A DNA stretch of 64,000 nucleotides from an uncultured Pelagibacteraceae bacterium (lineage in GTDB: Bacteria; Pseudomonadota; Alphaproteobacteria; Pelagibacterales; Pelagibacteraceae): positions 1-64,000 of the forward strand of contig CABYGR010000002.1 of assembly GCA_902518595.1 (NCBI GenBank). Direction: 5' to 3'. A program made the translations under genes and the position numbers. Below, one piece after another: positions 1 to 64,000 of this stretch; position 1 is the stretch's first letter, and each line of letters begins with the position of its first letter. Below the pieces are notes generated by a model that was not told the origin of the DNA, did not search any database, and worked only from the letters and a program-made list of their open reading frames with translations.

Positions 1-25
1 ATTTATTAAGTATTTTTGATAAATT

Positions 26-1129
26 TTAAACATTTTTAATCATTTTAAAAAAAATTAAGTAGGAAGTAATGAATATAAACCATGGAAACAGAAGATAAGT
101 ATAAAATAAAAATTCAGAAGAAACGGAATACCTCAAAGATGCTTCAGAAATCACAATAATAATAAATGTAGTAATAAAAATTAAGTTTCTTATTTTTTTA
201 TAATTAATTTTTTTGCTAGAAGTTATAATTAAAAAACAAGTAAGTATTGCAATTATTGGTATATAGATTGGTTTGTACAATCTTTTTAATAGCTCTTGTT
301 TTACTTCGAGTATAGTTTTTTCACAATTAAATGAAGAAAATTTTTCACTTTCTATATTTTTAAAATAACAACTCAGTAATCCAAGTGAGCTTATCTCTTG
401 TATTTTTGGAACAATAATTGTGTTTGTATCGAAAGTTCTTAAATTAAAATCAATTTCATCAAACTCAAAAATATTTATTTTTGATTTTTCATTATTAATT
501 ACTCTACCATCTAAAAGTTTGAAAATTTTTTGTTTTTCGCTGTCAATTAAAAACCCATTTTTTGCATAAATCATTTTTGAACTTGCTTTTGTAGAATCAT
601 CTATAAAAATATCAGTATAAGAACCGTTCTCATTTTTTTTATTAATAAAGATAGTTAAATCTTTCACAACATTTATAAACTTACCTTCCTTTATCAACGA
701 GGTAAAAAAATCTATATTAGAATTTTTTAATAAGTCTCTACCTTTCAACTGAGCAGAAGGGGAAACATATGAGCCAAGAAAAATTTGAAAAAACATCATA
801 ATAATTGATAAAGAAATAATCTTATTCATCAATTGAATTTTATTTATTCCATTTAACCAAAAAATATTTAACTCATGTCTAAATTCATACATTATGAGTG
901 TATAAAAAAGAGATATAAAAAATATAAAGGGCAATATTCTGTGGATAATTTTAGGAAAATTTAGAATAGTGAAATAAAAATAAATTTTTAATCCGTGACC
1001 ATCTTCTGCAACTAGGTCAAAATAGTTAACTGCCTGCAAGGTCCAAACAATTAAACCCATTAATATTATTGAAGTTACAAAGAAGCTCAATATATCTTGA
1101 TTTAATTTTTTAAATATTAATTTTTTCAT
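26..1129 (-). CDS. lptF: LptF/LptG (YjgP/YjgQ) family LPS export permease
   Basis: Multi-TM protein with YjgP/YjgQ-like layout, divergent from pepA as in many proteobacteria; family-level resemblance. Confidence 0.75.
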   Translation of the reverse strand: MKKLIFKKLNQDILSFFVTSIILMGLIVWTLQAVNYFDLVAEDGHGLKIYFYFTILNFPKIIHRILPFIFFISLFYTLIMYEFRHELNIFWLNGINKIQLMNKIISLSIIMMFFQIFLGSYVSPSAQLKGRDLLKNSNIDFFTSLIKEGKFINVVKDLTIFINKKNENGSYTDIFIDDSTKASSKMIYAKNGFLIDSEKQKIFKLLDGRVINNEKSKINIFEFDEIDFNLRTFDTNTIIVPKIQEISSLGLLSCYFKNIESEKFSSFNCEKTILEVKQELLKRLYKPIYIPIIAILTCFLIITSSKKINYKKIRNLIFITTFIIIVISEASLRYSVSSEFLFYTYLLFPWFIFITSYLIFFKMIKNV

Positions 1130-1188
1130 TGAAAATATAAATTTACTTTATATATACCATTCAACACGTATAGGGTGTATTAAAAATT

Positions 1189-2646
1189 ATGACTATTCAA
1201 ATTAATTATAAAAGTACCGGTTTGAAAAAAAACTCCAATAATCTTGTCTTATTTGTTGATGAAAATTTCAATATTAAAGGATTAAAAAAATACATTTCAA
1301 ATATTGAGTTTTCATACATATCCGACCTATTAAAAATTAGTGATTTAAAAAAAGAATTACTTATTTTTGAAATTAATTCAAAAAAAACAATATTTTTAGT
1401 GTCAATTAAAAAAGATTTAAAAATTTCCGATGTGGAAAATTTAGGAGCTAAATTTCATAGCTATATAGACTATGACAAGAAAAAAGAATATTTAGTAAAT
1501 TCAGACACAATTAATAGTAAAATAAAAAATTTTACAGAATATTTTTTACACGGATTAAAATTAAAATCCTATAAATTTGATATTTATAAATCAAAAAAAA
1601 ATAAAAAGATTATTTCTATAAATGTTGTAGGAAATAAGAATAAAATATCTACTCAAGACTATTTAAGATTTAAAGCCCTAGAGGAAGGAAGTTTTTTTGC
1701 AAGAGACCTTGTGTCAGAACCAGGAAACATCCTACACCCAGATGAATATGCAAAAAGAATAAATACGCTTAAAAAATTTGGATTGAAAATAAATATATAC
1801 GATGAAAAGAAATTAAAAAAACTTGGAATGAATGCTTTACTTGGCGTAGGACAAGGAAGTATTCGAGGATCATACCTTGTGACAATGGAATGGAATGGAG
1901 CAAAAAATAATTCTAATCCTTTAGCCTTTGTTGGTAAAGGAGTTTGTTTTGACACCGGAGGTTATTCTTTAAAACCAGCGAAGTTTATGGAAGATATGAC
2001 TTATGATATGGCAGGCTCAGCTACTGTTGTTGGTTTAATGAAAAATTTAGCTATAAGAAAAGCAAAAATTAATGCAGTTGGTGTTGTAGGACTTGTAGAG
2101 AATATGGTGAGTGGAAATGCTCAAAGACCTGGTGACATAGTAAAATCTTACAGTGGCAAAACAATAGAAGTATTAAATACAGATGCTGAAGGTAGACTAG
2201 TTTTAGCTGATGCTTTAACTTTTACTGAAAAAAAATTCAAGCCTAAGTTTATTGTTGATTTAGCAACTTTAACTGGTGCAATTATAGTTTCATTGGGTTC
2301 TGAATATGCTGGTTTATTTTCAAACAATGATAAGTTGTCAAAACAATTATTGGAAGCAGGTGATAAAGTGGAGGAGAAATTATGGAGAATGCCTTTACAT
2401 AAAAATTTTGATAAACTTATAAATTCAAAAAATGCAGATATGCAAAATATTAATTATGTTGGAGGTGCAGGATCTACAACCGCAGCACAGTTTTTACAAA
2501 GATTTATTTTAAATAAAACACCTTGGGCTCATCTAGATATAGCTGGTATGGCATTTTCAAAATATGGTGGAGCTTTAAATTCAGGTGGAGCAACTAGTTA
2601 TGGAGTAAGATTATTAAATAAACTAATAGAGGATAATTATGAGTAA
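1189..2646 (+). CDS. pepA: Leucyl aminopeptidase (M17)
   Basis: M17 motifs GKGVCFDTGGYSLKP and NTDAEGRLVLADAL. Confidence 0.95.
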   Translation: MTIQINYKSTGLKKNSNNLVLFVDENFNIKGLKKYISNIEFSYISDLLKISDLKKELLIFEINSKKTIFLVSIKKDLKISDVENLGAKFHSYIDYDKKKEYLVNSDTINSKIKNFTEYFLHGLKLKSYKFDIYKSKKNKKIISINVVGNKNKISTQDYLRFKALEEGSFFARDLVSEPGNILHPDEYAKRINTLKKFGLKINIYDEKKLKKLGMNALLGVGQGSIRGSYLVTMEWNGAKNNSNPLAFVGKGVCFDTGGYSLKPAKFMEDMTYDMAGSATVVGLMKNLAIRKAKINAVGVVGLVENMVSGNAQRPGDIVKSYSGKTIEVLNTDAEGRLVLADALTFTEKKFKPKFIVDLATLTGAIIVSLGSEYAGLFSNNDKLSKQLLEAGDKVEEKLWRMPLHKNFDKLINSKNADMQNINYVGGAGSTTAAQFLQRFILNKTPWAHLDIAGMAFSKYGGALNSGGATSYGVRLLNKLIEDNYE

Positions 2647-3049
2647 TGCAGAACAAACATTATCAATCATTAAGCCAGATGCTGTTGAAAGAAACTTGGA
2701 TAAGGAAATCAAAGAAATGTTTAAAAATAAAGGTTTCCAAATTGTCAAAGAAAAGAAAATTCAGATAGAAAAATCAGAGGCTGAAAAATTTTATAAAGTT
2801 CATGAAACTAAGCCTTTTTATAATGATTTATGTACATATTTATCCTCAGGAGCAATAGTTGTTATGATATTAGAGAAAGAAAATGCAGTTTTAGCAAATC
2901 GAGAATTAATGGGAGCAACAAACCCTAAAGATGCCCAAGAAGGAACAATAAGAAAAAAATATGGTATTTCAATCGATAAAAATTCAGTCCATGGATCTGA
3001 TAGTATCGAAAATGCAAAAATTGAAATTAATTTCTTTTTTAAAGATTAG
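2639..3049 (+). CDS. ndk: Nucleoside diphosphate kinase
   Basis: TLSIIKPDAVERN and NSVHGSDSIENA motifs. Confidence 0.95.
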   Translation: MSNAEQTLSIIKPDAVERNLDKEIKEMFKNKGFQIVKEKKIQIEKSEAEKFYKVHETKPFYNDLCTYLSSGAIVVMILEKENAVLANRELMGATNPKDAQEGTIRKKYGISIDKNSVHGSDSIENAKIEINFFFKD

Positions 3050-3623
3050 ATAAAATTTTTTTTAAAGCTTTTGGATATAGAACATGTTCATGCTTAAGAA
3101 CCCTTTTGCTAAGACTTTTAGATGTATCATTTTTTAAAATTTTAACTTTTTTTTGTAGAATAATCCTTCCAGAGTCTAATTTTGAATTAACATAGTGCAC
3201 AGTACATCCTGAATACTTTTCTTTATTATCTATAGCTCTTTGATGGGTATTTAATCCTTTATATTTGGGCAATAAAGATGGATGAATATTAATTATCTTA
3301 CCTTTAAAGATTCTTATAAAATTTTTCGATAGAATTTTCATAAATCCTGCGAGACATATTAACTTAATCTTATTTTTTTTTAATTCTATAAGAATTCTTT
3401 TTTCAGTGTATTTAACATTTGAGTAATTAATAATTTTTTTTTTTATTTTAAATTTTCTTGCAAAATTTAAACCTTTAGCTTTAGGATTATTTGAAATAAT
3501 TAGTGTAATTTTAAATCTAGAATTTTTTTTAAGTGAATGATTAATCAGATTTTTTAGATTACTACCATTTCCTGAAATAAATATAGCAATTTTTACTTTA
3601 TAAAATCCAATTGATTTTAGCAT
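3039..3623 (-). CDS. purN: Phosphoribosylglycinamide formyltransferase
   Basis: IFISGNGSNLKNLI and INIHPSLLPKYKG motifs; overlaps purM. Confidence 0.93.
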   Translation of the reverse strand: MLKSIGFYKVKIAIFISGNGSNLKNLINHSLKKNSRFKITLIISNNPKAKGLNFARKFKIKKKIINYSNVKYTEKRILIELKKNKIKLICLAGFMKILSKNFIRIFKGKIINIHPSLLPKYKGLNTHQRAIDNKEKYSGCTVHYVNSKLDSGRIILQKKVKILKNDTSKSLSKRVLKHEHVLYPKALKKILSNL

Positions 3624-4629
3624 TTAATCTTACTTTATTTGTATCATTAACTATTTTTCCTATAATGTAAGGTCTAAATTCTTTTGAAAAAAACTTTTTA
3701 ATTTTTTTCAAATTTTTAGGTTTTATTATTAAACAAAAACCTACACCACAATTAAACGTTTTTAACATTTCTTTATCTGAAATATTTTTTTGTTTTAACC
3801 ATTTAAAAATTTTCAGAGTTTTAACTTTACTTAAATTAATCTCTGCACATAATTTATTAGGAATAATACGACCGATATTGTCAGCTAATCCACCACCAGT
3901 TATATTTGCACAACCATTTAATAAATTGTAGTTAATTAAATTTAATATTTCTTTTACATAAATTTTAGTAGGTTTAATTAGTTCTTTTTTTAAAAAAATA
4001 TTTTTATTTATATTTATCTTTTTTGTTTTCAAAAGGTGTCTAATTAAAGAATATCCATTTGAATGTATTCCACTTGAAGGTACCGCTAAAATTAAATCAT
4101 CTTTTTTTATTTTTTTCTTATTCAAAATCTTGTTTTGATCGACTACACCCACAGCAAACCCGGCAATATCAAATTTTCCTTTTTCATAAGTTCCTGGCAT
4201 TTCGGCTGTTTCACCACCAACCAACTCACAATTTGCTATTTTACATCCTTTAATAATTCCTTTTAAAATTGATTTAAGTTTTTTTAAATCAATTTTGTTA
4301 ATGGAGATATAATCTAGAAATATAATAGGCTTAGCGCCTTGAACAATTAAATCATTTACACTCATTGCTACTAAATCTATACCAATGGTGTCATATTTTT
4401 TTATTAAGTTAGCAATTTCAATTTTAGTTCCTACACCATCTGTACAAGCAACTATTTTTGGACTTTTCATATTTTTTGGAATATCTGAAATAGAGCCAAA
4501 TCCACCAATATTTTTGAACTTTTTTTTGCCTTGTTTTTTTGATGATAATTTAGATATGAACTTTACAAATTTATCTGCAGCATCAATATTAACGCCACTT
4601 TTTTTATAGGTAAAGACAGTTTTATTCAT
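3598..4629 (-). CDS. purM: Phosphoribosylformylglycinamidine cyclo-ligase
   Basis: TDGVGTK and GGETAEMPGTY motifs. Confidence 0.95.
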   Translation of the reverse strand: MNKTVFTYKKSGVNIDAADKFVKFISKLSSKKQGKKKFKNIGGFGSISDIPKNMKSPKIVACTDGVGTKIEIANLIKKYDTIGIDLVAMSVNDLIVQGAKPIIFLDYISINKIDLKKLKSILKGIIKGCKIANCELVGGETAEMPGTYEKGKFDIAGFAVGVVDQNKILNKKKIKKDDLILAVPSSGIHSNGYSLIRHLLKTKKININKNIFLKKELIKPTKIYVKEILNLINYNLLNGCANITGGGLADNIGRIIPNKLCAEINLSKVKTLKIFKWLKQKNISDKEMLKTFNCGVGFCLIIKPKNLKKIKKFFSKEFRPYIIGKIVNDTNKVRLNAKINWIL

Positions 4630-4649
4630 TATTATAATAATTAGTTTAA

Positions 4650-5711
4650 ATGTATTATTTTAAAACCTTATATATATTTTTAATCTTTATAGCTTTAAAT
4701 TTATTTTTCTTTTCCACAGTAGATGTATCTGCAAAATCTTTTCAAGTAGACGAAATTGAAATTTCTGAACCCTTTGAGGAAAAGTTTGATAAAAATTCAG
4801 TAATAGACAAAGGTTTTAAAAATGCATTTTTTAAATTAATAAACTTGTTAGTTAAATCAAATGATTTAAATAAAGTTAAATCAATCAGACTTAACGAAAT
4901 TAAAAGTATGATTGAGTCGTTTACAATTCAGGAAGAAAAATTTATTGATCAAACATATTATTTAAAAATAGGAGTTAATTTTGATAAAAGAAAAATTTAT
5001 GATTATCTAGAAAAAAAAAATATTTTTCCATCTCAAATTAAACAAGAAAAATTTCTATTTTTACCTTTGATAATAGATCAAAACACTAATGATATTATTG
5101 TATATGCAAATAATCCACTATATGAAAAATGGAATTTAGATAGTAATAAAAATCATCTAATAAATTTTTTATTACCAACAGAAGATTTAGAGGATTTAAA
5201 TCTTATTAAAAAAAATATTGATAATATTGAAAATTACAATTTTGAAGAAATCATAAAAAAATATTTTCTCAATAATTCTATTATTTCAATAATTTTTAAA
5301 AGTAAAAAGGAAATCAAAGTTCTGTCTAAAATTTACATAAAAGATAAAGAAATAATATTAAATAACTCATTTAAAAGTTATGACTTTAATAATAAAGAAG
5401 AATTAAATCTCTTTATTAATGAACTAAAAATAATTTATGAAGATTTGTGGAAAAAACAAAATGAAATTAATACGTCTATTAAACTTCCGTTAATAATAAA
5501 AATTGACAATCAAAATTTAGGTATTTCTTTAAAAATTGAAAATATCTTTAAAGAAATAGACTTAATAAGTTATTATTCAATTAAAAATTTTGATAAAGAT
5601 TATATTTACTATGAAGTAATTTTTAATGGAACACCTCAAAATTTTATCAAAATTATGAATGATAGAAATTACAATTTTGATACACAAAACAAAATTTGGA
5701 TTTTAAAATGA
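4650..5711 (+). CDS. DUF2066-like exported protein
   Basis: N-terminal signal-like segment; sits upstream of hda-like gene, as DUF2066 genes often do. Confidence 0.5.
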   Translation: MYYFKTLYIFLIFIALNLFFFSTVDVSAKSFQVDEIEISEPFEEKFDKNSVIDKGFKNAFFKLINLLVKSNDLNKVKSIRLNEIKSMIESFTIQEEKFIDQTYYLKIGVNFDKRKIYDYLEKKNIFPSQIKQEKFLFLPLIIDQNTNDIIVYANNPLYEKWNLDSNKNHLINFLLPTEDLEDLNLIKKNIDNIENYNFEEIIKKYFLNNSIISIIFKSKKEIKVLSKIYIKDKEIILNNSFKSYDFNNKEELNLFINELKIIYEDLWKKQNEINTSIKLPLIIKIDNQNLGISLKIENIFKEIDLISYYSIKNFDKDYIYYEVIFNGTPQNFIKIMNDRNYNFDTQNKIWILK

Positions 5712-6370
5712 GAGATTTAAATCAATCAATAATTAGATTTAATTATGATCAAAATTTTACAGATGATGATTTTTATGTTTCAAAAAGTAATGAACATATA
5801 TTTTTATTGTTGAATAAATGGCCCAAATGGGAAAAAAATTTTCTAAATATTATTGGAGAAAAGTTTTCAGGAAAAACTCATCTTTCAAATATATTCATTA
5901 AAAAATTTAAAGGAATAAAATTAGACTCAAGTTCATTAAAAAATGATGATTTAATAAAAATTAAGATCCATGAAAATATTATTTTGGAAGATCTTGATGA
6001 AAATGTAGACGAAAAATTATTATATAGTTTGTTAAATATTATAGATTTAGACAATAAATACATTATTGTAACATCAAATATTCCGATAGTTGATATTAAA
6101 TTTTCATTAAATGATTTAAAATCAAGGACTAAAAATTTTCTTTTACAAAATATTGAAAAACCAGATGATAATTTAGTTTTTGCTTTAATATTAAAAAATT
6201 TATCTGATCGTCAAATATCAATAGATAAAAAACTTATAGATTTTATTATCAAAAGAATACATAGATCGTATAGCAAAATATTTGATTTCATATATAAAGT
6301 TGACGAGTTAAGTTTGAAAAAGAAAAAACCTATTGATTTAAAAATTATAAAAGAAGTTTTGGGAGAATAA
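5708..6370 (+). CDS. DnaA-related regulatory protein (HdaA-like)
   Basis: Walker-A-like GEKFSGKTHLSNIF, AAA+ DnaA-domain-III-like layout; ATGA overlap with the preceding stop suggests start at 5708. Confidence 0.7.
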   Translation: MRDLNQSIIRFNYDQNFTDDDFYVSKSNEHIFLLLNKWPKWEKNFLNIIGEKFSGKTHLSNIFIKKFKGIKLDSSSLKNDDLIKIKIHENIILEDLDENVDEKLLYSLLNIIDLDNKYIIVTSNIPIVDIKFSLNDLKSRTKNFLLQNIEKPDDNLVFALILKNLSDRQISIDKKLIDFIIKRIHRSYSKIFDFIYKVDELSLKKKKPIDLKIIKEVLGE

Positions 6371-8155
6371 TTGAATAAATACAGAACTCATAATTGTAAT
6401 GAATTGAGAAAAACATTAGTGGGTCAGGATGTAACCCTTTCTGGATGGATTAATAAAAAAAGAGATCATGGAAATTTATTATTTTTGGATTTAAGAGATA
6501 ATTATGGGGTCACTCAATGCATTATTGATAAAGATAATTCGAAATTTAAAGAACTAGAAAAGATGCAACTTGAAACCGTTGTAAAAATTGAAGGTAAGGT
6601 TGTGGATAGATCAAATGAAACTATTAATAAAGATATTTTGACAGGAGAAGTAGAGGTTGCAATCAAAAATTTTGAAGTGCTGGGGACTTGTAAGGAGTTA
6701 CCATTACCAGTATTTAGTGATCAAGAATACTCAGAAGAAATTAGATTAAAATATAGGTTTTTAGATTTAAGAAGAAAAAAAATTCACCAAAATATTATTT
6801 TAAGGTCAAAAGTAATTTCTTTTATAAGGTCAGAATTGAATAATTTAGGATTTTTGGAATTTCAAACTCCAATTTTGACATCCTCTAGCCCAGAAGGAGC
6901 TAGAGATTTTTTGGTACCTAGTAGATTAAATCCAGGTAAATTTTATGCCTTGCCTCAAGCACCTCAACAATTCAAACAATTAATTATGGTTTCAGGATTT
7001 GATAAATATTTTCAGATTGCCCCATGTTTCAGGGATGAAGATGCTAGAGCAGATAGAAGCCCAGGAGAATTTTATCAATTAGATTTAGAAATGTCGTTTG
7101 TAGAACAAGAAGATGTATTTGATGTAGTTGAAAAACTAATGGTTAAAGTTTTTAAAAATTTTTCTGATAAAAAAATACTTTTTGAAAAATTTCCAAAAAT
7201 AACTTACTCGGATGCAATGTTAAAATATGGATCTGATAAGCCAGATTTAAGAAACCCACTTGTAATTTCAGATATAACGAAGTTATTTGAACGAGATGAT
7301 ATTAGTTTTGAAATATTTAAAAAACTCGTAAAAAAAGGCTCAATTGTAAGATCTATAGTGGCAAAAAAAACTAAGGATAAACCCAGAAGTTTTTTTGATG
7401 GAATTGATAAATGGGCAAAAGATCAAGGATCCTCAGGACTTGCTTATTTTACTTTAGAGAAAAATGATAAATTGTCTGGTAAAGGCCCTATTGGTAAATT
7501 TTTTTCTGAGGAGTCGTTAATAGAGCTTATGAAATTAACAAATGCTGAGGTAGGAGATACTATTTTCTTGTCATGTGGTAAACAAAATGATGTAGAAAAA
7601 ATTCTATCCTTAGCAAGAACAAAAATTGCAGAAGAACTAAATTTAATACAAGAAAATCACTTTGCATTTTGTTGGATTGTTGATTACCCAATTTTTGAAC
7701 TAGACGAATTAACTAAAAAAATTAGGTTTAGCCATAACCCTTTTTCTATGCCTCAAGGTGATATTAATAATTTGGATTTATCAAAACCACTTACTTTAAA
7801 AGCATATCAGTATGATATCGTTTGTAATGGAATAGAGCTTTCTTCTGGAGCAATTAGAAATCATATTCCTGATCTAATGTATAAACTTTTTGATATAGCA
7901 GGATATTCAAAGAAAGATGTTGAAGATAAATTTAGTGGTATGATAAATGCTTTAAGTTATGGTGCACCCCCACACGGTGGTATAGCTCCAGGAATAGATA
8001 GAATAGTAATGCTTTTAGCAAATGAAAAAAATATTAGAGAAGTAACAATGTTTCCAATGAATCAAAATGCTCAAGATCTAATGATGAATGCTCCTTCAAA
8101 GGTTAACGAAATTCAGTTAAAAGAGCTAGGTTTAGCTTTAAAATTAAAAAAATAA
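6371..8155 (+). CDS. aspS: Aspartyl-tRNA synthetase
   Basis: OB-fold [19 protein letters not shown] and class II motifs [27 protein letters not shown] start. Confidence 0.96.
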
Positions 8156-8971
8156 TTATTTCTTACCTTTTAAACTTATTTTAACATCTGATAAGTCTAC
8201 TAGATTTTTCTTATAATTATTTCTTACAAAACCTTTACTTGTTATATCTTTTACAATTTTTAGTAATTGGTTTTGACCTTCAGAAGAATCATCGTCATTA
8301 CTTAGTTCCGTACCGCCAATTGATGGAGTGTGTGCTAAATCTTCCCTATTTTGATAGGAAATTGCTAATTCTCTAAAAATGTAATCTAGGATAGATGACG
8401 CACTCAAAATTCTATCATTTCCATGAACTTTACCCGATGGTTCGAATTTAGTTCCAACAAAAGCACTAATATATTCATCCAGAGGAACTCCATATTGTAG
8501 GCCAAGAGAAACAGCTATAGCAAAATTATTCATTAAAGCTTTTACTAACTCACCTTCTTTGCTTGTATCAATAAATATTTCTCCAATTTTACCATCTTCA
8601 TATTCACCAGTATGTAAATAAACTTTATGATCTCCTATAGTTGCTTTTTGAATGTAACCCTTTCTTCTATCTGGCATACCAAATCTCTGGCTAGTTTTTT
8701 CAGATTTATTAAAAAAATTTGTTATTGGTTTTTCAAGATTATTTTGATTTTCCTTATTTACTTTAGTTACTAAATCAATCTTTTTATCGGTAGTTTTATT
8801 TATCGTGTCTAAACTTTTAGTTTTTCTATTATCTAATTTAACGTCTATAATTTCAAATTTCCCATCATCTCTTTTTTCTAGATTTTTAAGTTCTGTTTCG
8901 TTTATATCATCTAGATAATGATTAACTTTAAAAGTACATGTGTAATAAGTTTCAACTAAATATTTTGCCAT
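8156..8971 (-). CDS. Free-standing C-terminal domain of B12-dependent (class II) ribonucleotide reductase (NrdJ-C/TSCPD-like)
   Basis: [46 protein letters not shown]...[37 protein letters not shown] matches the NrdJ C-terminal segment; no catalytic barrel. Confidence 0.8.
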
Positions 8972-9086
8972 TTTACCTCAGTTTATAAATTTTATTTTGA
9001 ATAATGAATCATTTAATTTATATACAAATCCATATTTTAGTCTAATTTAAATTATACAATTTTGAATTGAATAAAATATATTTTAC

Positions 9087-9449
9087 ATGTTGACACTATT
9101 AAAAAAAATTTTCATCTGGTGGAATCAAGATACTTTCGGAACAAGAATAAAAACAATTTTGTTCGGAAAGTTAGTAGGAACAGATAGTTATGGAAATAAA
9201 TATTACGAAAGCAAAAGTGGTAAAAGGTGGGTTATTTATTCAAACGAAATAGACGCATCTAAAATACCCGTTGAGTGGTATTCATGGATGCATTATACGA
9301 AAAATAGGATAGAAAAAAATCATGAGTTAAAAAAATATGAATGGCAAAAACCACATAAACCAAACTTAACAGGTACAGAATCAGCATATTATCCTAATAA
9401 AGATAAACAGGATGCAATCGATAAAAAATATAAAAGTTGGAAAGATTAA
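9087..9449 (+). CDS. NDUFA12-family protein (complex I-associated)
   Basis: TFGTRIKTILFGKLVGTDSYGNKYYE...RWVIYSNEIDASKIPVEWYSWMH. Confidence 0.88.
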   Translation: MLTLLKKIFIWWNQDTFGTRIKTILFGKLVGTDSYGNKYYESKSGKRWVIYSNEIDASKIPVEWYSWMHYTKNRIEKNHELKKYEWQKPHKPNLTGTESAYYPNKDKQDAIDKKYKSWKD

Positions 9450-9819
9450 TAAACTTATAATATTAATAATTATTATAATAAGTTTAAGTCAATTTAATTA
9501 TGTTAAATCTCAAGATAATTTAATTGGTAAAATTACGAGTATAAAAATTTTAGATAAAATAAGTTCAAAAAATGAACTTATTAATTTGGTTAATGGTGAG
9601 GAACAGATTTATAAAGATCTTGCAATAAAAAGCATGAAATGTACTAATTCAGAGTTTGATGATAATCCTGAGATAAAAGCTTATATACAAGTTAGAGATT
9701 TAACAAAAAAAAGTAATGATGAGGTATTTGTTTTTAATAATTGGATGTTTTCATCCAGCCCATCTATAATACCTTTTGATCACCCTGTTTATGATATATG
9801 GCTTACAGATTGTGATTAA
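9412..9819 (+). CDS. DUF2155 domain-containing protein
   Basis: Signal-like N-terminus; FNNWMFSSSPSIIPFDHPVYDIWLTDC typical of DUF2155. Confidence 0.75.
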   Translation: MQSIKNIKVGKINKLIILIIIIISLSQFNYVKSQDNLIGKITSIKILDKISSKNELINLVNGEEQIYKDLAIKSMKCTNSEFDDNPEIKAYIQVRDLTKKSNDEVFVFNNWMFSSSPSIIPFDHPVYDIWLTDCD

Positions 9820-11153
9820 ATAATTTTTTCTTTGTCTAACCAACTTACATTGAAGTCTGAATCAATAAATTTTTTGTGATTTAATAATTTTTTATGCAAA
9901 GGGATTGTAGTTGTAATTCCCTCAATTACAAATTCATCTAAAGATCTGTTCATCCTTTGAATTGCTTCTTTCCTATTTCTTCCATGGCATATTAATTTGC
10001 AAACCATACTGTCGTAAAATGGAGTTACTTTATAACCTTGAAATATTGCACCATCGACTCTAGTTCTAAATCCAGAAGGCTGATGACACATTTCTATAGT
10101 TCCAGGGGAAGGTTGAAAGTTTTTGCTTGGATCTTCTGCATTAATTCTACATTCTATAGCGTGACCTCTAGGATTAATATCTGTTTGTTTTAAAGCAGTT
10201 TCACCTGTGTATGCTATCCATATTTGCTCTTTTATAATATCTATGCCCGTTACCATCTCAGTTACTGGATGCTCTACTTGAACCCTAGTGTTCATTTCTA
10301 AAAAATAAAATTTTTGATTTTCATAAATAAATTCAACTGTACCAGCACCTTCATATCCAATTTTGCTAACCATTTTTACTGTTCGATCAAATAAATCTTT
10401 TCGTATTTCATCGTTTAAAATAGGGCTTGGTGTTTCTTCTATTAGTTTTTGATGTCTTCTTTGTACAGAACAATCTCTTTCATGCAAATGAACAGTTCTA
10501 TTTTTTCCTGCTAATATTTGAACTTCTATATGCCTAGGGTTTTGAAAAAACTTTTCAATATATACTTCATCATTACCAAAATATTTTTGAGCTTCAGATT
10601 TTGCAGTAGAAAATAAAGTTTCAAATTCCTCTTCTTTGTTCACAATTTTCATACCTTTACCTCCACCTCCTCCAGATGCTTTTATAAGAACAGGAAAGCC
10701 AATTTTTTTACAAAGTTGTTTAGCATCATTAATATCTTTAACACCACCCTCAGATCCTTCTATAACTGGTAGTCCGTTTTCTTTTGCGATTTTTTTAGCC
10801 TGAATTTTGTCTCCCATCATTTCTATTAATTTTGAAGAGGCTCCAATAAATTTAATATTGTTTTCCTCAAGAACACGAGCAAAATTTGAATTTTCAGATA
10901 AAAAACCATAGCCAGGGTGAACTGCTTCAGCATTAGTTATTTCAATAGCAGACATGATAGCTGGAATATTTAAATAGCTATTTACAGGTTGGTGTGAGCC
11001 AATACAAACACTTTCATCAGCTAATTTTACATGCATACTGTTTCTATCCACATCAGAATGAACAGCCACAGTTTCAATTCCCCATTCTTTACAAGCACGG
11101 ATTACTCTAACTGCAATTTCCCCACGGTTTGCAATTAAGATTTTTTTAAACAT
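9816..11153 (-). CDS. accC: Acetyl-CoA carboxylase, biotin carboxylase subunit
   Basis: MFKKILIANRGEIAVRVIRACKEWG; ATP-grasp motifs; start set at MFKK (11153), overlapping the accB stop, not the longer ORF start. Confidence 0.96.
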   Translation of the reverse strand: MFKKILIANRGEIAVRVIRACKEWGIETVAVHSDVDRNSMHVKLADESVCIGSHQPVNSYLNIPAIMSAIEITNAEAVHPGYGFLSENSNFARVLEENNIKFIGASSKLIEMMGDKIQAKKIAKENGLPVIEGSEGGVKDINDAKQLCKKIGFPVLIKASGGGGGKGMKIVNKEEEFETLFSTAKSEAQKYFGNDEVYIEKFFQNPRHIEVQILAGKNRTVHLHERDCSVQRRHQKLIEETPSPILNDEIRKDLFDRTVKMVSKIGYEGAGTVEFIYENQKFYFLEMNTRVQVEHPVTEMVTGIDIIKEQIWIAYTGETALKQTDINPRGHAIECRINAEDPSKNFQPSPGTIEMCHQPSGFRTRVDGAIFQGYKVTPFYDSMVCKLICHGRNRKEAIQRMNRSLDEFVIEGITTTIPLHKKLLNHKKFIDSDFNVSWLDKEKII

Positions 11154-11587
11154 TATTCTAAAATGATTATTGTTTGACCAAATTCTACTGGATGACCATC
11201 TTCTACACAAATTTCTTTAACAACCCCATCTGCTGTTGAAGGAACATGATTCATAGTTTTCATAGCTTCAACAATCATGACTGTGTCACCTTTTTTAATT
11301 TTTTTTCCAACCTCAACAAATCTTTTAGCACCAGGTTCAGGAGCATGATAAGCAGTTCCTATAATTGGTGAAGTAATTTGAATTCCAGAAATTATTTTCT
11401 GAGTATTATCAGAAACAGATTTTTCTGAAGATTTTATAATTGGTGAGGTTGTAATTTGATTAGATGTCGATATTTTTGATTTGGAAACTTTTATTTTTGT
11501 ATCTTTTTCTGTATATTCAATTTCAGTTAAATCAAACTCATTTAAATAATCAGTTAATTCTTTAATAATTTTTTTATCAATTTTCAT
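11153..11587 (-). CDS. accB: Acetyl-CoA carboxylase biotin carboxyl carrier protein
   Basis: Biotinylation motif VEAMKTMN. Confidence 0.95.
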   Translation of the reverse strand: MKIDKKIIKELTDYLNEFDLTEIEYTEKDTKIKVSKSKISTSNQITTSPIIKSSEKSVSDNTQKIISGIQITSPIIGTAYHAPEPGAKRFVEVGKKIKKGDTVMIVEAMKTMNHVPSTADGVVKEICVEDGHPVEFGQTIIILE

Positions 11588-12023
11588 TATTTAAAAGTTT
11601 TTGCATTGAAATTATGGCCAAAATATATCCTTCAGAACCTAAACCAAAAATTCCTCCTGTAGCCACGTCACTAATAAGAGATTTTCGTCTAAACTCTTCT
11701 CTTTTATATATGTTTGAAATATGTAATTCTAATACTGGTTTTTTAAAAACATCAAGTGCATCTCTAATCGCTACTGAAGTGTGTGTAAAACCTGCTGCAT
11801 TAATGATAATACCATCTAAGTTTTTTTTTGCTTCTTGTATTTTTGTTACAATATCACCCTCAATATTAGATTGAAAAAACTCCATATTTAGATTTAATTC
11901 ATTTGCTTTTTTTAAACAATTTGCTTTTAGTTGTTCAAAAGTTATCGAACCATATTGTGATTGTTCTCTTTCACCTAATAGATTAAGATTAGGGCCATTA
12001 ATAATAATTATTTTATTGTTCAT
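11577..12023 (-). CDS. aroQ: Type II 3-dehydroquinate dehydratase
   Basis: INGPNLNLLGEREQSQYG; INAAGFTHTSVAIRDAL. Confidence 0.95.
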   Translation of the reverse strand: MNNKIIIINGPNLNLLGEREQSQYGSITFEQLKANCLKKANELNLNMEFFQSNIEGDIVTKIQEAKKNLDGIIINAAGFTHTSVAIRDALDVFKKPVLELHISNIYKREEFRRKSLISDVATGGIFGLGSEGYILAIISMQKLLNNEN

Positions 12024-12039
12024 TCAGCATTTATACACG

Positions 12040-12258
12040 ATGAAAAAAATAAAAAAAATAAAAATAAGATTAAATGGTAAAAATAAAAATATTATAGAAG
12101 GATATAAACTATATGATTTAGTAAAACAATTAGATTTACAATTAAAAAAAGTAGCTATTGAACTAAACAGGGAAATCGTTGATAAGAAAAAAATTAAAAA
12201 AATTATATTAAATGATAAAGATATTATAGAGGTAGTTCATTTTATTGGAGGTGGTTAA
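12040..12258 (+). CDS. thiS: Sulfur carrier protein ThiS
   Basis: Small beta-grasp protein ending FIGGG, directly before thiG; likely start ATG at 12040. Confidence 0.85.
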
Positions 12259-12260
12259 AA

Positions 12261-13034
12261 TTGAAAATTGATAAATTAACTGTAGGTAAACAAAAATTTA
12301 ATTCACGATTAATAGTCGGTACTGGAAAATATAAGAATATGTCTGAATGTGCAAAAGCTATAAAATTGTCTGGAGCAAGTATAGTTACAGTAGCAGTTAG
12401 GAGAGTAAATATATCTGATAAAAAAAAACCACTATTAATGGATTATATAGATCCAAAAAAAATTACCTATTTACCAAATACAGCTGGATGTTTCAGTTCA
12501 GAAGAGGCTCTAAGAACACTTAGATTAGCAAGAGAAATTGGAGGATGGAAATTAGTTAAACTTGAAGTTTTAGGGGATAAAAAAAATCTTTTTCCAGATA
12601 TGATCGAAACACTAAAATCAACTGAAGTTTTAACAAAAGAAGGTTTTAAAGTTATGGTTTATTGTAACGATGATCCTTTGATGGCTAAAAGATTGGAGAA
12701 TGTTGGTGCAGCAGCGATTATGCCTTTAGCTGCTCCAATTGGTTCAGGGTTAGGCATTCTTAACAAAACAAATATTTTAATTATAACAAAACAAACTAAG
12801 TTACCCGTGATTGTAGATGCTGGTTTAGGTCAAGCTTCAGATGCAGCAATTGCTATGGAGCTAGGATGTGATGGGGTTTTAGTTAATACTGCTATTGCTA
12901 AAGCAAAAAAACCTTTTACTATGGCTTTGGCTTTTAAGCACGCAGTTATTAGTGGAAGACAGTCATATCTTTCTGGTAGGATTATAAAAAATTTAGCTGG
13001 CAAACCTTCCTCGCCAAATGAAGGGATTATTTAG
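12261..13034 (+). CDS. thiG: Thiazole synthase
   Basis: [61 protein letters not shown]. Confidence 0.96.
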
Positions 13035-14883
13035 ATTTTTTGTAGAATTTTTTTTTATACCTTTTTTTTTTAATAAAAGTTTTTTTGCCTTTTTCTTCTG
13101 AATTTTTTTCTTTGAAGTTTTTTAGCTCTATATTTTTTAACTTTTCAAATTGTTCAATTAACTCAATAGTTTTCATTGATTTATTTTTAATATCAATAAT
13201 ATATTCAGGAATAATAAGTTTATTATCAGTTATTATATCTATTTTCATCTTATTTTTCTTTTCAATATAAGTTAAATCTTTAACAAAATTTTCTTTTAAA
13301 AAATCAGATATTTTTTCACAAACTTTTAATTCAACAAATTTTGCTTTATTCAAAACTAATTTAAGCTCAACAATTTTTAATAATTTTTGTGCAAAAGATT
13401 CATCTGTCAATTCAACTTTCCATTTAACAGCGCTTTCTCTAAGTCTTTGACGAGACATTTCAAGTAATCCAAAATTACTAATTCTACCAATTTGAATTCT
13501 TGCTCTATCAGATCTGCATTTTTCTTTTAGACGTCTCTCGACCAATCTTCTGTTATTGAAGCTTAACATATCAATAAAATCAATTATAATTAAACCAGAT
13601 AGGTCTCTAATTTTAATTTGTCTTGCAATCTCTTCAGTCGCTTCAAGGTTTGTATCTAGAGCAGTACTCTCTACATTTTTTTGTTTAATAGAACTACCAG
13701 AATTAATATCAATTGATACTAGAGCCTCAGTAGGATTGATTACCAAATATCCACCAGAGTTGAGTTTTATTTCAGAGTCAAATATTTGATTTAACTTTTG
13801 TTCAATTCCTTCCTCAATAAACAGAGGAATCTTGCCTCTGTATTTTTTTATTTTTTTAACATTAGAAGGCATCATCATTTTCATAAAATTTTGAGCTTTT
13901 TTATATCCTTCATTGCCTTCAACAATTATTTTCTTGGTATTTTCATCATACATGTCTCTTAGAGTTCTTTTTATAATTTCACTTTCTTGATGAACTAAAG
14001 ACGGAGCAATTGAATTTAGAGCTGTTTCTTTAATTTGATTCCAAGTATTCTTTAAAGTTTCTAAGTCGTGATTAATTTCATTTTTAGTTTTATTGCTACC
14101 AGCAGTTCTAACTATTAGCCCCATTTCTTTTGGTATCTCGATTTCATTCAGTATAGTTCTAATTTTTTTTCTATCTGCAGGATTAAAAATTTTTCTGGAG
14201 ATACCTCCTCCTTTAGAAGTATTTGGCATCAAAACAATATATTTACCTGCTATAGAAATAAATGTGCTTAAGGCAGCACCTTTTTGACCTCTTTCATCTT
14301 TAATAACTTGAATAAGTATTACTTGATTAGGTTTTATTACCTCTTGAATTTTATATCTTTTGAATTTGTGTCGTTTTTCAATTTTTTTTTCTTTATTGTC
14401 AACACGATCTTTTAAAATTTCATCGTTTTTATTTTCTAAGTTTTCAGTATAATTATTTTCTAAGCTCTGATTATCTGATAATTTTTCTTCTTCTATTTCA
14501 TTTTTCTTTACTTCAATTGGATCATTGATTTCTAGTTTACCTTCAGCTAAATCTTTTTCTTCTTTAGCTTCAACTTCTTTAGACAATTCTTCTCTTGCTC
14601 TTTCTTCTTCCTGTTTGATTCTTTCTAAATCACTTTTAGGAATTTGATAATAATCAGATTGAATATCATTAAATGACAAAAAACCATGTCGCTCTCTACC
14701 GAAATCAACAAAAGCCGCTTGAAGGGAAGGCTCTATCCTACTTACCTTTCCAAGATAAATATTATTTTTAATTAAATTATTCTTTAAACCTTCGTACTCG
14801 TAATCCTCAATGTTATCTTCTGATTTAAGTACAACTCGAGTTTCATTAGGATGCGAAGCATCAATGTATAAATTTTTTTCCAT
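13027..14883 (-). CDS. Ribonuclease E/G
   Basis: S1-like N-terminus with charged insertion; RNase E/G core [10 protein letters not shown]...[13 protein letters not shown]. Confidence 0.92.
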
Positions 14884-14987
14884 AATCTATTGTTTGTTTG
14901 TTTCATTTTAATAATCAAAGTTTGATAAAAATTTTGTTTATAGTTATGCCTTATCTTTAACAAATTCCTTTATATAATGGAATTAAA

Positions 14988-17327
14988 ATGACTAATTTAT
15001 TTAAAAATTTATTTATAGCTATTGCTAGTTTTTTTCTATTGATTTCCATTACAATATTGGGGGTTTTGTGGACTTTTTCAAATAATATTCCAGATTACAA
15101 ATTTTTAAAAAATTATAAACCTGCAGTTTCAAGCAAAATGTATTCTGGAAACGGAGAAGTTGTTGCAGATTTTTCAAAAGAAAAAAGAATTTTCGTTCCA
15201 TATGAAGCTATCCCAAAAAACGTGATAAATTCATTTTTGTCAGCAGAAGATAAAAATTTTTTCTCTCATCCAGGTATTGATGCAAAAGGTGTTTTAAGAG
15301 CGATAATAAAAAATACTCAAAATATGATGAGTTCTAAAAGATTAGAAGGAGCATCAACCATAACACAACAAGTTGCAAAAAATTTTTTATTAACAAATGA
15401 AGTAAGTTTAAACCGAAAAATAAAAGAAGCAATTTTAGCTTTTAGAATAGAAAGAGCCTTGTCAAAAGAGAGAATACTTGAGTTATATCTAAATCAAATT
15501 TATTTGGGTAGTGGTGCATATGGTGTTGCTGCTGCAAGCTTAGAGTATTTTGATAAATCCATTAAAGAATTGAATTATAATGAGGCAGCTTTACTAGCTG
15601 CACTGCCTAAGGCCCCAAGTAAATATAATCCATATAGAAATATAGAACTTGCTAAATACAGGAGAGATTTAGTTTTAAAAAATTTATACGATAATAATTT
15701 TTTAGACCAAGAAAAATATATTGATCTTAAAAATAAGTCTATTTATTTGAAAAAAAATAAAAAAATTTTTTCTGAAAATGCTCAATACTATATTGAAGAT
15801 GTTCGTAAGAGCATTATAGATCAATTATCTTATGAAAAAGTTTATAATCAAGGCTACAATATTAACACTCCAATAAATCTTAAATTACAAAAATTTGCTA
15901 CCACCTCTTTGAGAAATGGATTGATATCTTATGATAGAAGAAAAGGATGGCGTGGACCAATTACTAATATTGAATATACACCCGATTGGTTTGAAAAAAT
16001 TAATAAAAAAAATTTTTTAGAAAAATCAATTAAGTGGAAATTAGCAATTGTAAAAAAAATAAACCAATTTTCTGCATACATCGAGATAGAAAATAAAGAT
16101 GACGGTATAATAGAATATAAGGATATATCCTGGACAAAAAAAGAATTTCCAGAGTTATTAAAACAAGGTGATGTAATTTATGTAAAACAAGTTAAAGATG
16201 ATTTTTATAGTCTACAACAACTTCCAAAAGTTAATGGTGGAATAGTTGTAATGGACCCTTTTACTGGTAGAGTTTTTGCTTTAAGTGGTGGATTTAGTTT
16301 TAATAATAGTGAATTTAATAGATCATCTCAAGCTTTGAGACAACCTGGTTCAGCATTTAAACCTTTTGTATATGCATTAGCATTAGAAAATAGATATACA
16401 CCTTCATCATTAATTTTAGATGCTCCTCTAGTATTAGATCAAGGAGAAGATTTAAAAAAATGGAAGCCAGAAAATTATGGTAAAAAATTTTATGGACCAT
16501 CTACACTTCGAACTGGTTTAGAGAAATCTAGAAATTTAATGACAGTAAGAATTTCAAGAAATTTAGGTATCGATAAAGTTACAAGCTTTTCAAAAAGAAT
16601 GAAAATTTATGAAAATCCAGAAGAGTTACTTTCAATTTCTCTTGGTTCTACTGAAACAACTCTTTTAAAATTGACTTCAGCTTATTGCACATTTGTAAAT
16701 GGTGGTAAACTTATTGAGCCAATAATTATTGATAGAATTCAAGATGGGGAAGGTAATACGATAATAAATAATGAAAACAGAAAATGTACAAATTGTGATA
16801 AAATTTCTTTTACAGGTAAAGAATTTCCAATAATTAAAGATAACTATCCCCAAGTTTTATCGGCTGAAACAGCTTATCAAATTACTTCATTTTTACAGGG
16901 AGTTGTTGAAAGAGGAACAGGAAAAAAGCTCAAAAAGCTCGGTTTAAATATAGCGGGAAAAACTGGAACGACTAATGAAAATACAGATGCCTGGTTTATT
17001 GGTTTTACCTCTGATTTAGTAATAGGTGTTTATGTGGGTATGGACAATCCTAAACCATTAGGTAAATTTGAAACTGGTTCTAAGGCTGCCCTTCCAATTT
17101 TCGAGGAATTTGTAAAAAAAGCTGTTAAAAAATCTAACTCAAGACCTTTTAAAGTACCTCAAAATATAACTTTAATGGTTATAGATCCTGATACTGGAGA
17201 AAAGGCTAAATTTTCATCAAAAAACACGATAATTGAGTCATATAAAAGTAAAAATGTTTTAGATGGAAAAGTTTTATATTCAGATAACGATAGATTAGAT
17301 ACTAATAATATATTAAAATTTTATTAA
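14988..17327 (+). CDS. mrcA: Penicillin-binding protein 1A (glycosyltransferase/transpeptidase)
   Basis: GASTITQQVAKNFLL; RQPGSAFKPFVYA; AGKTGTTNENTDAWFIG. Confidence 0.94.
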   Translation: MTNLFKNLFIAIASFFLLISITILGVLWTFSNNIPDYKFLKNYKPAVSSKMYSGNGEVVADFSKEKRIFVPYEAIPKNVINSFLSAEDKNFFSHPGIDAKGVLRAIIKNTQNMMSSKRLEGASTITQQVAKNFLLTNEVSLNRKIKEAILAFRIERALSKERILELYLNQIYLGSGAYGVAAASLEYFDKSIKELNYNEAALLAALPKAPSKYNPYRNIELAKYRRDLVLKNLYDNNFLDQEKYIDLKNKSIYLKKNKKIFSENAQYYIEDVRKSIIDQLSYEKVYNQGYNINTPINLKLQKFATTSLRNGLISYDRRKGWRGPITNIEYTPDWFEKINKKNFLEKSIKWKLAIVKKINQFSAYIEIENKDDGIIEYKDISWTKKEFPELLKQGDVIYVKQVKDDFYSLQQLPKVNGGIVVMDPFTGRVFALSGGFSFNNSEFNRSSQALRQPGSAFKPFVYALALENRYTPSSLILDAPLVLDQGEDLKKWKPENYGKKFYGPSTLRTGLEKSRNLMTVRISRNLGIDKVTSFSKRMKIYENPEELLSISLGSTETTLLKLTSAYCTFVNGGKLIEPIIIDRIQDGEGNTIINNENRKCTNCDKISFTGKEFPIIKDNYPQVLSAETAYQITSFLQGVVERGTGKKLKKLGLNIAGKTGTTNENTDAWFIGFTSDLVIGVYVGMDNPKPLGKFETGSKAALPIFEEFVKKAVKKSNSRPFKVPQNITLMVIDPDTGEKAKFSSKNTIIESYKSKNVLDGKVLYSDNDRLDTNNILKFY

Positions 17328-18422
17328 TGGAAGACAAATATAGTAATTTTAAAAAAGAGATCGAAAAGATTAACAATAGAGTTAAGGAGTATCTTTGAAA
17401 AAAATAAGATATATTCTAAATTAGAAAGCCACAATCAGTCAATGCTGGAAGATAACTTTTGGCAGGATAAATCAAAATCTCAAAAAATTATTAAAGAAAA
17501 AAAACTATTTGAAGATTTAATAAATTCTTCTGAAAAATCTACTCAAGAATTTAATGATTTAGAAGATCTTTATAAATTAGCAGTTGAAGAAAATAATTCT
17601 GAAATACAAGTTGAAGTTTATCAAAAATTAAAAGAACTTAGAGTAAGAGTTAAAGAAAATGAAATTAAATGTTTTTTATCTAATGAATTAGACTCACTGG
17701 ATTGTTACTTAGAAATACATGCTGGTGCAGGAGGAACTGAAAGCCAAGATTGGGCAGATATGTTAAGAAGAATGTATATTAAATGGTCTGATACTAAGGG
17801 GTTTAAATATCAAATAGTAAGTGAACACAAAGGAGATGAAGCAGGTATTAAATCATCAACAATTAAAATTGAAGGTGATTATATATTTGGATGGTTGAAA
17901 AAAGAGTCAGGAATTCATCGACTTGTAAGAATATCACCTTTTGACTCAGGCTCAAGAAGACATACTAGTTTTGCAAGTGTTTGGATTTATCCTGTTATTG
18001 ATGAAAATATTAATATTGAAATTTTTGAGAAAGATTTAAGGATTGATACGTATCGATCAAGTGGAGCAGGTGGACAACATGTAAATACCACTGATAGTGC
18101 AGTACGAATTACTCACATTCCAACTAAAATTGTTGTTCAATGTCAAAACGAGAGATCACAACATAAAAATAAAGAAACCTGCATGAATATGTTGCGTGCT
18201 AGACTTTACGATTATCAAATTAAAAAAAAAGAAGAGCAAAATCAAAATAACGAAGCTAATAAATCTGAGATTGGATGGGGACATCAAATAAGATCTTATG
18301 TTTTACAACCCTATAGACTTGTTAAAGATAATAGAACTAACCATGAAAGTTCAAATCCAGATAAAATTTTGGATGGTGAGCTTGATGAATTTTTAGAAGA
18401 GTCGATTTATCAAATTAGATGA
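17327..18422 (+). CDS. prfB: Peptide chain release factor 2, made by programmed +1 frameshift (17327..17395 joined to 17397..18422)
   Basis: GGQHVNTTDSAVRITHIPT and QCQNERSQHKNK motifs; upstream 22-codon plus CTT ORF ends AAGGAG TAT CTT TGA; the +1 shift continues into the main frame. Confidence 0.95.
17384..17398 (+). promoter_or_regulatory. RF2 programmed +1 frameshift signal (SD-like AAGGAG + TAT CTT TGA)
   Basis: AAGGAGTATCTTTGA; same spacing as E. coli AGGGGGTATCTTTGA. Confidence 0.93.
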
Positions 18423-20611
18423 AAAAATTTTTTTACAGATCTTTTATAACTATATTTATTATTTTGTTACTTATTATAACTTATCTTAGTACCATTGGAA
18501 TAAATACAAATATTTTTAATTCAAATATATCTAAAAAAATAAAAGAATTTGATAAGAATTTAAATATTGAAATAAATAAAATATTTATAATATTAGATCC
18601 ACTTAAATTTAAAATTAAACTTAAAACCGTAGGGACTAATCTAAAATACGATAAAGAAACAATCCAATTAGAAAATATTAAATCGGATGTATCTTTAAAA
18701 TCATTATTAAACAAAGAATTTTCAATCAAAAAAGTAAATATTTCAACTAAGTCTATCGAAATTAATGGTTTGATTAAATTTTTAAGATTAGTTCAAAAAA
18801 ATCCTAAATATTATATTGCTGAAAAAGCAATTAAGAGAGGATATTTAATTGCAGATATTGATATTGAATTTGATGATAATGGAAATTTAAAAGATAACTA
18901 TAAAATTAAAGGTGTAGTAAAAGATGGTAAAATTAATATATTAAAAAGAAATAGATTAGAAGCTATTAATTTTATTTTTGAAGTAAAAAAAAATAAATTT
19001 CAATTAAATGATTTATATCTAAAAATTGAAAATGAAAATCTTGAATTACCTGAGACAATAATAGAAAAAAAAAATAATAAATATTTTGTCTCAGGAAAAT
19101 TGTTAAATAATCAAATTACTTTAACAGAAAATAGGATTAGTGATTATGTAAATTTAGAAGATATAAATTTTAGAATTAAAGAAATTATTTTTTCATCTGA
19201 AAATAATTTTAATTTTACAATAAACAATAAATTCAAAATTAAAGATTTAATTATTAGATCTAAAGTAAATTTGGTAAATTTAGAAATTGGAAATAGTTTA
19301 GATTTAAAAAATTTTTTTCCAGAAATTGAAAAAAAGTTTTTTTTGAAAAATAACCAGCTTGAAATAAATTATAAAAAAGACAATTTAAATATCCTAGGAT
19401 CAGGAAATGTTTTTTTTCAAAAAAAGCCTGATAAAATTGAATATAAGATCATTAAAAATAAAGATAATATAAATTTTAATACCAAATTATATATAAAAGA
19501 TAATAATCTCAAATTTGATTTATTAAACTTTGAAAAAAAAGATAAATCAAATTTAAAACTAGAAATTAAAGGTGAACATAAAATTAACAAAGGATTTTTG
19601 TTCAGTAAAATTAATTTAATAGAAAATAAAAATTCTATTTTAATAAATGATTTATTTTTATCTCATGACAATAAAATTGATAATGTAAAAAATATTACTT
19701 TGAACTATCAAGACCAAGATAAATTGAAAAATAACATTCAAATTAATAAAAAAAATAAAAATTATTTTATAATTGGTGACAGTCTAAATATAAATCGAAT
19801 AATCGATAATTTAATAGATTCTAAAAATAAAAAAAAATATAACTTATTTAAAAATGATTTTAAAATTAATATAAAAATTGACCAAACTTACTTGGATCAA
19901 AAAAATATTATAAAAAATCTTAAAGGATATTTGATATATAGTGATAACGAGATTTATGAATCTAAATTAGAATCAAGTTTTTCAAATAACAAAAAAATTA
20001 GATTTACTATAAATACAGATAATGGTGAAAAAATTACAACTCTTTATACTGACATAGCAAAACCATTTGTAGACAGATATAAATTTATTAAAGGATTTGA
20101 AGAGGGCAATTTAGATTTTTACTCCACTAAAAAAAATAATATTTCAAACTCAATATTAAAAATTGATAATTTTAAAGTACAGGAAGTTCCAATTTTGGCA
20201 AAATTACTTACTCTTGCTTCTCTTCAAGGAATAGCAGATTTGTTAACTGGTGAAGGCATAAGATTTACTGATTTTGAAATGAAATTTTCTAATCAAAACA
20301 AATTAATGAAAATCGAGGAAATGTATGCAATAGGTCCTGCAATCTCAATCTTGTTGGATGGTTATATTGAGAAGGACAAACTTATTAGTCTCCGTGGTAC
20401 ATTAGTTCCAGCAACCACAATAAATAGAACAATATCCTCAATTCCATTAGTTGGTAAAATTTTAGTTGGTAAAAAAGTAGGTGAAGGTGTTTTTGGTGTT
20501 AGTTTCAAAATTAAAGGTCCACCAAAAGATTTAAAAACAAATGTTAATCCTATTAAAACTTTAACTCCAAGATTTATAACTAGAACTTTAGAAAAAATAA
20601 AAAAAAATTAA
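18419..20611 (+). CDS. AsmA-like/YhdP-type envelope protein
   Basis: Single N-terminal TM, long Asn/Lys-rich beta-type region; C-terminal GEGIRFTDFEMKFS...GKKVGEGVFGVSFKIKGPPKD. Confidence 0.7.
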   Translation: MKKFFYRSFITIFIILLLIITYLSTIGINTNIFNSNISKKIKEFDKNLNIEINKIFIILDPLKFKIKLKTVGTNLKYDKETIQLENIKSDVSLKSLLNKEFSIKKVNISTKSIEINGLIKFLRLVQKNPKYYIAEKAIKRGYLIADIDIEFDDNGNLKDNYKIKGVVKDGKINILKRNRLEAINFIFEVKKNKFQLNDLYLKIENENLELPETIIEKKNNKYFVSGKLLNNQITLTENRISDYVNLEDINFRIKEIIFSSENNFNFTINNKFKIKDLIIRSKVNLVNLEIGNSLDLKNFFPEIEKKFFLKNNQLEINYKKDNLNILGSGNVFFQKKPDKIEYKIIKNKDNINFNTKLYIKDNNLKFDLLNFEKKDKSNLKLEIKGEHKINKGFLFSKINLIENKNSILINDLFLSHDNKIDNVKNITLNYQDQDKLKNNIQINKKNKNYFIIGDSLNINRIIDNLIDSKNKKKYNLFKNDFKINIKIDQTYLDQKNIIKNLKGYLIYSDNEIYESKLESSFSNNKKIRFTINTDNGEKITTLYTDIAKPFVDRYKFIKGFEEGNLDFYSTKKNNISNSILKIDNFKVQEVPILAKLLTLASLQGIADLLTGEGIRFTDFEMKFSNQNKLMKIEEMYAIGPAISILLDGYIEKDKLISLRGTLVPATTINRTISSIPLVGKILVGKKVGEGVFGVSFKIKGPPKDLKTNVNPIKTLTPRFITRTLEKIKKN

Positions 20612-21855
20612 ATTAATTCAATTTTGGCATGTCTTTTTTTACCAAGTGATAATTTTAAAAAATTATCTTTAAAATATTTTTGATCGATATTCATTTTATC
20701 ATCAGAAATAATTTCATTATTTATTTTCACTGCTTTTCCTTTAATCAATCTTCTTATTTCACTTTTTGATTTTTCTAATTTAGATAGAATTACAAGATCT
20801 AAAATATTTATATGATTTTTGAAATTATCTTTTTTTAATTTTATTGAAGGTAAATTTATACCTGTAGAATTTTCAGAGAATGCTTCTTGGGCAGCTTTTT
20901 CACAATTTATTGCTTCTTCTTTTCCGTGAAGCATTTTTGTTGCTTCATTTGCTAACAAAATTTTTAATTCATTAATTTCTTTATCTTTTATCTTCTCTAT
21001 TTCATCAATTGAAAGATCTGTAAAATAATTTAAGAATTTAATTACATCACGATCATCAGAATTTCTCCAGAATTGCCAATAATCATAAGGTGAAAGAAAT
21101 TGTTTATCTAACCAAACTGCTCCCGTTTCGGTTTTACCCATTTTTGCTCCAGTTGCTAAAGTAATTAATGGAGTTGTTAGTCCAAAAGCAATTTTATCTG
21201 AATATCTTTTTAATAACTCAACACCATTCACAATATTTCCCCATTGATCTGAGCCACCTAATTGAAGTACACAATTATGTTTTTTGTTTAATTCTAAAAA
21301 ATCATAAGCCTGTAAAATCATATAATTAAACTCCATATAACTTAATGATTGTTCTCTTTCTAATCGAGTTTTAACACTATCAAATGTTAACATTTTATTT
21401 ATTGTAAAATGTTTTCCAATATCTCTCAAAAAAGAAATATAATTCAAGTTTTTCAGCCAAGAGTAGTTATTAACAAAAATAGGTTTGATTTTTTCATTAT
21501 CAGAATTTAAATAGTTTTTTAAAATATTTTGGATATTTTTAATATTTTTTTCTATTTCGCTTTCACTCAAAATTTTTCTAGTTTTGTTTTTTCCTGAAGG
21601 GTCCCCAATTCTTGTTGTACCACCTCCTATCAAAACAATTGGTTGGTGCCCATGTTTTTGAAGTAATCTTAAGCACATGATTTGAAGTAAGCTGCCTACA
21701 TGTAAACTTCCAGCAGTACAATCGAAACCTATGTAAGCTTTAATTTTTTCTTTATCTAAAAGTTTAGATAGTTCATCATCTGCAGTACACTGATAATAAA
21801 AACCCCTATCTTTAAATTCTTTTAAAAATTTATTCATAAGTCTATACTTGGACAA
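20608..21855 (-). CDS. tyrS: Tyrosyl-tRNA synthetase
   Basis: AYIGFDCTAGSLHVGSLLQI, QLGGSDQWGNIVNG, MGKTETGAVW. Confidence 0.96.
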   Translation of the reverse strand: MSKYRLMNKFLKEFKDRGFYYQCTADDELSKLLDKEKIKAYIGFDCTAGSLHVGSLLQIMCLRLLQKHGHQPIVLIGGGTTRIGDPSGKNKTRKILSESEIEKNIKNIQNILKNYLNSDNEKIKPIFVNNYSWLKNLNYISFLRDIGKHFTINKMLTFDSVKTRLEREQSLSYMEFNYMILQAYDFLELNKKHNCVLQLGGSDQWGNIVNGVELLKRYSDKIAFGLTTPLITLATGAKMGKTETGAVWLDKQFLSPYDYWQFWRNSDDRDVIKFLNYFTDLSIDEIEKIKDKEINELKILLANEATKMLHGKEEAINCEKAAQEAFSENSTGINLPSIKLKKDNFKNHINILDLVILSKLEKSKSEIRRLIKGKAVKINNEIISDDKMNIDQKYFKDNFLKLSLGKKRHAKIELI

Positions 21856-21884
21856 TATACAAATTTTTTTAAAAAAAAATAAAT

Positions 21885-23030
21885 ATGAGTAAAAAAATAT
21901 TTACCTCTTTAGGATTAATGAGTGGCACCTCAATGGATGGAATTGATGCATCAATAATCCAATCTGATGGAATTAAGGAATTTGAGCTAATATCAAATGA
22001 ATATTGTGAATTTGATAAGGATTTATACCAAAAAATAACAGCACTAAGAGACAAAATTTTTTCATCGAAAGATTTAACTAAAAATTTAAAGGATATTATT
22101 GAAATTGAGAGAAAATTTACATTATTTGTAAGTAAATTAGTCATTAGATTGGTTGAAAAAAACTCATTAATTCTAGATTTAATAGGCTTTCATGGTCAAA
22201 CAATTTTGCATCTACCAAAAGAGAAAATTTCTAAACAACTAGGTGATGGAAATCTTTTGTCACAATTAACAAAAACTAAAGTTGTTTATCAATTTAGGCA
22301 AAATGATTTAAATCATGGAGGTGAAGGTGCTCCTTTGACTCCAATATTTCATTTTTTGATATCTGGAATTTTAAAAACAAAATTTAATTTAGATTTTCCT
22401 ATGAAAATAATTAATATAGGTGGAATCACCAATGTCTCACAAATTAAGATTAATAATTCTGAGAATGAGAATTTATTTGCCTATGATATTGCTCCAGGAA
22501 ATTGTTTAATTGACGAATGGATCAGAAAAAAAAGTAATAAAAAATTTGACTTTAATGGTGATATTGCCTCAAGTGGAAAAATAAATGATTTAATATTAAA
22601 CCAAACAATTGATAATTTTAATATAAAAGACTTAAATAATTCATTAGATATAAAAAATTTTGATATTTCCTTTGCTCGTGGCTTAGGTTTAGAGGATGGA
22701 TGTGCAACAATTACAAAATATACTGCATATTTAATTTCAGAGGGTTTAAAAAAAATTGATGAAATTAATAATTTAAAAACAACAAATCTATATCTTTGTG
22801 GAGGAGGCAGAAAAAACAAGACTCTTATAAAAAATATTGATGAATATTTAAATGATAAAAAAATAAATTTGAAAAATATTGATGAATATGAATTTGATGG
22901 TGATTTTATAGAGTCACAAGCTTTTGCATATTTGGCCATAAGATCATATCTAGGCCTTCCTATATCTTATCCAAACACTACAAGAACTTCGAGATCTATT
23001 TCAGGTGGAATAATAGAAAAAAATTATTAA
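21885..23030 (+). CDS. anmK: Anhydro-N-acetylmuramic acid kinase
   Basis: LGLMSGTSMDGIDASI; GFHGQTILHLP. Confidence 0.95.
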   Translation: MSKKIFTSLGLMSGTSMDGIDASIIQSDGIKEFELISNEYCEFDKDLYQKITALRDKIFSSKDLTKNLKDIIEIERKFTLFVSKLVIRLVEKNSLILDLIGFHGQTILHLPKEKISKQLGDGNLLSQLTKTKVVYQFRQNDLNHGGEGAPLTPIFHFLISGILKTKFNLDFPMKIINIGGITNVSQIKINNSENENLFAYDIAPGNCLIDEWIRKKSNKKFDFNGDIASSGKINDLILNQTIDNFNIKDLNNSLDIKNFDISFARGLGLEDGCATITKYTAYLISEGLKKIDEINNLKTTNLYLCGGGRKNKTLIKNIDEYLNDKKINLKNIDEYEFDGDFIESQAFAYLAIRSYLGLPISYPNTTRTSRSISGGIIEKNY

Positions 23031-23683
23031 TAAAGAGCAGTTTCTTTTTTTATGTATTTGTCTAAACTTTTAACTAGTAAATCTTCATTTTTAGAAAAAA
23101 AATGATTAGCCGCTGGTATAGATTGAAAATCTACTTTAATTCCTTTTTGGGAACTTAATCTTTTATCTAAATCTGTAATATACTCAAGTGGAACCAATTC
23201 ATCTTTTTTACCATAAACTATTAAGCCAGAAGTTGGACATGGTGATAAAAAAGAAAAATCATAGACATTAGGTTGAGGTGATATTGCAATAAATCTATTT
23301 ATTTCAGGCCTTCTCATCAACAATTGCATTGCAATCAAAGATCCAAATGAAAATCCTGACACCCAACATTGTGAATTATCAAAATTTTCTCTTTCTAACC
23401 AATCTAGTGCTGCCGCAGCATCAGCTAGTTCGCCCTGACCATTATCAAATTCACCATCACTTTTTCCAACTCCTCTGAAGTTAACTCGACAAACTGAAAA
23501 ATCATTATCCATAAAAGTTTTGAAAGTTTCTACGACAACTTTATTATTCATGGTGCCTCCATACTGAGGATGTGGTTGCAAAACCAGAGCTATAGGAGAT
23601 GTATTTTTTTTACTTTTATAATATTTAGCTTCAAGCCTTCCTACAGGACCAGGTATAAATATTTCTAAAATTTTGTTGTCCAT
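23027..23683 (-). CDS. Alpha/beta hydrolase
   Basis: LVLQPHPQYGGTMNNKVV...NFRGVGKSDGEFDNG; GFSFGS nucleophile elbow. Confidence 0.85.
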   Translation of the reverse strand: MDNKILEIFIPGPVGRLEAKYYKSKKNTSPIALVLQPHPQYGGTMNNKVVVETFKTFMDNDFSVCRVNFRGVGKSDGEFDNGQGELADAAAALDWLERENFDNSQCWVSGFSFGSLIAMQLLMRRPEINRFIAISPQPNVYDFSFLSPCPTSGLIVYGKKDELVPLEYITDLDKRLSSQKGIKVDFQSIPAANHFFSKNEDLLVKSLDKYIKKETALY

Positions 23684-23766
23684 AATTGATATTGATTATT
23701 ATTCTCAAAAAAAAAATTACATTTATCACAACTGCGTCACAAAATGTTAGTTTTTTTTTATTAATG

Positions 23767-23791
23767 ATACTTGACTATTTTAGTCAGGTTT
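23767..23791 (+). promoter_or_regulatory. Candidate IscR type 1 binding site
   Basis: ATACTTGACTATTTTAGTCAGGTTT versus recalled consensus ATASYYGACTRWWWYAGTCRRSTAT (24/25 by eye), 26 bp before the iscR start. Confidence 0.8.
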
Positions 23792-23817
23792 ATATATACC
23801 CAATAAAATAAGCATTT

Positions 23818-24243
23818 ATGAAACTAACATCTAAAGGCAGATATGCGGTAATGGCTTTAGTGGATCTGGCAAGATTTGATAGCATCAACCCAGTTTCTCT
23901 TAGAGATATTTCTTTACGACAAGGTATTTCATTGGACTATTTAGAACAGATTTTCTCAAAATTAAGAAAAAAAGAAATAGTACAAAGTGTCAGAGGAACT
24001 CAAGGTGGATATGTTTTAAACAAAAAAGCTAGAGAAATAAAACTTACAAATATTTTTGATGCCGTAGATGAAAAAGTAAAAACTGTTCAATGTAAAAAAG
24101 AGTCAAAAAAAGGATGTACTGGGAAATTGACAAAATGTGTTGCACATAATCTTTGGGATGAATTAGAAAAACATATTAATGATTTTTTTAATGAAAAAAG
24201 TTTAGAAGATTTAGTTAAAAATAATAATGAAAAAAGAATTTAA
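23818..24243 (+). CDS. iscR: Rrf2-family Fe-S regulator IscR
   Basis: [18 protein letters not shown]; Cys3-His set C-x7-C-x6-C-x2-H; heads suf operon. Confidence 0.92.
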
Positions 24244-24245
24244 AA

Positions 24246-25688
24246 ATGGATATTAGAGAAAAAAATATAGAAAATTTAAAAGATTATAAATATGGTTTTT
24301 CGACTGATATTGAAAATATCAGAGCTCCAAAAGGTTTAAATGAAACTGTAATTAAATTTATTTCAAATATTAAAAAAGAACCAAAATGGATGTTGGATTT
24401 TAGGTTAAAAGCTTTTGAAAGGTTTAAATTATTAAAAGAACCAGACTGGCAAAAACCTAAATATCCAAAAATAGATTATCAAGATTTATATTATTATTCA
24501 GCCCCTAAAAGCATGAGTGATAAACCAAAAAGTCTTGATGAATTAGATCCTAAACTTTTAGAAACTTACAAGAAACTTGGTATTCCATTACAAGAACAAG
24601 CAAGATTAAATGGTATTGCTGTTGATGCAGTTTTTGACTCGGTTTCTGTTGCAACAACTTTTAAAGAAGAATTAACCAAACAAGGGATAATTTTTTGTTC
24701 AATGTCAGAAGCTATACAAAAACATCCTGATTTAGTAAAAAAATATCTAGGAACTGTGATACCAACCACTGACCATTTTTTTGCTACTCTAAATTCTGCG
24801 GTATTTACAGATGGATCATTTGTTTATATTCCAGAAGGAATAAGATGCCCGATGGAACTTTCAACTTATTTTAGAATTAATGCTTCCGAGACAGGTCAAT
24901 TTGAAAGAACTCTTATTATAGCAGATAAAGGAAGTTATGTAAGTTATCTCGAAGGTTGCACTGCCCCTATGAGAGATGAAAATCAACTACATGCTGCGAA
25001 TGTAGAGTTAATTGCGTTAGATGACGCTGAGATAAAATATTCAACAGTTCAAAATTGGTATCCTGGTGATGAAAATGGAAAAGGGGGCATTTACAATTTT
25101 GTTACTAAAAGAGGATTATGCAAAGGCACTAATTCTAAAATTTCCTGGACTCAAGTTGAAACAGGCTCAGCTATAACTTGGAAATACCCAAGTTGTATTT
25201 TAAAGGGTGATAATTCAATAGGTGAATTTTATTCAATAGCAATTACCAACAATCATCAAAAAGCTGACACAGGAACTAAGATGATTCACTTAGGTAAAAA
25301 TACAAAAAGTAAAATTATTTCAAAAGGAATAAGTGCTGGATTTTCAGATATGACTTATAGAGGATTGGTTGATATTAATTCTAAAGCAAAAAATTCTAGC
25401 AATTATACTCAATGCGACTCTTTACTTATGGGAAATAAATGTGGTGCTCATACTGTTCCTTATATTAAAAATAAAAATTTTGACTCTAATATTGCTCATG
25501 AAGCAACAACATCAAAAATAAGTGAAGAGCAATTACATTACTGTCAGCAAAGAGGTTTAAGTCCAGAAGAGGCTGTAGGATTGATTGTTAATGGATTTTG
25601 TAAAGAAGTATTGCAACAATTACCTATGGAATTTGCAGTAGAGGCCCAAAAACTTGTAGGTATTAGTTTAGAAGGAAGTGTTGGCTAA
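24246..25688 (+). CDS. sufB: Fe-S cluster assembly protein SufB
   Basis: [22 protein letters not shown]; suf gene order. Confidence 0.96.
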
Positions 25689-26422
25689 TGCTTAAGATAA
25701 ATAATTTAAATGCTAACATTGATAGTAAGTCTATTTTGAAAGGTTTTTCCTTAAAGATTAATCCAGGAGAAGTGCATGCAATAATGGGTCCTAATGGATC
25801 AGGTAAGAGCACATTATCAAATATTTTATCTGGAAAAAAAGGGTATGATGTGACTGGAGAGATATTATTTGAAAATAAGAATTTATTCGATTTAGAAACT
25901 GAAGAAAGAGCACACCAAGGGATTTTTTTGGCTTTTCAATATCCACTAGAAATTCCAGGCGTTAATACAAACATTTTTCTTAAAACCTCTTTAAATGCAG
26001 TAAGAAAAGCTCGTGGAGAAAAAGAGCTAGATGCAATTGAATTTTTAAAACTTGTTAAAGAGAAAGCTAAAGATCTCAAATTTGATGAAGAAAAATTAAG
26101 CAGACAACTAAATGTAGGTTTTTCTGGTGGTGAAAAAAAGAAAAATGAAATTTTGCAAATGTCGATGTTGGCACCTAAGTTATCAATTTTAGATGAAACA
26201 GATTCAGGTTTAGACATTGATGCATTAAAAATTGTTGCAGACGGAGTAAACACACTCCGAAATAAGAAAAATTCATTTTTAATTATAACTCATTATCAAA
26301 GATTATTGGATTATATCAAACCAGACTTTGTGCATGTTTTAATAAATGGAAAAATAATTAAATCTGGTGGTCCAGAGTTAGCACTAGAGTTAGAAAAAAA
26401 AGGATATGAAAATTTTAATTAA
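25688..26422 (+). CDS. sufC: Fe-S cluster assembly ATPase SufC
   Basis: GPNGSGKSTLSNILSG; FSGGEKKKNEILQM. Confidence 0.96.
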   Translation: MLKINNLNANIDSKSILKGFSLKINPGEVHAIMGPNGSGKSTLSNILSGKKGYDVTGEILFENKNLFDLETEERAHQGIFLAFQYPLEIPGVNTNIFLKTSLNAVRKARGEKELDAIEFLKLVKEKAKDLKFDEEKLSRQLNVGFSGGEKKKNEILQMSMLAPKLSILDETDSGLDIDALKIVADGVNTLRNKKNSFLIITHYQRLLDYIKPDFVHVLINGKIIKSGGPELALELEKKGYENFN

Positions 26423-27670
26423 ATGACCGGACAAATTAAAACAGATTTTGAAAAAACAGTTAAAACTTCAGGTTTATCAGTTGATGATATAGAATTAAAA
26501 AAGAAATTCTTAGATAGATTTATTGCAGACGGTTTACCAAGTAGAAAAATTGAAAATTGGAAATTTTTAGACATTAATCAAATTATTCAAAAAAATATTG
26601 GAGAATTAAGTTTTTTTAATGACTACTCATCATCAAATAAAATAGATACATCAATTTTTATAAGTGGATTAGAACATAATAAAATTGTCTTTATTAATGG
26701 CAAGGTTGAAAAAATTGATTTCAGTTATGAAGAGAAAGAAAAAATAGAAATTAATGAAAGTTTTAAATTAGAGGATAAATTAGAAAATAGTAATTCATTA
26801 GTTGATTTAAATGGCGCATTCAGTAGTAAAATTTACAAAATTTTAATTAAAAAAGACTATTCTCTTAAAAAACCATTGATTGTTTATCACTCAACAAATA
26901 ATAAGATTAAATCAAAAAATATTAACTTAAGACTAGAGTTTAAACTAGAACAAAATAGCTCTTTAAGATTGATTGATAATTTTAATCATACTGCAGAACA
27001 AAATTTTATCAATATTTTTTATAATTTTGACTTAAAAAAAAATGCAGTTTTAAAGAATTTTAAAGTTGATAAAATACAAAATAAAAATATTACGTATTCT
27101 TATAATAATATAAATCAAGCTGAAAACAGTATTTCAGAAACATTCATATTATCTTGTGGATCTAGTTTTTTAAAGAACGAGATTAATTGTAATTTAATCG
27201 GTAAATATTCTTCAGCATTTGTGAATGGTATTTTTTTATTAACTGATAATCAACAACATGAAATTAGAACAATAATAAACCATTTAGTTGAAAATACAAA
27301 AAGCTATCAGTTAATTAAAAGTGTTCTTGGAAAAAAATCTAAGGCTGTGTATCAAGGAAAAATATTCGTTAATTCAGAGGCCCAAAAAACAGATGGTTAT
27401 CAATTAAGTAAAGCAATATTGTTGGATGAAACATCAGAATTTAATGCAAAACCAGAATTAGAGATTTATGCTGATGATGTAAAATGCTCTCATGGATCAG
27501 CTTCTGGAAGCTTAGATGAAAACTCAATATTTTATTTAATGACTAGAGGACTTAACTATCATCAATCTAAAGAATTATTGATTAACGGATATATACTTGA
27601 AGTAATTGAAAAAATTACCGACTCAGAAATTAAAAATTTAATTAAAAACATAATTGGATTAAAAGAATGA
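26423..27670 (+). CDS. sufD: Fe-S cluster assembly protein SufD
   Basis: C-terminal KPELEIYADDVKCSHGSASGSLDENSIFYLMTRGL; operon context. Confidence 0.93.
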   Translation: MTGQIKTDFEKTVKTSGLSVDDIELKKKFLDRFIADGLPSRKIENWKFLDINQIIQKNIGELSFFNDYSSSNKIDTSIFISGLEHNKIVFINGKVEKIDFSYEEKEKIEINESFKLEDKLENSNSLVDLNGAFSSKIYKILIKKDYSLKKPLIVYHSTNNKIKSKNINLRLEFKLEQNSSLRLIDNFNHTAEQNFINIFYNFDLKKNAVLKNFKVDKIQNKNITYSYNNINQAENSISETFILSCGSSFLKNEINCNLIGKYSSAFVNGIFLLTDNQQHEIRTIINHLVENTKSYQLIKSVLGKKSKAVYQGKIFVNSEAQKTDGYQLSKAILLDETSEFNAKPELEIYADDVKCSHGSASGSLDENSIFYLMTRGLNYHQSKELLINGYILEVIEKITDSEIKNLIKNIIGLKE

Positions 27671-28884
27671 ATTTAGATAATATCAAAAAGGAATTTCCTA
27701 TTTTCGATGAAAAAATTCAAAATAATGATTTAGTTTATCTAGATAGTGCTAATTCATCTCAAAAACCTAAGGTAGTTATAAATAGAATTAATGAATTTTA
27801 TACAAAACAGTTTTCAAATGTAGGAAGAAGTGTTCATTATTTGGCTGTTGCAGCTACAAATTTGTACGAGAATACTAGATCTTCAGTTCAGAAATATATT
27901 AATGCGAAAGATAAAAATGAGATTATTTTTACAAAAGGTGCAACTGAAGCTCTAAATTTAGTGGCAAATACTCTTGGTCAAAAATATTTAAATGAAGGAG
28001 ATGAAATAATACTAACTGAGCTAGAACATCATTCTAATTATGTTCCTTGGCATTATTTAAGAAAATCGAAGAACATAAAGATTAATTTTGCCGAAATAAA
28101 TGAGGCTGGAGAAGTGCCAATAGAAAATATTGAGAAGCTAATAACTCCTAAAACAAAAGTTATAGCCATTAATCACTTGTCAAATGTTACTGGTGCAATT
28201 TTACCTATCAAAGAAATAACAGAACTTGCACATTCAAAAGGAATTATTGTTGTAGTTGATGGTTGTCAGGGTGCACCTCATTTAAAATTAGATATGCAAG
28301 AACTTGATTGTGATTTTTATGCAATTTCTTGTCATAAAATGTATGGACCAACTGGTCTCGGAATATTATATGGAAAAAAGAAATGGTTAGAGGAACTTCC
28401 TCCCTATCAAGGTGGAGGAGGAATGATTAGAGAAGTTAAGAAGGATAGAATTACATATGGAGATCTACCAAATAAATATGAGGCAGGAACTATGGCTACA
28501 GCTCAGGTGATAGCTTTTGATCAATCTATTAAGTTTTTAGAAAGTATAGGAATTGAAAATATTATTAAACATGAAAAAGAATTAATTGAATATGGTCAAG
28601 AGATATTAAGAAAAAATAATTCAGTAAAAATAATTGGCAATCCAAAAAATAAAGGTGGAGTTTTGTCATTTACTATTGAAGGTGTACACCCTCATGACAT
28701 AGCAACTATTTTAGATGAAGATGGTGTTGCAATAAGAGCAGGTCACCATTGTTGTCAAATATTACATGATAAACTTGAAATTCCAGCAAGTGCTAGAGCT
28801 TCTATAGGTGTATATAATACCAAAGAAGATTTTGACCAATTAAATGAATCAATTAACAAGTGTAAAAAAATTTTTGATCTATAA
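27667..28884 (+). CDS. sufS: Cysteine desulfurase SufS
   Basis: SCHKMYGPTGLGILYGKK (PLP Lys); RAGHHCCQ. Confidence 0.95.
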   Translation: MNLDNIKKEFPIFDEKIQNNDLVYLDSANSSQKPKVVINRINEFYTKQFSNVGRSVHYLAVAATNLYENTRSSVQKYINAKDKNEIIFTKGATEALNLVANTLGQKYLNEGDEIILTELEHHSNYVPWHYLRKSKNIKINFAEINEAGEVPIENIEKLITPKTKVIAINHLSNVTGAILPIKEITELAHSKGIIVVVDGCQGAPHLKLDMQELDCDFYAISCHKMYGPTGLGILYGKKKWLEELPPYQGGGGMIREVKKDRITYGDLPNKYEAGTMATAQVIAFDQSIKFLESIGIENIIKHEKELIEYGQEILRKNNSVKIIGNPKNKGGVLSFTIEGVHPHDIATILDEDGVAIRAGHHCCQILHDKLEIPASARASIGVYNTKEDFDQLNESINKCKKIFDL

Positions 28885-29348
28885 TGAATTTAAAAGAATT
28901 ATATCAAGAAATAATTTTGGAACATGGTAAGAATCCAAGAAATTTAAGAAAGACTGAAAATTTTAATAAAGATGCACAAGGTAAAAACCCATTATGTGGT
29001 GACAATGTTCATGTTTATTTAAAACTAAATGATCAAAGAAAAGTTGAAGATATCTCTTTTGAGGGTAGTGGATGTGCAATTTCAATGGCATCTGCTTCAA
29101 TTATGACAGATCTAATAAAAGGGAAAAGCGATAATGAAGCTAAGGAAATTATTGAAGATTTTTTGGGAATGATAAAAGAAAACCCTGAATTAAAATCAAA
29201 TATATTAAAAGAAGATGATAAAACAAAGTTAATGTGCTTATCAGGAGTTAAACAATATCCAATGAGAGTTAAATGTGCTACATTATCTTGGCATACTTTA
29301 GTTTCTGCAATGGAGAATGATGGAAAAGAGATTAGCACAGAAAGTTAG
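28884..29348 (+). CDS. sufU: SUF scaffold/sulfur-transfer protein SufU
   Basis: LYQEIILEHGKNPRN; NPLCGDNV; FEGSGCAISMASASIM. Confidence 0.93.
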   Translation: MNLKELYQEIILEHGKNPRNLRKTENFNKDAQGKNPLCGDNVHVYLKLNDQRKVEDISFEGSGCAISMASASIMTDLIKGKSDNEAKEIIEDFLGMIKENPELKSNILKEDDKTKLMCLSGVKQYPMRVKCATLSWHTLVSAMENDGKEISTES

Positions 29349-29354
29349 TATTTT

Positions 29355-29651
29355 ATGGAAGTAAAAAATAAAATTATCAATGAAATTAGTAAAATTTATG
29401 ATCCAGAACTACCTGTAAATATTTATGAACTTGGTTTAATTTATGATATTAAAGTAGAAGGCCGAAAAGCTGAAATTAAAATGACATTAACTACCCCAAA
29501 CTGTCCAGTTGCAGAAAGTTTACCTAAAGAAGTTAAAGAAGGAGCAATGCAAGTAGAAGAAATTGATGATGTAGATCTTCAATTAGTTTGGGATCCTCCC
29601 TGGACTAAAGATATGATGTCTGATGCTGCTAAACTGGAGTTAAATTTATAA
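29355..29651 (+). CDS. SufT-like MIP18/DUF59 protein
   Basis: YDPELPVNIYELGLIYDI; TTPNCPVAESLP; WDPPWTKDMMSDAAKLELNL. Confidence 0.92.
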   Translation: MEVKNKIINEISKIYDPELPVNIYELGLIYDIKVEGRKAEIKMTLTTPNCPVAESLPKEVKEGAMQVEEIDDVDLQLVWDPPWTKDMMSDAAKLELNL

Positions 29652-29986
29652 TGAATCCTGTAATAAAACTCAGTGATAATGCTGCATTAAGAATTAAAGA
29701 AATAATGTCTAGTGCTCAAAAAGATTCTATAGGTTTAAGAGTCTCTGTTAAATCAGGAGGTTGTGCAGGAATGTCTTATTTTCTAGAATATTCTAAAGAA
29801 ATTAATCCAAATGATGAAGTAGTAGAGGATAAAGGTGTTAAAGTTTTTATAGATTCAGCTGCCGTTATGTATTTACTAGGTACAGAGATGGATTATAAAA
29901 AAGAGGAATTTTCATCTACTTTTGTCTTTAATAACCCCAATGAAACCGAGAGGTGTGGTTGTGGGGAGTCCTTTAAAATAGATTAA
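29651..29986 (+). CDS. sufA: A-type Fe-S assembly protein (SufA/IscA family)
   Basis: SGGCAGMSY; ERCGCGESF. Confidence 0.92.
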   Translation: MNPVIKLSDNAALRIKEIMSSAQKDSIGLRVSVKSGGCAGMSYFLEYSKEINPNDEVVEDKGVKVFIDSAAVMYLLGTEMDYKKEEFSSTFVFNNPNETERCGCGESFKID

Positions 29987-30017
29987 ACAACAGTATCCCG
30001 TAAGTTGCATAGCAGTA

Positions 30018-30046
30018 TTGCATAATATGCATATCTAGTGTATAAG
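30018..30046 (+). promoter_or_regulatory. Candidate sigma70-type promoter for the small ORF at 30053
   Basis: TTGCAT - 17 bp - TATAAG; overlaps palindrome TGCATA-A-TATGCA (30019-30031). Confidence 0.5.
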
Positions 30047-30052
30047 ATAAAT

Positions 30053-30223
30053 ATGAATAAATTTGAATTTAAAAATCTTGTTAAAAACCTTAAAGATTCT
30101 TTAAAAGAAAAAACTTTTTTTAAAGATCTTCGAAAAGAAGTAAATACTGGTGCAAACGGTACACAGGATTACGTTGTTAAAAAAGGTACTAACAAAAATA
30201 CAATTGCTACTACGCGACAGTAA
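30053..30223 (+). CDS. Small basic hypothetical protein
   Basis: ORF MNKFEFKNLVKNLKDSLKEK...; promoter-like upstream sequence; stop abuts glnA stop convergently. Confidence 0.55.
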   Translation: MNKFEFKNLVKNLKDSLKEKTFFKDLRKEVNTGANGTQDYVVKKGTNKNTIATTRQ

Positions 30224-31630
30224 TTAACTACTGTAATACATCTCAAATTCTACTGGATGAGGTGCATGCTCAAACTTGTGAATTTCTTCAAACTTAAGTG
30301 CAATGTAAGCATCTATTTGATCGTCAGTAAATACATTACCTTGAGTTAAAAAATCTCTATCTTTATCTAAACTTTCCATCGCTTCTCTTAATGATCCACA
30401 AACTGTTGGGATAGCCTTAACTTCTTCTGGTGGTAAATCATATAAATCTTTATCAAAAGACTCACCAGGATGTATTTTATTCTTAATTCCATCTAATCCA
30501 GCCATCAACATCGCTGCAAATGTTAGATATGGATTTCCAGAAGCGTCAGGAAATCTAATTTCACATCTTGCACCCTTTTTACTCAAAGTAATTGGAATAC
30601 GACATGAGGCAGATCTATTTCTAGCAGAGTAAGCTAATAATACAGGAGCTTCAAAACCAGGAACTAATCTTTTGTAACTATTAGTTGTTGAGTTAGCAAA
30701 TGCATTAATTGCTTTAGCATGTTTTAAAATTCCACCAATATAATGTAATGCTGTTTCTGACAATCCAGCATAAGCATCACCAGAAAATACCGGTTTATCA
30801 CCTTTCCAAATTGATTGGTGAATATGCATTCCAGATCCGTTATCACCTGCAACCGGTTTAGGCATGAAAGTTGCAGTTTTTCCAAAAGAGTGAGTTACCA
30901 TTTGTACAACATATTTATAAAGTTGAACGTTGTCTGCTTGGTTAACTAAAGTTCCAAAGTACATTCCAAGTTCATGTTGACTAGGAGCTACTTCGTGGTG
31001 GTGTTTTTCAACTTTAATTCCAACTTCTTTTAAATTTTTTAGATATTCTCCACGCATATCTTGTTCACTATCAACTGGAGGAACTGGGAAGTAACCACCT
31101 TTCACTGGAGGTCTGTGACCCATATTTCCATTTTCATATTCTTTACCAGAATTATAAGGACCTTCTTTACTATCAATTTTAAATCCACATTCATTCATAT
31201 CATTTTTAATCCTAACATCGTCAAAAACAAAAAATTCAGGTTCAGGACCAAAAAAAGCTTTATCGCCAACTCCTGATGATTTTAAATATTCTTCAGCTTT
31301 TTTAGCTACACCTCTTGGATCTCTCTCGTATGGAGTTTTCTTTACAGCATCTAAAATATCACAAAAAATAACTGCAGTATTATGAGATGTAAAAGGATCT
31401 AAAAAAAATCTTGATGTATCAGGTTTTAAAATCATGTCAGACTCGTTAATAGCTTTCCAACCAGCTATAGAGGACCCATCAAAAAAAACACCGTCTTTTA
31501 ACATTTCTTCATCAACTACAGAAGTGTCCATAGTTAAGTGCTGTAATTTTCCCCGTGGGTCAGTAAATCTTAAATCTACAAATTCAACTTCTTTATCTTT
31601 AATAAATTTTAAAACATCGCTAGCACTCAT
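30224..31630 (-). CDS. glnA: Glutamine synthetase type I
   Basis: [39 protein letters not shown]; adenylylation-region [17 protein letters not shown]. Confidence 0.97.
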
Positions 31631-31771
31631 TTTCTCTCCTTTATAATTCTGAACGTTGTATTACCAAAAAAAGACTGATAATTAATGCTCTTTTACTTAA
31701 TAACACCTATGCAATTTTTACATAAATGTATAATTAAAAGCCTAAAAAAACTAACAATTAAAAGTTGAATA

Positions 31772-32251
31772 ATGACTTTATTAGACAAAGAGCCAGTTAA
31801 AAGAGTTGAGAATATATTAAAGGAATTTGATGCAATGCAAAAAGTTATTGTACTAGACACCTCCGCTAGAACTGCTCTTGAGGCTGCCTCATCTTTAGGT
31901 TGTGAAGTTGGCGCTATTGTTAAAAGTTTACTTTTTAAAACAGAGAATTCATTCACTTTATGCTTGGTAGCAGGAGATAAAAAAGCATCACTTAATAAAA
32001 TAAAGAAAACATTAGATATTAAAGATGTATCTATGGCTTCAGCTGAGGATGTTAAAAATATTACTGGATATACTATTGGTGGAGTTTCTCCAATAGGTCA
32101 TTCAAATAAAATTGATATTTTTATTGATAAATCTTTAGAAAGATTTACATCCCTTTTTGCGGCCGCAGGCCATCCAAACTGCGTTTTTAAAATAGATTTC
32201 AAAAATTTACAAAAAATTACTAATGGTTCGATTAAAGAAATAACAGAATGA
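31772..32251 (+). CDS. YbaK/EbsC-family aminoacyl-tRNA deacylase-like protein
   Basis: CEVGAIVKSLLFK; GYTIGGVSPIGH. Confidence 0.88.
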   Translation: MTLLDKEPVKRVENILKEFDAMQKVIVLDTSARTALEAASSLGCEVGAIVKSLLFKTENSFTLCLVAGDKKASLNKIKKTLDIKDVSMASAEDVKNITGYTIGGVSPIGHSNKIDIFIDKSLERFTSLFAAAGHPNCVFKIDFKNLQKITNGSIKEITE

Positions 32252-33132
32252 GACAACCAAAGTTACTTGATTATTTATTATTAGTTTTACTTGCACTAAT
32301 CTGGGCCTCAGCTTTTTTTAATATAAAAATTGCTACTTATTCTTTTGGACCTGTAACAATTGCTTTTTTAAGAGTTTTTTTTGGCGCAATTCCAGTTTTA
32401 TTACTTTGTTATTATAAAGATATTAAAATAGAAGCTTTCTCAAAAGATTGGCATTGGTTTGCAATGATCGGGTTCATCAATTTAGTTGCACCATTTTTTT
32501 TAATTGCCTATGGAGTAAAATCTGTTCAAAGCAATTTAGCAGCCATCTTAATGTCAACAACACCTTTGAGCTCAACTGTGTTAGGTCATTTTTATACAAA
32601 AAATGAAAAATTTAATTATATTAAAACTTTTGGAATTTTAATTGGATTTTCGGGAATACTTTATTTATTTTCAGATAATCTACTGATTGATGATAATAAT
32701 TTTTTGTCTGCGTTATTAATTCTTCTCGGCTCCACTTGTTATGTTGTTGGAGGTGTTTTAACTTTAAAAATTAGTAAAAAGAAAAATGAAAATGTAACAG
32801 GTTCAATATTAATTTGGGCAGTCATTATTTTAATTCCTTTAGTGAGTTTTGTTGAACAACCCTGGAATGTTATACCAAGATTGGACTCTACAATCTCAGT
32901 TGTCTATCTAGGATTAGTTTCTACTGGAGTTGCTTGGTTATTAAGATTTAGAATTTTGGTTAAAAATGGTTTGATTTTCCAATCTCAAGTTTCGTATTTG
33001 ATTCCTATTTTTGGAACAATTTTGAGCTACATATTTTTAAAAGAATTAATCACAACTAAGGTATTAATTTCATTAATAGCAGTTTGTATTGGTATTTATT
33101 TTGTTAGAAAAGCAGATTACAAAAAAAATTAA
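32248..33132 (+). CDS. EamA-family (DMT) transporter
   Basis: Multi-TM; LALIWASAFFNIKIA; duplicated EamA layout. Confidence 0.88.
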   Translation: MRQPKLLDYLLLVLLALIWASAFFNIKIATYSFGPVTIAFLRVFFGAIPVLLLCYYKDIKIEAFSKDWHWFAMIGFINLVAPFFLIAYGVKSVQSNLAAILMSTTPLSSTVLGHFYTKNEKFNYIKTFGILIGFSGILYLFSDNLLIDDNNFLSALLILLGSTCYVVGGVLTLKISKKKNENVTGSILIWAVIILIPLVSFVEQPWNVIPRLDSTISVVYLGLVSTGVAWLLRFRILVKNGLIFQSQVSYLIPIFGTILSYIFLKELITTKVLISLIAVCIGIYFVRKADYKKN

Positions 33133-33882
33133 TTAAGTGATTAATATTTTAAACCCCATCCTTAAAGCTACTAAGATAACTAAAAGTGATGTGATTAAAA
33201 CAAGAGTTCTATTAGAAAAAATTTTTAAATTTAAGTAATTTCCAATTAGACCTCCTATTAAAACAACTATAAATAGTGGTAAATATGATATTAACTCATT
33301 TATTACATTTTCTTTTGTTAATTGTCCGAAAACTCCAGAAATTGAATTAATAAGAATAAATAATGATGCTGTAGTTACAATATTTTTCGGTTTATCAGCT
33401 TTTAATAAAAAAAGTATTGGACTTAAAAATATTCCCCCTCCAATACCTACCAACCCAGAAATAAGCCCAAGAAATGAACCTATTAGTATTGAAATAAAGT
33501 AATTTAGCTTTTTGACTATAATTTTTTTATCTTCATAAGCTTTATTATTTATTAATAATAAAATTCCCGCAAATGATAAAACTAAAAATAATAAAATTTC
33601 AAAAATTTCCTTTTCAATTATTAAAGTGCCACCAATAAAAGCTGAAGGGATTGAGCCAATTAAAAAAGGTAAGAGTAATTTAAAATTATAATTTCCAGCT
33701 TTTATATAATTAATAGAATTTCCTGTAACTACAATTATATTACAAAATAAGGCTATGACTGGAAATATATAGTAAGGGATATTCCATATTAATAATAATG
33801 CTAAATAAGTAGATCCACCACCAAAACCAACACTTGAATACAAAATAGCTGTTATAAAAAATAAAATTGATAATATAATCAT
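33133..33882 (-). CDS. TauE/SafE (TSUP) family permease
   Basis: Multi-TM; SVGFGGGSTYLALLLI and GLVGIGGGIFLSPILFL. Confidence 0.88.
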   Translation of the reverse strand: MIILSILFFITAILYSSVGFGGGSTYLALLLIWNIPYYIFPVIALFCNIIVVTGNSINYIKAGNYNFKLLLPFLIGSIPSAFIGGTLIIEKEIFEILLFLVLSFAGILLLINNKAYEDKKIIVKKLNYFISILIGSFLGLISGLVGIGGGIFLSPILFLLKADKPKNIVTTASLFILINSISGVFGQLTKENVINELISYLPLFIVVLIGGLIGNYLNLKIFSNRTLVLITSLLVILVALRMGFKILIT

Positions 33883-33895
33883 TTAAAAAATTATT

Positions 33896-34396
33896 ATGAA
33901 AATAAACATAGCACTTTTAACTGTAACAGATACCAGAACATTTGATAATGACAAATCAGGAGCAATCTTGGTGGATAAAATTAAAGAGGCCGATCATAGT
34001 TTATTAGATAGAAAAATATGCAAAGACAACAAAGATGAAATAGTTTTGATATTAAAAGAGTGGTTAAAGAATGAAAAAATTGATGTAATTATTACAACGG
34101 GTGGAACTGGTCTCACGGGTAGAGATATAACTCCAGAAGCATTAGATGAAATTGCAGATAAACATATTCATGGGTTTGGTGAAATATTTAGAAACATAAG
34201 CTTAAAAACTGTTGGCACTTCAGCAATTCAATCAAGAGCTTGTGCTGTACTATCAAACGGCAAATATATTTTTGCTTTACCAGGTTCATCTGGTGGCGTT
34301 ACTGATGCTTGGGAAGGAATTTTAAAACATCAATTAGACATTAATCATAAACCATGTAATTTTGTAGAACTTCTTCCAAGACTGAAAGAAAAATAA
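33896..34396 (+). CDS. moaB: Molybdenum cofactor biosynthesis protein MoaB
   Basis: LLTVTDTRTFDNDKSG; ITTGGTGLTGRDITPEA; FALPGSSGGVTDAWEGIL. Confidence 0.93.
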   Translation: MKINIALLTVTDTRTFDNDKSGAILVDKIKEADHSLLDRKICKDNKDEIVLILKEWLKNEKIDVIITTGGTGLTGRDITPEALDEIADKHIHGFGEIFRNISLKTVGTSAIQSRACAVLSNGKYIFALPGSSGGVTDAWEGILKHQLDINHKPCNFVELLPRLKEK

Positions 34397-34642
34397 TTAT
34401 TTTTGATACTTTTCTTTCCACTCTGAGTAAGGCATTCCATAAACATGTTCTCTAGCTTCAGGATCTGAAATAGTAATACCTTTTTTTTCAGCTTCTTCCC
34501 GATACCATTTAGATAAACAATTTCTACAGAAGCCTGCCAAATTCATTAGATCAATATTTTGTACATCTTTTCTTTCTTTTAAATGTCCAATCAATCTTTC
34601 AAAGGCAGCAGATTGTAATTCTTTTTTTGTATTATCATCCAT
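34397..34642 (-). CDS. DUF1244 domain-containing protein
   Basis: AAFERLIGHLKERKDVQNIDLMNLAGFCRNCLSKWY...YGMPYSEWKEKYQ. Confidence 0.88.
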   Translation of the reverse strand: MDDNTKKELQSAAFERLIGHLKERKDVQNIDLMNLAGFCRNCLSKWYREEAEKKGITISDPEAREHVYGMPYSEWKEKYQK

Positions 34643-34672
34643 AATTTAATATGTTAAAGTTTTATTTTACTT

Positions 34673-35254
34673 ATGAAATTATCTGGATCATATCAAATTA
34701 ATTTAGAAAAACAAAAAGTTTGGGAAGCATTAAATGATCCTGAGATATTAAAACAAGCAATACCTGGTTGTGAAGAATTTATAAAAAGTTCTGATACTGA
34801 GTTTACTGCAAAAGCTACAAATAAAATTGGACCTTTTAATGCAAGTTTTGTTGGTAATATTGAACTAGGAGATCTTAATCCTCCTGATAGTTATAAAATA
34901 TCTGGTTCTGGAAATTCTCCAGTTGGATTTGCTTCAGGAGAGGCCAGTGTAAGATTAGAAGATCATGATAATGGAACTAAACTTACTTATGAAGTGCAAG
35001 CAAATGTTGGTGGTAAAATAGCACAAGTTGGTTCAAGATTAATTGATATGACAGCAAAAAAAATGGCTGATATTTTTTTCGGCAAATTTTCAGAGTTAAT
35101 TTCAAAAAATGATGGTTCATCTAAAGATCATCCAGATATCAGTGAAAAAAGTTCTGTAGATCCAGTTATAGACAATAAAAAACCTAATCAAAAAATACTA
35201 ATATTTTCAGCTGTAGTCTTGGCAGTAGCAATTATAATTTATTCATTTCTTTAA
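34673..35254 (+). CDS. coxG: CoxG/SRPBCC-family protein with C-terminal TM anchor
   Basis: WEALNDPEILKQAIPGCEEF; KMADIFFGKFSE; C-terminal hydrophobic helix; next to coxSLM-like genes. Confidence 0.88.
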   Translation: MKLSGSYQINLEKQKVWEALNDPEILKQAIPGCEEFIKSSDTEFTAKATNKIGPFNASFVGNIELGDLNPPDSYKISGSGNSPVGFASGEASVRLEDHDNGTKLTYEVQANVGGKIAQVGSRLIDMTAKKMADIFFGKFSELISKNDGSSKDHPDISEKSSVDPVIDNKKPNQKILIFSAVVLAVAIIIYSFL

Positions 35255-35379
35255 AAGCCTTATTTTTTAATAAAAAATAATGATAAAATTCACGCAAAAG
35301 TAGAATTATAATTTAATTAATATTTGCTTCTCCATTTTACTTGTGATGTAATTATTTTAATTAATTAGGGGGACATGCG

Positions 35380-35841
35380 ATGACAAAAATTACATTAGAA
35401 GTTAATGGAAAAAAAGTCAGTAAAGATGTTGCAGACCACACACTTTTATCAGTTTTTTTAAGAGATAATTTAAATTTAACAGGAACACACGTTGGTTGTG
35501 ATACTAGTCAGTGTGGGGCTTGTGTAGTTCATGTAAATGGTAAATCAATAAAGAGTTGCTCAACATTAGCGGCGGACATTGATGGTTCTAAAGTGACTAC
35601 AATTGAAGGCTTAGCAAAAGACGGAAAACTTCATCCTATGCAAGAAGCATTTAAAAAGACACATGGATTACAGTGTGGATTTTGTACACCAGGAATGGTT
35701 ATGAGTGCTGTTGATCTATTACAAACAAAAAAAAATCCTAGTGAACAAGAAATTAGAGAATGGTTAGAAGGTAATATCTGTAGATGTACAGGTTATCAAA
35801 ATATAGTTGCAGCTGTAAAAGAAGCTTCAACAAAAATGTAA
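35380..35841 (+). CDS. coxS: [2Fe-2S] small subunit, xanthine oxidase/CODH family
   Basis: [41 protein letters not shown]. Confidence 0.95.
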
Positions 35842-35859
35842 TTTGAAAGGAGAAAATAA

Positions 35860-38238
35860 ATGGCAAGTCTAGTTGGATCAAGGGTTGAAAGAAAAGAAGA
35901 TGGAAGATTTTTACAAGGAAAAGGGAGATACACAGCAGACATTAATATTGCAAATCAAACATATGCTATTTTTGTAAGATCTCCTCATGCAAGAGCAAAA
36001 ATTAAAGGTGTAGATACTTCAAAAGCATTAAAATCATCAGGAGTAGTTGGAGTATTAACAGGTAAAGAAATTGCAGAAGATAAAATTGGAGGTCTAATTG
36101 CTGGATGGGCAATTAGAAGTGAAGATGGCTCTGAAATGAAAGTTCCAGCAAACCCCCCATTAGCAAAAGATGTTGCTAACTTTGTAGGTGAACCTATAGC
36201 AGTTGTTTTTGCAGAAACTTTAGATGAAGCTAAAGAAGGTGCAGAAAAAGTAAAAGTTGATTACAAAATTTTAAAAGCTGTAGTAGATCCATCAGATGCT
36301 ATGAAGAGTGAAGCTATACATGACGGTGTTGATAAAAATCTTTGTTACGATTGGTTGCTAGGTGATAGAAAAGCAGTAGATGAAGCTTTTGCTAAGGCTG
36401 ATAAAATTATTAAAGTTGATTTGATTAATAACAGACTTGTTCCTAATGCAATGGAACCAAGAGCATGCGTAGTGGACTACAATACTGCTTCAGAAGAAAT
36501 TACTTTGTATACCACAAGTCAAAATCCCCATTTATCTAGATTAGTTATGTCTGCATTTGGCGGTGTTGCTCCAGAAAATAAATTAAGAGTAGTTGCTCCA
36601 GATGTTGGTGGCGGATTTGGATCTAAAATTAATGTTTATAATGAAGAAATTGTTTGTAGTTGGGCCTCAAAAAAAATTGAGAGACCAATTAAATGGGTTG
36701 CTGAAAGAACAGAGTCTTTTCTTACTGATACTCATGGAAGAGACCATGTTACTCATGCTGAATTAGCAGTAAGTAATGATGGTAAGTTTTTAGGATTTAA
36801 GAATGAAACAATTGCTAACTTAGGTGCTTATGCAAGAGTCTTTGGAACAGTTACACCAACATATTTGTTTGGACCATGTGCAACAGGGGTTTATACAATC
36901 CCAGCAGCATATTCAAACGTGAAAGCTGTTTATACGAATACTGCTCCTGTTGACGCGTATAGAGGTGCTGGAAGACCAGAAGCAACTTATACAATTGAAA
37001 GATTAGTTGAAAAAGCAGCAATGGAACTAGGTATTGATAAAACAGAAATTAGGATGAAAAATTTTCCATCAGAGTTTCCATTTAAACAAACATTAGTTCA
37101 TACAGTAGACTCTGGTGATTATGTTGCTGGTTTAGAAAAAGCTAAACAAATGGCTGATTATTCAGGATTTGAAGCTAGAAGAAAAAAATCTGAAGCCAGT
37201 GGAAAACTTAGAGGAATAGGAGTTTCATCTTATTTTGAAGCATGTGGTATTGCACCATCTGCTGCAGTTATGTCATTAGGTTGTGGAGTAGGGCTATGGG
37301 AGTCAGCAGAAGTAAGATTTAATCCTACAGGTCAAATATCTGTTTTCACAGGTGCCCACAGTCATGGACAAAGTCATGATACTACATTTGCACAAATAGC
37401 AGCAGATGAATTAGGTGTACCCATGGAAAACATTGATGTTGTTCATGGTGACACGGACAAAGGAACATTTGGAATGGGTACCTATGGTTCAAGATCATTA
37501 ACCGTTGGAGGCATTGCAATTGTTAATGCTTGTAAAAAAATTGTAGCTAAAGGCAAAAGAGTTGCAGCTAAAATGCTTGAAGTTAATGAAGATGAAATTG
37601 AATTTAAGGATGGAGAGTTCGTAGCTTTAAAATCTAATAAGAAAAAAACTATTGGAGAAATAGCTTTTGCTTGTTATTTACCAGGTCAAAGAGATGAAAT
37701 GAAATCTCCAATACCTGAAGGAGATGAGCCAGGTTTAATAGAATCTTCTTTCTTTGATCCTGCAAACTTCTCATTTCCAGCAGGTTCACATATTTGTGAG
37801 GTAGAAATTGATCCTGATACTGGGAATGTAAAAGTAGAAAAATACACAGCAGTTGATGATTTTGGAAGAATAGTAAATCCAATGATCGTTGAAGGACAAG
37901 TTCATGGAGGAATTGCTCAAGGAATAGGTCAGGCCTTGCATGAAAATACTCAGTATGATGAAACAGGACAACTAATGACTGCTTCATATATGGATTATAC
38001 AATGCCAAGAGCAGATAATTTTCCAGAGTTTAATTTAGGTTTTACTTGTACCCATGCAACATCTAACCCACTTGGAGTTAAAGGTTGTGGGGAAGCAGGT
38101 GCAATCGCTTCACCACCAACAGTTATGAATGCAGTAATTGATGCATTAGGTGGTCAAGAAATTTCAATGCCTGCAACAGCTGAAAAGGTCTGGAAAGCTT
38201 GTAAGACATTAAAAAAATCTAACGCTAAAGCAGCATAG
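35860..38238 (+). CDS. Molybdopterin-binding large subunit, form II CoxL-like
   Basis: AYRGAGRPEATY loop (not AYxCSFR of form I CODH); active-site Glu in GVKGCGEAGAIASPP. Confidence 0.92.
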   Translation: MASLVGSRVERKEDGRFLQGKGRYTADINIANQTYAIFVRSPHARAKIKGVDTSKALKSSGVVGVLTGKEIAEDKIGGLIAGWAIRSEDGSEMKVPANPPLAKDVANFVGEPIAVVFAETLDEAKEGAEKVKVDYKILKAVVDPSDAMKSEAIHDGVDKNLCYDWLLGDRKAVDEAFAKADKIIKVDLINNRLVPNAMEPRACVVDYNTASEEITLYTTSQNPHLSRLVMSAFGGVAPENKLRVVAPDVGGGFGSKINVYNEEIVCSWASKKIERPIKWVAERTESFLTDTHGRDHVTHAELAVSNDGKFLGFKNETIANLGAYARVFGTVTPTYLFGPCATGVYTIPAAYSNVKAVYTNTAPVDAYRGAGRPEATYTIERLVEKAAMELGIDKTEIRMKNFPSEFPFKQTLVHTVDSGDYVAGLEKAKQMADYSGFEARRKKSEASGKLRGIGVSSYFEACGIAPSAAVMSLGCGVGLWESAEVRFNPTGQISVFTGAHSHGQSHDTTFAQIAADELGVPMENIDVVHGDTDKGTFGMGTYGSRSLTVGGIAIVNACKKIVAKGKRVAAKMLEVNEDEIEFKDGEFVALKSNKKKTIGEIAFACYLPGQRDEMKSPIPEGDEPGLIESSFFDPANFSFPAGSHICEVEIDPDTGNVKVEKYTAVDDFGRIVNPMIVEGQVHGGIAQGIGQALHENTQYDETGQLMTASYMDYTMPRADNFPEFNLGFTCTHATSNPLGVKGCGEAGAIASPPTVMNAVIDALGGQEISMPATAEKVWKACKTLKKSNAKAA

Positions 38239-38248
38239 GAGGCTAATT

Positions 38249-39034
38249 ATGAAAACATTTAATTATCACGTACCAAAAGCTGTTAAAGAAGCTTCAAAGT
38301 TAGCATCAACTAGTTCTGCTTTTTTAGCAGGAGGTATGACAACTATCCCTTCACTGAAATTGGGATTAGCAACTTACAAAGATATAATTGATATAAAAAG
38401 TATTAAAAAATTGTCTGGTATTAAAGTAAGTGGAAAATCTGTAACAATTGGTGCAACAACTAAACATGCAGAAGTTGCAGCTTCAAAAGAAGTTCAAAAA
38501 GCAATTCCAGCTCTTGCAAAATTAGCAGGGAACATTGGAGATGCACAAGTTAGAAACAGAGGCACAATTGGTGGATCAATTTCTAATAATGATCCTTCAG
38601 CTTGTTATCCTTCAGCTTGTATGGCTCTTAATGCTACAATTCACACTAATAGCAGAAAAATTTCTGCATCAAAATTTTTTACAGGAATGTTTGAAACAGC
38701 TCTAAAAAAAGGTGAACTTGTTGAAGCAGTTGAATTTGAAGTTCCTGAAAAAGCTGATTATCAAAAACACCCAAATCCAGCATCAAGATATGCTATTATT
38801 GGAGTTTTTGTTGCTAAAAATAAAAAAGAGGTAAATGTTGCAGTAACAGGTGCAAAATCTTCTGTTTATATAGATAAAGATTTATCAAAAAAATTAACTT
38901 CAAGCTTTTCTTCATCATCAATTGAAGGCATTAAGTTAGATCACTCAGAAATGAATTCAGATATGCATGCATCATCTGAATATAGAGCTAATCTAGTTTC
39001 TTTATATGCAAAAAAAGCTGTTGAAGCTTGTTAA
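38249..39034 (+). CDS. coxM: FAD-binding medium subunit, CoxM-like
   Basis: FLAGGMTTIPSLKLG; GDAQVRNRGTIGGSISNNDPS. Confidence 0.93.
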   Translation: MKTFNYHVPKAVKEASKLASTSSAFLAGGMTTIPSLKLGLATYKDIIDIKSIKKLSGIKVSGKSVTIGATTKHAEVAASKEVQKAIPALAKLAGNIGDAQVRNRGTIGGSISNNDPSACYPSACMALNATIHTNSRKISASKFFTGMFETALKKGELVEAVEFEVPEKADYQKHPNPASRYAIIGVFVAKNKKEVNVAVTGAKSSVYIDKDLSKKLTSSFSSSSIEGIKLDHSEMNSDMHASSEYRANLVSLYAKKAVEAC

Positions 39035-39052
39035 TTAGAATTTATTTTTCAA

Positions 39053-39382
39053 ATGAAAAACTCATTTGATGAAAAAATTTTAGAAGAAGCACATGACTGG
39101 GTTAAATTAAATCAAAAAGTTGTTTTAGCCACAGTTATTCAAACATGGGGCTCTTCCCCAAGACCAACCGGTAGTAGAATGATAGTGAATGAGAAGGGTG
39201 ATTTCTCTGGTTCGGTTTCAGGTGGATGTGTAGAGTCAGCAGTCGTAAGAGAGTGTATTGGCTTAATTAAAGATAACAAACCTTGTAAAAAAATTGAATT
39301 TAAAGTTTCAAATGAAAGTGCTTGGGAAGTAGGACTTGCTTGCGGTGGTGAAATAGCCGTCTATTTAGAACAAGTTAATTAA
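39053..39382 (+). CDS. XdhC/CoxI-family N-terminal domain protein
   Basis: TWGSSPRPTGSRMIVNEKGDFSGSVSGGCVESAVV. Confidence 0.9.
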   Translation: MKNSFDEKILEEAHDWVKLNQKVVLATVIQTWGSSPRPTGSRMIVNEKGDFSGSVSGGCVESAVVRECIGLIKDNKPCKKIEFKVSNESAWEVGLACGGEIAVYLEQVN

Positions 39383-40065
39383 TGAAATTACAAACATTAA
39401 GATCTATTATTGAAAAAAAGAAAAATAAATCTGAATTTGCAATAATTACAAATCTATCTACAGGTGAGAGTGAAATTTTTGAAAAAGATAAACCGTTAAG
39501 CAAAGAAATGGAGACTCACTCAAATCAAATAAAAGAATTTTTTAAATCAAAAAAAAATGGAGTTATAGAAAATACAGAAATATTTGTAGAAACATATGTA
39601 TTACCAATAAAAGTTATTGTAGTTGGAGCAGTTCATATAGCTCAATATTTAGTAGACTTCGCAAAGAGTTTAAATTTTGAAATTTCTATAATAGATCCAA
39701 GAGGATATTTTGCGTCAGAACAAAGATTTCCTGATATGAAAATAATCAATAAGTGGCCAAATGAAGCTTTTAAAGAAATTGATACAAATGAGAATACTGC
39801 ATTAGTTGCTTTAACACATGATCCAAAAATAGATGATCCAGCATTACAACATGCGTTAAAGAAAAAATTTTATTACATAGGAGCACTGGGAAGTAAAAAA
39901 ACTCACGAAAACAGATGTCAAAGATTAAAAGAGGCTGGATTTAGCGATGAGCAAATTAATTTAATTCATGGACCAATTGGAATTAAATTAGGTGGTAGAT
40001 CTGCCCCTGAGATAGCTTTATCAATTATTGCTCAATTAGTTTCTGAAACTTATAATAAAAAATGA
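39382..40065 (+). CDS. XdhC Rossmann-domain protein
   Basis: IVVGAVHIAQYLVDFAK; ALTHDPKIDDPAL; YIGALGSKKTHENR. Confidence 0.9.
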   Translation: MKLQTLRSIIEKKKNKSEFAIITNLSTGESEIFEKDKPLSKEMETHSNQIKEFFKSKKNGVIENTEIFVETYVLPIKVIVVGAVHIAQYLVDFAKSLNFEISIIDPRGYFASEQRFPDMKIINKWPNEAFKEIDTNENTALVALTHDPKIDDPALQHALKKKFYYIGALGSKKTHENRCQRLKEAGFSDEQINLIHGPIGIKLGGRSAPEIALSIIAQLVSETYNKK

Positions 40066-40991
40066 AAAAAATATTTTTAATTATAATTTTTTTATTTGTT
40101 ACAAATAATCTATTTGCCAATACTTTAGAATACAAAGGTTTAGAAAAATTATCCAAAAATAATACTTTCATGAATGATAAAGGTAAACCTTATTCGGTTG
40201 AAGAAATATCTGATAAAAAAAATTCATTGGTAATAATTTATAATCATGGAAGTATTCAGGATGTGAAGCAGGACCCATGTAAAGCAAAACCTACATTTGG
40301 ATATATTTGGGATGCTGCAGTGGTACCAGCTATTTTAAAATTACATAATAAAAAAATTAATGGATTAGAGGTTAAGATTTATCGTGTATGCTCAGGAGTA
40401 AAAGGTATGTCGGTCAAGAATCAAAAAAAATACAGAAATGAATTAAAATCAAATGGAAAGATTAATTTAGTAGATGAGTTTAAAAATATTAAAAGACAAA
40501 ATATAATTCTAAATGAAATTGAAAATTTGAAAAATCTTGGATTTGATAAAATAATCCTTTCAGGATGGTCAGCCGGTGGATGGTCATCTCTAATTTTACA
40601 ATCAAGATATCCAGAAAAAATTATAGGAACAATTGCTTTTAACCCAGCCTTTGCGGGGCCGAAAAATGAATGGCAAAAAAAATTTCCTGAGTGGGGTGCT
40701 TTTAGAGAACTTCAAGTAAATGAATTTAATAAAGCAGACACAATAAATGCAATCGTTTTTGCGCATAAAGATGACATATTTGAAGATCCTAAAACTTTAT
40801 TATTTTTTGAAAATTTTAAAGGTTTGAGTCTTATTGATTATAGTGAATTAAAACCAACCAGATGTACTTGGGCCAATGTAGACAAAAAAATGCCATCAAA
40901 TAAAGGACATAATATTCCACAATCAAAATGTTTTACAAAATATTTAGAAGATAAAAATTATCTGATTTCATTTCTTGAAAATATTCTTTAA
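40062..40991 (+). CDS. Exported alpha/beta hydrolase-like protein
   Basis: Signal-like N-terminus; ILSGWSAGGWSSLILQ nucleophile elbow. Confidence 0.7.
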   Translation: MKKIFLIIIFLFVTNNLFANTLEYKGLEKLSKNNTFMNDKGKPYSVEEISDKKNSLVIIYNHGSIQDVKQDPCKAKPTFGYIWDAAVVPAILKLHNKKINGLEVKIYRVCSGVKGMSVKNQKKYRNELKSNGKINLVDEFKNIKRQNIILNEIENLKNLGFDKIILSGWSAGGWSSLILQSRYPEKIIGTIAFNPAFAGPKNEWQKKFPEWGAFRELQVNEFNKADTINAIVFAHKDDIFEDPKTLLFFENFKGLSLIDYSELKPTRCTWANVDKKMPSNKGHNIPQSKCFTKYLEDKNYLISFLENIL

Positions 40992-41566
40992 TGATTAAAG
41001 CAATTTTTCTTGCAGCTGGTCAATCTAAAAGACTTAAATCTGAAAATAAACTCACTAAATTATATAAAAAAACTCCATTAATAAATCATTCATTAAAAAC
41101 ACTACAAAAAAGTAAAGTAAACAAAGTTATTATTGTACTTGGTCACGATCATAAAAAAGTTAAAAAAATAATTAAAAAAAATAAAAAAAATATTTTTATT
41201 TATAATAAAAATTTTAAAAAAGGTATGGCATCATCTATAAAAGTAGGTTTAAGAAAAATAACTAAAAATGATGAAGGATTTATAATTGTTCAATCGGATA
41301 TGCCGTTTATAAAGAAAGTTGATATCAATAAAATTTTTAATTCAATTAAGTTAAAAAAGTTTTTAGTCTATGTTTTAAAGTTTAAAAACAAAATAGGTAA
41401 TCCAATAGGTTTTGATATTTCTTTGATCAAAAAATTTAAAAATATTAAAGGCGAATTTGGTGCAAAATTTATGGTCAAAAGACTTAAGAACAGAACAAAA
41501 TTTATTAGGATAAGTACAGCTAAATCTTTTAAAGATTTTGATAAGGCTTCAGATTTTAGAATCTGA
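40991..41566 (+). CDS. MocA/MobA-like nucleotidyltransferase
   Basis: IFLAAGQSKRLKSENKL; GMASSIKVGL; VQSDMPFI. Confidence 0.8.
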   Translation: MIKAIFLAAGQSKRLKSENKLTKLYKKTPLINHSLKTLQKSKVNKVIIVLGHDHKKVKKIIKKNKKNIFIYNKNFKKGMASSIKVGLRKITKNDEGFIIVQSDMPFIKKVDINKIFNSIKLKKFLVYVLKFKNKIGNPIGFDISLIKKFKNIKGEFGAKFMVKRLKNRTKFIRISTAKSFKDFDKASDFRI

Positions 41567-42130
41567 TTTATTAAAATTGATTCTAAAAAGTAAAAGAATT
41601 ATTAAAATTATCAGAAAAATAAGTGGTTTAAAAAATATAGTTTTTGATAACCAAATAAAATGAAGTACCCCAAAAATAGAAATTATATAAATTAATCTAT
41701 GAATTTTTTTCCAATTTTGTTTTAAAATTCTTATCATTTTGTCTGATGAAGTGATTGCAAGAGGAATTAATAAAAGCCATGCAGAAAATCCAATAAATAC
41801 AAATTTCTTTTTAAGAACGTCATCAATCAATGGCTTAAAATCGAATCTATAATCAAGTCCAACATAACTTAACATATGTATTGAGGCATAGAAAAAAGCA
41901 AACAATCCAAGCATTCTTCTAAATTTAATCCATTCTAAAGATTTTGTAATTTTTTTGAGGGGCGTCATTGAGAGAGTTAAAAAAATAAAAATAAGTGTCC
42001 ACTCGCCAAAATGGTTTATAATCCTATCTACAGGTTCTGGCCCTAATTTATCGTAAAATATTTGATAAGTAATTATATAAATTGGCCAAAGGGATATTAA
42101 AAAGACAGCAGGCTTAAAATAATTTTTCAA
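41549..42130 (-). CDS. msrQ: MsrQ (YedZ) heme-containing membrane subunit
   Basis: Ferric-reductase-like TM protein with SLEWIKFRRMLGLFAFFYASIHMLSY; adjacent to msrP. Confidence 0.9.
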   Translation of the reverse strand: MKNYFKPAVFLISLWPIYIITYQIFYDKLGPEPVDRIINHFGEWTLIFIFLTLSMTPLKKITKSLEWIKFRRMLGLFAFFYASIHMLSYVGLDYRFDFKPLIDDVLKKKFVFIGFSAWLLLIPLAITSSDKMIRILKQNWKKIHRLIYIISIFGVLHFIWLSKTIFFKPLIFLIILIILLLFRINFNKSDSKI

Positions 42131-42136
42131 TTTATT

Positions 42137-43036
42137 TTAGTAATTCTTTTTTAAATCCATACCACTATAAAGATTAGCAACTTGATCTCCATAGCCGTTG
42201 AACATCAAAGTTTTTATCCTTGGAGCTAAAATACTTTCTCCAATTACTCTCTCTGTAGCTTGAGACCATCTTGGATGATCAACTTCAGGATTTACGTTAG
42301 AGTAAAAACCATACTCTCTCGGTGAAGCATTCTTCCAGGCAGTGTTTGGCATATTTTTTGTTAATTTAACTCTAACAATTGATTTCGCACTTTTAAAACC
42401 ATACTTCCACGGTATGAATATTCTTAATGGTGCTCCATTTTGATTTGGCAAAGGTTTGCCATATAAACCTGTTACAACTGTCGTAAGAGGGTGCATTGCT
42501 TCATCTAATCTCAAACCTTCAATATAAGGCCAGTTTAAAACAGGATATCTTTGACCAACCATTTCTTCAGGATTATAAACAGTTTCAAATTCAACAAATT
42601 TTGCTGATGGTTTAATCTGAACTTTATTAAGTAATTCGCTTAATGAAAAACCTAACCACGGTATCACCATTGACCAACCTTCAACACACCTAAGTTTCAT
42701 AATTCTTTCTTCAGATTTAATTGCTAGAATTTCTTCAATAGGGAGCTCTAAAGATTTTTCGACTTCACCTTCAATTTTAATACTCCAAGGTCTTGTAGTA
42801 AAATTTTTTGCTCTTCTATGAGGATCACTTTTACCAGTACCGAATTCATAAAAGTTATTATAGGTTGTTATATCCTCATAACTATTTGGTTCATTTAGAT
42901 TACCGGCTTTAGCATTTATTAATGGAACTGAGCTTAATGTGAGTGCACCTAGTCCATAGCCCATAGATTTAATAAAAGATCTTCTGTCATTATAAATTTT
43001 TTCAGGAGTAATTTCCGAATATTTAAATTTTTTCAT
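42137..43036 (-). CDS. msrP: MsrP (YedY) periplasmic methionine sulfoxide reductase catalytic subunit
   Basis: Tat motif RRSFIK; LRCVEGWSMVIPWLGF; NGAPLRIFIPWKYGFKSAKSI. Confidence 0.94.
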   Translation of the reverse strand: MKKFKYSEITPEKIYNDRRSFIKSMGYGLGALTLSSVPLINAKAGNLNEPNSYEDITTYNNFYEFGTGKSDPHRRAKNFTTRPWSIKIEGEVEKSLELPIEEILAIKSEERIMKLRCVEGWSMVIPWLGFSLSELLNKVQIKPSAKFVEFETVYNPEEMVGQRYPVLNWPYIEGLRLDEAMHPLTTVVTGLYGKPLPNQNGAPLRIFIPWKYGFKSAKSIVRVKLTKNMPNTAWKNASPREYGFYSNVNPEVDHPRWSQATERVIGESILAPRIKTLMFNGYGDQVANLYSGMDLKKNY

Positions 43037-43475
43037 TGTTTATTGGATTTCCTTTTAACCAAGCACTATCTTCATTTTCGTAATGTTCTTTTTTCCATAT
43101 TGGAGATCTTTTTTTAATTTCTTCAATTATATATCTTGAAAGCACATAAGCTTGATCACGGTGTTTGCAAGCGACTGCGATAATTATGCTTATCTCTCCT
43201 AAGTTTAGACGTCCTTTGGCATGTTCTATAAAAACTGCTTTATCTTTAATATTTAACTTTTGATCTGCTTCATTATAAATTTCCTCAAAACTTTTAATCA
43301 CCATTTCATCGTGACTATCATAAGTTATTCCTGTTACTGTTTTATTATCGTTAATATTTCTTACAGTTCCTAAAAAATAAATTGATGCTCCAAACTTTGA
43401 GTCTTTAATAAATTTTTCAGCGTTTGAAGTAAGTATTTTCTCTTTTTTAAAATCTACTATTTTTGTATGAAGCAT
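43023..43475 (-). CDS. moaE: Molybdopterin synthase large subunit MoaE
   Basis: GASIYFLGTVRN; SPIWKKEHYENEDSAWLKGN. Confidence 0.92.
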   Translation of the reverse strand: MLHTKIVDFKKEKILTSNAEKFIKDSKFGASIYFLGTVRNINDNKTVTGITYDSHDEMVIKSFEEIYNEADQKLNIKDKAVFIEHAKGRLNLGEISIIIAVACKHRDQAYVLSRYIIEEIKKRSPIWKKEHYENEDSAWLKGNPINNEKI

Positions 43476-43744
43476 TAACCTCCCCCGATAGGAGGTATAA
43501 TACCAATCTTTTGATCTTTTGTGATTTTATAATTGTCGCTAATTATTTCGTTATTTTCTGAACAAAAAGCTGAAGATTTTACAACTTTGATAAAACTCTC
43601 ATTACCTTTAAAATTTTTATCTAAATATTTAATGATTTCGTTTCTTAAATCATCTACTGAAGCTTTATCTTGAACCTTAAGTTCTAAATGACCTTTATCA
43701 CTAAAATCTCTACTAGCACCAAACAATTCTAATTTGATTTTCAT
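43475..43744 (-). CDS. moaD: Molybdopterin synthase sulfur carrier MoaD
   Basis: Small beta-grasp protein ending IPPIGGG; adjacent to moaE. Confidence 0.88.
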   Translation of the reverse strand: MKIKLELFGASRDFSDKGHLELKVQDKASVDDLRNEIIKYLDKNFKGNESFIKVVKSSAFCSENNEIISDNYKITKDQKIGIIPPIGGG

Positions 43745-44211
43745 TTTTTGACCTTAGATGAAAATTTTAAATTTTCATAATTGAATTTAGATTTATTCTT
43801 ATTAATAAAATCATCCATTAACTTGACTTTTTCATTTTCAAATTCTGCAACTTTTCTTTCATTTAGATCTACATACAAAGCTAGAATTTCAATTGTTGAG
43901 GCTAGGAATTTTTTTTCTTTGTGAATCATTTCCATTTTATATTGAAGTCTTTTTTTATCATGATCAAAATAAACACAATTAATATCTACTTCATCATTTA
44001 GTTGAAGCTCTTGATTGTAAGTTATGTGAGACTCTACAATCATTGTACTTTTCTTAGTTGTTTTTGCTGAGTGCTCACCCATCTGAAAAATATTATTTAA
44101 TGTATCAGCACCATATTTATCAAACATTAATAGATAATATGAAACATTCATATGATCGTTGTAATCAATCCAATCTTTAATTACTTTTTGGGTACTTAAA
44201 TAAACTGACAT
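43741..44211 (-). CDS. Acyl-CoA thioesterase-like hotdog protein
   Basis: DWIDYNDHMNVSYYLLMFDKYGAD typical of hotdog thioesterases. Confidence 0.8.
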   Translation of the reverse strand: MSVYLSTQKVIKDWIDYNDHMNVSYYLLMFDKYGADTLNNIFQMGEHSAKTTKKSTMIVESHITYNQELQLNDEVDINCVYFDHDKKRLQYKMEMIHKEKKFLASTIEILALYVDLNERKVAEFENEKVKLMDDFINKNKSKFNYENLKFSSKVKK

Positions 44212-44217
44212 TAAATA

Positions 44218-44763
44218 TTAAAAAATATTTTTTAGGAACTTAGGTAGACCATCTGGATTTTTCCATAATCCACTTTTTCCACCTTCTTTAATTAACAACT
44301 TGACGTTATCAATTTTCAAATGGGGATTTACTATTTTACTTAAATCATAAATAGTTATTAACGCAGCATTAACACCCATGATTGCTTCCATTTCAACACC
44401 TGTTTTAGCAACTGCAGATACTACACAAAAAACTTCAAGTGAATTATCAACTTCATTCATTATAATTTTAGTAGCAGTATGATCAATTGGAAGTGGGTGA
44501 CATAAAGGAATTAGTTCACTTGTTTTTTTAACCCCTAATACAGCCGATACCTCAGCCAAAGTAATTGGATCTCCTTTAGGCATCTTTTTATTCTTAATTA
44601 AATTAAAAACTTCTTTTCCTACATAAATTTTTCCAGAAGCTAATGCTCTTCTAAATGTTTCTTTTTTTGAAGAAACATCAACCATATTAAAAGAGTTTTT
44701 TTGAAATATTTCTTTTGCCCAATCTTTGAGTTCTTCTTGATTAACAATCTTTAAATTTTTCAT
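44218..44763 (-). CDS. moaC: Cyclic pyranopterin monophosphate synthase MoaC
   Basis: MVDVSSKKETFRRALASG; LIPLCHPLPI; GVEMEAIMGVNAALITIYDL. Confidence 0.95.
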   Translation of the reverse strand: MKNLKIVNQEELKDWAKEIFQKNSFNMVDVSSKKETFRRALASGKIYVGKEVFNLIKNKKMPKGDPITLAEVSAVLGVKKTSELIPLCHPLPIDHTATKIIMNEVDNSLEVFCVVSAVAKTGVEMEAIMGVNAALITIYDLSKIVNPHLKIDNVKLLIKEGGKSGLWKNPDGLPKFLKNIF

Positions 44764-45756
44764 TTAACCACCAGTCTTTGAAAGATTTTTTGTTAATCCA
44801 GTTTCTCCAAGCTCAAGATAATGAGATTCTTTTTTAAACTTCATTTGTCCCAAAATTAGTTCTTTTAATTCTTCAGTTTGATCATCTTTTTGTAACAAAT
44901 GTCTTATACTTATTCCAGTATTTCCAAACAAACAAAGTCTCAAGTCACCTTTTGATGTAATTCTAAGACGATTACATGATTTACAAAAATCTTTAGAATA
45001 TGGCGCAATAATTCCAAACTTACCTTTGTAATCTGGATTTATATAATTTAATGATGGACCTGCATCCTGGCCTAAGGTTTGATAAATCCACTTATTTTCA
45101 ATTAAGTAATTTTTGAATATCTTAGATGAAATATGATATCTATTAAAATAATCTAAATTATCTCCAGTTTGCATTAATTCAATATATCTAAAATTTACTT
45201 TATTAATTTTTATATATTCAGCCCAAGAATCAAAATCTTTTTTAGAAGAATTAACACCATTTAAAAGAACTGCATTAATTTTAATATTATCAAAATTTAA
45301 ACTTTGTAAAATCTCTATACCTTTTAGAATTTCAGGTAATCTGTCATGTTTTGTAATACTTTTAAATGTTTCCCTATCTAAACTATCAATACTAATATTA
45401 ATTCCATCTAAACCACTATCAATTAGTAACTTTGCTTTTTGATCAAGATGATATCCATTCGTTGTAATGACAATTTTTTTAATAGATGTTTCATTTTTTA
45501 AAATTTTTACAATTTCATAAAAATCTTTTCTAACTGTTGGTTCTCCACCTGTTAATCTTATTTTCTGAACTCCTAATTCAGAAAATCCTTTAGCCAACCT
45601 TCTAATTTCATCTATGTTGAGAAATTTTCTATTGTCACTCTTATCTGCTTGATAACCATTGGGTAGACAGTATCCGCATTTAAAATTACATACCTCAGTG
45701 ATGGACATTCTTATATAAGGAAATTTTCTTCCAAAGTTATCTTGCAAATGTTGCAT
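44764..45756 (-). CDS. moaA: GTP 3',8-cyclase MoaA
   Basis: Radical SAM CNFKCGYC; C-terminal CKSCNRLRITSKGDLRLCLFG; ends GG. Confidence 0.96.
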   Translation of the reverse strand: MQHLQDNFGRKFPYIRMSITEVCNFKCGYCLPNGYQADKSDNRKFLNIDEIRRLAKGFSELGVQKIRLTGGEPTVRKDFYEIVKILKNETSIKKIVITTNGYHLDQKAKLLIDSGLDGINISIDSLDRETFKSITKHDRLPEILKGIEILQSLNFDNIKINAVLLNGVNSSKKDFDSWAEYIKINKVNFRYIELMQTGDNLDYFNRYHISSKIFKNYLIENKWIYQTLGQDAGPSLNYINPDYKGKFGIIAPYSKDFCKSCNRLRITSKGDLRLCLFGNTGISIRHLLQKDDQTEELKELILGQMKFKKESHYLELGETGLTKNLSKTGG

Positions 45757-45905
45757 AAAATAAACTTATACTAGAATTAATCATTAATAAATTTAAATAA
45801 ATAGTAAAACTCAATAATGAATTTCAACCAGAAATTGTAAATTATTTTTTTTATATTTACTTTTTTTATTTTTGATAAAATACTTACTAATTGGAGGTCT
45901 TTTTT

Positions 45906-47123
45906 ATGAGCAAAAATAAATCTAAACTTAATTTAAATCGAAGAAATTTTTTAACTGGAACTGCAACACTAGCGGGTATTGCTGCAACGGCTTCAGTCGT
46001 TCCTATAACTATTGCTAATGCAAATCATAATGAAGGGAAAAAAGGATTACCTGATTTTATAAATTGGAAAGATAGAGATGCTCTAATTGTACACTCAGAT
46101 AAAGGTATTGAAACTCATAGAAGCGCAATAGGTGAGAGTTTAATAACACCAAACAGAAATGTTTATATAAGAAATAATATGCCTACAATGACAGATCAAC
46201 AAATTGGGGATAGGAAAAATTGGAAAGTTTCTATAGAAGGCGTTAAAAATCCAAAAACGTTTTCATTAGCTCAACTTCAAAAATTAGGTCATACGACTAT
46301 GGCAACTATCTTACAGTGTTCAGGAAATGGCAGAGGTTTTTTTGAACATAAAGTTAGAGGATCTCAATGGGAGACAGGAGCTGCAGCTTGTATTTTTTGG
46401 ACTGGTGTCCCTATGAAAACAGTAGTTGAGGCTTGTGGAGGGATTAATAGTGAAGCAATTTTTATGACTTCTGCGGGAATTGATCATGAACCAACAGGAT
46501 TAGATCCTAAAAAAGCTATGATAGAAAGATCAGTACCTAAAAAAGTATTTAAAGATGCAATGTTAGCATGGGAAATGAATGGTGTACCAATACCAAATGC
46601 ACATGGAGGACCATTAAGAATGATTACTCCAGGTTACTTTGGAATAAACAATGTGAAACATCTTGGAAAAGTAGCCTTTACTTCTAAAGAATCTTCTGTG
46701 AAGTACATGAAATCAAGTTATAGAATTTCTCCTATTGGAAAAAAAGGATCACAATATCCTTCTTGTTGGGAAATGCCTGTTAAATCATGGATTACAAGAC
46801 CAACAGACGAAACTGGAACTGTAAAAGCAGGAAAAGTTCAAATCGTTGGTGTTGCTATGGGAGGAACTAGAAAAGTAAGAGGTGTGAAAGTTTCTGTAGA
46901 TGGTGGTAGTAGCTGGAAAAAAGCGAAGTTTATAGGTCCTGATCTAGGGAAATATGCTTGGAGACAATTTGTACTAGAGACAACTTTAAGTGCTGGAAAA
47001 TATAATATTGCTAGTTTGGCTTCAAATGGTTCAAAAAGACAACCTGAACTAAGAATGGAAAATAGAAGAGGTTACGCACATAATGGTTGGAAAGACCATA
47101 GTGTTAATATTACTGTAGTATAA
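45906..47123 (+). CDS. Sulfite oxidase-family sulfite dehydrogenase, molybdopterin subunit (SorA/SoxC-like)
   Basis: Tat motif RRNFLTG; Mo-ligand Cys in ILQCSGNGRGFF; GVKVSVDGGSSWKKAKF dimerisation domain; start at MSKNK preferred. Confidence 0.88.
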   Translation: MSKNKSKLNLNRRNFLTGTATLAGIAATASVVPITIANANHNEGKKGLPDFINWKDRDALIVHSDKGIETHRSAIGESLITPNRNVYIRNNMPTMTDQQIGDRKNWKVSIEGVKNPKTFSLAQLQKLGHTTMATILQCSGNGRGFFEHKVRGSQWETGAAACIFWTGVPMKTVVEACGGINSEAIFMTSAGIDHEPTGLDPKKAMIERSVPKKVFKDAMLAWEMNGVPIPNAHGGPLRMITPGYFGINNVKHLGKVAFTSKESSVKYMKSSYRISPIGKKGSQYPSCWEMPVKSWITRPTDETGTVKAGKVQIVGVAMGGTRKVRGVKVSVDGGSSWKKAKFIGPDLGKYAWRQFVLETTLSAGKYNIASLASNGSKRQPELRMENRRGYAHNGWKDHSVNITVV

Positions 47124-47149
47124 AAGACCAAAATAGTTAAAGTTAATTA

Positions 47150-47479
47150 ATGAAAATTAAAAGTTTTTTATTAATTTTACTTTTTTTTATAATATCTAAA
47201 ATTCATATTTCATATGCTGATGAAGCAAAAATGAAAAAGGGTTTAGAAATATTTAATGAAACTGCGGGATGTGCTGGGTGCCATGTTTTAAAAGCTGCTG
47301 GTGCAGAAGGGAACATAGGTCCAAATTTAGATACTGTATCAAATTTAACAATAGAATCTATTACCGATATTGTTACTTATGGTCTTGGTGTTATGCCAGC
47401 TTTTGGAGAGGGAGAAATTTTAACTAAGGAAGAAATAGATATAGTATCTTTCTATGTTATGAACTCTGTTAATAAATAA
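47150..47479 (+). CDS. Exported monoheme cytochrome c (SorB-like)
   Basis: Signal peptide; CAGCH heme site; downstream of sulfite dehydrogenase gene. Confidence 0.85.
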   Translation: MKIKSFLLILLFFIISKIHISYADEAKMKKGLEIFNETAGCAGCHVLKAAGAEGNIGPNLDTVSNLTIESITDIVTYGLGVMPAFGEGEILTKEEIDIVSFYVMNSVNK

Positions 47480-47484
47480 GTAGC

Positions 47485-47517
47485 ATTTCCCCTTTAACCT
47501 CTTATTAAAGGGGAAAT
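47485..47517. terminator. Bidirectional hairpin between convergent genes
   Basis: ATTTCCCCTTTAA / TTAAAGGGGAAAT: perfect 13-bp stem, 7-nt loop. Confidence 0.85.
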
Positions 47518-47522
47518 AGAAT

Positions 47523-47846
47523 TTATTTTCCAACTGGTCTATAAGATGCAGCAGCTTTAGAAGCAATTTCAGCAGCTTTATTAAAGTCTACAGACTCCAT
47601 AATAGTCATATCTTTAATAGTTCCTGTTGCTTCCATAAGCATTTTCATTCCTGCAGCAGTTTCAAAATTTGAACCTTCAACGATAGCTATAAAATCATAA
47701 GCTCCTCTTAAAGTCATCATTTCAATTAATTTTGCTCCTGCAGCTTCAGTTATTTTTTTTGCAGCTTCTTGTCGGTTGTCAGATGGATTTTTTACAAATC
47801 CAGCTAAACCTTGTTCAGTATATCTCCCTAGTACTACAAATTTCAT
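47523..47846 (-). CDS. GYD domain-containing protein
   Basis: KFVVLGRYTEQGLAG; RGAYDFIAIVEG layout. Confidence 0.8.
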   Translation of the reverse strand: MKFVVLGRYTEQGLAGFVKNPSDNRQEAAKKITEAAGAKLIEMMTLRGAYDFIAIVEGSNFETAAGMKMLMEATGTIKDMTIMESVDFNKAAEIASKAAASYRPVGK

Positions 47847-47884
47847 AATCGCTCCTTTTTTTTATTTATTTTAGCTTACCATTG

Positions 47885-47907
47885 TTACAGAATTATTTAA
47901 TCTGTAA
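47885..47907. promoter_or_regulatory. Inverted repeat in divergent promoter region (candidate operator)
   Basis: TTACAGA-N9-TCTGTAA between divergent GYD and ALDH genes. Confidence 0.35.
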
Positions 47908-47952
47908 AAATTGCACAGTAGACACAACTTATAGTAATGTTAGATTAAAATT

Positions 47953-49395
47953 ATGTACGAAAAATTTGGACAATTTATTGATGGTAAATGGCAACAATCA
48001 TCTGATAAAGGAACTTATGAAGTTATTAATCCTGCCAATGAAGAAATTTTAGGACATGCCTCAAAAGCCACATCAAAAGATGTGGATGCAGCTTTAAAGT
48101 CAGCTGAAAAAGGATTAGATATTTGGAAGAAAACTACTCCTTGGCAAAGATCTTATATTATCAGACGAATAGCAGATAAGATTAGAGAAAAACAGGAAGT
48201 TCTAGCAAAATGGATGACATTAGAAGTTGGAAAACCTTTGATAGAAGCAAAAGGTGAAATAGCTGGGGCAGCAGATATTTTTGAGTGGAATGCAGAAGAA
48301 ACTAAAAGAATTTTTGGTCAAACTATAGAAAGTAGATTTGAAGATACTAGGGTGCATGTTTATTATCAGCCTGTTGGAGTTGTTGCAGCATTAACTCCAT
48401 GGAATTTTCCTGCTGTTCTATCAGCTAGGAAAATCTCAACAGCATTAGCTGCTGGTTGCTCGGTCATTATAAAACCTGACGTTATAACTCCTGGTGTTGT
48501 TATGGAGATTATAGATATTTGTAGAGAATGTGGTGTGCCTCCTGGTGTAGTAAATCTCTTATCTGGGGATCCACCAAGTATAGCACAACAATTAATTGCT
48601 TCTGATATCGTAAAAAAGATTTCTATTACTGGGTCATCAAGAGTTGGAAAATTAATATTAAAACAAGCGGCAGATAAAGTCCAAAGAGTAACCATGGAGC
48701 TTTCAGGCCATTCACCTTTTATTGTATTTGATGATGCTGATATAAAAAAAGCAGCTGACATGGCTATAGCAGCTAAATTTAGGAATAATGGTCAAGTATG
48801 TATATCTCCAAATAGATTCTATATTCATGAAAGTAAAAAAGATGAATTTGTGAATTTATTTATAGATAAAACAAAAAAGCTGAAAATAGGAAATGGCATG
48901 GATCCAGATACTCAATTAGGTCCATTAACAACTGAAAAAAGATTAAATGAAGTTGAGGAATTAGTTGAAAAAACTAAAAAAGAGGGAGCAAAAGTTTTAC
49001 TAGGTGGTAAAAGGCCAGCAGGTTTTAATAAAGGATTTTTTTATGAACCAACTATATTTGACAACGTTAAAGACGATTTTACAATAATGAAACAAGAACC
49101 TTTTGGACCTTTAGTACCTATGCTTTCTTTTAAATCTTTTGATGAAGTTATTAAAAGAGCTAACAACCATGAGTTAGGATTGTGTAGCTATGTTTGTACA
49201 AATTCTATGGAAACAGCTCATACAGCATCGGAACAATTAGAAACTGGATCAGTAGCAGTGAATACCGGGGTTGTGGCAATTGCTGAGGCTCCCTTTGGTG
49301 GTATTAAACAAAGTGGATATGGAAGAGAAGGTGGTTCTAATGCAATTAAAGATTATTTAAATGTTAAATATACTCACTTAGGAATTAAAGGCTAA
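47953..49395 (+). CDS. Aldehyde dehydrogenase (succinate-semialdehyde dehydrogenase-like)
   Basis: ALTPWNFPAVLSARKISTALAAGCSVIIKP; VTMELSGHSPFIVFDDAD; NNGQVCISPNRFYI. Confidence 0.93.
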   Translation: MYEKFGQFIDGKWQQSSDKGTYEVINPANEEILGHASKATSKDVDAALKSAEKGLDIWKKTTPWQRSYIIRRIADKIREKQEVLAKWMTLEVGKPLIEAKGEIAGAADIFEWNAEETKRIFGQTIESRFEDTRVHVYYQPVGVVAALTPWNFPAVLSARKISTALAAGCSVIIKPDVITPGVVMEIIDICRECGVPPGVVNLLSGDPPSIAQQLIASDIVKKISITGSSRVGKLILKQAADKVQRVTMELSGHSPFIVFDDADIKKAADMAIAAKFRNNGQVCISPNRFYIHESKKDEFVNLFIDKTKKLKIGNGMDPDTQLGPLTTEKRLNEVEELVEKTKKEGAKVLLGGKRPAGFNKGFFYEPTIFDNVKDDFTIMKQEPFGPLVPMLSFKSFDEVIKRANNHELGLCSYVCTNSMETAHTASEQLETGSVAVNTGVVAIAEAPFGGIKQSGYGREGGSNAIKDYLNVKYTHLGIKG

Positions 49396-50243
49396 TGAAG
49401 TTATTAAGACTAGGAAACCTTGGAAAAGAAAAACCAGCAATTATAGACAAAGATGGTAACTATAGAGATTTATCCTCAATAGTTAATGATTTTAATCCTG
49501 ATACATTGAATTTTAATACAATTGAAAAAATTAAGAATACAGATATTTCAAATTTACCAAAGTTAGATTCAAATTTGAGAATTGGAGCATGTGTTTCAAA
49601 ACCCTCAAAATTTATTGGAATAGGATTAAATTTTAAAGACCATGCGGAAGAACAAAACTTACCAATCCCTAAAGAACCAATTATTTTTTCAAAATTTACT
49701 AGCTGCATAACTGGTCCAAACGATCCAATTATTGTTCCAAAAGGATCTAATCATACAGATTGGGAAGTTGAACTTGGTTTTCTTATAGGAAAAAAAGCAA
49801 CTAATGTGAGTATTGATAAAGCACTAGATCATGTTATTGGTTTTTTTCTTGTAAACGATGTAAGCGAAAGAGAATTTCAAAAAAATAAAGGTCTTACTTG
49901 GGACAAGGGAAAAGGCTTTGATACATTTGGCCCTATTGGCCCTTACATTATGACAAAAGATGAACTGCCAGATTTTCAAAAATTGAATATGTTTTTAGAT
50001 GTTGATGGAAAAAGGATGCAAACAGGCAATACAGGTAAAATGATATTTGATATCAAAACTTTGGTCTCTTATATGAGCTCTTGTATGACTTTACACCCGG
50101 GAGATATTTGCTGCACAGGAACACCACCTGGAGTTGGAGAAAACATGTCTCCTCCACATTTTTTAAAAGGAGGTGAAGAAGTAGTTTTAGGTATAGATAA
50201 ACTTGGCACGCAAAAGCATCTGGTTATTCCTTATAAAGAATAA
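49395..50243 (+). CDS. Fumarylacetoacetate hydrolase family protein
   Basis: GIGLNFKDHAEE; DWEVELGFLIGKKA; DVSEREFQ; GTPPGVGENM. Confidence 0.93.
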   Translation: MKLLRLGNLGKEKPAIIDKDGNYRDLSSIVNDFNPDTLNFNTIEKIKNTDISNLPKLDSNLRIGACVSKPSKFIGIGLNFKDHAEEQNLPIPKEPIIFSKFTSCITGPNDPIIVPKGSNHTDWEVELGFLIGKKATNVSIDKALDHVIGFFLVNDVSEREFQKNKGLTWDKGKGFDTFGPIGPYIMTKDELPDFQKLNMFLDVDGKRMQTGNTGKMIFDIKTLVSYMSSCMTLHPGDICCTGTPPGVGENMSPPHFLKGGEEVVLGIDKLGTQKHLVIPYKE

Positions 50244-50259
50244 AAATTTATTTTAAACA

Positions 50260-52947
50260 ATGCAAAAAAGAGATCTTTATTATGAAAGAATTCCTACTAA
50301 ACTTTTAAGAGAAGATGTTAGATATTTGGGGAATATACTTGGAAAAGTTATAAAAGATCAAGAAGGTATAAAATTTTTTGAATTAGTTGAAAAAGTTAGA
50401 AAGTTATCCAAAGTTAATAAGAAAAATACCAAGTCTAATCAAACAAATAAAAAAGTAATAAAAGCAATCAAAAAACTAAGTCCAAAAAATACTTTTAAAA
50501 TCACTAGAGCTTTTACTCATTTTATGAATTTTATAAATTTAGCAGAGTTAATTGATGCATCTAGAAGTTTGAATGAATATGAAAATAGTAAAAAGAAAAT
50601 TAAAAATAACAATCTATTTATTGAAGAAATTTTTGAAGATCTTTTTAATAATAAAAATATCTCAGAAAACAAAATATATAATACTGCTAAATATCTAAAT
50701 ATAGGTATAGTTTTAACTGCTCACCCAACGGAAGTAAAAAGAAGAACTTTAATTCAGAAATATCATAACATTATTGAAATTCTAGAACAAAGAGAATTAT
50801 TAAAAGATTATCCATCTAAAATAAAAATACTGGATAAAAAACTTTTTGATGAATTAACAATAATTTGGAATACTGATGATTTGAAAAGATCAAAACCTTC
50901 ACCATTTGATGAAGCAAGATGGGGATTAGCTATTATTGAAGACAGTTTATGGGATACAATCCCAAAAGTTTATAGAAGGTTAAATTCAATATTTATTCAA
51001 AATATGAACAAGGGATTGCCAAAAAATTTTAACCCAATTGAATTTGGATCATGGATGGGTGGAGATAGAGATGGTAATCCAAATGTTACAGCAGATGTGA
51101 CACGGGAAGTGATTTTACTATCAAGATGGGAAGCAGCTAAATTATATGAAAAAGCTTTAACAAAAATAATTAGATCTTATTCAATGGAAAAATGTTCAAA
51201 AAAAATTAAAAATAAAGTTGGCAAATCATACGAACCATACAGAGTTTTTTTGAGACCTTTAAGAGATAAGATGAGGAAAACTCATAGATTAATTGAACAA
51301 TATTTGGTGAACAAAAAACCTTTAGATCAAAAAAAATTACTTAGTTCTAGAGAAGAAATATTAAAACCTTTAAGAATAGTAAGAGAGTCTTTAGAACAAA
51401 ACCAAAATGAAAATATCGCTAGCGGTGAACTACTTGATCTAATGAGAAGAGCTAAATGTTTTGGAATTAATTTAGCAAGATTAGATATAAGACAAGAATC
51501 TTCAAGACATAGTCAATTAATTAGTGAATTTGTTAAAAGAAAATATAATAAAAATTATTTAGAGTTTAGTGAAAAAGAAAAAATAAATTTTTTAAAATTT
51601 CAGTTGAATTCAAAAAAAAATAAAATTAACAACTTTCAATTTAAGAACAAGGAAAATAAAGAAATTTGGTCTACATTTAAATTACTTTCCAAAGAACCAT
51701 CAGAATGTTTGGGAGCCTATGTTATATCAATGACAACATCAGCTTCAGATATATTATCTGTATCTTTCTTACAAAAAGAGACAAATATAAAGAGTAAATT
51801 AAGAGTAGTGCCATTATTTGAAACTTTGGAAGATTTAATTAATGCTAAAGAAATAATGGAAAGTTTATTTTCTCAAACTTGGTACAGAAAATTGATCAAA
51901 AATAAACAAGAAGTTATGATAGGATATTCAGATTCTAGTAAAGATGCTGGAAAAATTTGTGCAAGCTGGCATCAATATAAAGCTCAAGAAGAGATAATTA
52001 AACTAGGTAAAAAATTTAAGATTAGTATAAGCTTTTTTCATGGTCGTGGAGGATCAGCAGGTAGAGGAGGTGGCCCAATTCAAGCCACATTAAGATCTCA
52101 ACCACCAAATTCAGTTAATGGAAAAATAAGAATTACAGATCAAGGTGAAGTGATACAGCAAAAATATGGATATGAACCTTTAGCAAAATATAATTTATGT
52201 AGTTATATTGGAGCGGTAACAGAGGCAACATTAAATCCTCCACCTATTCCCAAAAAAAATTGGAGATCATTAATCGAAAAAATGTCAGAAATATCTAAAA
52301 GCTCATATAGAAAACACATAAATCAAAGTTCAGAATTTATAAAATATTTTAAGACTGTCACACCTCATAAAGCACTTGGAAAACTTTTAATAGGGTCAAG
52401 ACCATCAAAAAGAAAAAATGTTGATAATATAAAAAGCTTAAGAGCTATTCCTTGGGTTTTTGCTTGGACTCAGATCAGATTAATGCTACCAGCTTGGCTC
52501 GGAATTGCAGAAGCTTTAAGATATTCATACATTAAAAAATTTAGAAAAACTTTATATGATATGGAAAGAAACTGGCCTTTTTTTAATTCCATGTTGGATA
52601 TGTTAGATATGGTTATCTCAAAAGCAGATCCAGAAATTTCAAAAATATATGAAGAACATCTAGCAAATGACAGCTTGAAGAGAGTTGGAAAAAAATTGAG
52701 GTTTCAATTTGATGTTATTAAAGAATTAAATAGAAAAATAACTCCTAAGGAAATAATTAATTCTAGAAAACAATTTAGAACATCTGTAATAGTAAGAAAT
52801 ATATATTCAGAAGTTCTAAATATTATTCAACCTATAGTTATTAAGAAATTACAAAATAATCAAAGTATAGAAAATAAAAAATATTTAAATGATGCTTTAT
52901 TAACCTCAATAGCTGGTATCTCAGCAGCAATGAAAAATACTGGCTAA
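50260..52947 (+). CDS. ppc: Phosphoenolpyruvate carboxylase
   Basis: VLTAHPTEVKRRT; WMGGDRDGNPNV; MIGYSDSSKDAGKICASW; FHGRGGSAGRGGGP. Confidence 0.97.
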   Translation: MQKRDLYYERIPTKLLREDVRYLGNILGKVIKDQEGIKFFELVEKVRKLSKVNKKNTKSNQTNKKVIKAIKKLSPKNTFKITRAFTHFMNFINLAELIDASRSLNEYENSKKKIKNNNLFIEEIFEDLFNNKNISENKIYNTAKYLNIGIVLTAHPTEVKRRTLIQKYHNIIEILEQRELLKDYPSKIKILDKKLFDELTIIWNTDDLKRSKPSPFDEARWGLAIIEDSLWDTIPKVYRRLNSIFIQNMNKGLPKNFNPIEFGSWMGGDRDGNPNVTADVTREVILLSRWEAAKLYEKALTKIIRSYSMEKCSKKIKNKVGKSYEPYRVFLRPLRDKMRKTHRLIEQYLVNKKPLDQKKLLSSREEILKPLRIVRESLEQNQNENIASGELLDLMRRAKCFGINLARLDIRQESSRHSQLISEFVKRKYNKNYLEFSEKEKINFLKFQLNSKKNKINNFQFKNKENKEIWSTFKLLSKEPSECLGAYVISMTTSASDILSVSFLQKETNIKSKLRVVPLFETLEDLINAKEIMESLFSQTWYRKLIKNKQEVMIGYSDSSKDAGKICASWHQYKAQEEIIKLGKKFKISISFFHGRGGSAGRGGGPIQATLRSQPPNSVNGKIRITDQGEVIQQKYGYEPLAKYNLCSYIGAVTEATLNPPPIPKKNWRSLIEKMSEISKSSYRKHINQSSEFIKYFKTVTPHKALGKLLIGSRPSKRKNVDNIKSLRAIPWVFAWTQIRLMLPAWLGIAEALRYSYIKKFRKTLYDMERNWPFFNSMLDMLDMVISKADPEISKIYEEHLANDSLKRVGKKLRFQFDVIKELNRKITPKEIINSRKQFRTSVIVRNIYSEVLNIIQPIVIKKLQNNQSIENKKYLNDALLTSIAGISAAMKNTG

Positions 52948-53654
52948 TGATTGAATATTTATTACCATTTGCAGCAGGCTTGATTAGTTTTTTATCACCC
53001 TGTGTTTTACCTCTTATTCCAGGATATATTTCATTTATTTCTGGACAATCTCTACAAGAATTATTATCTGAAAAAAAAGTTAATTTTTTTCCTTTAGTTT
53101 TATTTTGTTTTGGTTTTTCAACAGTATTTATAATTTTTGGAGCTACCGCATCGTTTTTGGGTCAAACTTTATTACAAAATTCTCAAGTTTTAAGAATTGC
53201 TGCTGGAATAATAATTATTGTTTTTTCACTTCAGCTTATTGGATTTTTTAATTTTAGTTTTTTAAATGTTGAAAAAAGACTAGAAGCAAAAAAAACACAA
53301 AGTATTATCTTTCCTTACATCATTGGTTTAGCCTTTGGTTTTGGATGGACACCATGTATTGGGCCAATTTTGGGTTCTATTCTTGCTTTGGCTGCAATAG
53401 AGGAGACTTTAGGAAAAGCAGTTTTTTTATTAATCTTATATTCTTTAGGACTAGCTATACCATTTATTCTTTCAGGTTATTTAATTCAAAGATTTTTATT
53501 ATTTTCTAAAAATTTTAAGAAAAATATAAATTTAATCTCTAAATTAGGTGGAATAATTCTTTTAATAACAGGTATTTTAATTTTAACAGATCAATTACAA
53601 GCAATTGGTTTTTATATAATTGAAATCTTTCCATTTATGCAAGATTTCGGTTAA
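52947..53654 (+). CDS. ccdA: Cytochrome c biogenesis protein CcdA
   Basis: FAAGLISFLSPCVLPLIPGYISFISG; GFGWTPCIGPILGSIL. Confidence 0.95.
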   Translation: MIEYLLPFAAGLISFLSPCVLPLIPGYISFISGQSLQELLSEKKVNFFPLVLFCFGFSTVFIIFGATASFLGQTLLQNSQVLRIAAGIIIIVFSLQLIGFFNFSFLNVEKRLEAKKTQSIIFPYIIGLAFGFGWTPCIGPILGSILALAAIEETLGKAVFLLILYSLGLAIPFILSGYLIQRFLLFSKNFKKNINLISKLGGIILLITGILILTDQLQAIGFYIIEIFPFMQDFG

Positions 53655-53662
53655 AAGAGTTT

Positions 53663-54244
53663 ATGAAAATTTATCAAATAGATTCTAGTGCAAGAAAAAA
53701 AGGTTCAACTTCTAGAGAACTAGCTAAGAAACTCTTAAATAAGATTAAAAAACCAGGCGATGAAGTAACTTATAGAGATTTAGATGATGAAATGCTTTTT
53801 GTGAGTGGATTAACTGAGTCTGGAATGAAAATTGATGAAGCCGATCAAACTGAATATCACAAGAAAATGTTTGAATTATCCAACAAGTTAGTAAATGAAA
53901 TTAAAGAAAGTGATATTATAATAATTTCAGCACCAATTTATAATTATGGTCCACCTGCAACTCTTAAGGCTTGGTCAGATTTAGTGGCAAGAGTAGGTGA
54001 AACTTTCAAATTCAAACCAAATGGAAGAAGAGAGGGATTGTTAAAAAATAAAAGAGCCTATCTAGTAATAACTTCAGGAGGAACCAAATTAAATAGTAAC
54101 GAAGATTTTTTAACTCCTTGGTTAAAATTTATCTTAAACTTTTTTGGTATAGAAAGAGTTGACGTTGTAAGTGCTGACCAAATGGCATTAAATTATGATA
54201 AATCAATTAAAGATGCAGAAAAACAAATTGAAAATATTTCTTAA
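53663..54244 (+). CDS. azoR: FMN-dependent NADH-azoreductase family protein
   Basis: Flavodoxin-like; SSARKKGSTSRELAKKLL; ISAPIYNYGPPATLKAWSD. Confidence 0.87.
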   Translation: MKIYQIDSSARKKGSTSRELAKKLLNKIKKPGDEVTYRDLDDEMLFVSGLTESGMKIDEADQTEYHKKMFELSNKLVNEIKESDIIIISAPIYNYGPPATLKAWSDLVARVGETFKFKPNGRREGLLKNKRAYLVITSGGTKLNSNEDFLTPWLKFILNFFGIERVDVVSADQMALNYDKSIKDAEKQIENIS

Positions 54245-54304
54245 ATATTAAATTTATTTAAAATTAAGCTTTAATCAATAGGAATAAAATAGTATTAGTC
54301 CACT

Positions 54305-55111
54305 GTGCTAATGTCAAAATCTATTAATTACAAAGCTTATTCTAAATTTATTGAAAATTTAGCAAAAAAAATGACTAAATTTTATTATTCAAAATTGAAT
54401 AAGCCTTTTAAAACATCAAATAAATTAAAGGGAAAAGGATATGATCCAGTGACAACTGCTGATAAAGCATTTGAAAAATTTATTAGAAAAGAAATTAAAA
54501 ATAAATACCCTGATCATCAAGTGATAGGTGAAGAATTTGGCCATAAAAAATCTAAAAGTGATTATTCTTGGGTTATTGATCCGATTGATGGAACAAGATC
54601 ATTTGTTATAGGCAATCCTACATGGAGTAATTTGATATCTCTAAATTACAAAGGTAATCCAGTTGTAGGTCTTGCAAATTTTCCAATTCTTAAAAAATAC
54701 TATTTTAATACTTCCATAAATTCAGCATATGTTTCAGAAAATGGAAAAAAAAGAAGAATAAAGATTAATAGTAAGGCAACTTTTTCAAATATGAAATTGT
54801 CAGCTGCTTTTCACGGTAGTTTATCTCTAAATCAGCAAAAAAAAATACCCCAAATATTAAAACGAATGCAATTTCCTTGCTCAGATGCTCTAAGTTATTC
54901 TCATTTCACAGAAGGTAAACTTGATATTGTTATCCAATGTGGAAATAAAATTTGGGATATCCACGCTTTGATTCCAATAATTAGAGCTGCAGGAGGTATA
55001 GTTACGACTTGGAAAAATGATGATGCTAAAAAGGCAGGAAATATAATTTGCTCAGCAAATAAAATACTCCACAACAAAATGCTTAAAATTTTAAAACCTG
55101 TATCTAAGTAG
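54305..55111 (+). CDS. hisN: Inositol monophosphatase family/histidinol-phosphatase
   Basis: DPVTTADKAFEKFIR; VIGEEFG; WVIDPIDGTRSFVIG; KIWDIHALIPIIRAAGG. Confidence 0.87.
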   Translation: MLMSKSINYKAYSKFIENLAKKMTKFYYSKLNKPFKTSNKLKGKGYDPVTTADKAFEKFIRKEIKNKYPDHQVIGEEFGHKKSKSDYSWVIDPIDGTRSFVIGNPTWSNLISLNYKGNPVVGLANFPILKKYYFNTSINSAYVSENGKKRRIKINSKATFSNMKLSAAFHGSLSLNQQKKIPQILKRMQFPCSDALSYSHFTEGKLDIVIQCGNKIWDIHALIPIIRAAGGIVTTWKNDDAKKAGNIICSANKILHNKMLKILKPVSK

Positions 55112-55439
55112 TTTTTCCAAGCAGGTTGACTATTAACACTCCTGAAATTATTAAAATTAGACCAATGATAGTATAAAGATCTGGCATTTGATTAAATTTA
55201 AATATTCCTACAATTGTCGTAGCTATTATACATAGGCCTGCAAACGAAGCATAAGTGATGCCAACAGGAATAGTTTTCATTACAATAGACAATGTAAACA
55301 TACAGCCAACTATTGTTATTGCTGTTAAAAGACTTGGTATTAACGATGTAAAACCATCTGCACTTTTGGCAAAACCGTTTGCTGCAGTACCTAAAATAAC
55401 TGCAAATATAAGAACAATGTATGCAATTATATTACTCAC
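55104..55439 (-). CDS. Small multidrug resistance (SMR)-family membrane protein
   Basis: Four-TM; SMR-like IPVGITYASFAGLCIIATTIVGIFKF...SGVLIVNLLGKTT; TM1 Glu replaced by Val. Confidence 0.85.
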   Translation of the reverse strand: MSNIIAYIVLIFAVILGTAANGFAKSADGFTSLIPSLLTAITIVGCMFTLSIVMKTIPVGITYASFAGLCIIATTIVGIFKFNQMPDLYTIIGLILIISGVLIVNLLGKTT

Positions 55440-55455
55440 GATTTAAAGAATATTC

Positions 55456-55677
55456 TTATTTAGTAATTTTATCTACAAATTTTTGCATGATAGGAGCTAC
55501 TATTGTTGTTGCTATCAATGCAACTGGTAAGCTTACAGACCAAGCTTTAAAAAATCTTTTATAATAAAGATTATCGTAACCAGTATTTATATATGTAATT
55601 ATAAGTGTCATGAGTAAACTCATACCCAGACCCATAAAAAATATAAATAATAAATTAGAATATTTTTTAGGAAACAT
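55456..55677 (-). CDS. DUF2798-like small membrane protein
   Basis: Two hydrophobic segments; FFMGLGMSLLMTLIITYINTG...FFKAWSVSLPVALI. Confidence 0.75.
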   Translation of the reverse strand: MFPKKYSNLLFIFFMGLGMSLLMTLIITYINTGYDNLYYKRFFKAWSVSLPVALIATTIVAPIMQKFVDKITK

Positions 55678-55682
55678 TATTA

Positions 55683-56234
55683 TTATATACTCTCTTTTTT
55701 TATTTGTATTTGAAGTTTTTCAATCATAATTAAAGGTGATTTCATATTAGGATGAATTTTGTGTGCTTCAATATAACTATTAATTGCTTTTTGATAATTT
55801 TTTAAAGCAGTTTGTACTAAACCCTGACCTGATAAAGCGCCAAAATGTCTATTTTCGATTTCAAGAACTTTATCTATATCTGCTTGGGATAATTCATATT
55901 CTCCCATTAAATAAAGGACAGTAGCACGTTTGTTCCACGCTTCAGCCCACTTTGAGTCCATTTCAATTGTTTTTGTAAACGTTTCGTAAGCTGTTTTAAG
56001 ATTATTTTGAGACATGTAAAAAGACCCGTCTGCCAAAAGAGCTGTTAAACTATTTTCTGAAGGATGAGTAGTCCATAGTTCCCATATCTTAGACTCAATT
56101 TCCTTAGATTCTTGATAATTAGTTGTACTTTTTAGTTGATCAAATAATTTATCAATTTGGTTTTGATGATTACTATCAGCGTAAGAAAAAAAAGAATAAG
56201 TAAAAAAAACAGTAATAATAAATATTTTTTTCAC
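55683..56234 (-). CDS. Exported TPR protein
   Basis: Signal-like N-terminus; TPR-like AWNKRATVLYLMGEYELSQADIDKVLEIE. Confidence 0.85.
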   Translation of the reverse strand: MKKIFIITVFFTYSFFSYADSNHQNQIDKLFDQLKSTTNYQESKEIESKIWELWTTHPSENSLTALLADGSFYMSQNNLKTAYETFTKTIEMDSKWAEAWNKRATVLYLMGEYELSQADIDKVLEIENRHFGALSGQGLVQTALKNYQKAINSYIEAHKIHPNMKSPLIMIEKLQIQIKKESI

Positions 56235-56567
56235 TTATTTAGAAAGTTTTGTAGCTCCTGTTTCTTGATATACTACCTTTCCATCTTTAAATTTATAATA
56301 AGTCATAACAGCTTCTTTATTACCATCATTAAAAGTTACCATAGAATGTTCGAAACCAATTTCATCATTTTCAAAAAGTACTCTTAAATTATTTTTTTTA
56401 ACATCTTTCATACCAACCCAACCAACTACATCTTTCTTAGTTAAGCTTTTACCAGATGAATGCATCAAAAATTGATAGTCATCATGTATTAATTCTTCTG
56501 CTCCAGCGGTATCACCCTCATTTACAATTTTTGACATTTTTTCTATTATTGACATTATTCTCCCCAC
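56235..56567 (-). CDS. NTF2/SnoaL-like protein
   Basis: VNEGDTAGAEELIHDDYQFLMHSSGKSLTKKDVVGW; fold-level resemblance. Confidence 0.7.
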   Translation of the reverse strand: MGRIMSIIEKMSKIVNEGDTAGAEELIHDDYQFLMHSSGKSLTKKDVVGWVGMKDVKKNNLRVLFENDEIGFEHSMVTFNDGNKEAVMTYYKFKDGKVVYQETGATKLSK

Positions 56568-56905
56568 ATTCCGTGAAACTCATAAACTACAGCTGGTTTA
56601 TCTCCTACTACCCATCCATCATGTCCAGGCTGAATAGAATATGCGTCTCCAGCTTTATAAGTTATTTCAGTTCCATCATTATGTTTTGCACAAACAGCTC
56701 CTGAAACAATTACACCAAGATGTGTTGCCTGACAGCTATCACCCCCGACTGTTGGTTTAATATCTTTTGACCATTTCCATCCAGGCTGTAGAGTAAGTTT
56801 CATTACCCTTTGGTTTCCAACTTTTACAGCTTCTATTTTTGCATTATTAAAATTATCATTAACTTCGTCTGCTTTTTCGAAAGATTTAACTTCTACTCCT
56901 GCCAT
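56555..56905 (-). CDS. Cupin-domain protein
   Basis: LQPGWKWSKDIKP...THLGVIVSGAVCAKHNDGTEITYKAGDAYSIQPGHDGWVVGD. Confidence 0.82.
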   Translation of the reverse strand: MAGVEVKSFEKADEVNDNFNNAKIEAVKVGNQRVMKLTLQPGWKWSKDIKPTVGGDSCQATHLGVIVSGAVCAKHNDGTEITYKAGDAYSIQPGHDGWVVGDKPAVVYEFHGMWGE

Positions 56906-56920
56906 AACCTCTCCTTTTAT

Positions 56921-57337
56921 TTAGACGTATATTTTATCAGCTAAACCGTAACAAAGTACAGCACTTAAAATGGTTAAAACTAATGGAGCATAGATTGCTT
57001 CATCAGAAGTTTTATCAGTATGTCCAAGTTTATTTATTTTTGTACTATAAAAACCAACTATAAATGCTGATAAGTTTTGCAAGAATATTAGATTAAAGAA
57101 AGCCCAAGTAGCCTCTAAACCATTTGGCCTGATGAAACCCACATAAATTGCCATTACAGTTGATCCAATAAATATAGATCCAAAAAATCTTACAATCCCA
57201 GCACCTGTATTATGCATTCCATATTGATTTAAAAAAGATTGTGTTTGAAAAACACATCTAAACCCATAGTAAGCAAAGCCTATAAAGTGTATTAGAAATA
57301 CAACTAAATAAATTATTCCATTAAATTTTTCTATCAT
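56921..57337 (-). CDS. Uncharacterised integral membrane protein (about 4 TM)
   Basis: ORF with multiple hydrophobic helices, tightly packed in operon. Confidence 0.75.
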   Translation of the reverse strand: MIEKFNGIIYLVVFLIHFIGFAYYGFRCVFQTQSFLNQYGMHNTGAGIVRFFGSIFIGSTVMAIYVGFIRPNGLEATWAFFNLIFLQNLSAFIVGFYSTKINKLGHTDKTSDEAIYAPLVLTILSAVLCYGLADKIYV

Positions 57338-57349
57338 ATCTTAAATTCC

Positions 57350-57658
57350 TTAACTAAATATTGGCCTAATCTCATCTTCAATAGTACCTTCTATTGCAAC
57401 TTCTTTCAATTGCTCTAAATGTTTTATATATTCAGGATCTGCAGACATTTTAGCGTCAGCATCATTATCACCTTCAAACATAGGTCCTATTAAAGTTTCT
57501 CTTATTGTTCTCGGGTCTCCACCCATTTGAAAAGAAAAGTAGACATCATGATTAGGATAATATTTTTTTCTAACTGCAGCTAGACCTTTTCCAATTTCCA
57601 TAGCTTTTCCCAGGCCATCATCTTTTACTCTCATTGTTCTTGTATAAATCACTTTCAT
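57350..57658 (-). CDS. Uncharacterised small protein, possible dimeric alpha/beta-barrel fold
   Basis: ORF in tight operon; MKVIYTRTMRVKDDGLGKAMEIGKGLAAVRKKYYPNHDVYFSFQMGGDPRTI; fold is inference. Confidence 0.65.
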   Translation of the reverse strand: MKVIYTRTMRVKDDGLGKAMEIGKGLAAVRKKYYPNHDVYFSFQMGGDPRTIRETLIGPMFEGDNDADAKMSADPEYIKHLEQLKEVAIEGTIEDEIRPIFS

Positions 57659-57690
57659 ATTTAACCTTCCTTTTTTTTATTAATCTTTAC

Positions 57691-57975
57691 TTATTTAACT
57701 TTTGTTAAATCATAGATTGAATAGCTATCTAAAACAGCATCCATGATAGGTTTTGATACTTCAGTTCCTTCAATAAATTTGTGTAACGCAGGTTCATCAG
57801 TACAAAATATTTTGAACATTACAGTACTTTTATCTGGTGTTACCGTTCCAATAGTTTTTTCTACTACTGCAACTTTAGCTCTTTCTGCTAAACCTTCTGG
57901 TGATTGCATAAATCCCATAAATTTTTCAAACATACCTTCTTTTAATTTAGCCACTACCAACATTTCTTTTTCCAT
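57691..57975 (-). CDS. Uncharacterised small protein, possible ABM-like dimeric alpha/beta-barrel fold
   Basis: ORF in tight operon; MLVVAKLKEGMFEKFMGFMQSPEGLAER; fold is inference. Confidence 0.65.
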   Translation of the reverse strand: MEKEMLVVAKLKEGMFEKFMGFMQSPEGLAERAKVAVVEKTIGTVTPDKSTVMFKIFCTDEPALHKFIEGTEVSKPIMDAVLDSYSIYDLTKVK

Positions 57976-57992
57976 TTTTTCCTCCTTGTTTG

Positions 57993-58367
57993 TTAATATA
58001 TTCCTGACTCTGCTATTTTCTTAATTTCATCTTTAGATCCAGAAATTAATTTAAAGATAAAATTATCACATTCTTTGGTTGTTTCTTCTTCGTATGGTTT
58101 ACCGTAACGAATATCGACAACTTTTAATAATTCTTTATTGAGTTTTTCTTCCTCAACACCTTCTTTTAGCAAATAAGAACTTAAAAACTTTTTAGCTGCG
58201 AATGAGTGCACAATCTTTTCTAATTTAAGCTCTCCTTGGGGTATCATACTATTAGCATAGTAAATTCCAGTGCATTCTATAGTTTTAGATTTATCGCTAT
58301 CATTTATACCTGCAAAAGTAACGCCACTAATGATTGTAAAGAATAAAACCATTAAAATTTTTTTCAT
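57993..58367 (-). CDS. Exported hypothetical protein, paralogue of the adjacent ORF
   Basis: Signal peptide; INDSDKSKTIECTGIYYANSMIPQGE aligns with neighbour. Confidence 0.75.
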   Translation of the reverse strand: MKKILMVLFFTIISGVTFAGINDSDKSKTIECTGIYYANSMIPQGELKLEKIVHSFAAKKFLSSYLLKEGVEEEKLNKELLKVVDIRYGKPYEEETTKECDNFIFKLISGSKDEIKKIAESGIY

Positions 58368-58369
58368 TA

Positions 58370-58741
58370 CTAATATAATGTTTGGATTACTTTTTTTACT
58401 CTCTCAGCTCCATTAGGAATTAAAGCTTCTACAAATGAATGACACTGATCAGTTTTAGCTTTGTCATATTTTGAGCCATAATGTTTATCTACTGCTTTAT
58501 TAACTCCTTCATCCCAATCTTTTTCAGGAATACCAACTTCAAGAGCATATGCTTTAAGGACTTTCACAGTTGATATAGATTTTTCTTTCATTTTGTACTC
58601 AAATTCTTCACCAGGCGGAAGAAAGTAGTTTGCCATATAGATCCCAGTACAATCCCATGCTTTAGCTTTATCTCCATCACTCATTTCGGCATGAACAGAA
58701 GTGAAAACAAAAAAAGAAATAATTAAAATAATTTTTTTCAT
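58370..58741 (-). CDS. Exported hypothetical protein, paralogue of the adjacent ORF
   Basis: Signal peptide; MSDGDKAKAWDCTGIYMANYFLPPGE; two conserved Cys. Confidence 0.75.
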   Translation of the reverse strand: MKKIILIISFFVFTSVHAEMSDGDKAKAWDCTGIYMANYFLPPGEEFEYKMKEKSISTVKVLKAYALEVGIPEKDWDEGVNKAVDKHYGSKYDKAKTDQCHSFVEALIPNGAERVKKVIQTLY

Positions 58742-58808
58742 AAGTGTATGTGTTAATTAATATTATTCTAAAAATGTAACGATTTTATTACATTGCTGGT
58801 ATGCGATA

Positions 58809-59810
58809 TTATAACCAGCTAGGAACAGGTAGGTTTTTTTCCTCTAAAAAAGATTTATTAAACATCTTGGAGTTGTACTTGTCAGATTTGTCACAGAGTA
58901 TAGTTACAATAGTTTTTCCTGGACCTAACTCTTTTCCAAGTCTAATTGCTCCTGCAATATTAATTCCACAGCTTGTACCTAAGCTTAATCCCTCATTTTG
59001 AATTAAATCATAAAGAATAGGAAGAGCTTCATGATCATCAATTGAGAAAGCACCATCAATTTTTGCATTTTCAAAATTTTTGGTAATTCTACTAGAGCCA
59101 ATTCCTTCAGTAATTGAGTTTCCTTCTGATTTTAATTCACCACTCTTTATATAGTTATAAAGAGCTGAACCTTTGGGATCAGATAAATAAATCTTTATAT
59201 CTTTATTCTTTTCTTTGAGAGCATTACTAACTCCTGAAATTGTTCCACCTGTTCCTGATGAACAAACAAACCCATCAATCTTGCCCTCAGTTTGTTCCCA
59301 AACTTCTTTTCCAGTTCCTTCATAATGACCTTTAGCATTAGCGGTGTTATCGAATTGATTAGCCCATATTACTCCATTATTATTAGTAGGGCTTAGCTCA
59401 TCAGCTAATCTAGCAGCAACTTTTACATAATTGCCATCATCTTTATAAGGCTTTGCTGGAACTAACCTTAGTTCTGCACCTAAGTTTCTTAAAGTATCTT
59501 TTTTCTCTTGAGTTTGATTATCATTCATTACAATAATTGTTTTATAACCAAGTGAATTACCTAACAAACCTAATCCAATACCTGTGTTACCCGCTGTACC
59601 CTCAACAACAATACCACCTTTAGAAATCAATTTTTTTTCTTGAGCATCTTTAATTAAAGCAAGAGCAGCTCGATCTTTCACAGATCCACCTGGATTTAAA
59701 AATTCAGCTTTTCCATAAATATTACATCCTGTAATCTCAGACGCTGCTTTTAATTTTATTAGAGGGGTATTACCAATCGAGTCAATAAAATCATTTCTAA
59801 TATTTGTCAT
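58809..59810 (-). CDS. cysK: Cysteine synthase A
   Basis: IGNTPLIKL; NPGGSVKDRAAL; GTAGNTGIGLG; SSGTGGTISGV. Confidence 0.93.
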   Translation of the reverse strand: MTNIRNDFIDSIGNTPLIKLKAASEITGCNIYGKAEFLNPGGSVKDRAALALIKDAQEKKLISKGGIVVEGTAGNTGIGLGLLGNSLGYKTIIVMNDNQTQEKKDTLRNLGAELRLVPAKPYKDDGNYVKVAARLADELSPTNNNGVIWANQFDNTANAKGHYEGTGKEVWEQTEGKIDGFVCSSGTGGTISGVSNALKEKNKDIKIYLSDPKGSALYNYIKSGELKSEGNSITEGIGSSRITKNFENAKIDGAFSIDDHEALPILYDLIQNEGLSLGTSCGINIAGAIRLGKELGPGKTIVTILCDKSDKYNSKMFNKSFLEEKNLPVPSWL

Positions 59811-60379
59811 TATTCTTTTTCTTCATCAGTAACAGCATAAGGTTTAAATCCTTTTGATGCATCCCCAACTTTTTTTGCGGGAATACCTGCCATAATAGAC
59901 TTTTCTGTTACATTTTTAGTTACTACTGAATTAGATCCTATTAAAGAATTTTTACCTATTGTTATAGGACCTAATATTTGAGCACCTGAGCCGACTACAA
60001 CATTATCCTCTAAAGTCGGATGCCTTTTCATATCTCTTTGGTCATTTGAATTAATGCTTGGTGCAATTCCACCTAAGGTAACATTATGATAGATAGTCAC
60101 ATTGTCACCAATTTTAGATGTTTCTCCAATTACCACTCCCATACCATGATCGATAAAAAAATTTTTTCCTATTTTTGCCTTAGGATGAATTTCTATTCCA
60201 GTTAAAAATCTTGAGAATTGAGAAATTATTCTAGCAATCAAATCAAATTTAGCTAAAGAGAAGAAATGAGCGATCTTATGAAAAAAAATAGCTTTCACCC
60301 CTGGATAAGTTAAAATTAAACTTAACTTAGATTTTGCCGCAGGATCTCTGTCAATTATAGATTGCAAATAATCATTCAT
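59810..60379 (-). CDS. cysE: Serine O-acetyltransferase
   Basis: Left-handed beta-helix hexapeptides; [29 protein letters not shown]. Confidence 0.94.
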
Positions 60380-60450
60380 AATATTTGTTAGCTTGATATA
60401 AAATTATGAGAGATATATAATTATTAAATTCAGAATTAAAAGGAGATATT

Positions 60451-60861
60451 ATGTATAAAAATACTAATTGTTTTCACCTTGCAATACCTTGTGGTGATTT
60501 AGAAACAGCTAAAAAATTTTACAGTGAGACTTTAGGCTGTCGTCTTGATAACTCGGCTCAAGAATGGGCTGATGTAGATTTTTGGGGAAATGAATTAACT
60601 CTTCATGCCAGTAAACATAAATTAGATAACGAAAGACATGATGTTGATATGGGAAATGTTTCTGTTCCTCATTTTGGAGTCCACTTATCGAGAAAAGACT
60701 TTGATACTTTAAAAAATAGATTAAAAAAAAATGGTCATAAATATTACGATGAGCCATATTTAAGATTTAAAGGTACTAAATATGAACAAGAAACATTTTT
60801 TGTTAAAGATCCTAATGAAAATGTTTTAGAGATAAAAACATTGACTGCTAATCCAGAATAA
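60451..60861 (+). CDS. VOC (glyoxalase/dioxygenase) family protein
   Basis: FHLAIPCGDLETAKKFYSETLGC; FFVKDPNENVLEIKT. Confidence 0.9.
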   Translation: MYKNTNCFHLAIPCGDLETAKKFYSETLGCRLDNSAQEWADVDFWGNELTLHASKHKLDNERHDVDMGNVSVPHFGVHLSRKDFDTLKNRLKKNGHKYYDEPYLRFKGTKYEQETFFVKDPNENVLEIKTLTANPE

Positions 60862-60864
60862 TTA

Positions 60865-62346
60865 ATGGCTACTAACTATAAAGCCATTGCAAAAAAACTT
60901 AAGTTTGAAGGAAGAGCTTTTATAAATGGTAAATATGTTAATGCAATTGATGGTAATAAATTTGAATCAATAAATCCTGCAACAGGAGAAAAACTTTGCA
61001 CTGTTGCAAAATGTAATCATAAAGATGTAGATTTAGCTGTTAAAGTTTCTAGAAAAGTTTTTGATAGCGGAATTTGGTCAAGATCCTCTCCTGAGCATAG
61101 AAAGGAAGTTCTTTTAAAATTAGCTGAATTATTGAGAAAAAATGGAATTGAAAATTCTGTTTTAGAATGTGTTGATACAGGAAAATTAATTACTGATTGT
61201 TTAAATGAAGTTGCAAATGATGCACCAATGCACTTTCAATGGTATGGAGAATTAATTGATAAAGTTTTTGGCAAAGTAGGACCAACAGAACCCTCTATTA
61301 CAAGTTTAATAGTTAAAGAACCAATAGGTGTTGTTGCAGGTATTGTACCTTGGAACTTCCCTTTAATGATGGCAGTTTGGAAAATGGCACCTGCATTAGC
61401 AGCTGGATGTTCAGTCATTATTAAACCAGCAGAAGATACTCCGTTAACTGCAATCCGAATTGGAAAGATTGCTCAAGAAGCAGGAATTCCAGATGGTGTA
61501 TTAAATGTTCTTCCAGGTTATGGAGATGTTGGCGAAGCTTTAGGTAGACATAATGGTGTAGATGCCGTTTCATTTACGGGTTCAACGGAAGTAGGTGGTT
61601 ATTTTTTAAAGTATTCAAGTGAAAGTAATTTAAAACCTGTTGCGTTAGAGATGGGTGGTAAAAGTCCATTTATAGTTTTAGAAGATGCTAAAATTAATGA
61701 TGACTTAATTGATAATGCAATAAATTCTGCTTTTTGGAATGGTGGTCAAAACTGTTCGGCAAACATGAGGCAGATAATTCATTCAAAAGTAAAAGATGAA
61801 TTTTTAGACAAAGTTTCAAAAAAAGTTAAAAAATTAAAAGTTGGTGATCCATTAGATTTAAAATCAAATATGGGATCTATGATTTCAAAAGGTCATTTAC
61901 AAACAGTTGATGGATATATTCAAAAAGGAATAGATGAAGGTGCAAAACTTTTATCAGGTGGAGTTTCAAATAATGATCAAAAAGGTTTTTTTGCAAAACC
62001 TACTTTATTTGATGGATTAAAAGAAAAGATGACCATTGCTCAAGAAGAAATTTTTGGACCTGTTCTTGGCATCTTAACAGTTAAAAGTGATGAAGAAGCG
62101 TTAAAAGTTGCAAGCAATTCAAAATATGGATTACATGCAAGTGTATTTACTCAAGATATTAATAGAGCATTTCATCTGGCCAAAAGTTTACCATGCGGAA
62201 CAGTTTCAGTGAATACTTTCTCAGAAGGAGATATAAAAACTCCATTTGGTGGATATAAGCAATCTGGATCTCTATCAAGAGATCAGGGTACTGAGGCTCT
62301 TAATTCATTTCTTCAAACAAAAACAATTTGGATTAGTCATTCTTAA
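60865..62346 (+). CDS. Aldehyde dehydrogenase
   Basis: GIVPWNFPLMMAVWKMAPALAAGCSVIIKPAEDTPL; VALEMGGKSPFIVLEDA; NGGQNCSANMR. Confidence 0.94.
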   Translation: MATNYKAIAKKLKFEGRAFINGKYVNAIDGNKFESINPATGEKLCTVAKCNHKDVDLAVKVSRKVFDSGIWSRSSPEHRKEVLLKLAELLRKNGIENSVLECVDTGKLITDCLNEVANDAPMHFQWYGELIDKVFGKVGPTEPSITSLIVKEPIGVVAGIVPWNFPLMMAVWKMAPALAAGCSVIIKPAEDTPLTAIRIGKIAQEAGIPDGVLNVLPGYGDVGEALGRHNGVDAVSFTGSTEVGGYFLKYSSESNLKPVALEMGGKSPFIVLEDAKINDDLIDNAINSAFWNGGQNCSANMRQIIHSKVKDEFLDKVSKKVKKLKVGDPLDLKSNMGSMISKGHLQTVDGYIQKGIDEGAKLLSGGVSNNDQKGFFAKPTLFDGLKEKMTIAQEEIFGPVLGILTVKSDEEALKVASNSKYGLHASVFTQDINRAFHLAKSLPCGTVSVNTFSEGDIKTPFGGYKQSGSLSRDQGTEALNSFLQTKTIWISHS

Positions 62347-62469
62347 AAACTACTTAATGAGTTTATTGGACATTTTTCATACTAGATAACCCAAATTGGG
62401 CGTCTATTTCCTTTGACTCACTTTAATCATTCGAGTTAGACTTAATTTATAAATTAATTAGGAGATATA

Positions 62470-63519
62470 ATGAAAATAATAAACATTAAAACAATTTGTA
62501 GAACACTACTCAAAGTGTTTGCAATCGCTTTCTTTGCTCAAGCAGCCTATGCAGAGGTAACTCTTAAGCTTGGGACTACTGGTAGATTAGGTATGCCGAT
62601 CGGTGATGCAATTGATCAAGCATTGATTCCTGCGTTGGCAAAAGCTTCTGGTGGTAAAATGAAAATCGAACCACATTATCAAAAAAGTTTGTGTGCTGAA
62701 CAGAAATGTGGTGAACAAGCCAATCAAGGGCTTATAGCTTTATGGACAAGTTCTACTGCAAACTATGGTAATTTTGGATCAGAGTTGGCAATTTTTGATT
62801 TGCCTTTCATTTTCAAATCTCTCGAAGATGCGAAAAGAATATCAGATGAATGGTTAGCTGAAAGGCAGTGTAAATTAGCACTTGAGAATGCAGGTCATAT
62901 TTGTCTTTCTGTATATTCAAGTGGTGGATTCAGGCAGCTTGGAAATGCAACAAAACCAATTCGTGTTCCAAGTGATATGAAGGGACTGAAGTGGCGTACT
63001 ACAAAGAGTCCAGTTGAGTTCATGCTAGTTAAAAATTGGGGTGCAACTCCAACTCCTTATGACTGGAGCCAGTTATACTCAGGCCTACAGTCGGGTGTAG
63101 TTGAAGGTCAGTATGTTGCTAGTCCTTGGCAGCACGTAGCAAAACTTCATGAAGTTGCGAAGTATTTCACTGAGATCGGAGGAATGTGGTCAGGAAACAT
63201 TTTAGCTATGGATGCAAAGCAGTATAATGCATTGTCTGATCAGCAGAGAAAATGGTTACACAAGGCAGCTGATGCTTATGGAGAAAAAGTAAATGAGTTG
63301 GATAACGCTTGGATTAAGAATGGTGAAGATGCAATTAAAGCATCCGCAAAAGAGTGGTATGTACCAACTGATGCTGAAATGACTAAATGGAGAGCAGGTG
63401 CAATTGGTGCCTGGTTAGATGCTAAAGGTACTTTTGAACCAGAGATAGCTAAAAGAGTGCTTCTAGAACAAGGAATGGATGGATTTGTAGCTCAGTTAGA
63501 GAAAGCTGGGGCTCTTTAA
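62470..63519 (+). CDS. TRAP transporter solute-binding protein (DctP family)
   Basis: Signal peptide; MKGLKWRTTKSPVEFMLVKNWGATPTPYDWSQLYSGLQSGVVEGQ. Confidence 0.9.
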   Translation: MKIINIKTICRTLLKVFAIAFFAQAAYAEVTLKLGTTGRLGMPIGDAIDQALIPALAKASGGKMKIEPHYQKSLCAEQKCGEQANQGLIALWTSSTANYGNFGSELAIFDLPFIFKSLEDAKRISDEWLAERQCKLALENAGHICLSVYSSGGFRQLGNATKPIRVPSDMKGLKWRTTKSPVEFMLVKNWGATPTPYDWSQLYSGLQSGVVEGQYVASPWQHVAKLHEVAKYFTEIGGMWSGNILAMDAKQYNALSDQQRKWLHKAADAYGEKVNELDNAWIKNGEDAIKASAKEWYVPTDAEMTKWRAGAIGAWLDAKGTFEPEIAKRVLLEQGMDGFVAQLEKAGAL

Positions 63520-63539
63520 ATCGTTCAAAGAAAAACTGT

Positions 63540-63583
63540 GTAAAGATCATTTAGTTCAAATTTTAGAACTAGATGATCTTTAC
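63540..63583 (+). terminator. Intercistronic stem-loop between dctP and dctM
   Basis: GTAAAGATCATTTAGTTC / GAACTAGATGATCTTTAC: 18-bp stem with one G-U in RNA, 8-nt loop. Confidence 0.75.
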
Positions 63584-63612
63584 CTAAAACAAATCATAAC
63601 ATATAAGTAACT

Positions 63613-64000
63613 ATGGAAAGTATCATCCTACTCGTAGTACTACTTTTTCTAATACTTCTAGGTGCTCCTATTGGCTTTATATTAATACTGATACCATTTG
63701 TTTATATTCTCTTTACCGACGCTGTACCGCTTGTTTTGATCCCTAGTCAAATGTTTAGCGCTATTGACTCTGTTCCATTAACTGCAATTGCATTCTTTAT
63801 GCTGACAGGCGAGTTAATGACAAGTGCCACCATTACAGACCGGTTAGTAGCTTTGAGTAGAGCATTAATTGGACGTATACGAGGGGGGTTGGCCCAAGTT
63901 AATGTTCTTGTGAGTATGTTTTTTGCGGGGATGAATGGTTCTGTGGTAGCAGATACAGCTACAGTGGGAGCATTAGTTTTACCAGCTATGAAAAAAGCTG
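63613..64000 (+). CDS. TRAP transporter large permease (DctM family), truncated by window end
   Basis: Open from ATG 63613: MESIILLVVLLFLILLGAPIGFILILIPF...FFAGMNGSVVADTATVGALVLPAMKKA. Confidence 0.9.
   Translation, partial: MESIILLVVLLFLILLGAPIGFILILIPFVYILFTDAVPLVLIPSQMFSAIDSVPLTAIAFFMLTGELMTSATITDRLVALSRALIGRIRGGLAQVNVLVSMFFAGMNGSVVADTATVGALVLPAMKKA

Follow-up and report, generated by a model that had tools for sequence, protein, structure and literature searches.

Within a SAR11 (Pelagibacter) genome, whose close relatives are other Pelagibacteraceae genomes, ten small genes follow one another behind cysE and cysK, and the question they raise is whether they serve a common function or merely share a transcript. 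Few bacterial groups in the sea are as abundant as SAR11, and in its streamlined genomes some 4 kb of genes of unknown role, retained under purifying selection in most of the genus, should earn their place. The original prediction, made from the letters of the window (the whole stretch of 64,000 nucleotides analysed here) alone, had described a ten-gene minus-strand operon and a candidate undescribed system for capture, modification or export of a small molecule. Our analysis suggests that the recurring operon, together with a quartet of its genes that stands alone in another marine lineage, is a real but undescribed small-molecule handling unit.

The operon behind cysEK and its leader

The operon occupies a slot between cysEK and a convergent gene of the inositol-monophosphatase family. 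The features are as follows:

58809..60379, minus: cysK and cysE, upstream flank, conserved and co-directional with the operon
58742..58808, minus: leader between cysK and operon, conserved before very different cargo
58370..58741, minus: exp1, exported helical protein with two invariant Cys, no known family
57993..58367, minus: exp2, paralogue of exp1 (32% identity)
57691..57975, minus: ab1, core gene, predicted subunit of a dimeric alpha+beta barrel (ABM/NIPSNAP type)
57350..57658, minus: ab2, highly conserved orphan family, core gene
56921..57337, minus: TM4, membrane protein with about four TM segments
56555..56905, minus: cupin, weak Cupin_2 match, core gene
56235..56555, minus: NTF2/SnoaL-like protein, start ATG 56555, core gene
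55683..56234, minus: exported TPR protein (Pfam TPR), SAR11 accessory
55456..55677, minus: DUF2798 membrane protein (PF11391, 67.4 bits; cut-off 23.5)
55104..55439, minus: SMR-like 4-TM protein (PF00893, full length, 55.7 bits; cut-off 23.7)
54305..55111, plus: inositol-monophosphatase-family gene, convergent downstream flank by synteny (PF00459, 159.9 bits)

The minus strand carries all ten open reading frames between 58741 and 55104, exactly where they had been placed, and the gaps computed from their coordinates are indeed short (2, 17, 32, 12, 15, -1, 0, 5 and 16 bp along the operon); the end of the SMR-like gene slightly overlaps the convergent flanking gene. The 13-bp overlap of cupin and NTF2-like genes in the original prediction turned out to be a start-codon artefact. 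Since the homologues of the NTF2-like protein begin with MSI or MSL, its start is the ATG at 56555, and the true overlap is 1 bp (TAATG). Median dN/dS within families is 0.04-0.13 for every slot family tested; the ten genes are under purifying selection. All ten, in addition, have homologous counterparts at this position in other SAR11 genomes and hence are not chance reading frames. Presumably they are co-transcribed as one unit. Glyoxalase and aldehyde dehydrogenase genes lie near the operon in the window.

About 60 bp of the 67-bp interval between cysK and exp1 are conserved despite widely differing downstream content. This leader contains an imperfect palindrome (ATGTAAC-N6-GTTACAT, 58774-58793) followed by a T run, and its RNA is predicted to fold into a modest hairpin. 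It may be the cysK terminator, or an operator or promoter. Promoter and terminator scans stayed at chance level, no Rfam family reached its cut-off, and a search of eight genomes for the motif as a regulon gave scattered matches only, near the control count. In one complete genome (G057), the intact cysK is not followed by any recognised slot family. A version of the operon is located 0.3 Mb away (L205) and comprises ab1, F7, ab2, exp, TM4, NTF2, DSBA and DUF2798; immediately before it stand a recognisable leader and a short open frame whose product matches the 52 C-terminal residues of cysK. The leader thus travels with the relocated operon and, on this evidence, is likely to be part of it.

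Pfam cut-offs are passed by the SMR-like, DUF2798 and TPR proteins and missed by the cupin (Cupin_2, 20.7 bits; cut-off 27.2) and the NTF2-like protein (SnoaL_2, 19.7 bits; cut-off 27). The remaining five proteins have no convincing family in Pfam or NCBIfam, and ab1 and ab2 match neither database at all. The two exported proteins are paralogues as proposed, being 32% identical and sharing two invariant cysteines. The AF2 model of exp1 is helical (pLDDT 87; the alignment used for folding took in several rows from regions of other genomes), and neither the model compared with PDB folds nor the exp sequence searched against the PDB gave anything significant. In a class sample of 289 genomes exp1 is confined to Pelagibacter. 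Profile-profile comparison of the exported families with each other yielded matches of about 20-27 columns only, probably signal peptides.

The SMR-like protein had been called atypical, and rightly so. Like EmrE, Qac and SugE it matches PF00893 over its whole length and keeps the Tyr60 and Gly90/Gly97 positions; unlike them it misses all NCBIfam cut-offs, carries Phe or Tyr at the Trp63 position and has Gly at the position of EmrE Glu14 in 88 of 88 slot copies, the window protein having no Glu in TM1. Because the equivalent of Glu14 is missing, the protein, judged by its sequence, should not use the proton-exchange mechanism known for the SMR family.

Conservation and reassortment across SAR11

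Two sets of slots were compared. The first comprises 66 slots with both flanks which were found through ab2 and are hence biased towards it; the second comprises 34 genomes of the genus chosen by cysK, independently of slot content. The ab2-found slots are largely co-directional strings of small genes in 44 combinations. The 34 cysK-sampled genomes hold 31 combinations, with at least four slot families in 29 of them, and over the two sets together pairwise gene order agrees in 96.2% of comparisons. The commonest member in the cysK-sampled set is the SMR-like gene, found on the operon strand in 29/34 genomes; the DUF2798 gene is common as well (23/34), and the TPR gene occurs in 22 of the 66 ab2-found slots. 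No slot gene is obligatory. In an HTCC1062-like genome, named so partly on the basis of coordinates in PMC2704228, the slot consists of two SMR-like genes only, and in five genomes of other genera the slot families were not recognised behind cysK. The expectation of conservation as a unit is therefore borne out for orientation and order, which recur in relatives, and fails for a fixed ten-gene set, since composition varies and the genes reassort. Scattered genes without co-occurrence, which would have spoken against an operon, are not what the relatives show.

The cargo of other slots belongs mostly to small single-domain enzyme-like families and includes DUF1330, DUF3764, SnoaL_2, DSBA-like, cupredoxin, GYD, CMD and tautomerase proteins and an exported cupin. 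We take the DUF1330, DUF3764 and GYD proteins to share the fold class of ab1; in a profile-profile comparison among slot families the match between DUF1330 and DUF3764 was weak.

How the genes move can be read from their divergence. Identity within the ab1 and NTF2 families is strongly bimodal, being mostly above 70% or else 40-60%, and the two main ab1 types occur with the two main NTF2 types in all four combinations (13, 14, 17 and 3 of 51 dereplicated slots). The pairwise distances of one slot gene hardly correlate with those of another or with those of cysK, and thus most partners are inherited separately; for cysE and the phosphatase gene, which flank the slot on either side, the distance correlation is 0.51. 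The occurrence of all type combinations and the near-zero correlations indicate that the genes reassort singly and have separate histories inside a kept frame. The shuffling likely proceeds by homologous recombination between conserved neighbour genes. An integron gene-cassette array was considered and rejected, as gaps of 0-32 bp are too short for attC sites.

Variable islands of SAR11 are known, HVR1-4 being listed as SAR11_0042-0054, 0524-0568, 1162-1173 and 1214-1221 by Wilhelm et al. 2007 (PMC2217521), who also proposed polymorphic gene indels. The slot adjoins SAR11_0786 and so lies outside these gene numbers; that it is not among the published regions is probably due to the HTCC1062-like genome having so little in it. 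It resembles the hypervariable regions and the replacement flexible genomic islands in having variable content between conserved flanks, consistent with homologous recombination, and differs from them in that it is one operon with a leader and a largely fixed order, where exchange affects genes singly and not islands as a whole. A literature search, largely without subscription papers, found no paper on this slot. As far as could be checked, a fixed-order operon shuffled gene by gene is a new variation on the known islands, and it suggests that SAR11 genomes can vary one gene at a time within an operon, as well as by whole islands. The slot is a natural experiment, with different single-gene combinations between conserved flanks.

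A quartet of slot genes recurs in the HIMB59 lineage

In the class and phylum samples, ab2 is found only in SAR11 and in one further genome, which we take to be HIMB59. This genome carries a stand-alone operon of ab1, cupin, ab2 and NTF2, in other genomic surroundings and with no cys genes nearby. Within the HIMB59 order, 7 of 120 sampled genomes carry ab2. All four ab2-bearing genomes of the HIMB59 genus have the whole quartet, one genome of another family has cupin-ab2-NTF2-NTF2, and two genomes have ab2 by itself beside a pdxJ-like gene; at one locus of the order (L188) a TM4 homologue stands beside the quartet. In the window, ab1, ab2, TM4, cupin and NTF2 are contiguous (56235-57975), and owing to the stand-alone quartet we mark this segment as the core. 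In the trees, in which several nodes are weakly supported, the HIMB59 copies of NTF2 and ab1 fall among old SAR11 types. This nesting suggests that the type split is old and that transfer between the lineages is likely. A phage or plasmid origin was set aside: searches for ab2 in viral contigs and for ab1 in phage records gave no match, and plasmids yielded only distant cupins (<60% identity to the cupin).

The structural guesses of the original prediction hold for the exported paralogues, the TPR, DUF2798 and SMR-like proteins and ab1, and less firmly for the rest. For ab1, the AF2 model (pLDDT 93.5; alignment of window and related-locus sequences only) matches many NIPSNAP, ABM and LsrG structures with a Foldseek probability of 1.00 and TM about 0.5-0.65, and we are confident in predicting a dimeric alpha+beta barrel of ABM/NIPSNAP type. 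The fold is shared with these proteins, whereas both ab1 and ab2 stand outside the sequence families of Pfam and NCBIfam. Among the fold neighbours of ab1 is PA0709 with glyoxal bound. The strongly constrained ab2 (dN/dS = 0.042) is probably an alpha+beta barrel too, by inference only, its profile giving sub-threshold, non-credible matches to the PDB. For the cupin and the NTF2-like protein the assignment rests on the sub-threshold matches given above. The cupin lacks the classical HxHx(3,4)E metal motif in motif 1, its conserved columns being SC...H.G....G and PGHD; with this motif missing, a role as DMSP lyase was set aside.

Co-occurrence ties some of these genes together. In the cysK-sampled set, where counts ignore kinship, ab1 is always accompanied by the NTF2-like gene (20/20) and TM4 is present in all ten ab2-bearing genomes. 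The distance correlation of ab2 and TM4 (0.44) is the strongest link among slot genes, and TM4 is a probable membrane partner of ab2. Of the five cupin-bearing slots in the cysK-sampled set, four lack ab2, and elsewhere the cupin also stands without any of the other genes. One stand-alone cupin adjoins a GFA-family gene.

Candidate roles of the operon

We tentatively favour, at somewhat short of even chances, a single transcription unit with a biochemical core (ab1, ab2, cupin, NTF2) and exchangeable accessories. This reading is preferred because the quartet recurs alone outside SAR11, and because of the kept order, the low dN/dS, the ab1 fold, the enzyme-like cargo and the co-occurrences. The cytosolic core proteins would bind a small organic compound, probably a reactive or hydrophobic one, and convert it, after the model of cofactor-free barrel, SnoaL-type and cupin enzymes elsewhere, and this core chemistry is put forward by analogy. 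TM4 would be the probable membrane partner of the core, and the envelope side may be handled, in SAR11, by the DUF2798 and SMR-like membrane proteins together with the exported helical and TPR proteins. Reactive carbonyl or quinone-like substrates are our guess from the neighbours and cargo. The handling of a small molecule that was originally suggested (its capture, modification or export) fits the predicted folds, with the proviso that the residue behind known SMR export is missing from the SMR-like protein. The HIMB59 quartet is a minimal set for expression and assay.

It is also quite possible, though we lean against it, that the slot is simply an expressed site behind cysEK which tolerates single-gene gains, so that its genes share a transcript and have unrelated functions. 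The 31 combinations in 34 genomes, the near-zero distance correlations and the reduction to two SMR-like genes in the HTCC1062-like genome agree with such a site, and the fixed order would then only mirror recombination anchored in the neighbour genes. It explains less well why the quartet recurs alone in another context, why ab1 goes with NTF2 and ab2 with TM4, and why the cargo is skewed to a few small enzyme-like folds.

The composition is too variable for a single obligatory pathway. A bolder version of the core reading, which we think unlikely, would be a combinatorial pathway operon, in which enzymes of barrel, NTF2 and cupin type and envelope proteins are swapped singly behind a fixed leader and in a fixed order, thereby changing which small molecules are transformed or expelled, and in which SAR11 and the HIMB59 lineage would share ab1-ab2-cupin-NTF2 as a catalytic set not yet described.

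Thiol-linked detoxification, with cysteine supplied by cysEK against reactive carbonyls or quinone-like electrophiles, appears distinctly improbable. The operon's place after cysE-cysK, with glyoxalase and aldehyde dehydrogenase genes nearby, the GFA-family neighbour of the stand-alone cupin and glyoxal-bound PA0709 would all suit it. Yet the G057 operon lies 0.3 Mb from the intact cysK, the HIMB59 operon does without nearby cys genes, the neighbour genes may be unrelated, and likeness of fold gives no substrate. A phage-defence or other conflict system with diversifying turnover is very improbable: deeply diverged gene versions in a hypervariable slot and exported components speak for one, but no PADLOC system matched (a generic TPR match, E 1.5e-4, and a marginal ZorA match, E 0.046, aside), ab2 and ab1 are absent from the viral contigs and phage records searched, respectively, the cargo is enzyme-like, and the genes are under strong purifying selection.

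A parallel to the core reading comes from aromatic polyketide tailoring sets, which consist of small ABM, cupin and SnoaL cyclases and oxygenases. Neither the slot nor the genes around it showed a polyketide synthase. In both cases small folds of these kinds are grouped in one operon, whereas the sequence families differ and the SAR11 operon adds exported and membrane partners.

Relocated operon in a SAR11 genome

At locus L205 (G057:C1:655000-673000) of the complete genome G057, an operon related to that of the window occupies positions 7059-10150; it has been relocated and now follows a short remnant of the cysK 3' end. The leader (the conserved ~60 bp otherwise separating cysK from the first operon gene) is kept together with the cysK fragment ahead of the operon. 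Sugar-nucleotide genes border the relocated operon at one end, dctP/aldehyde dehydrogenase genes at the other. This arrangement of cysK 3' fragment, leader and operon is the signature of a rearrangement.

Core genes found alone

Two HIMB59-order genomes carry a lone homologue of the orphan-family gene ab2, divergent from a pdxJ-like gene:

L192, 7581-7895, ab2 homologue, alone
L193, 7379-7693, ab2 homologue, alone

At the same place, locus L191 carries cupin-ab2-NTF2-NTF2.

Outside the cysK slot, some SAR11 genomes possess a lone cupin closely related to that of the window, adjoining a GFA-family (glutathione-dependent formaldehyde-activating-like) gene:

L206, 8196-8915, lone cupin and GFA-family gene
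L209, 1273-1985, lone cupin and GFA-family gene

Other genes of the window

Inspection by eye yielded two groups of molybdenum-related genes:

34673-40065 (+), candidate molybdenum hydroxylase cluster, CO-dehydrogenase type
41549-47479, molybdenum-cofactor, MsrPQ-like, sulfite-dehydrogenase-like and cytochrome c genes

The former comprises CoxG-like, 2Fe-2S, large and FAD subunit and XdhC-like genes, which together look like such a cluster. Away from the operon lies a further gene:

47523-47846 (-), GYD-domain gene

GYD proteins are also among the cysK slot cargo of other SAR11 genomes.
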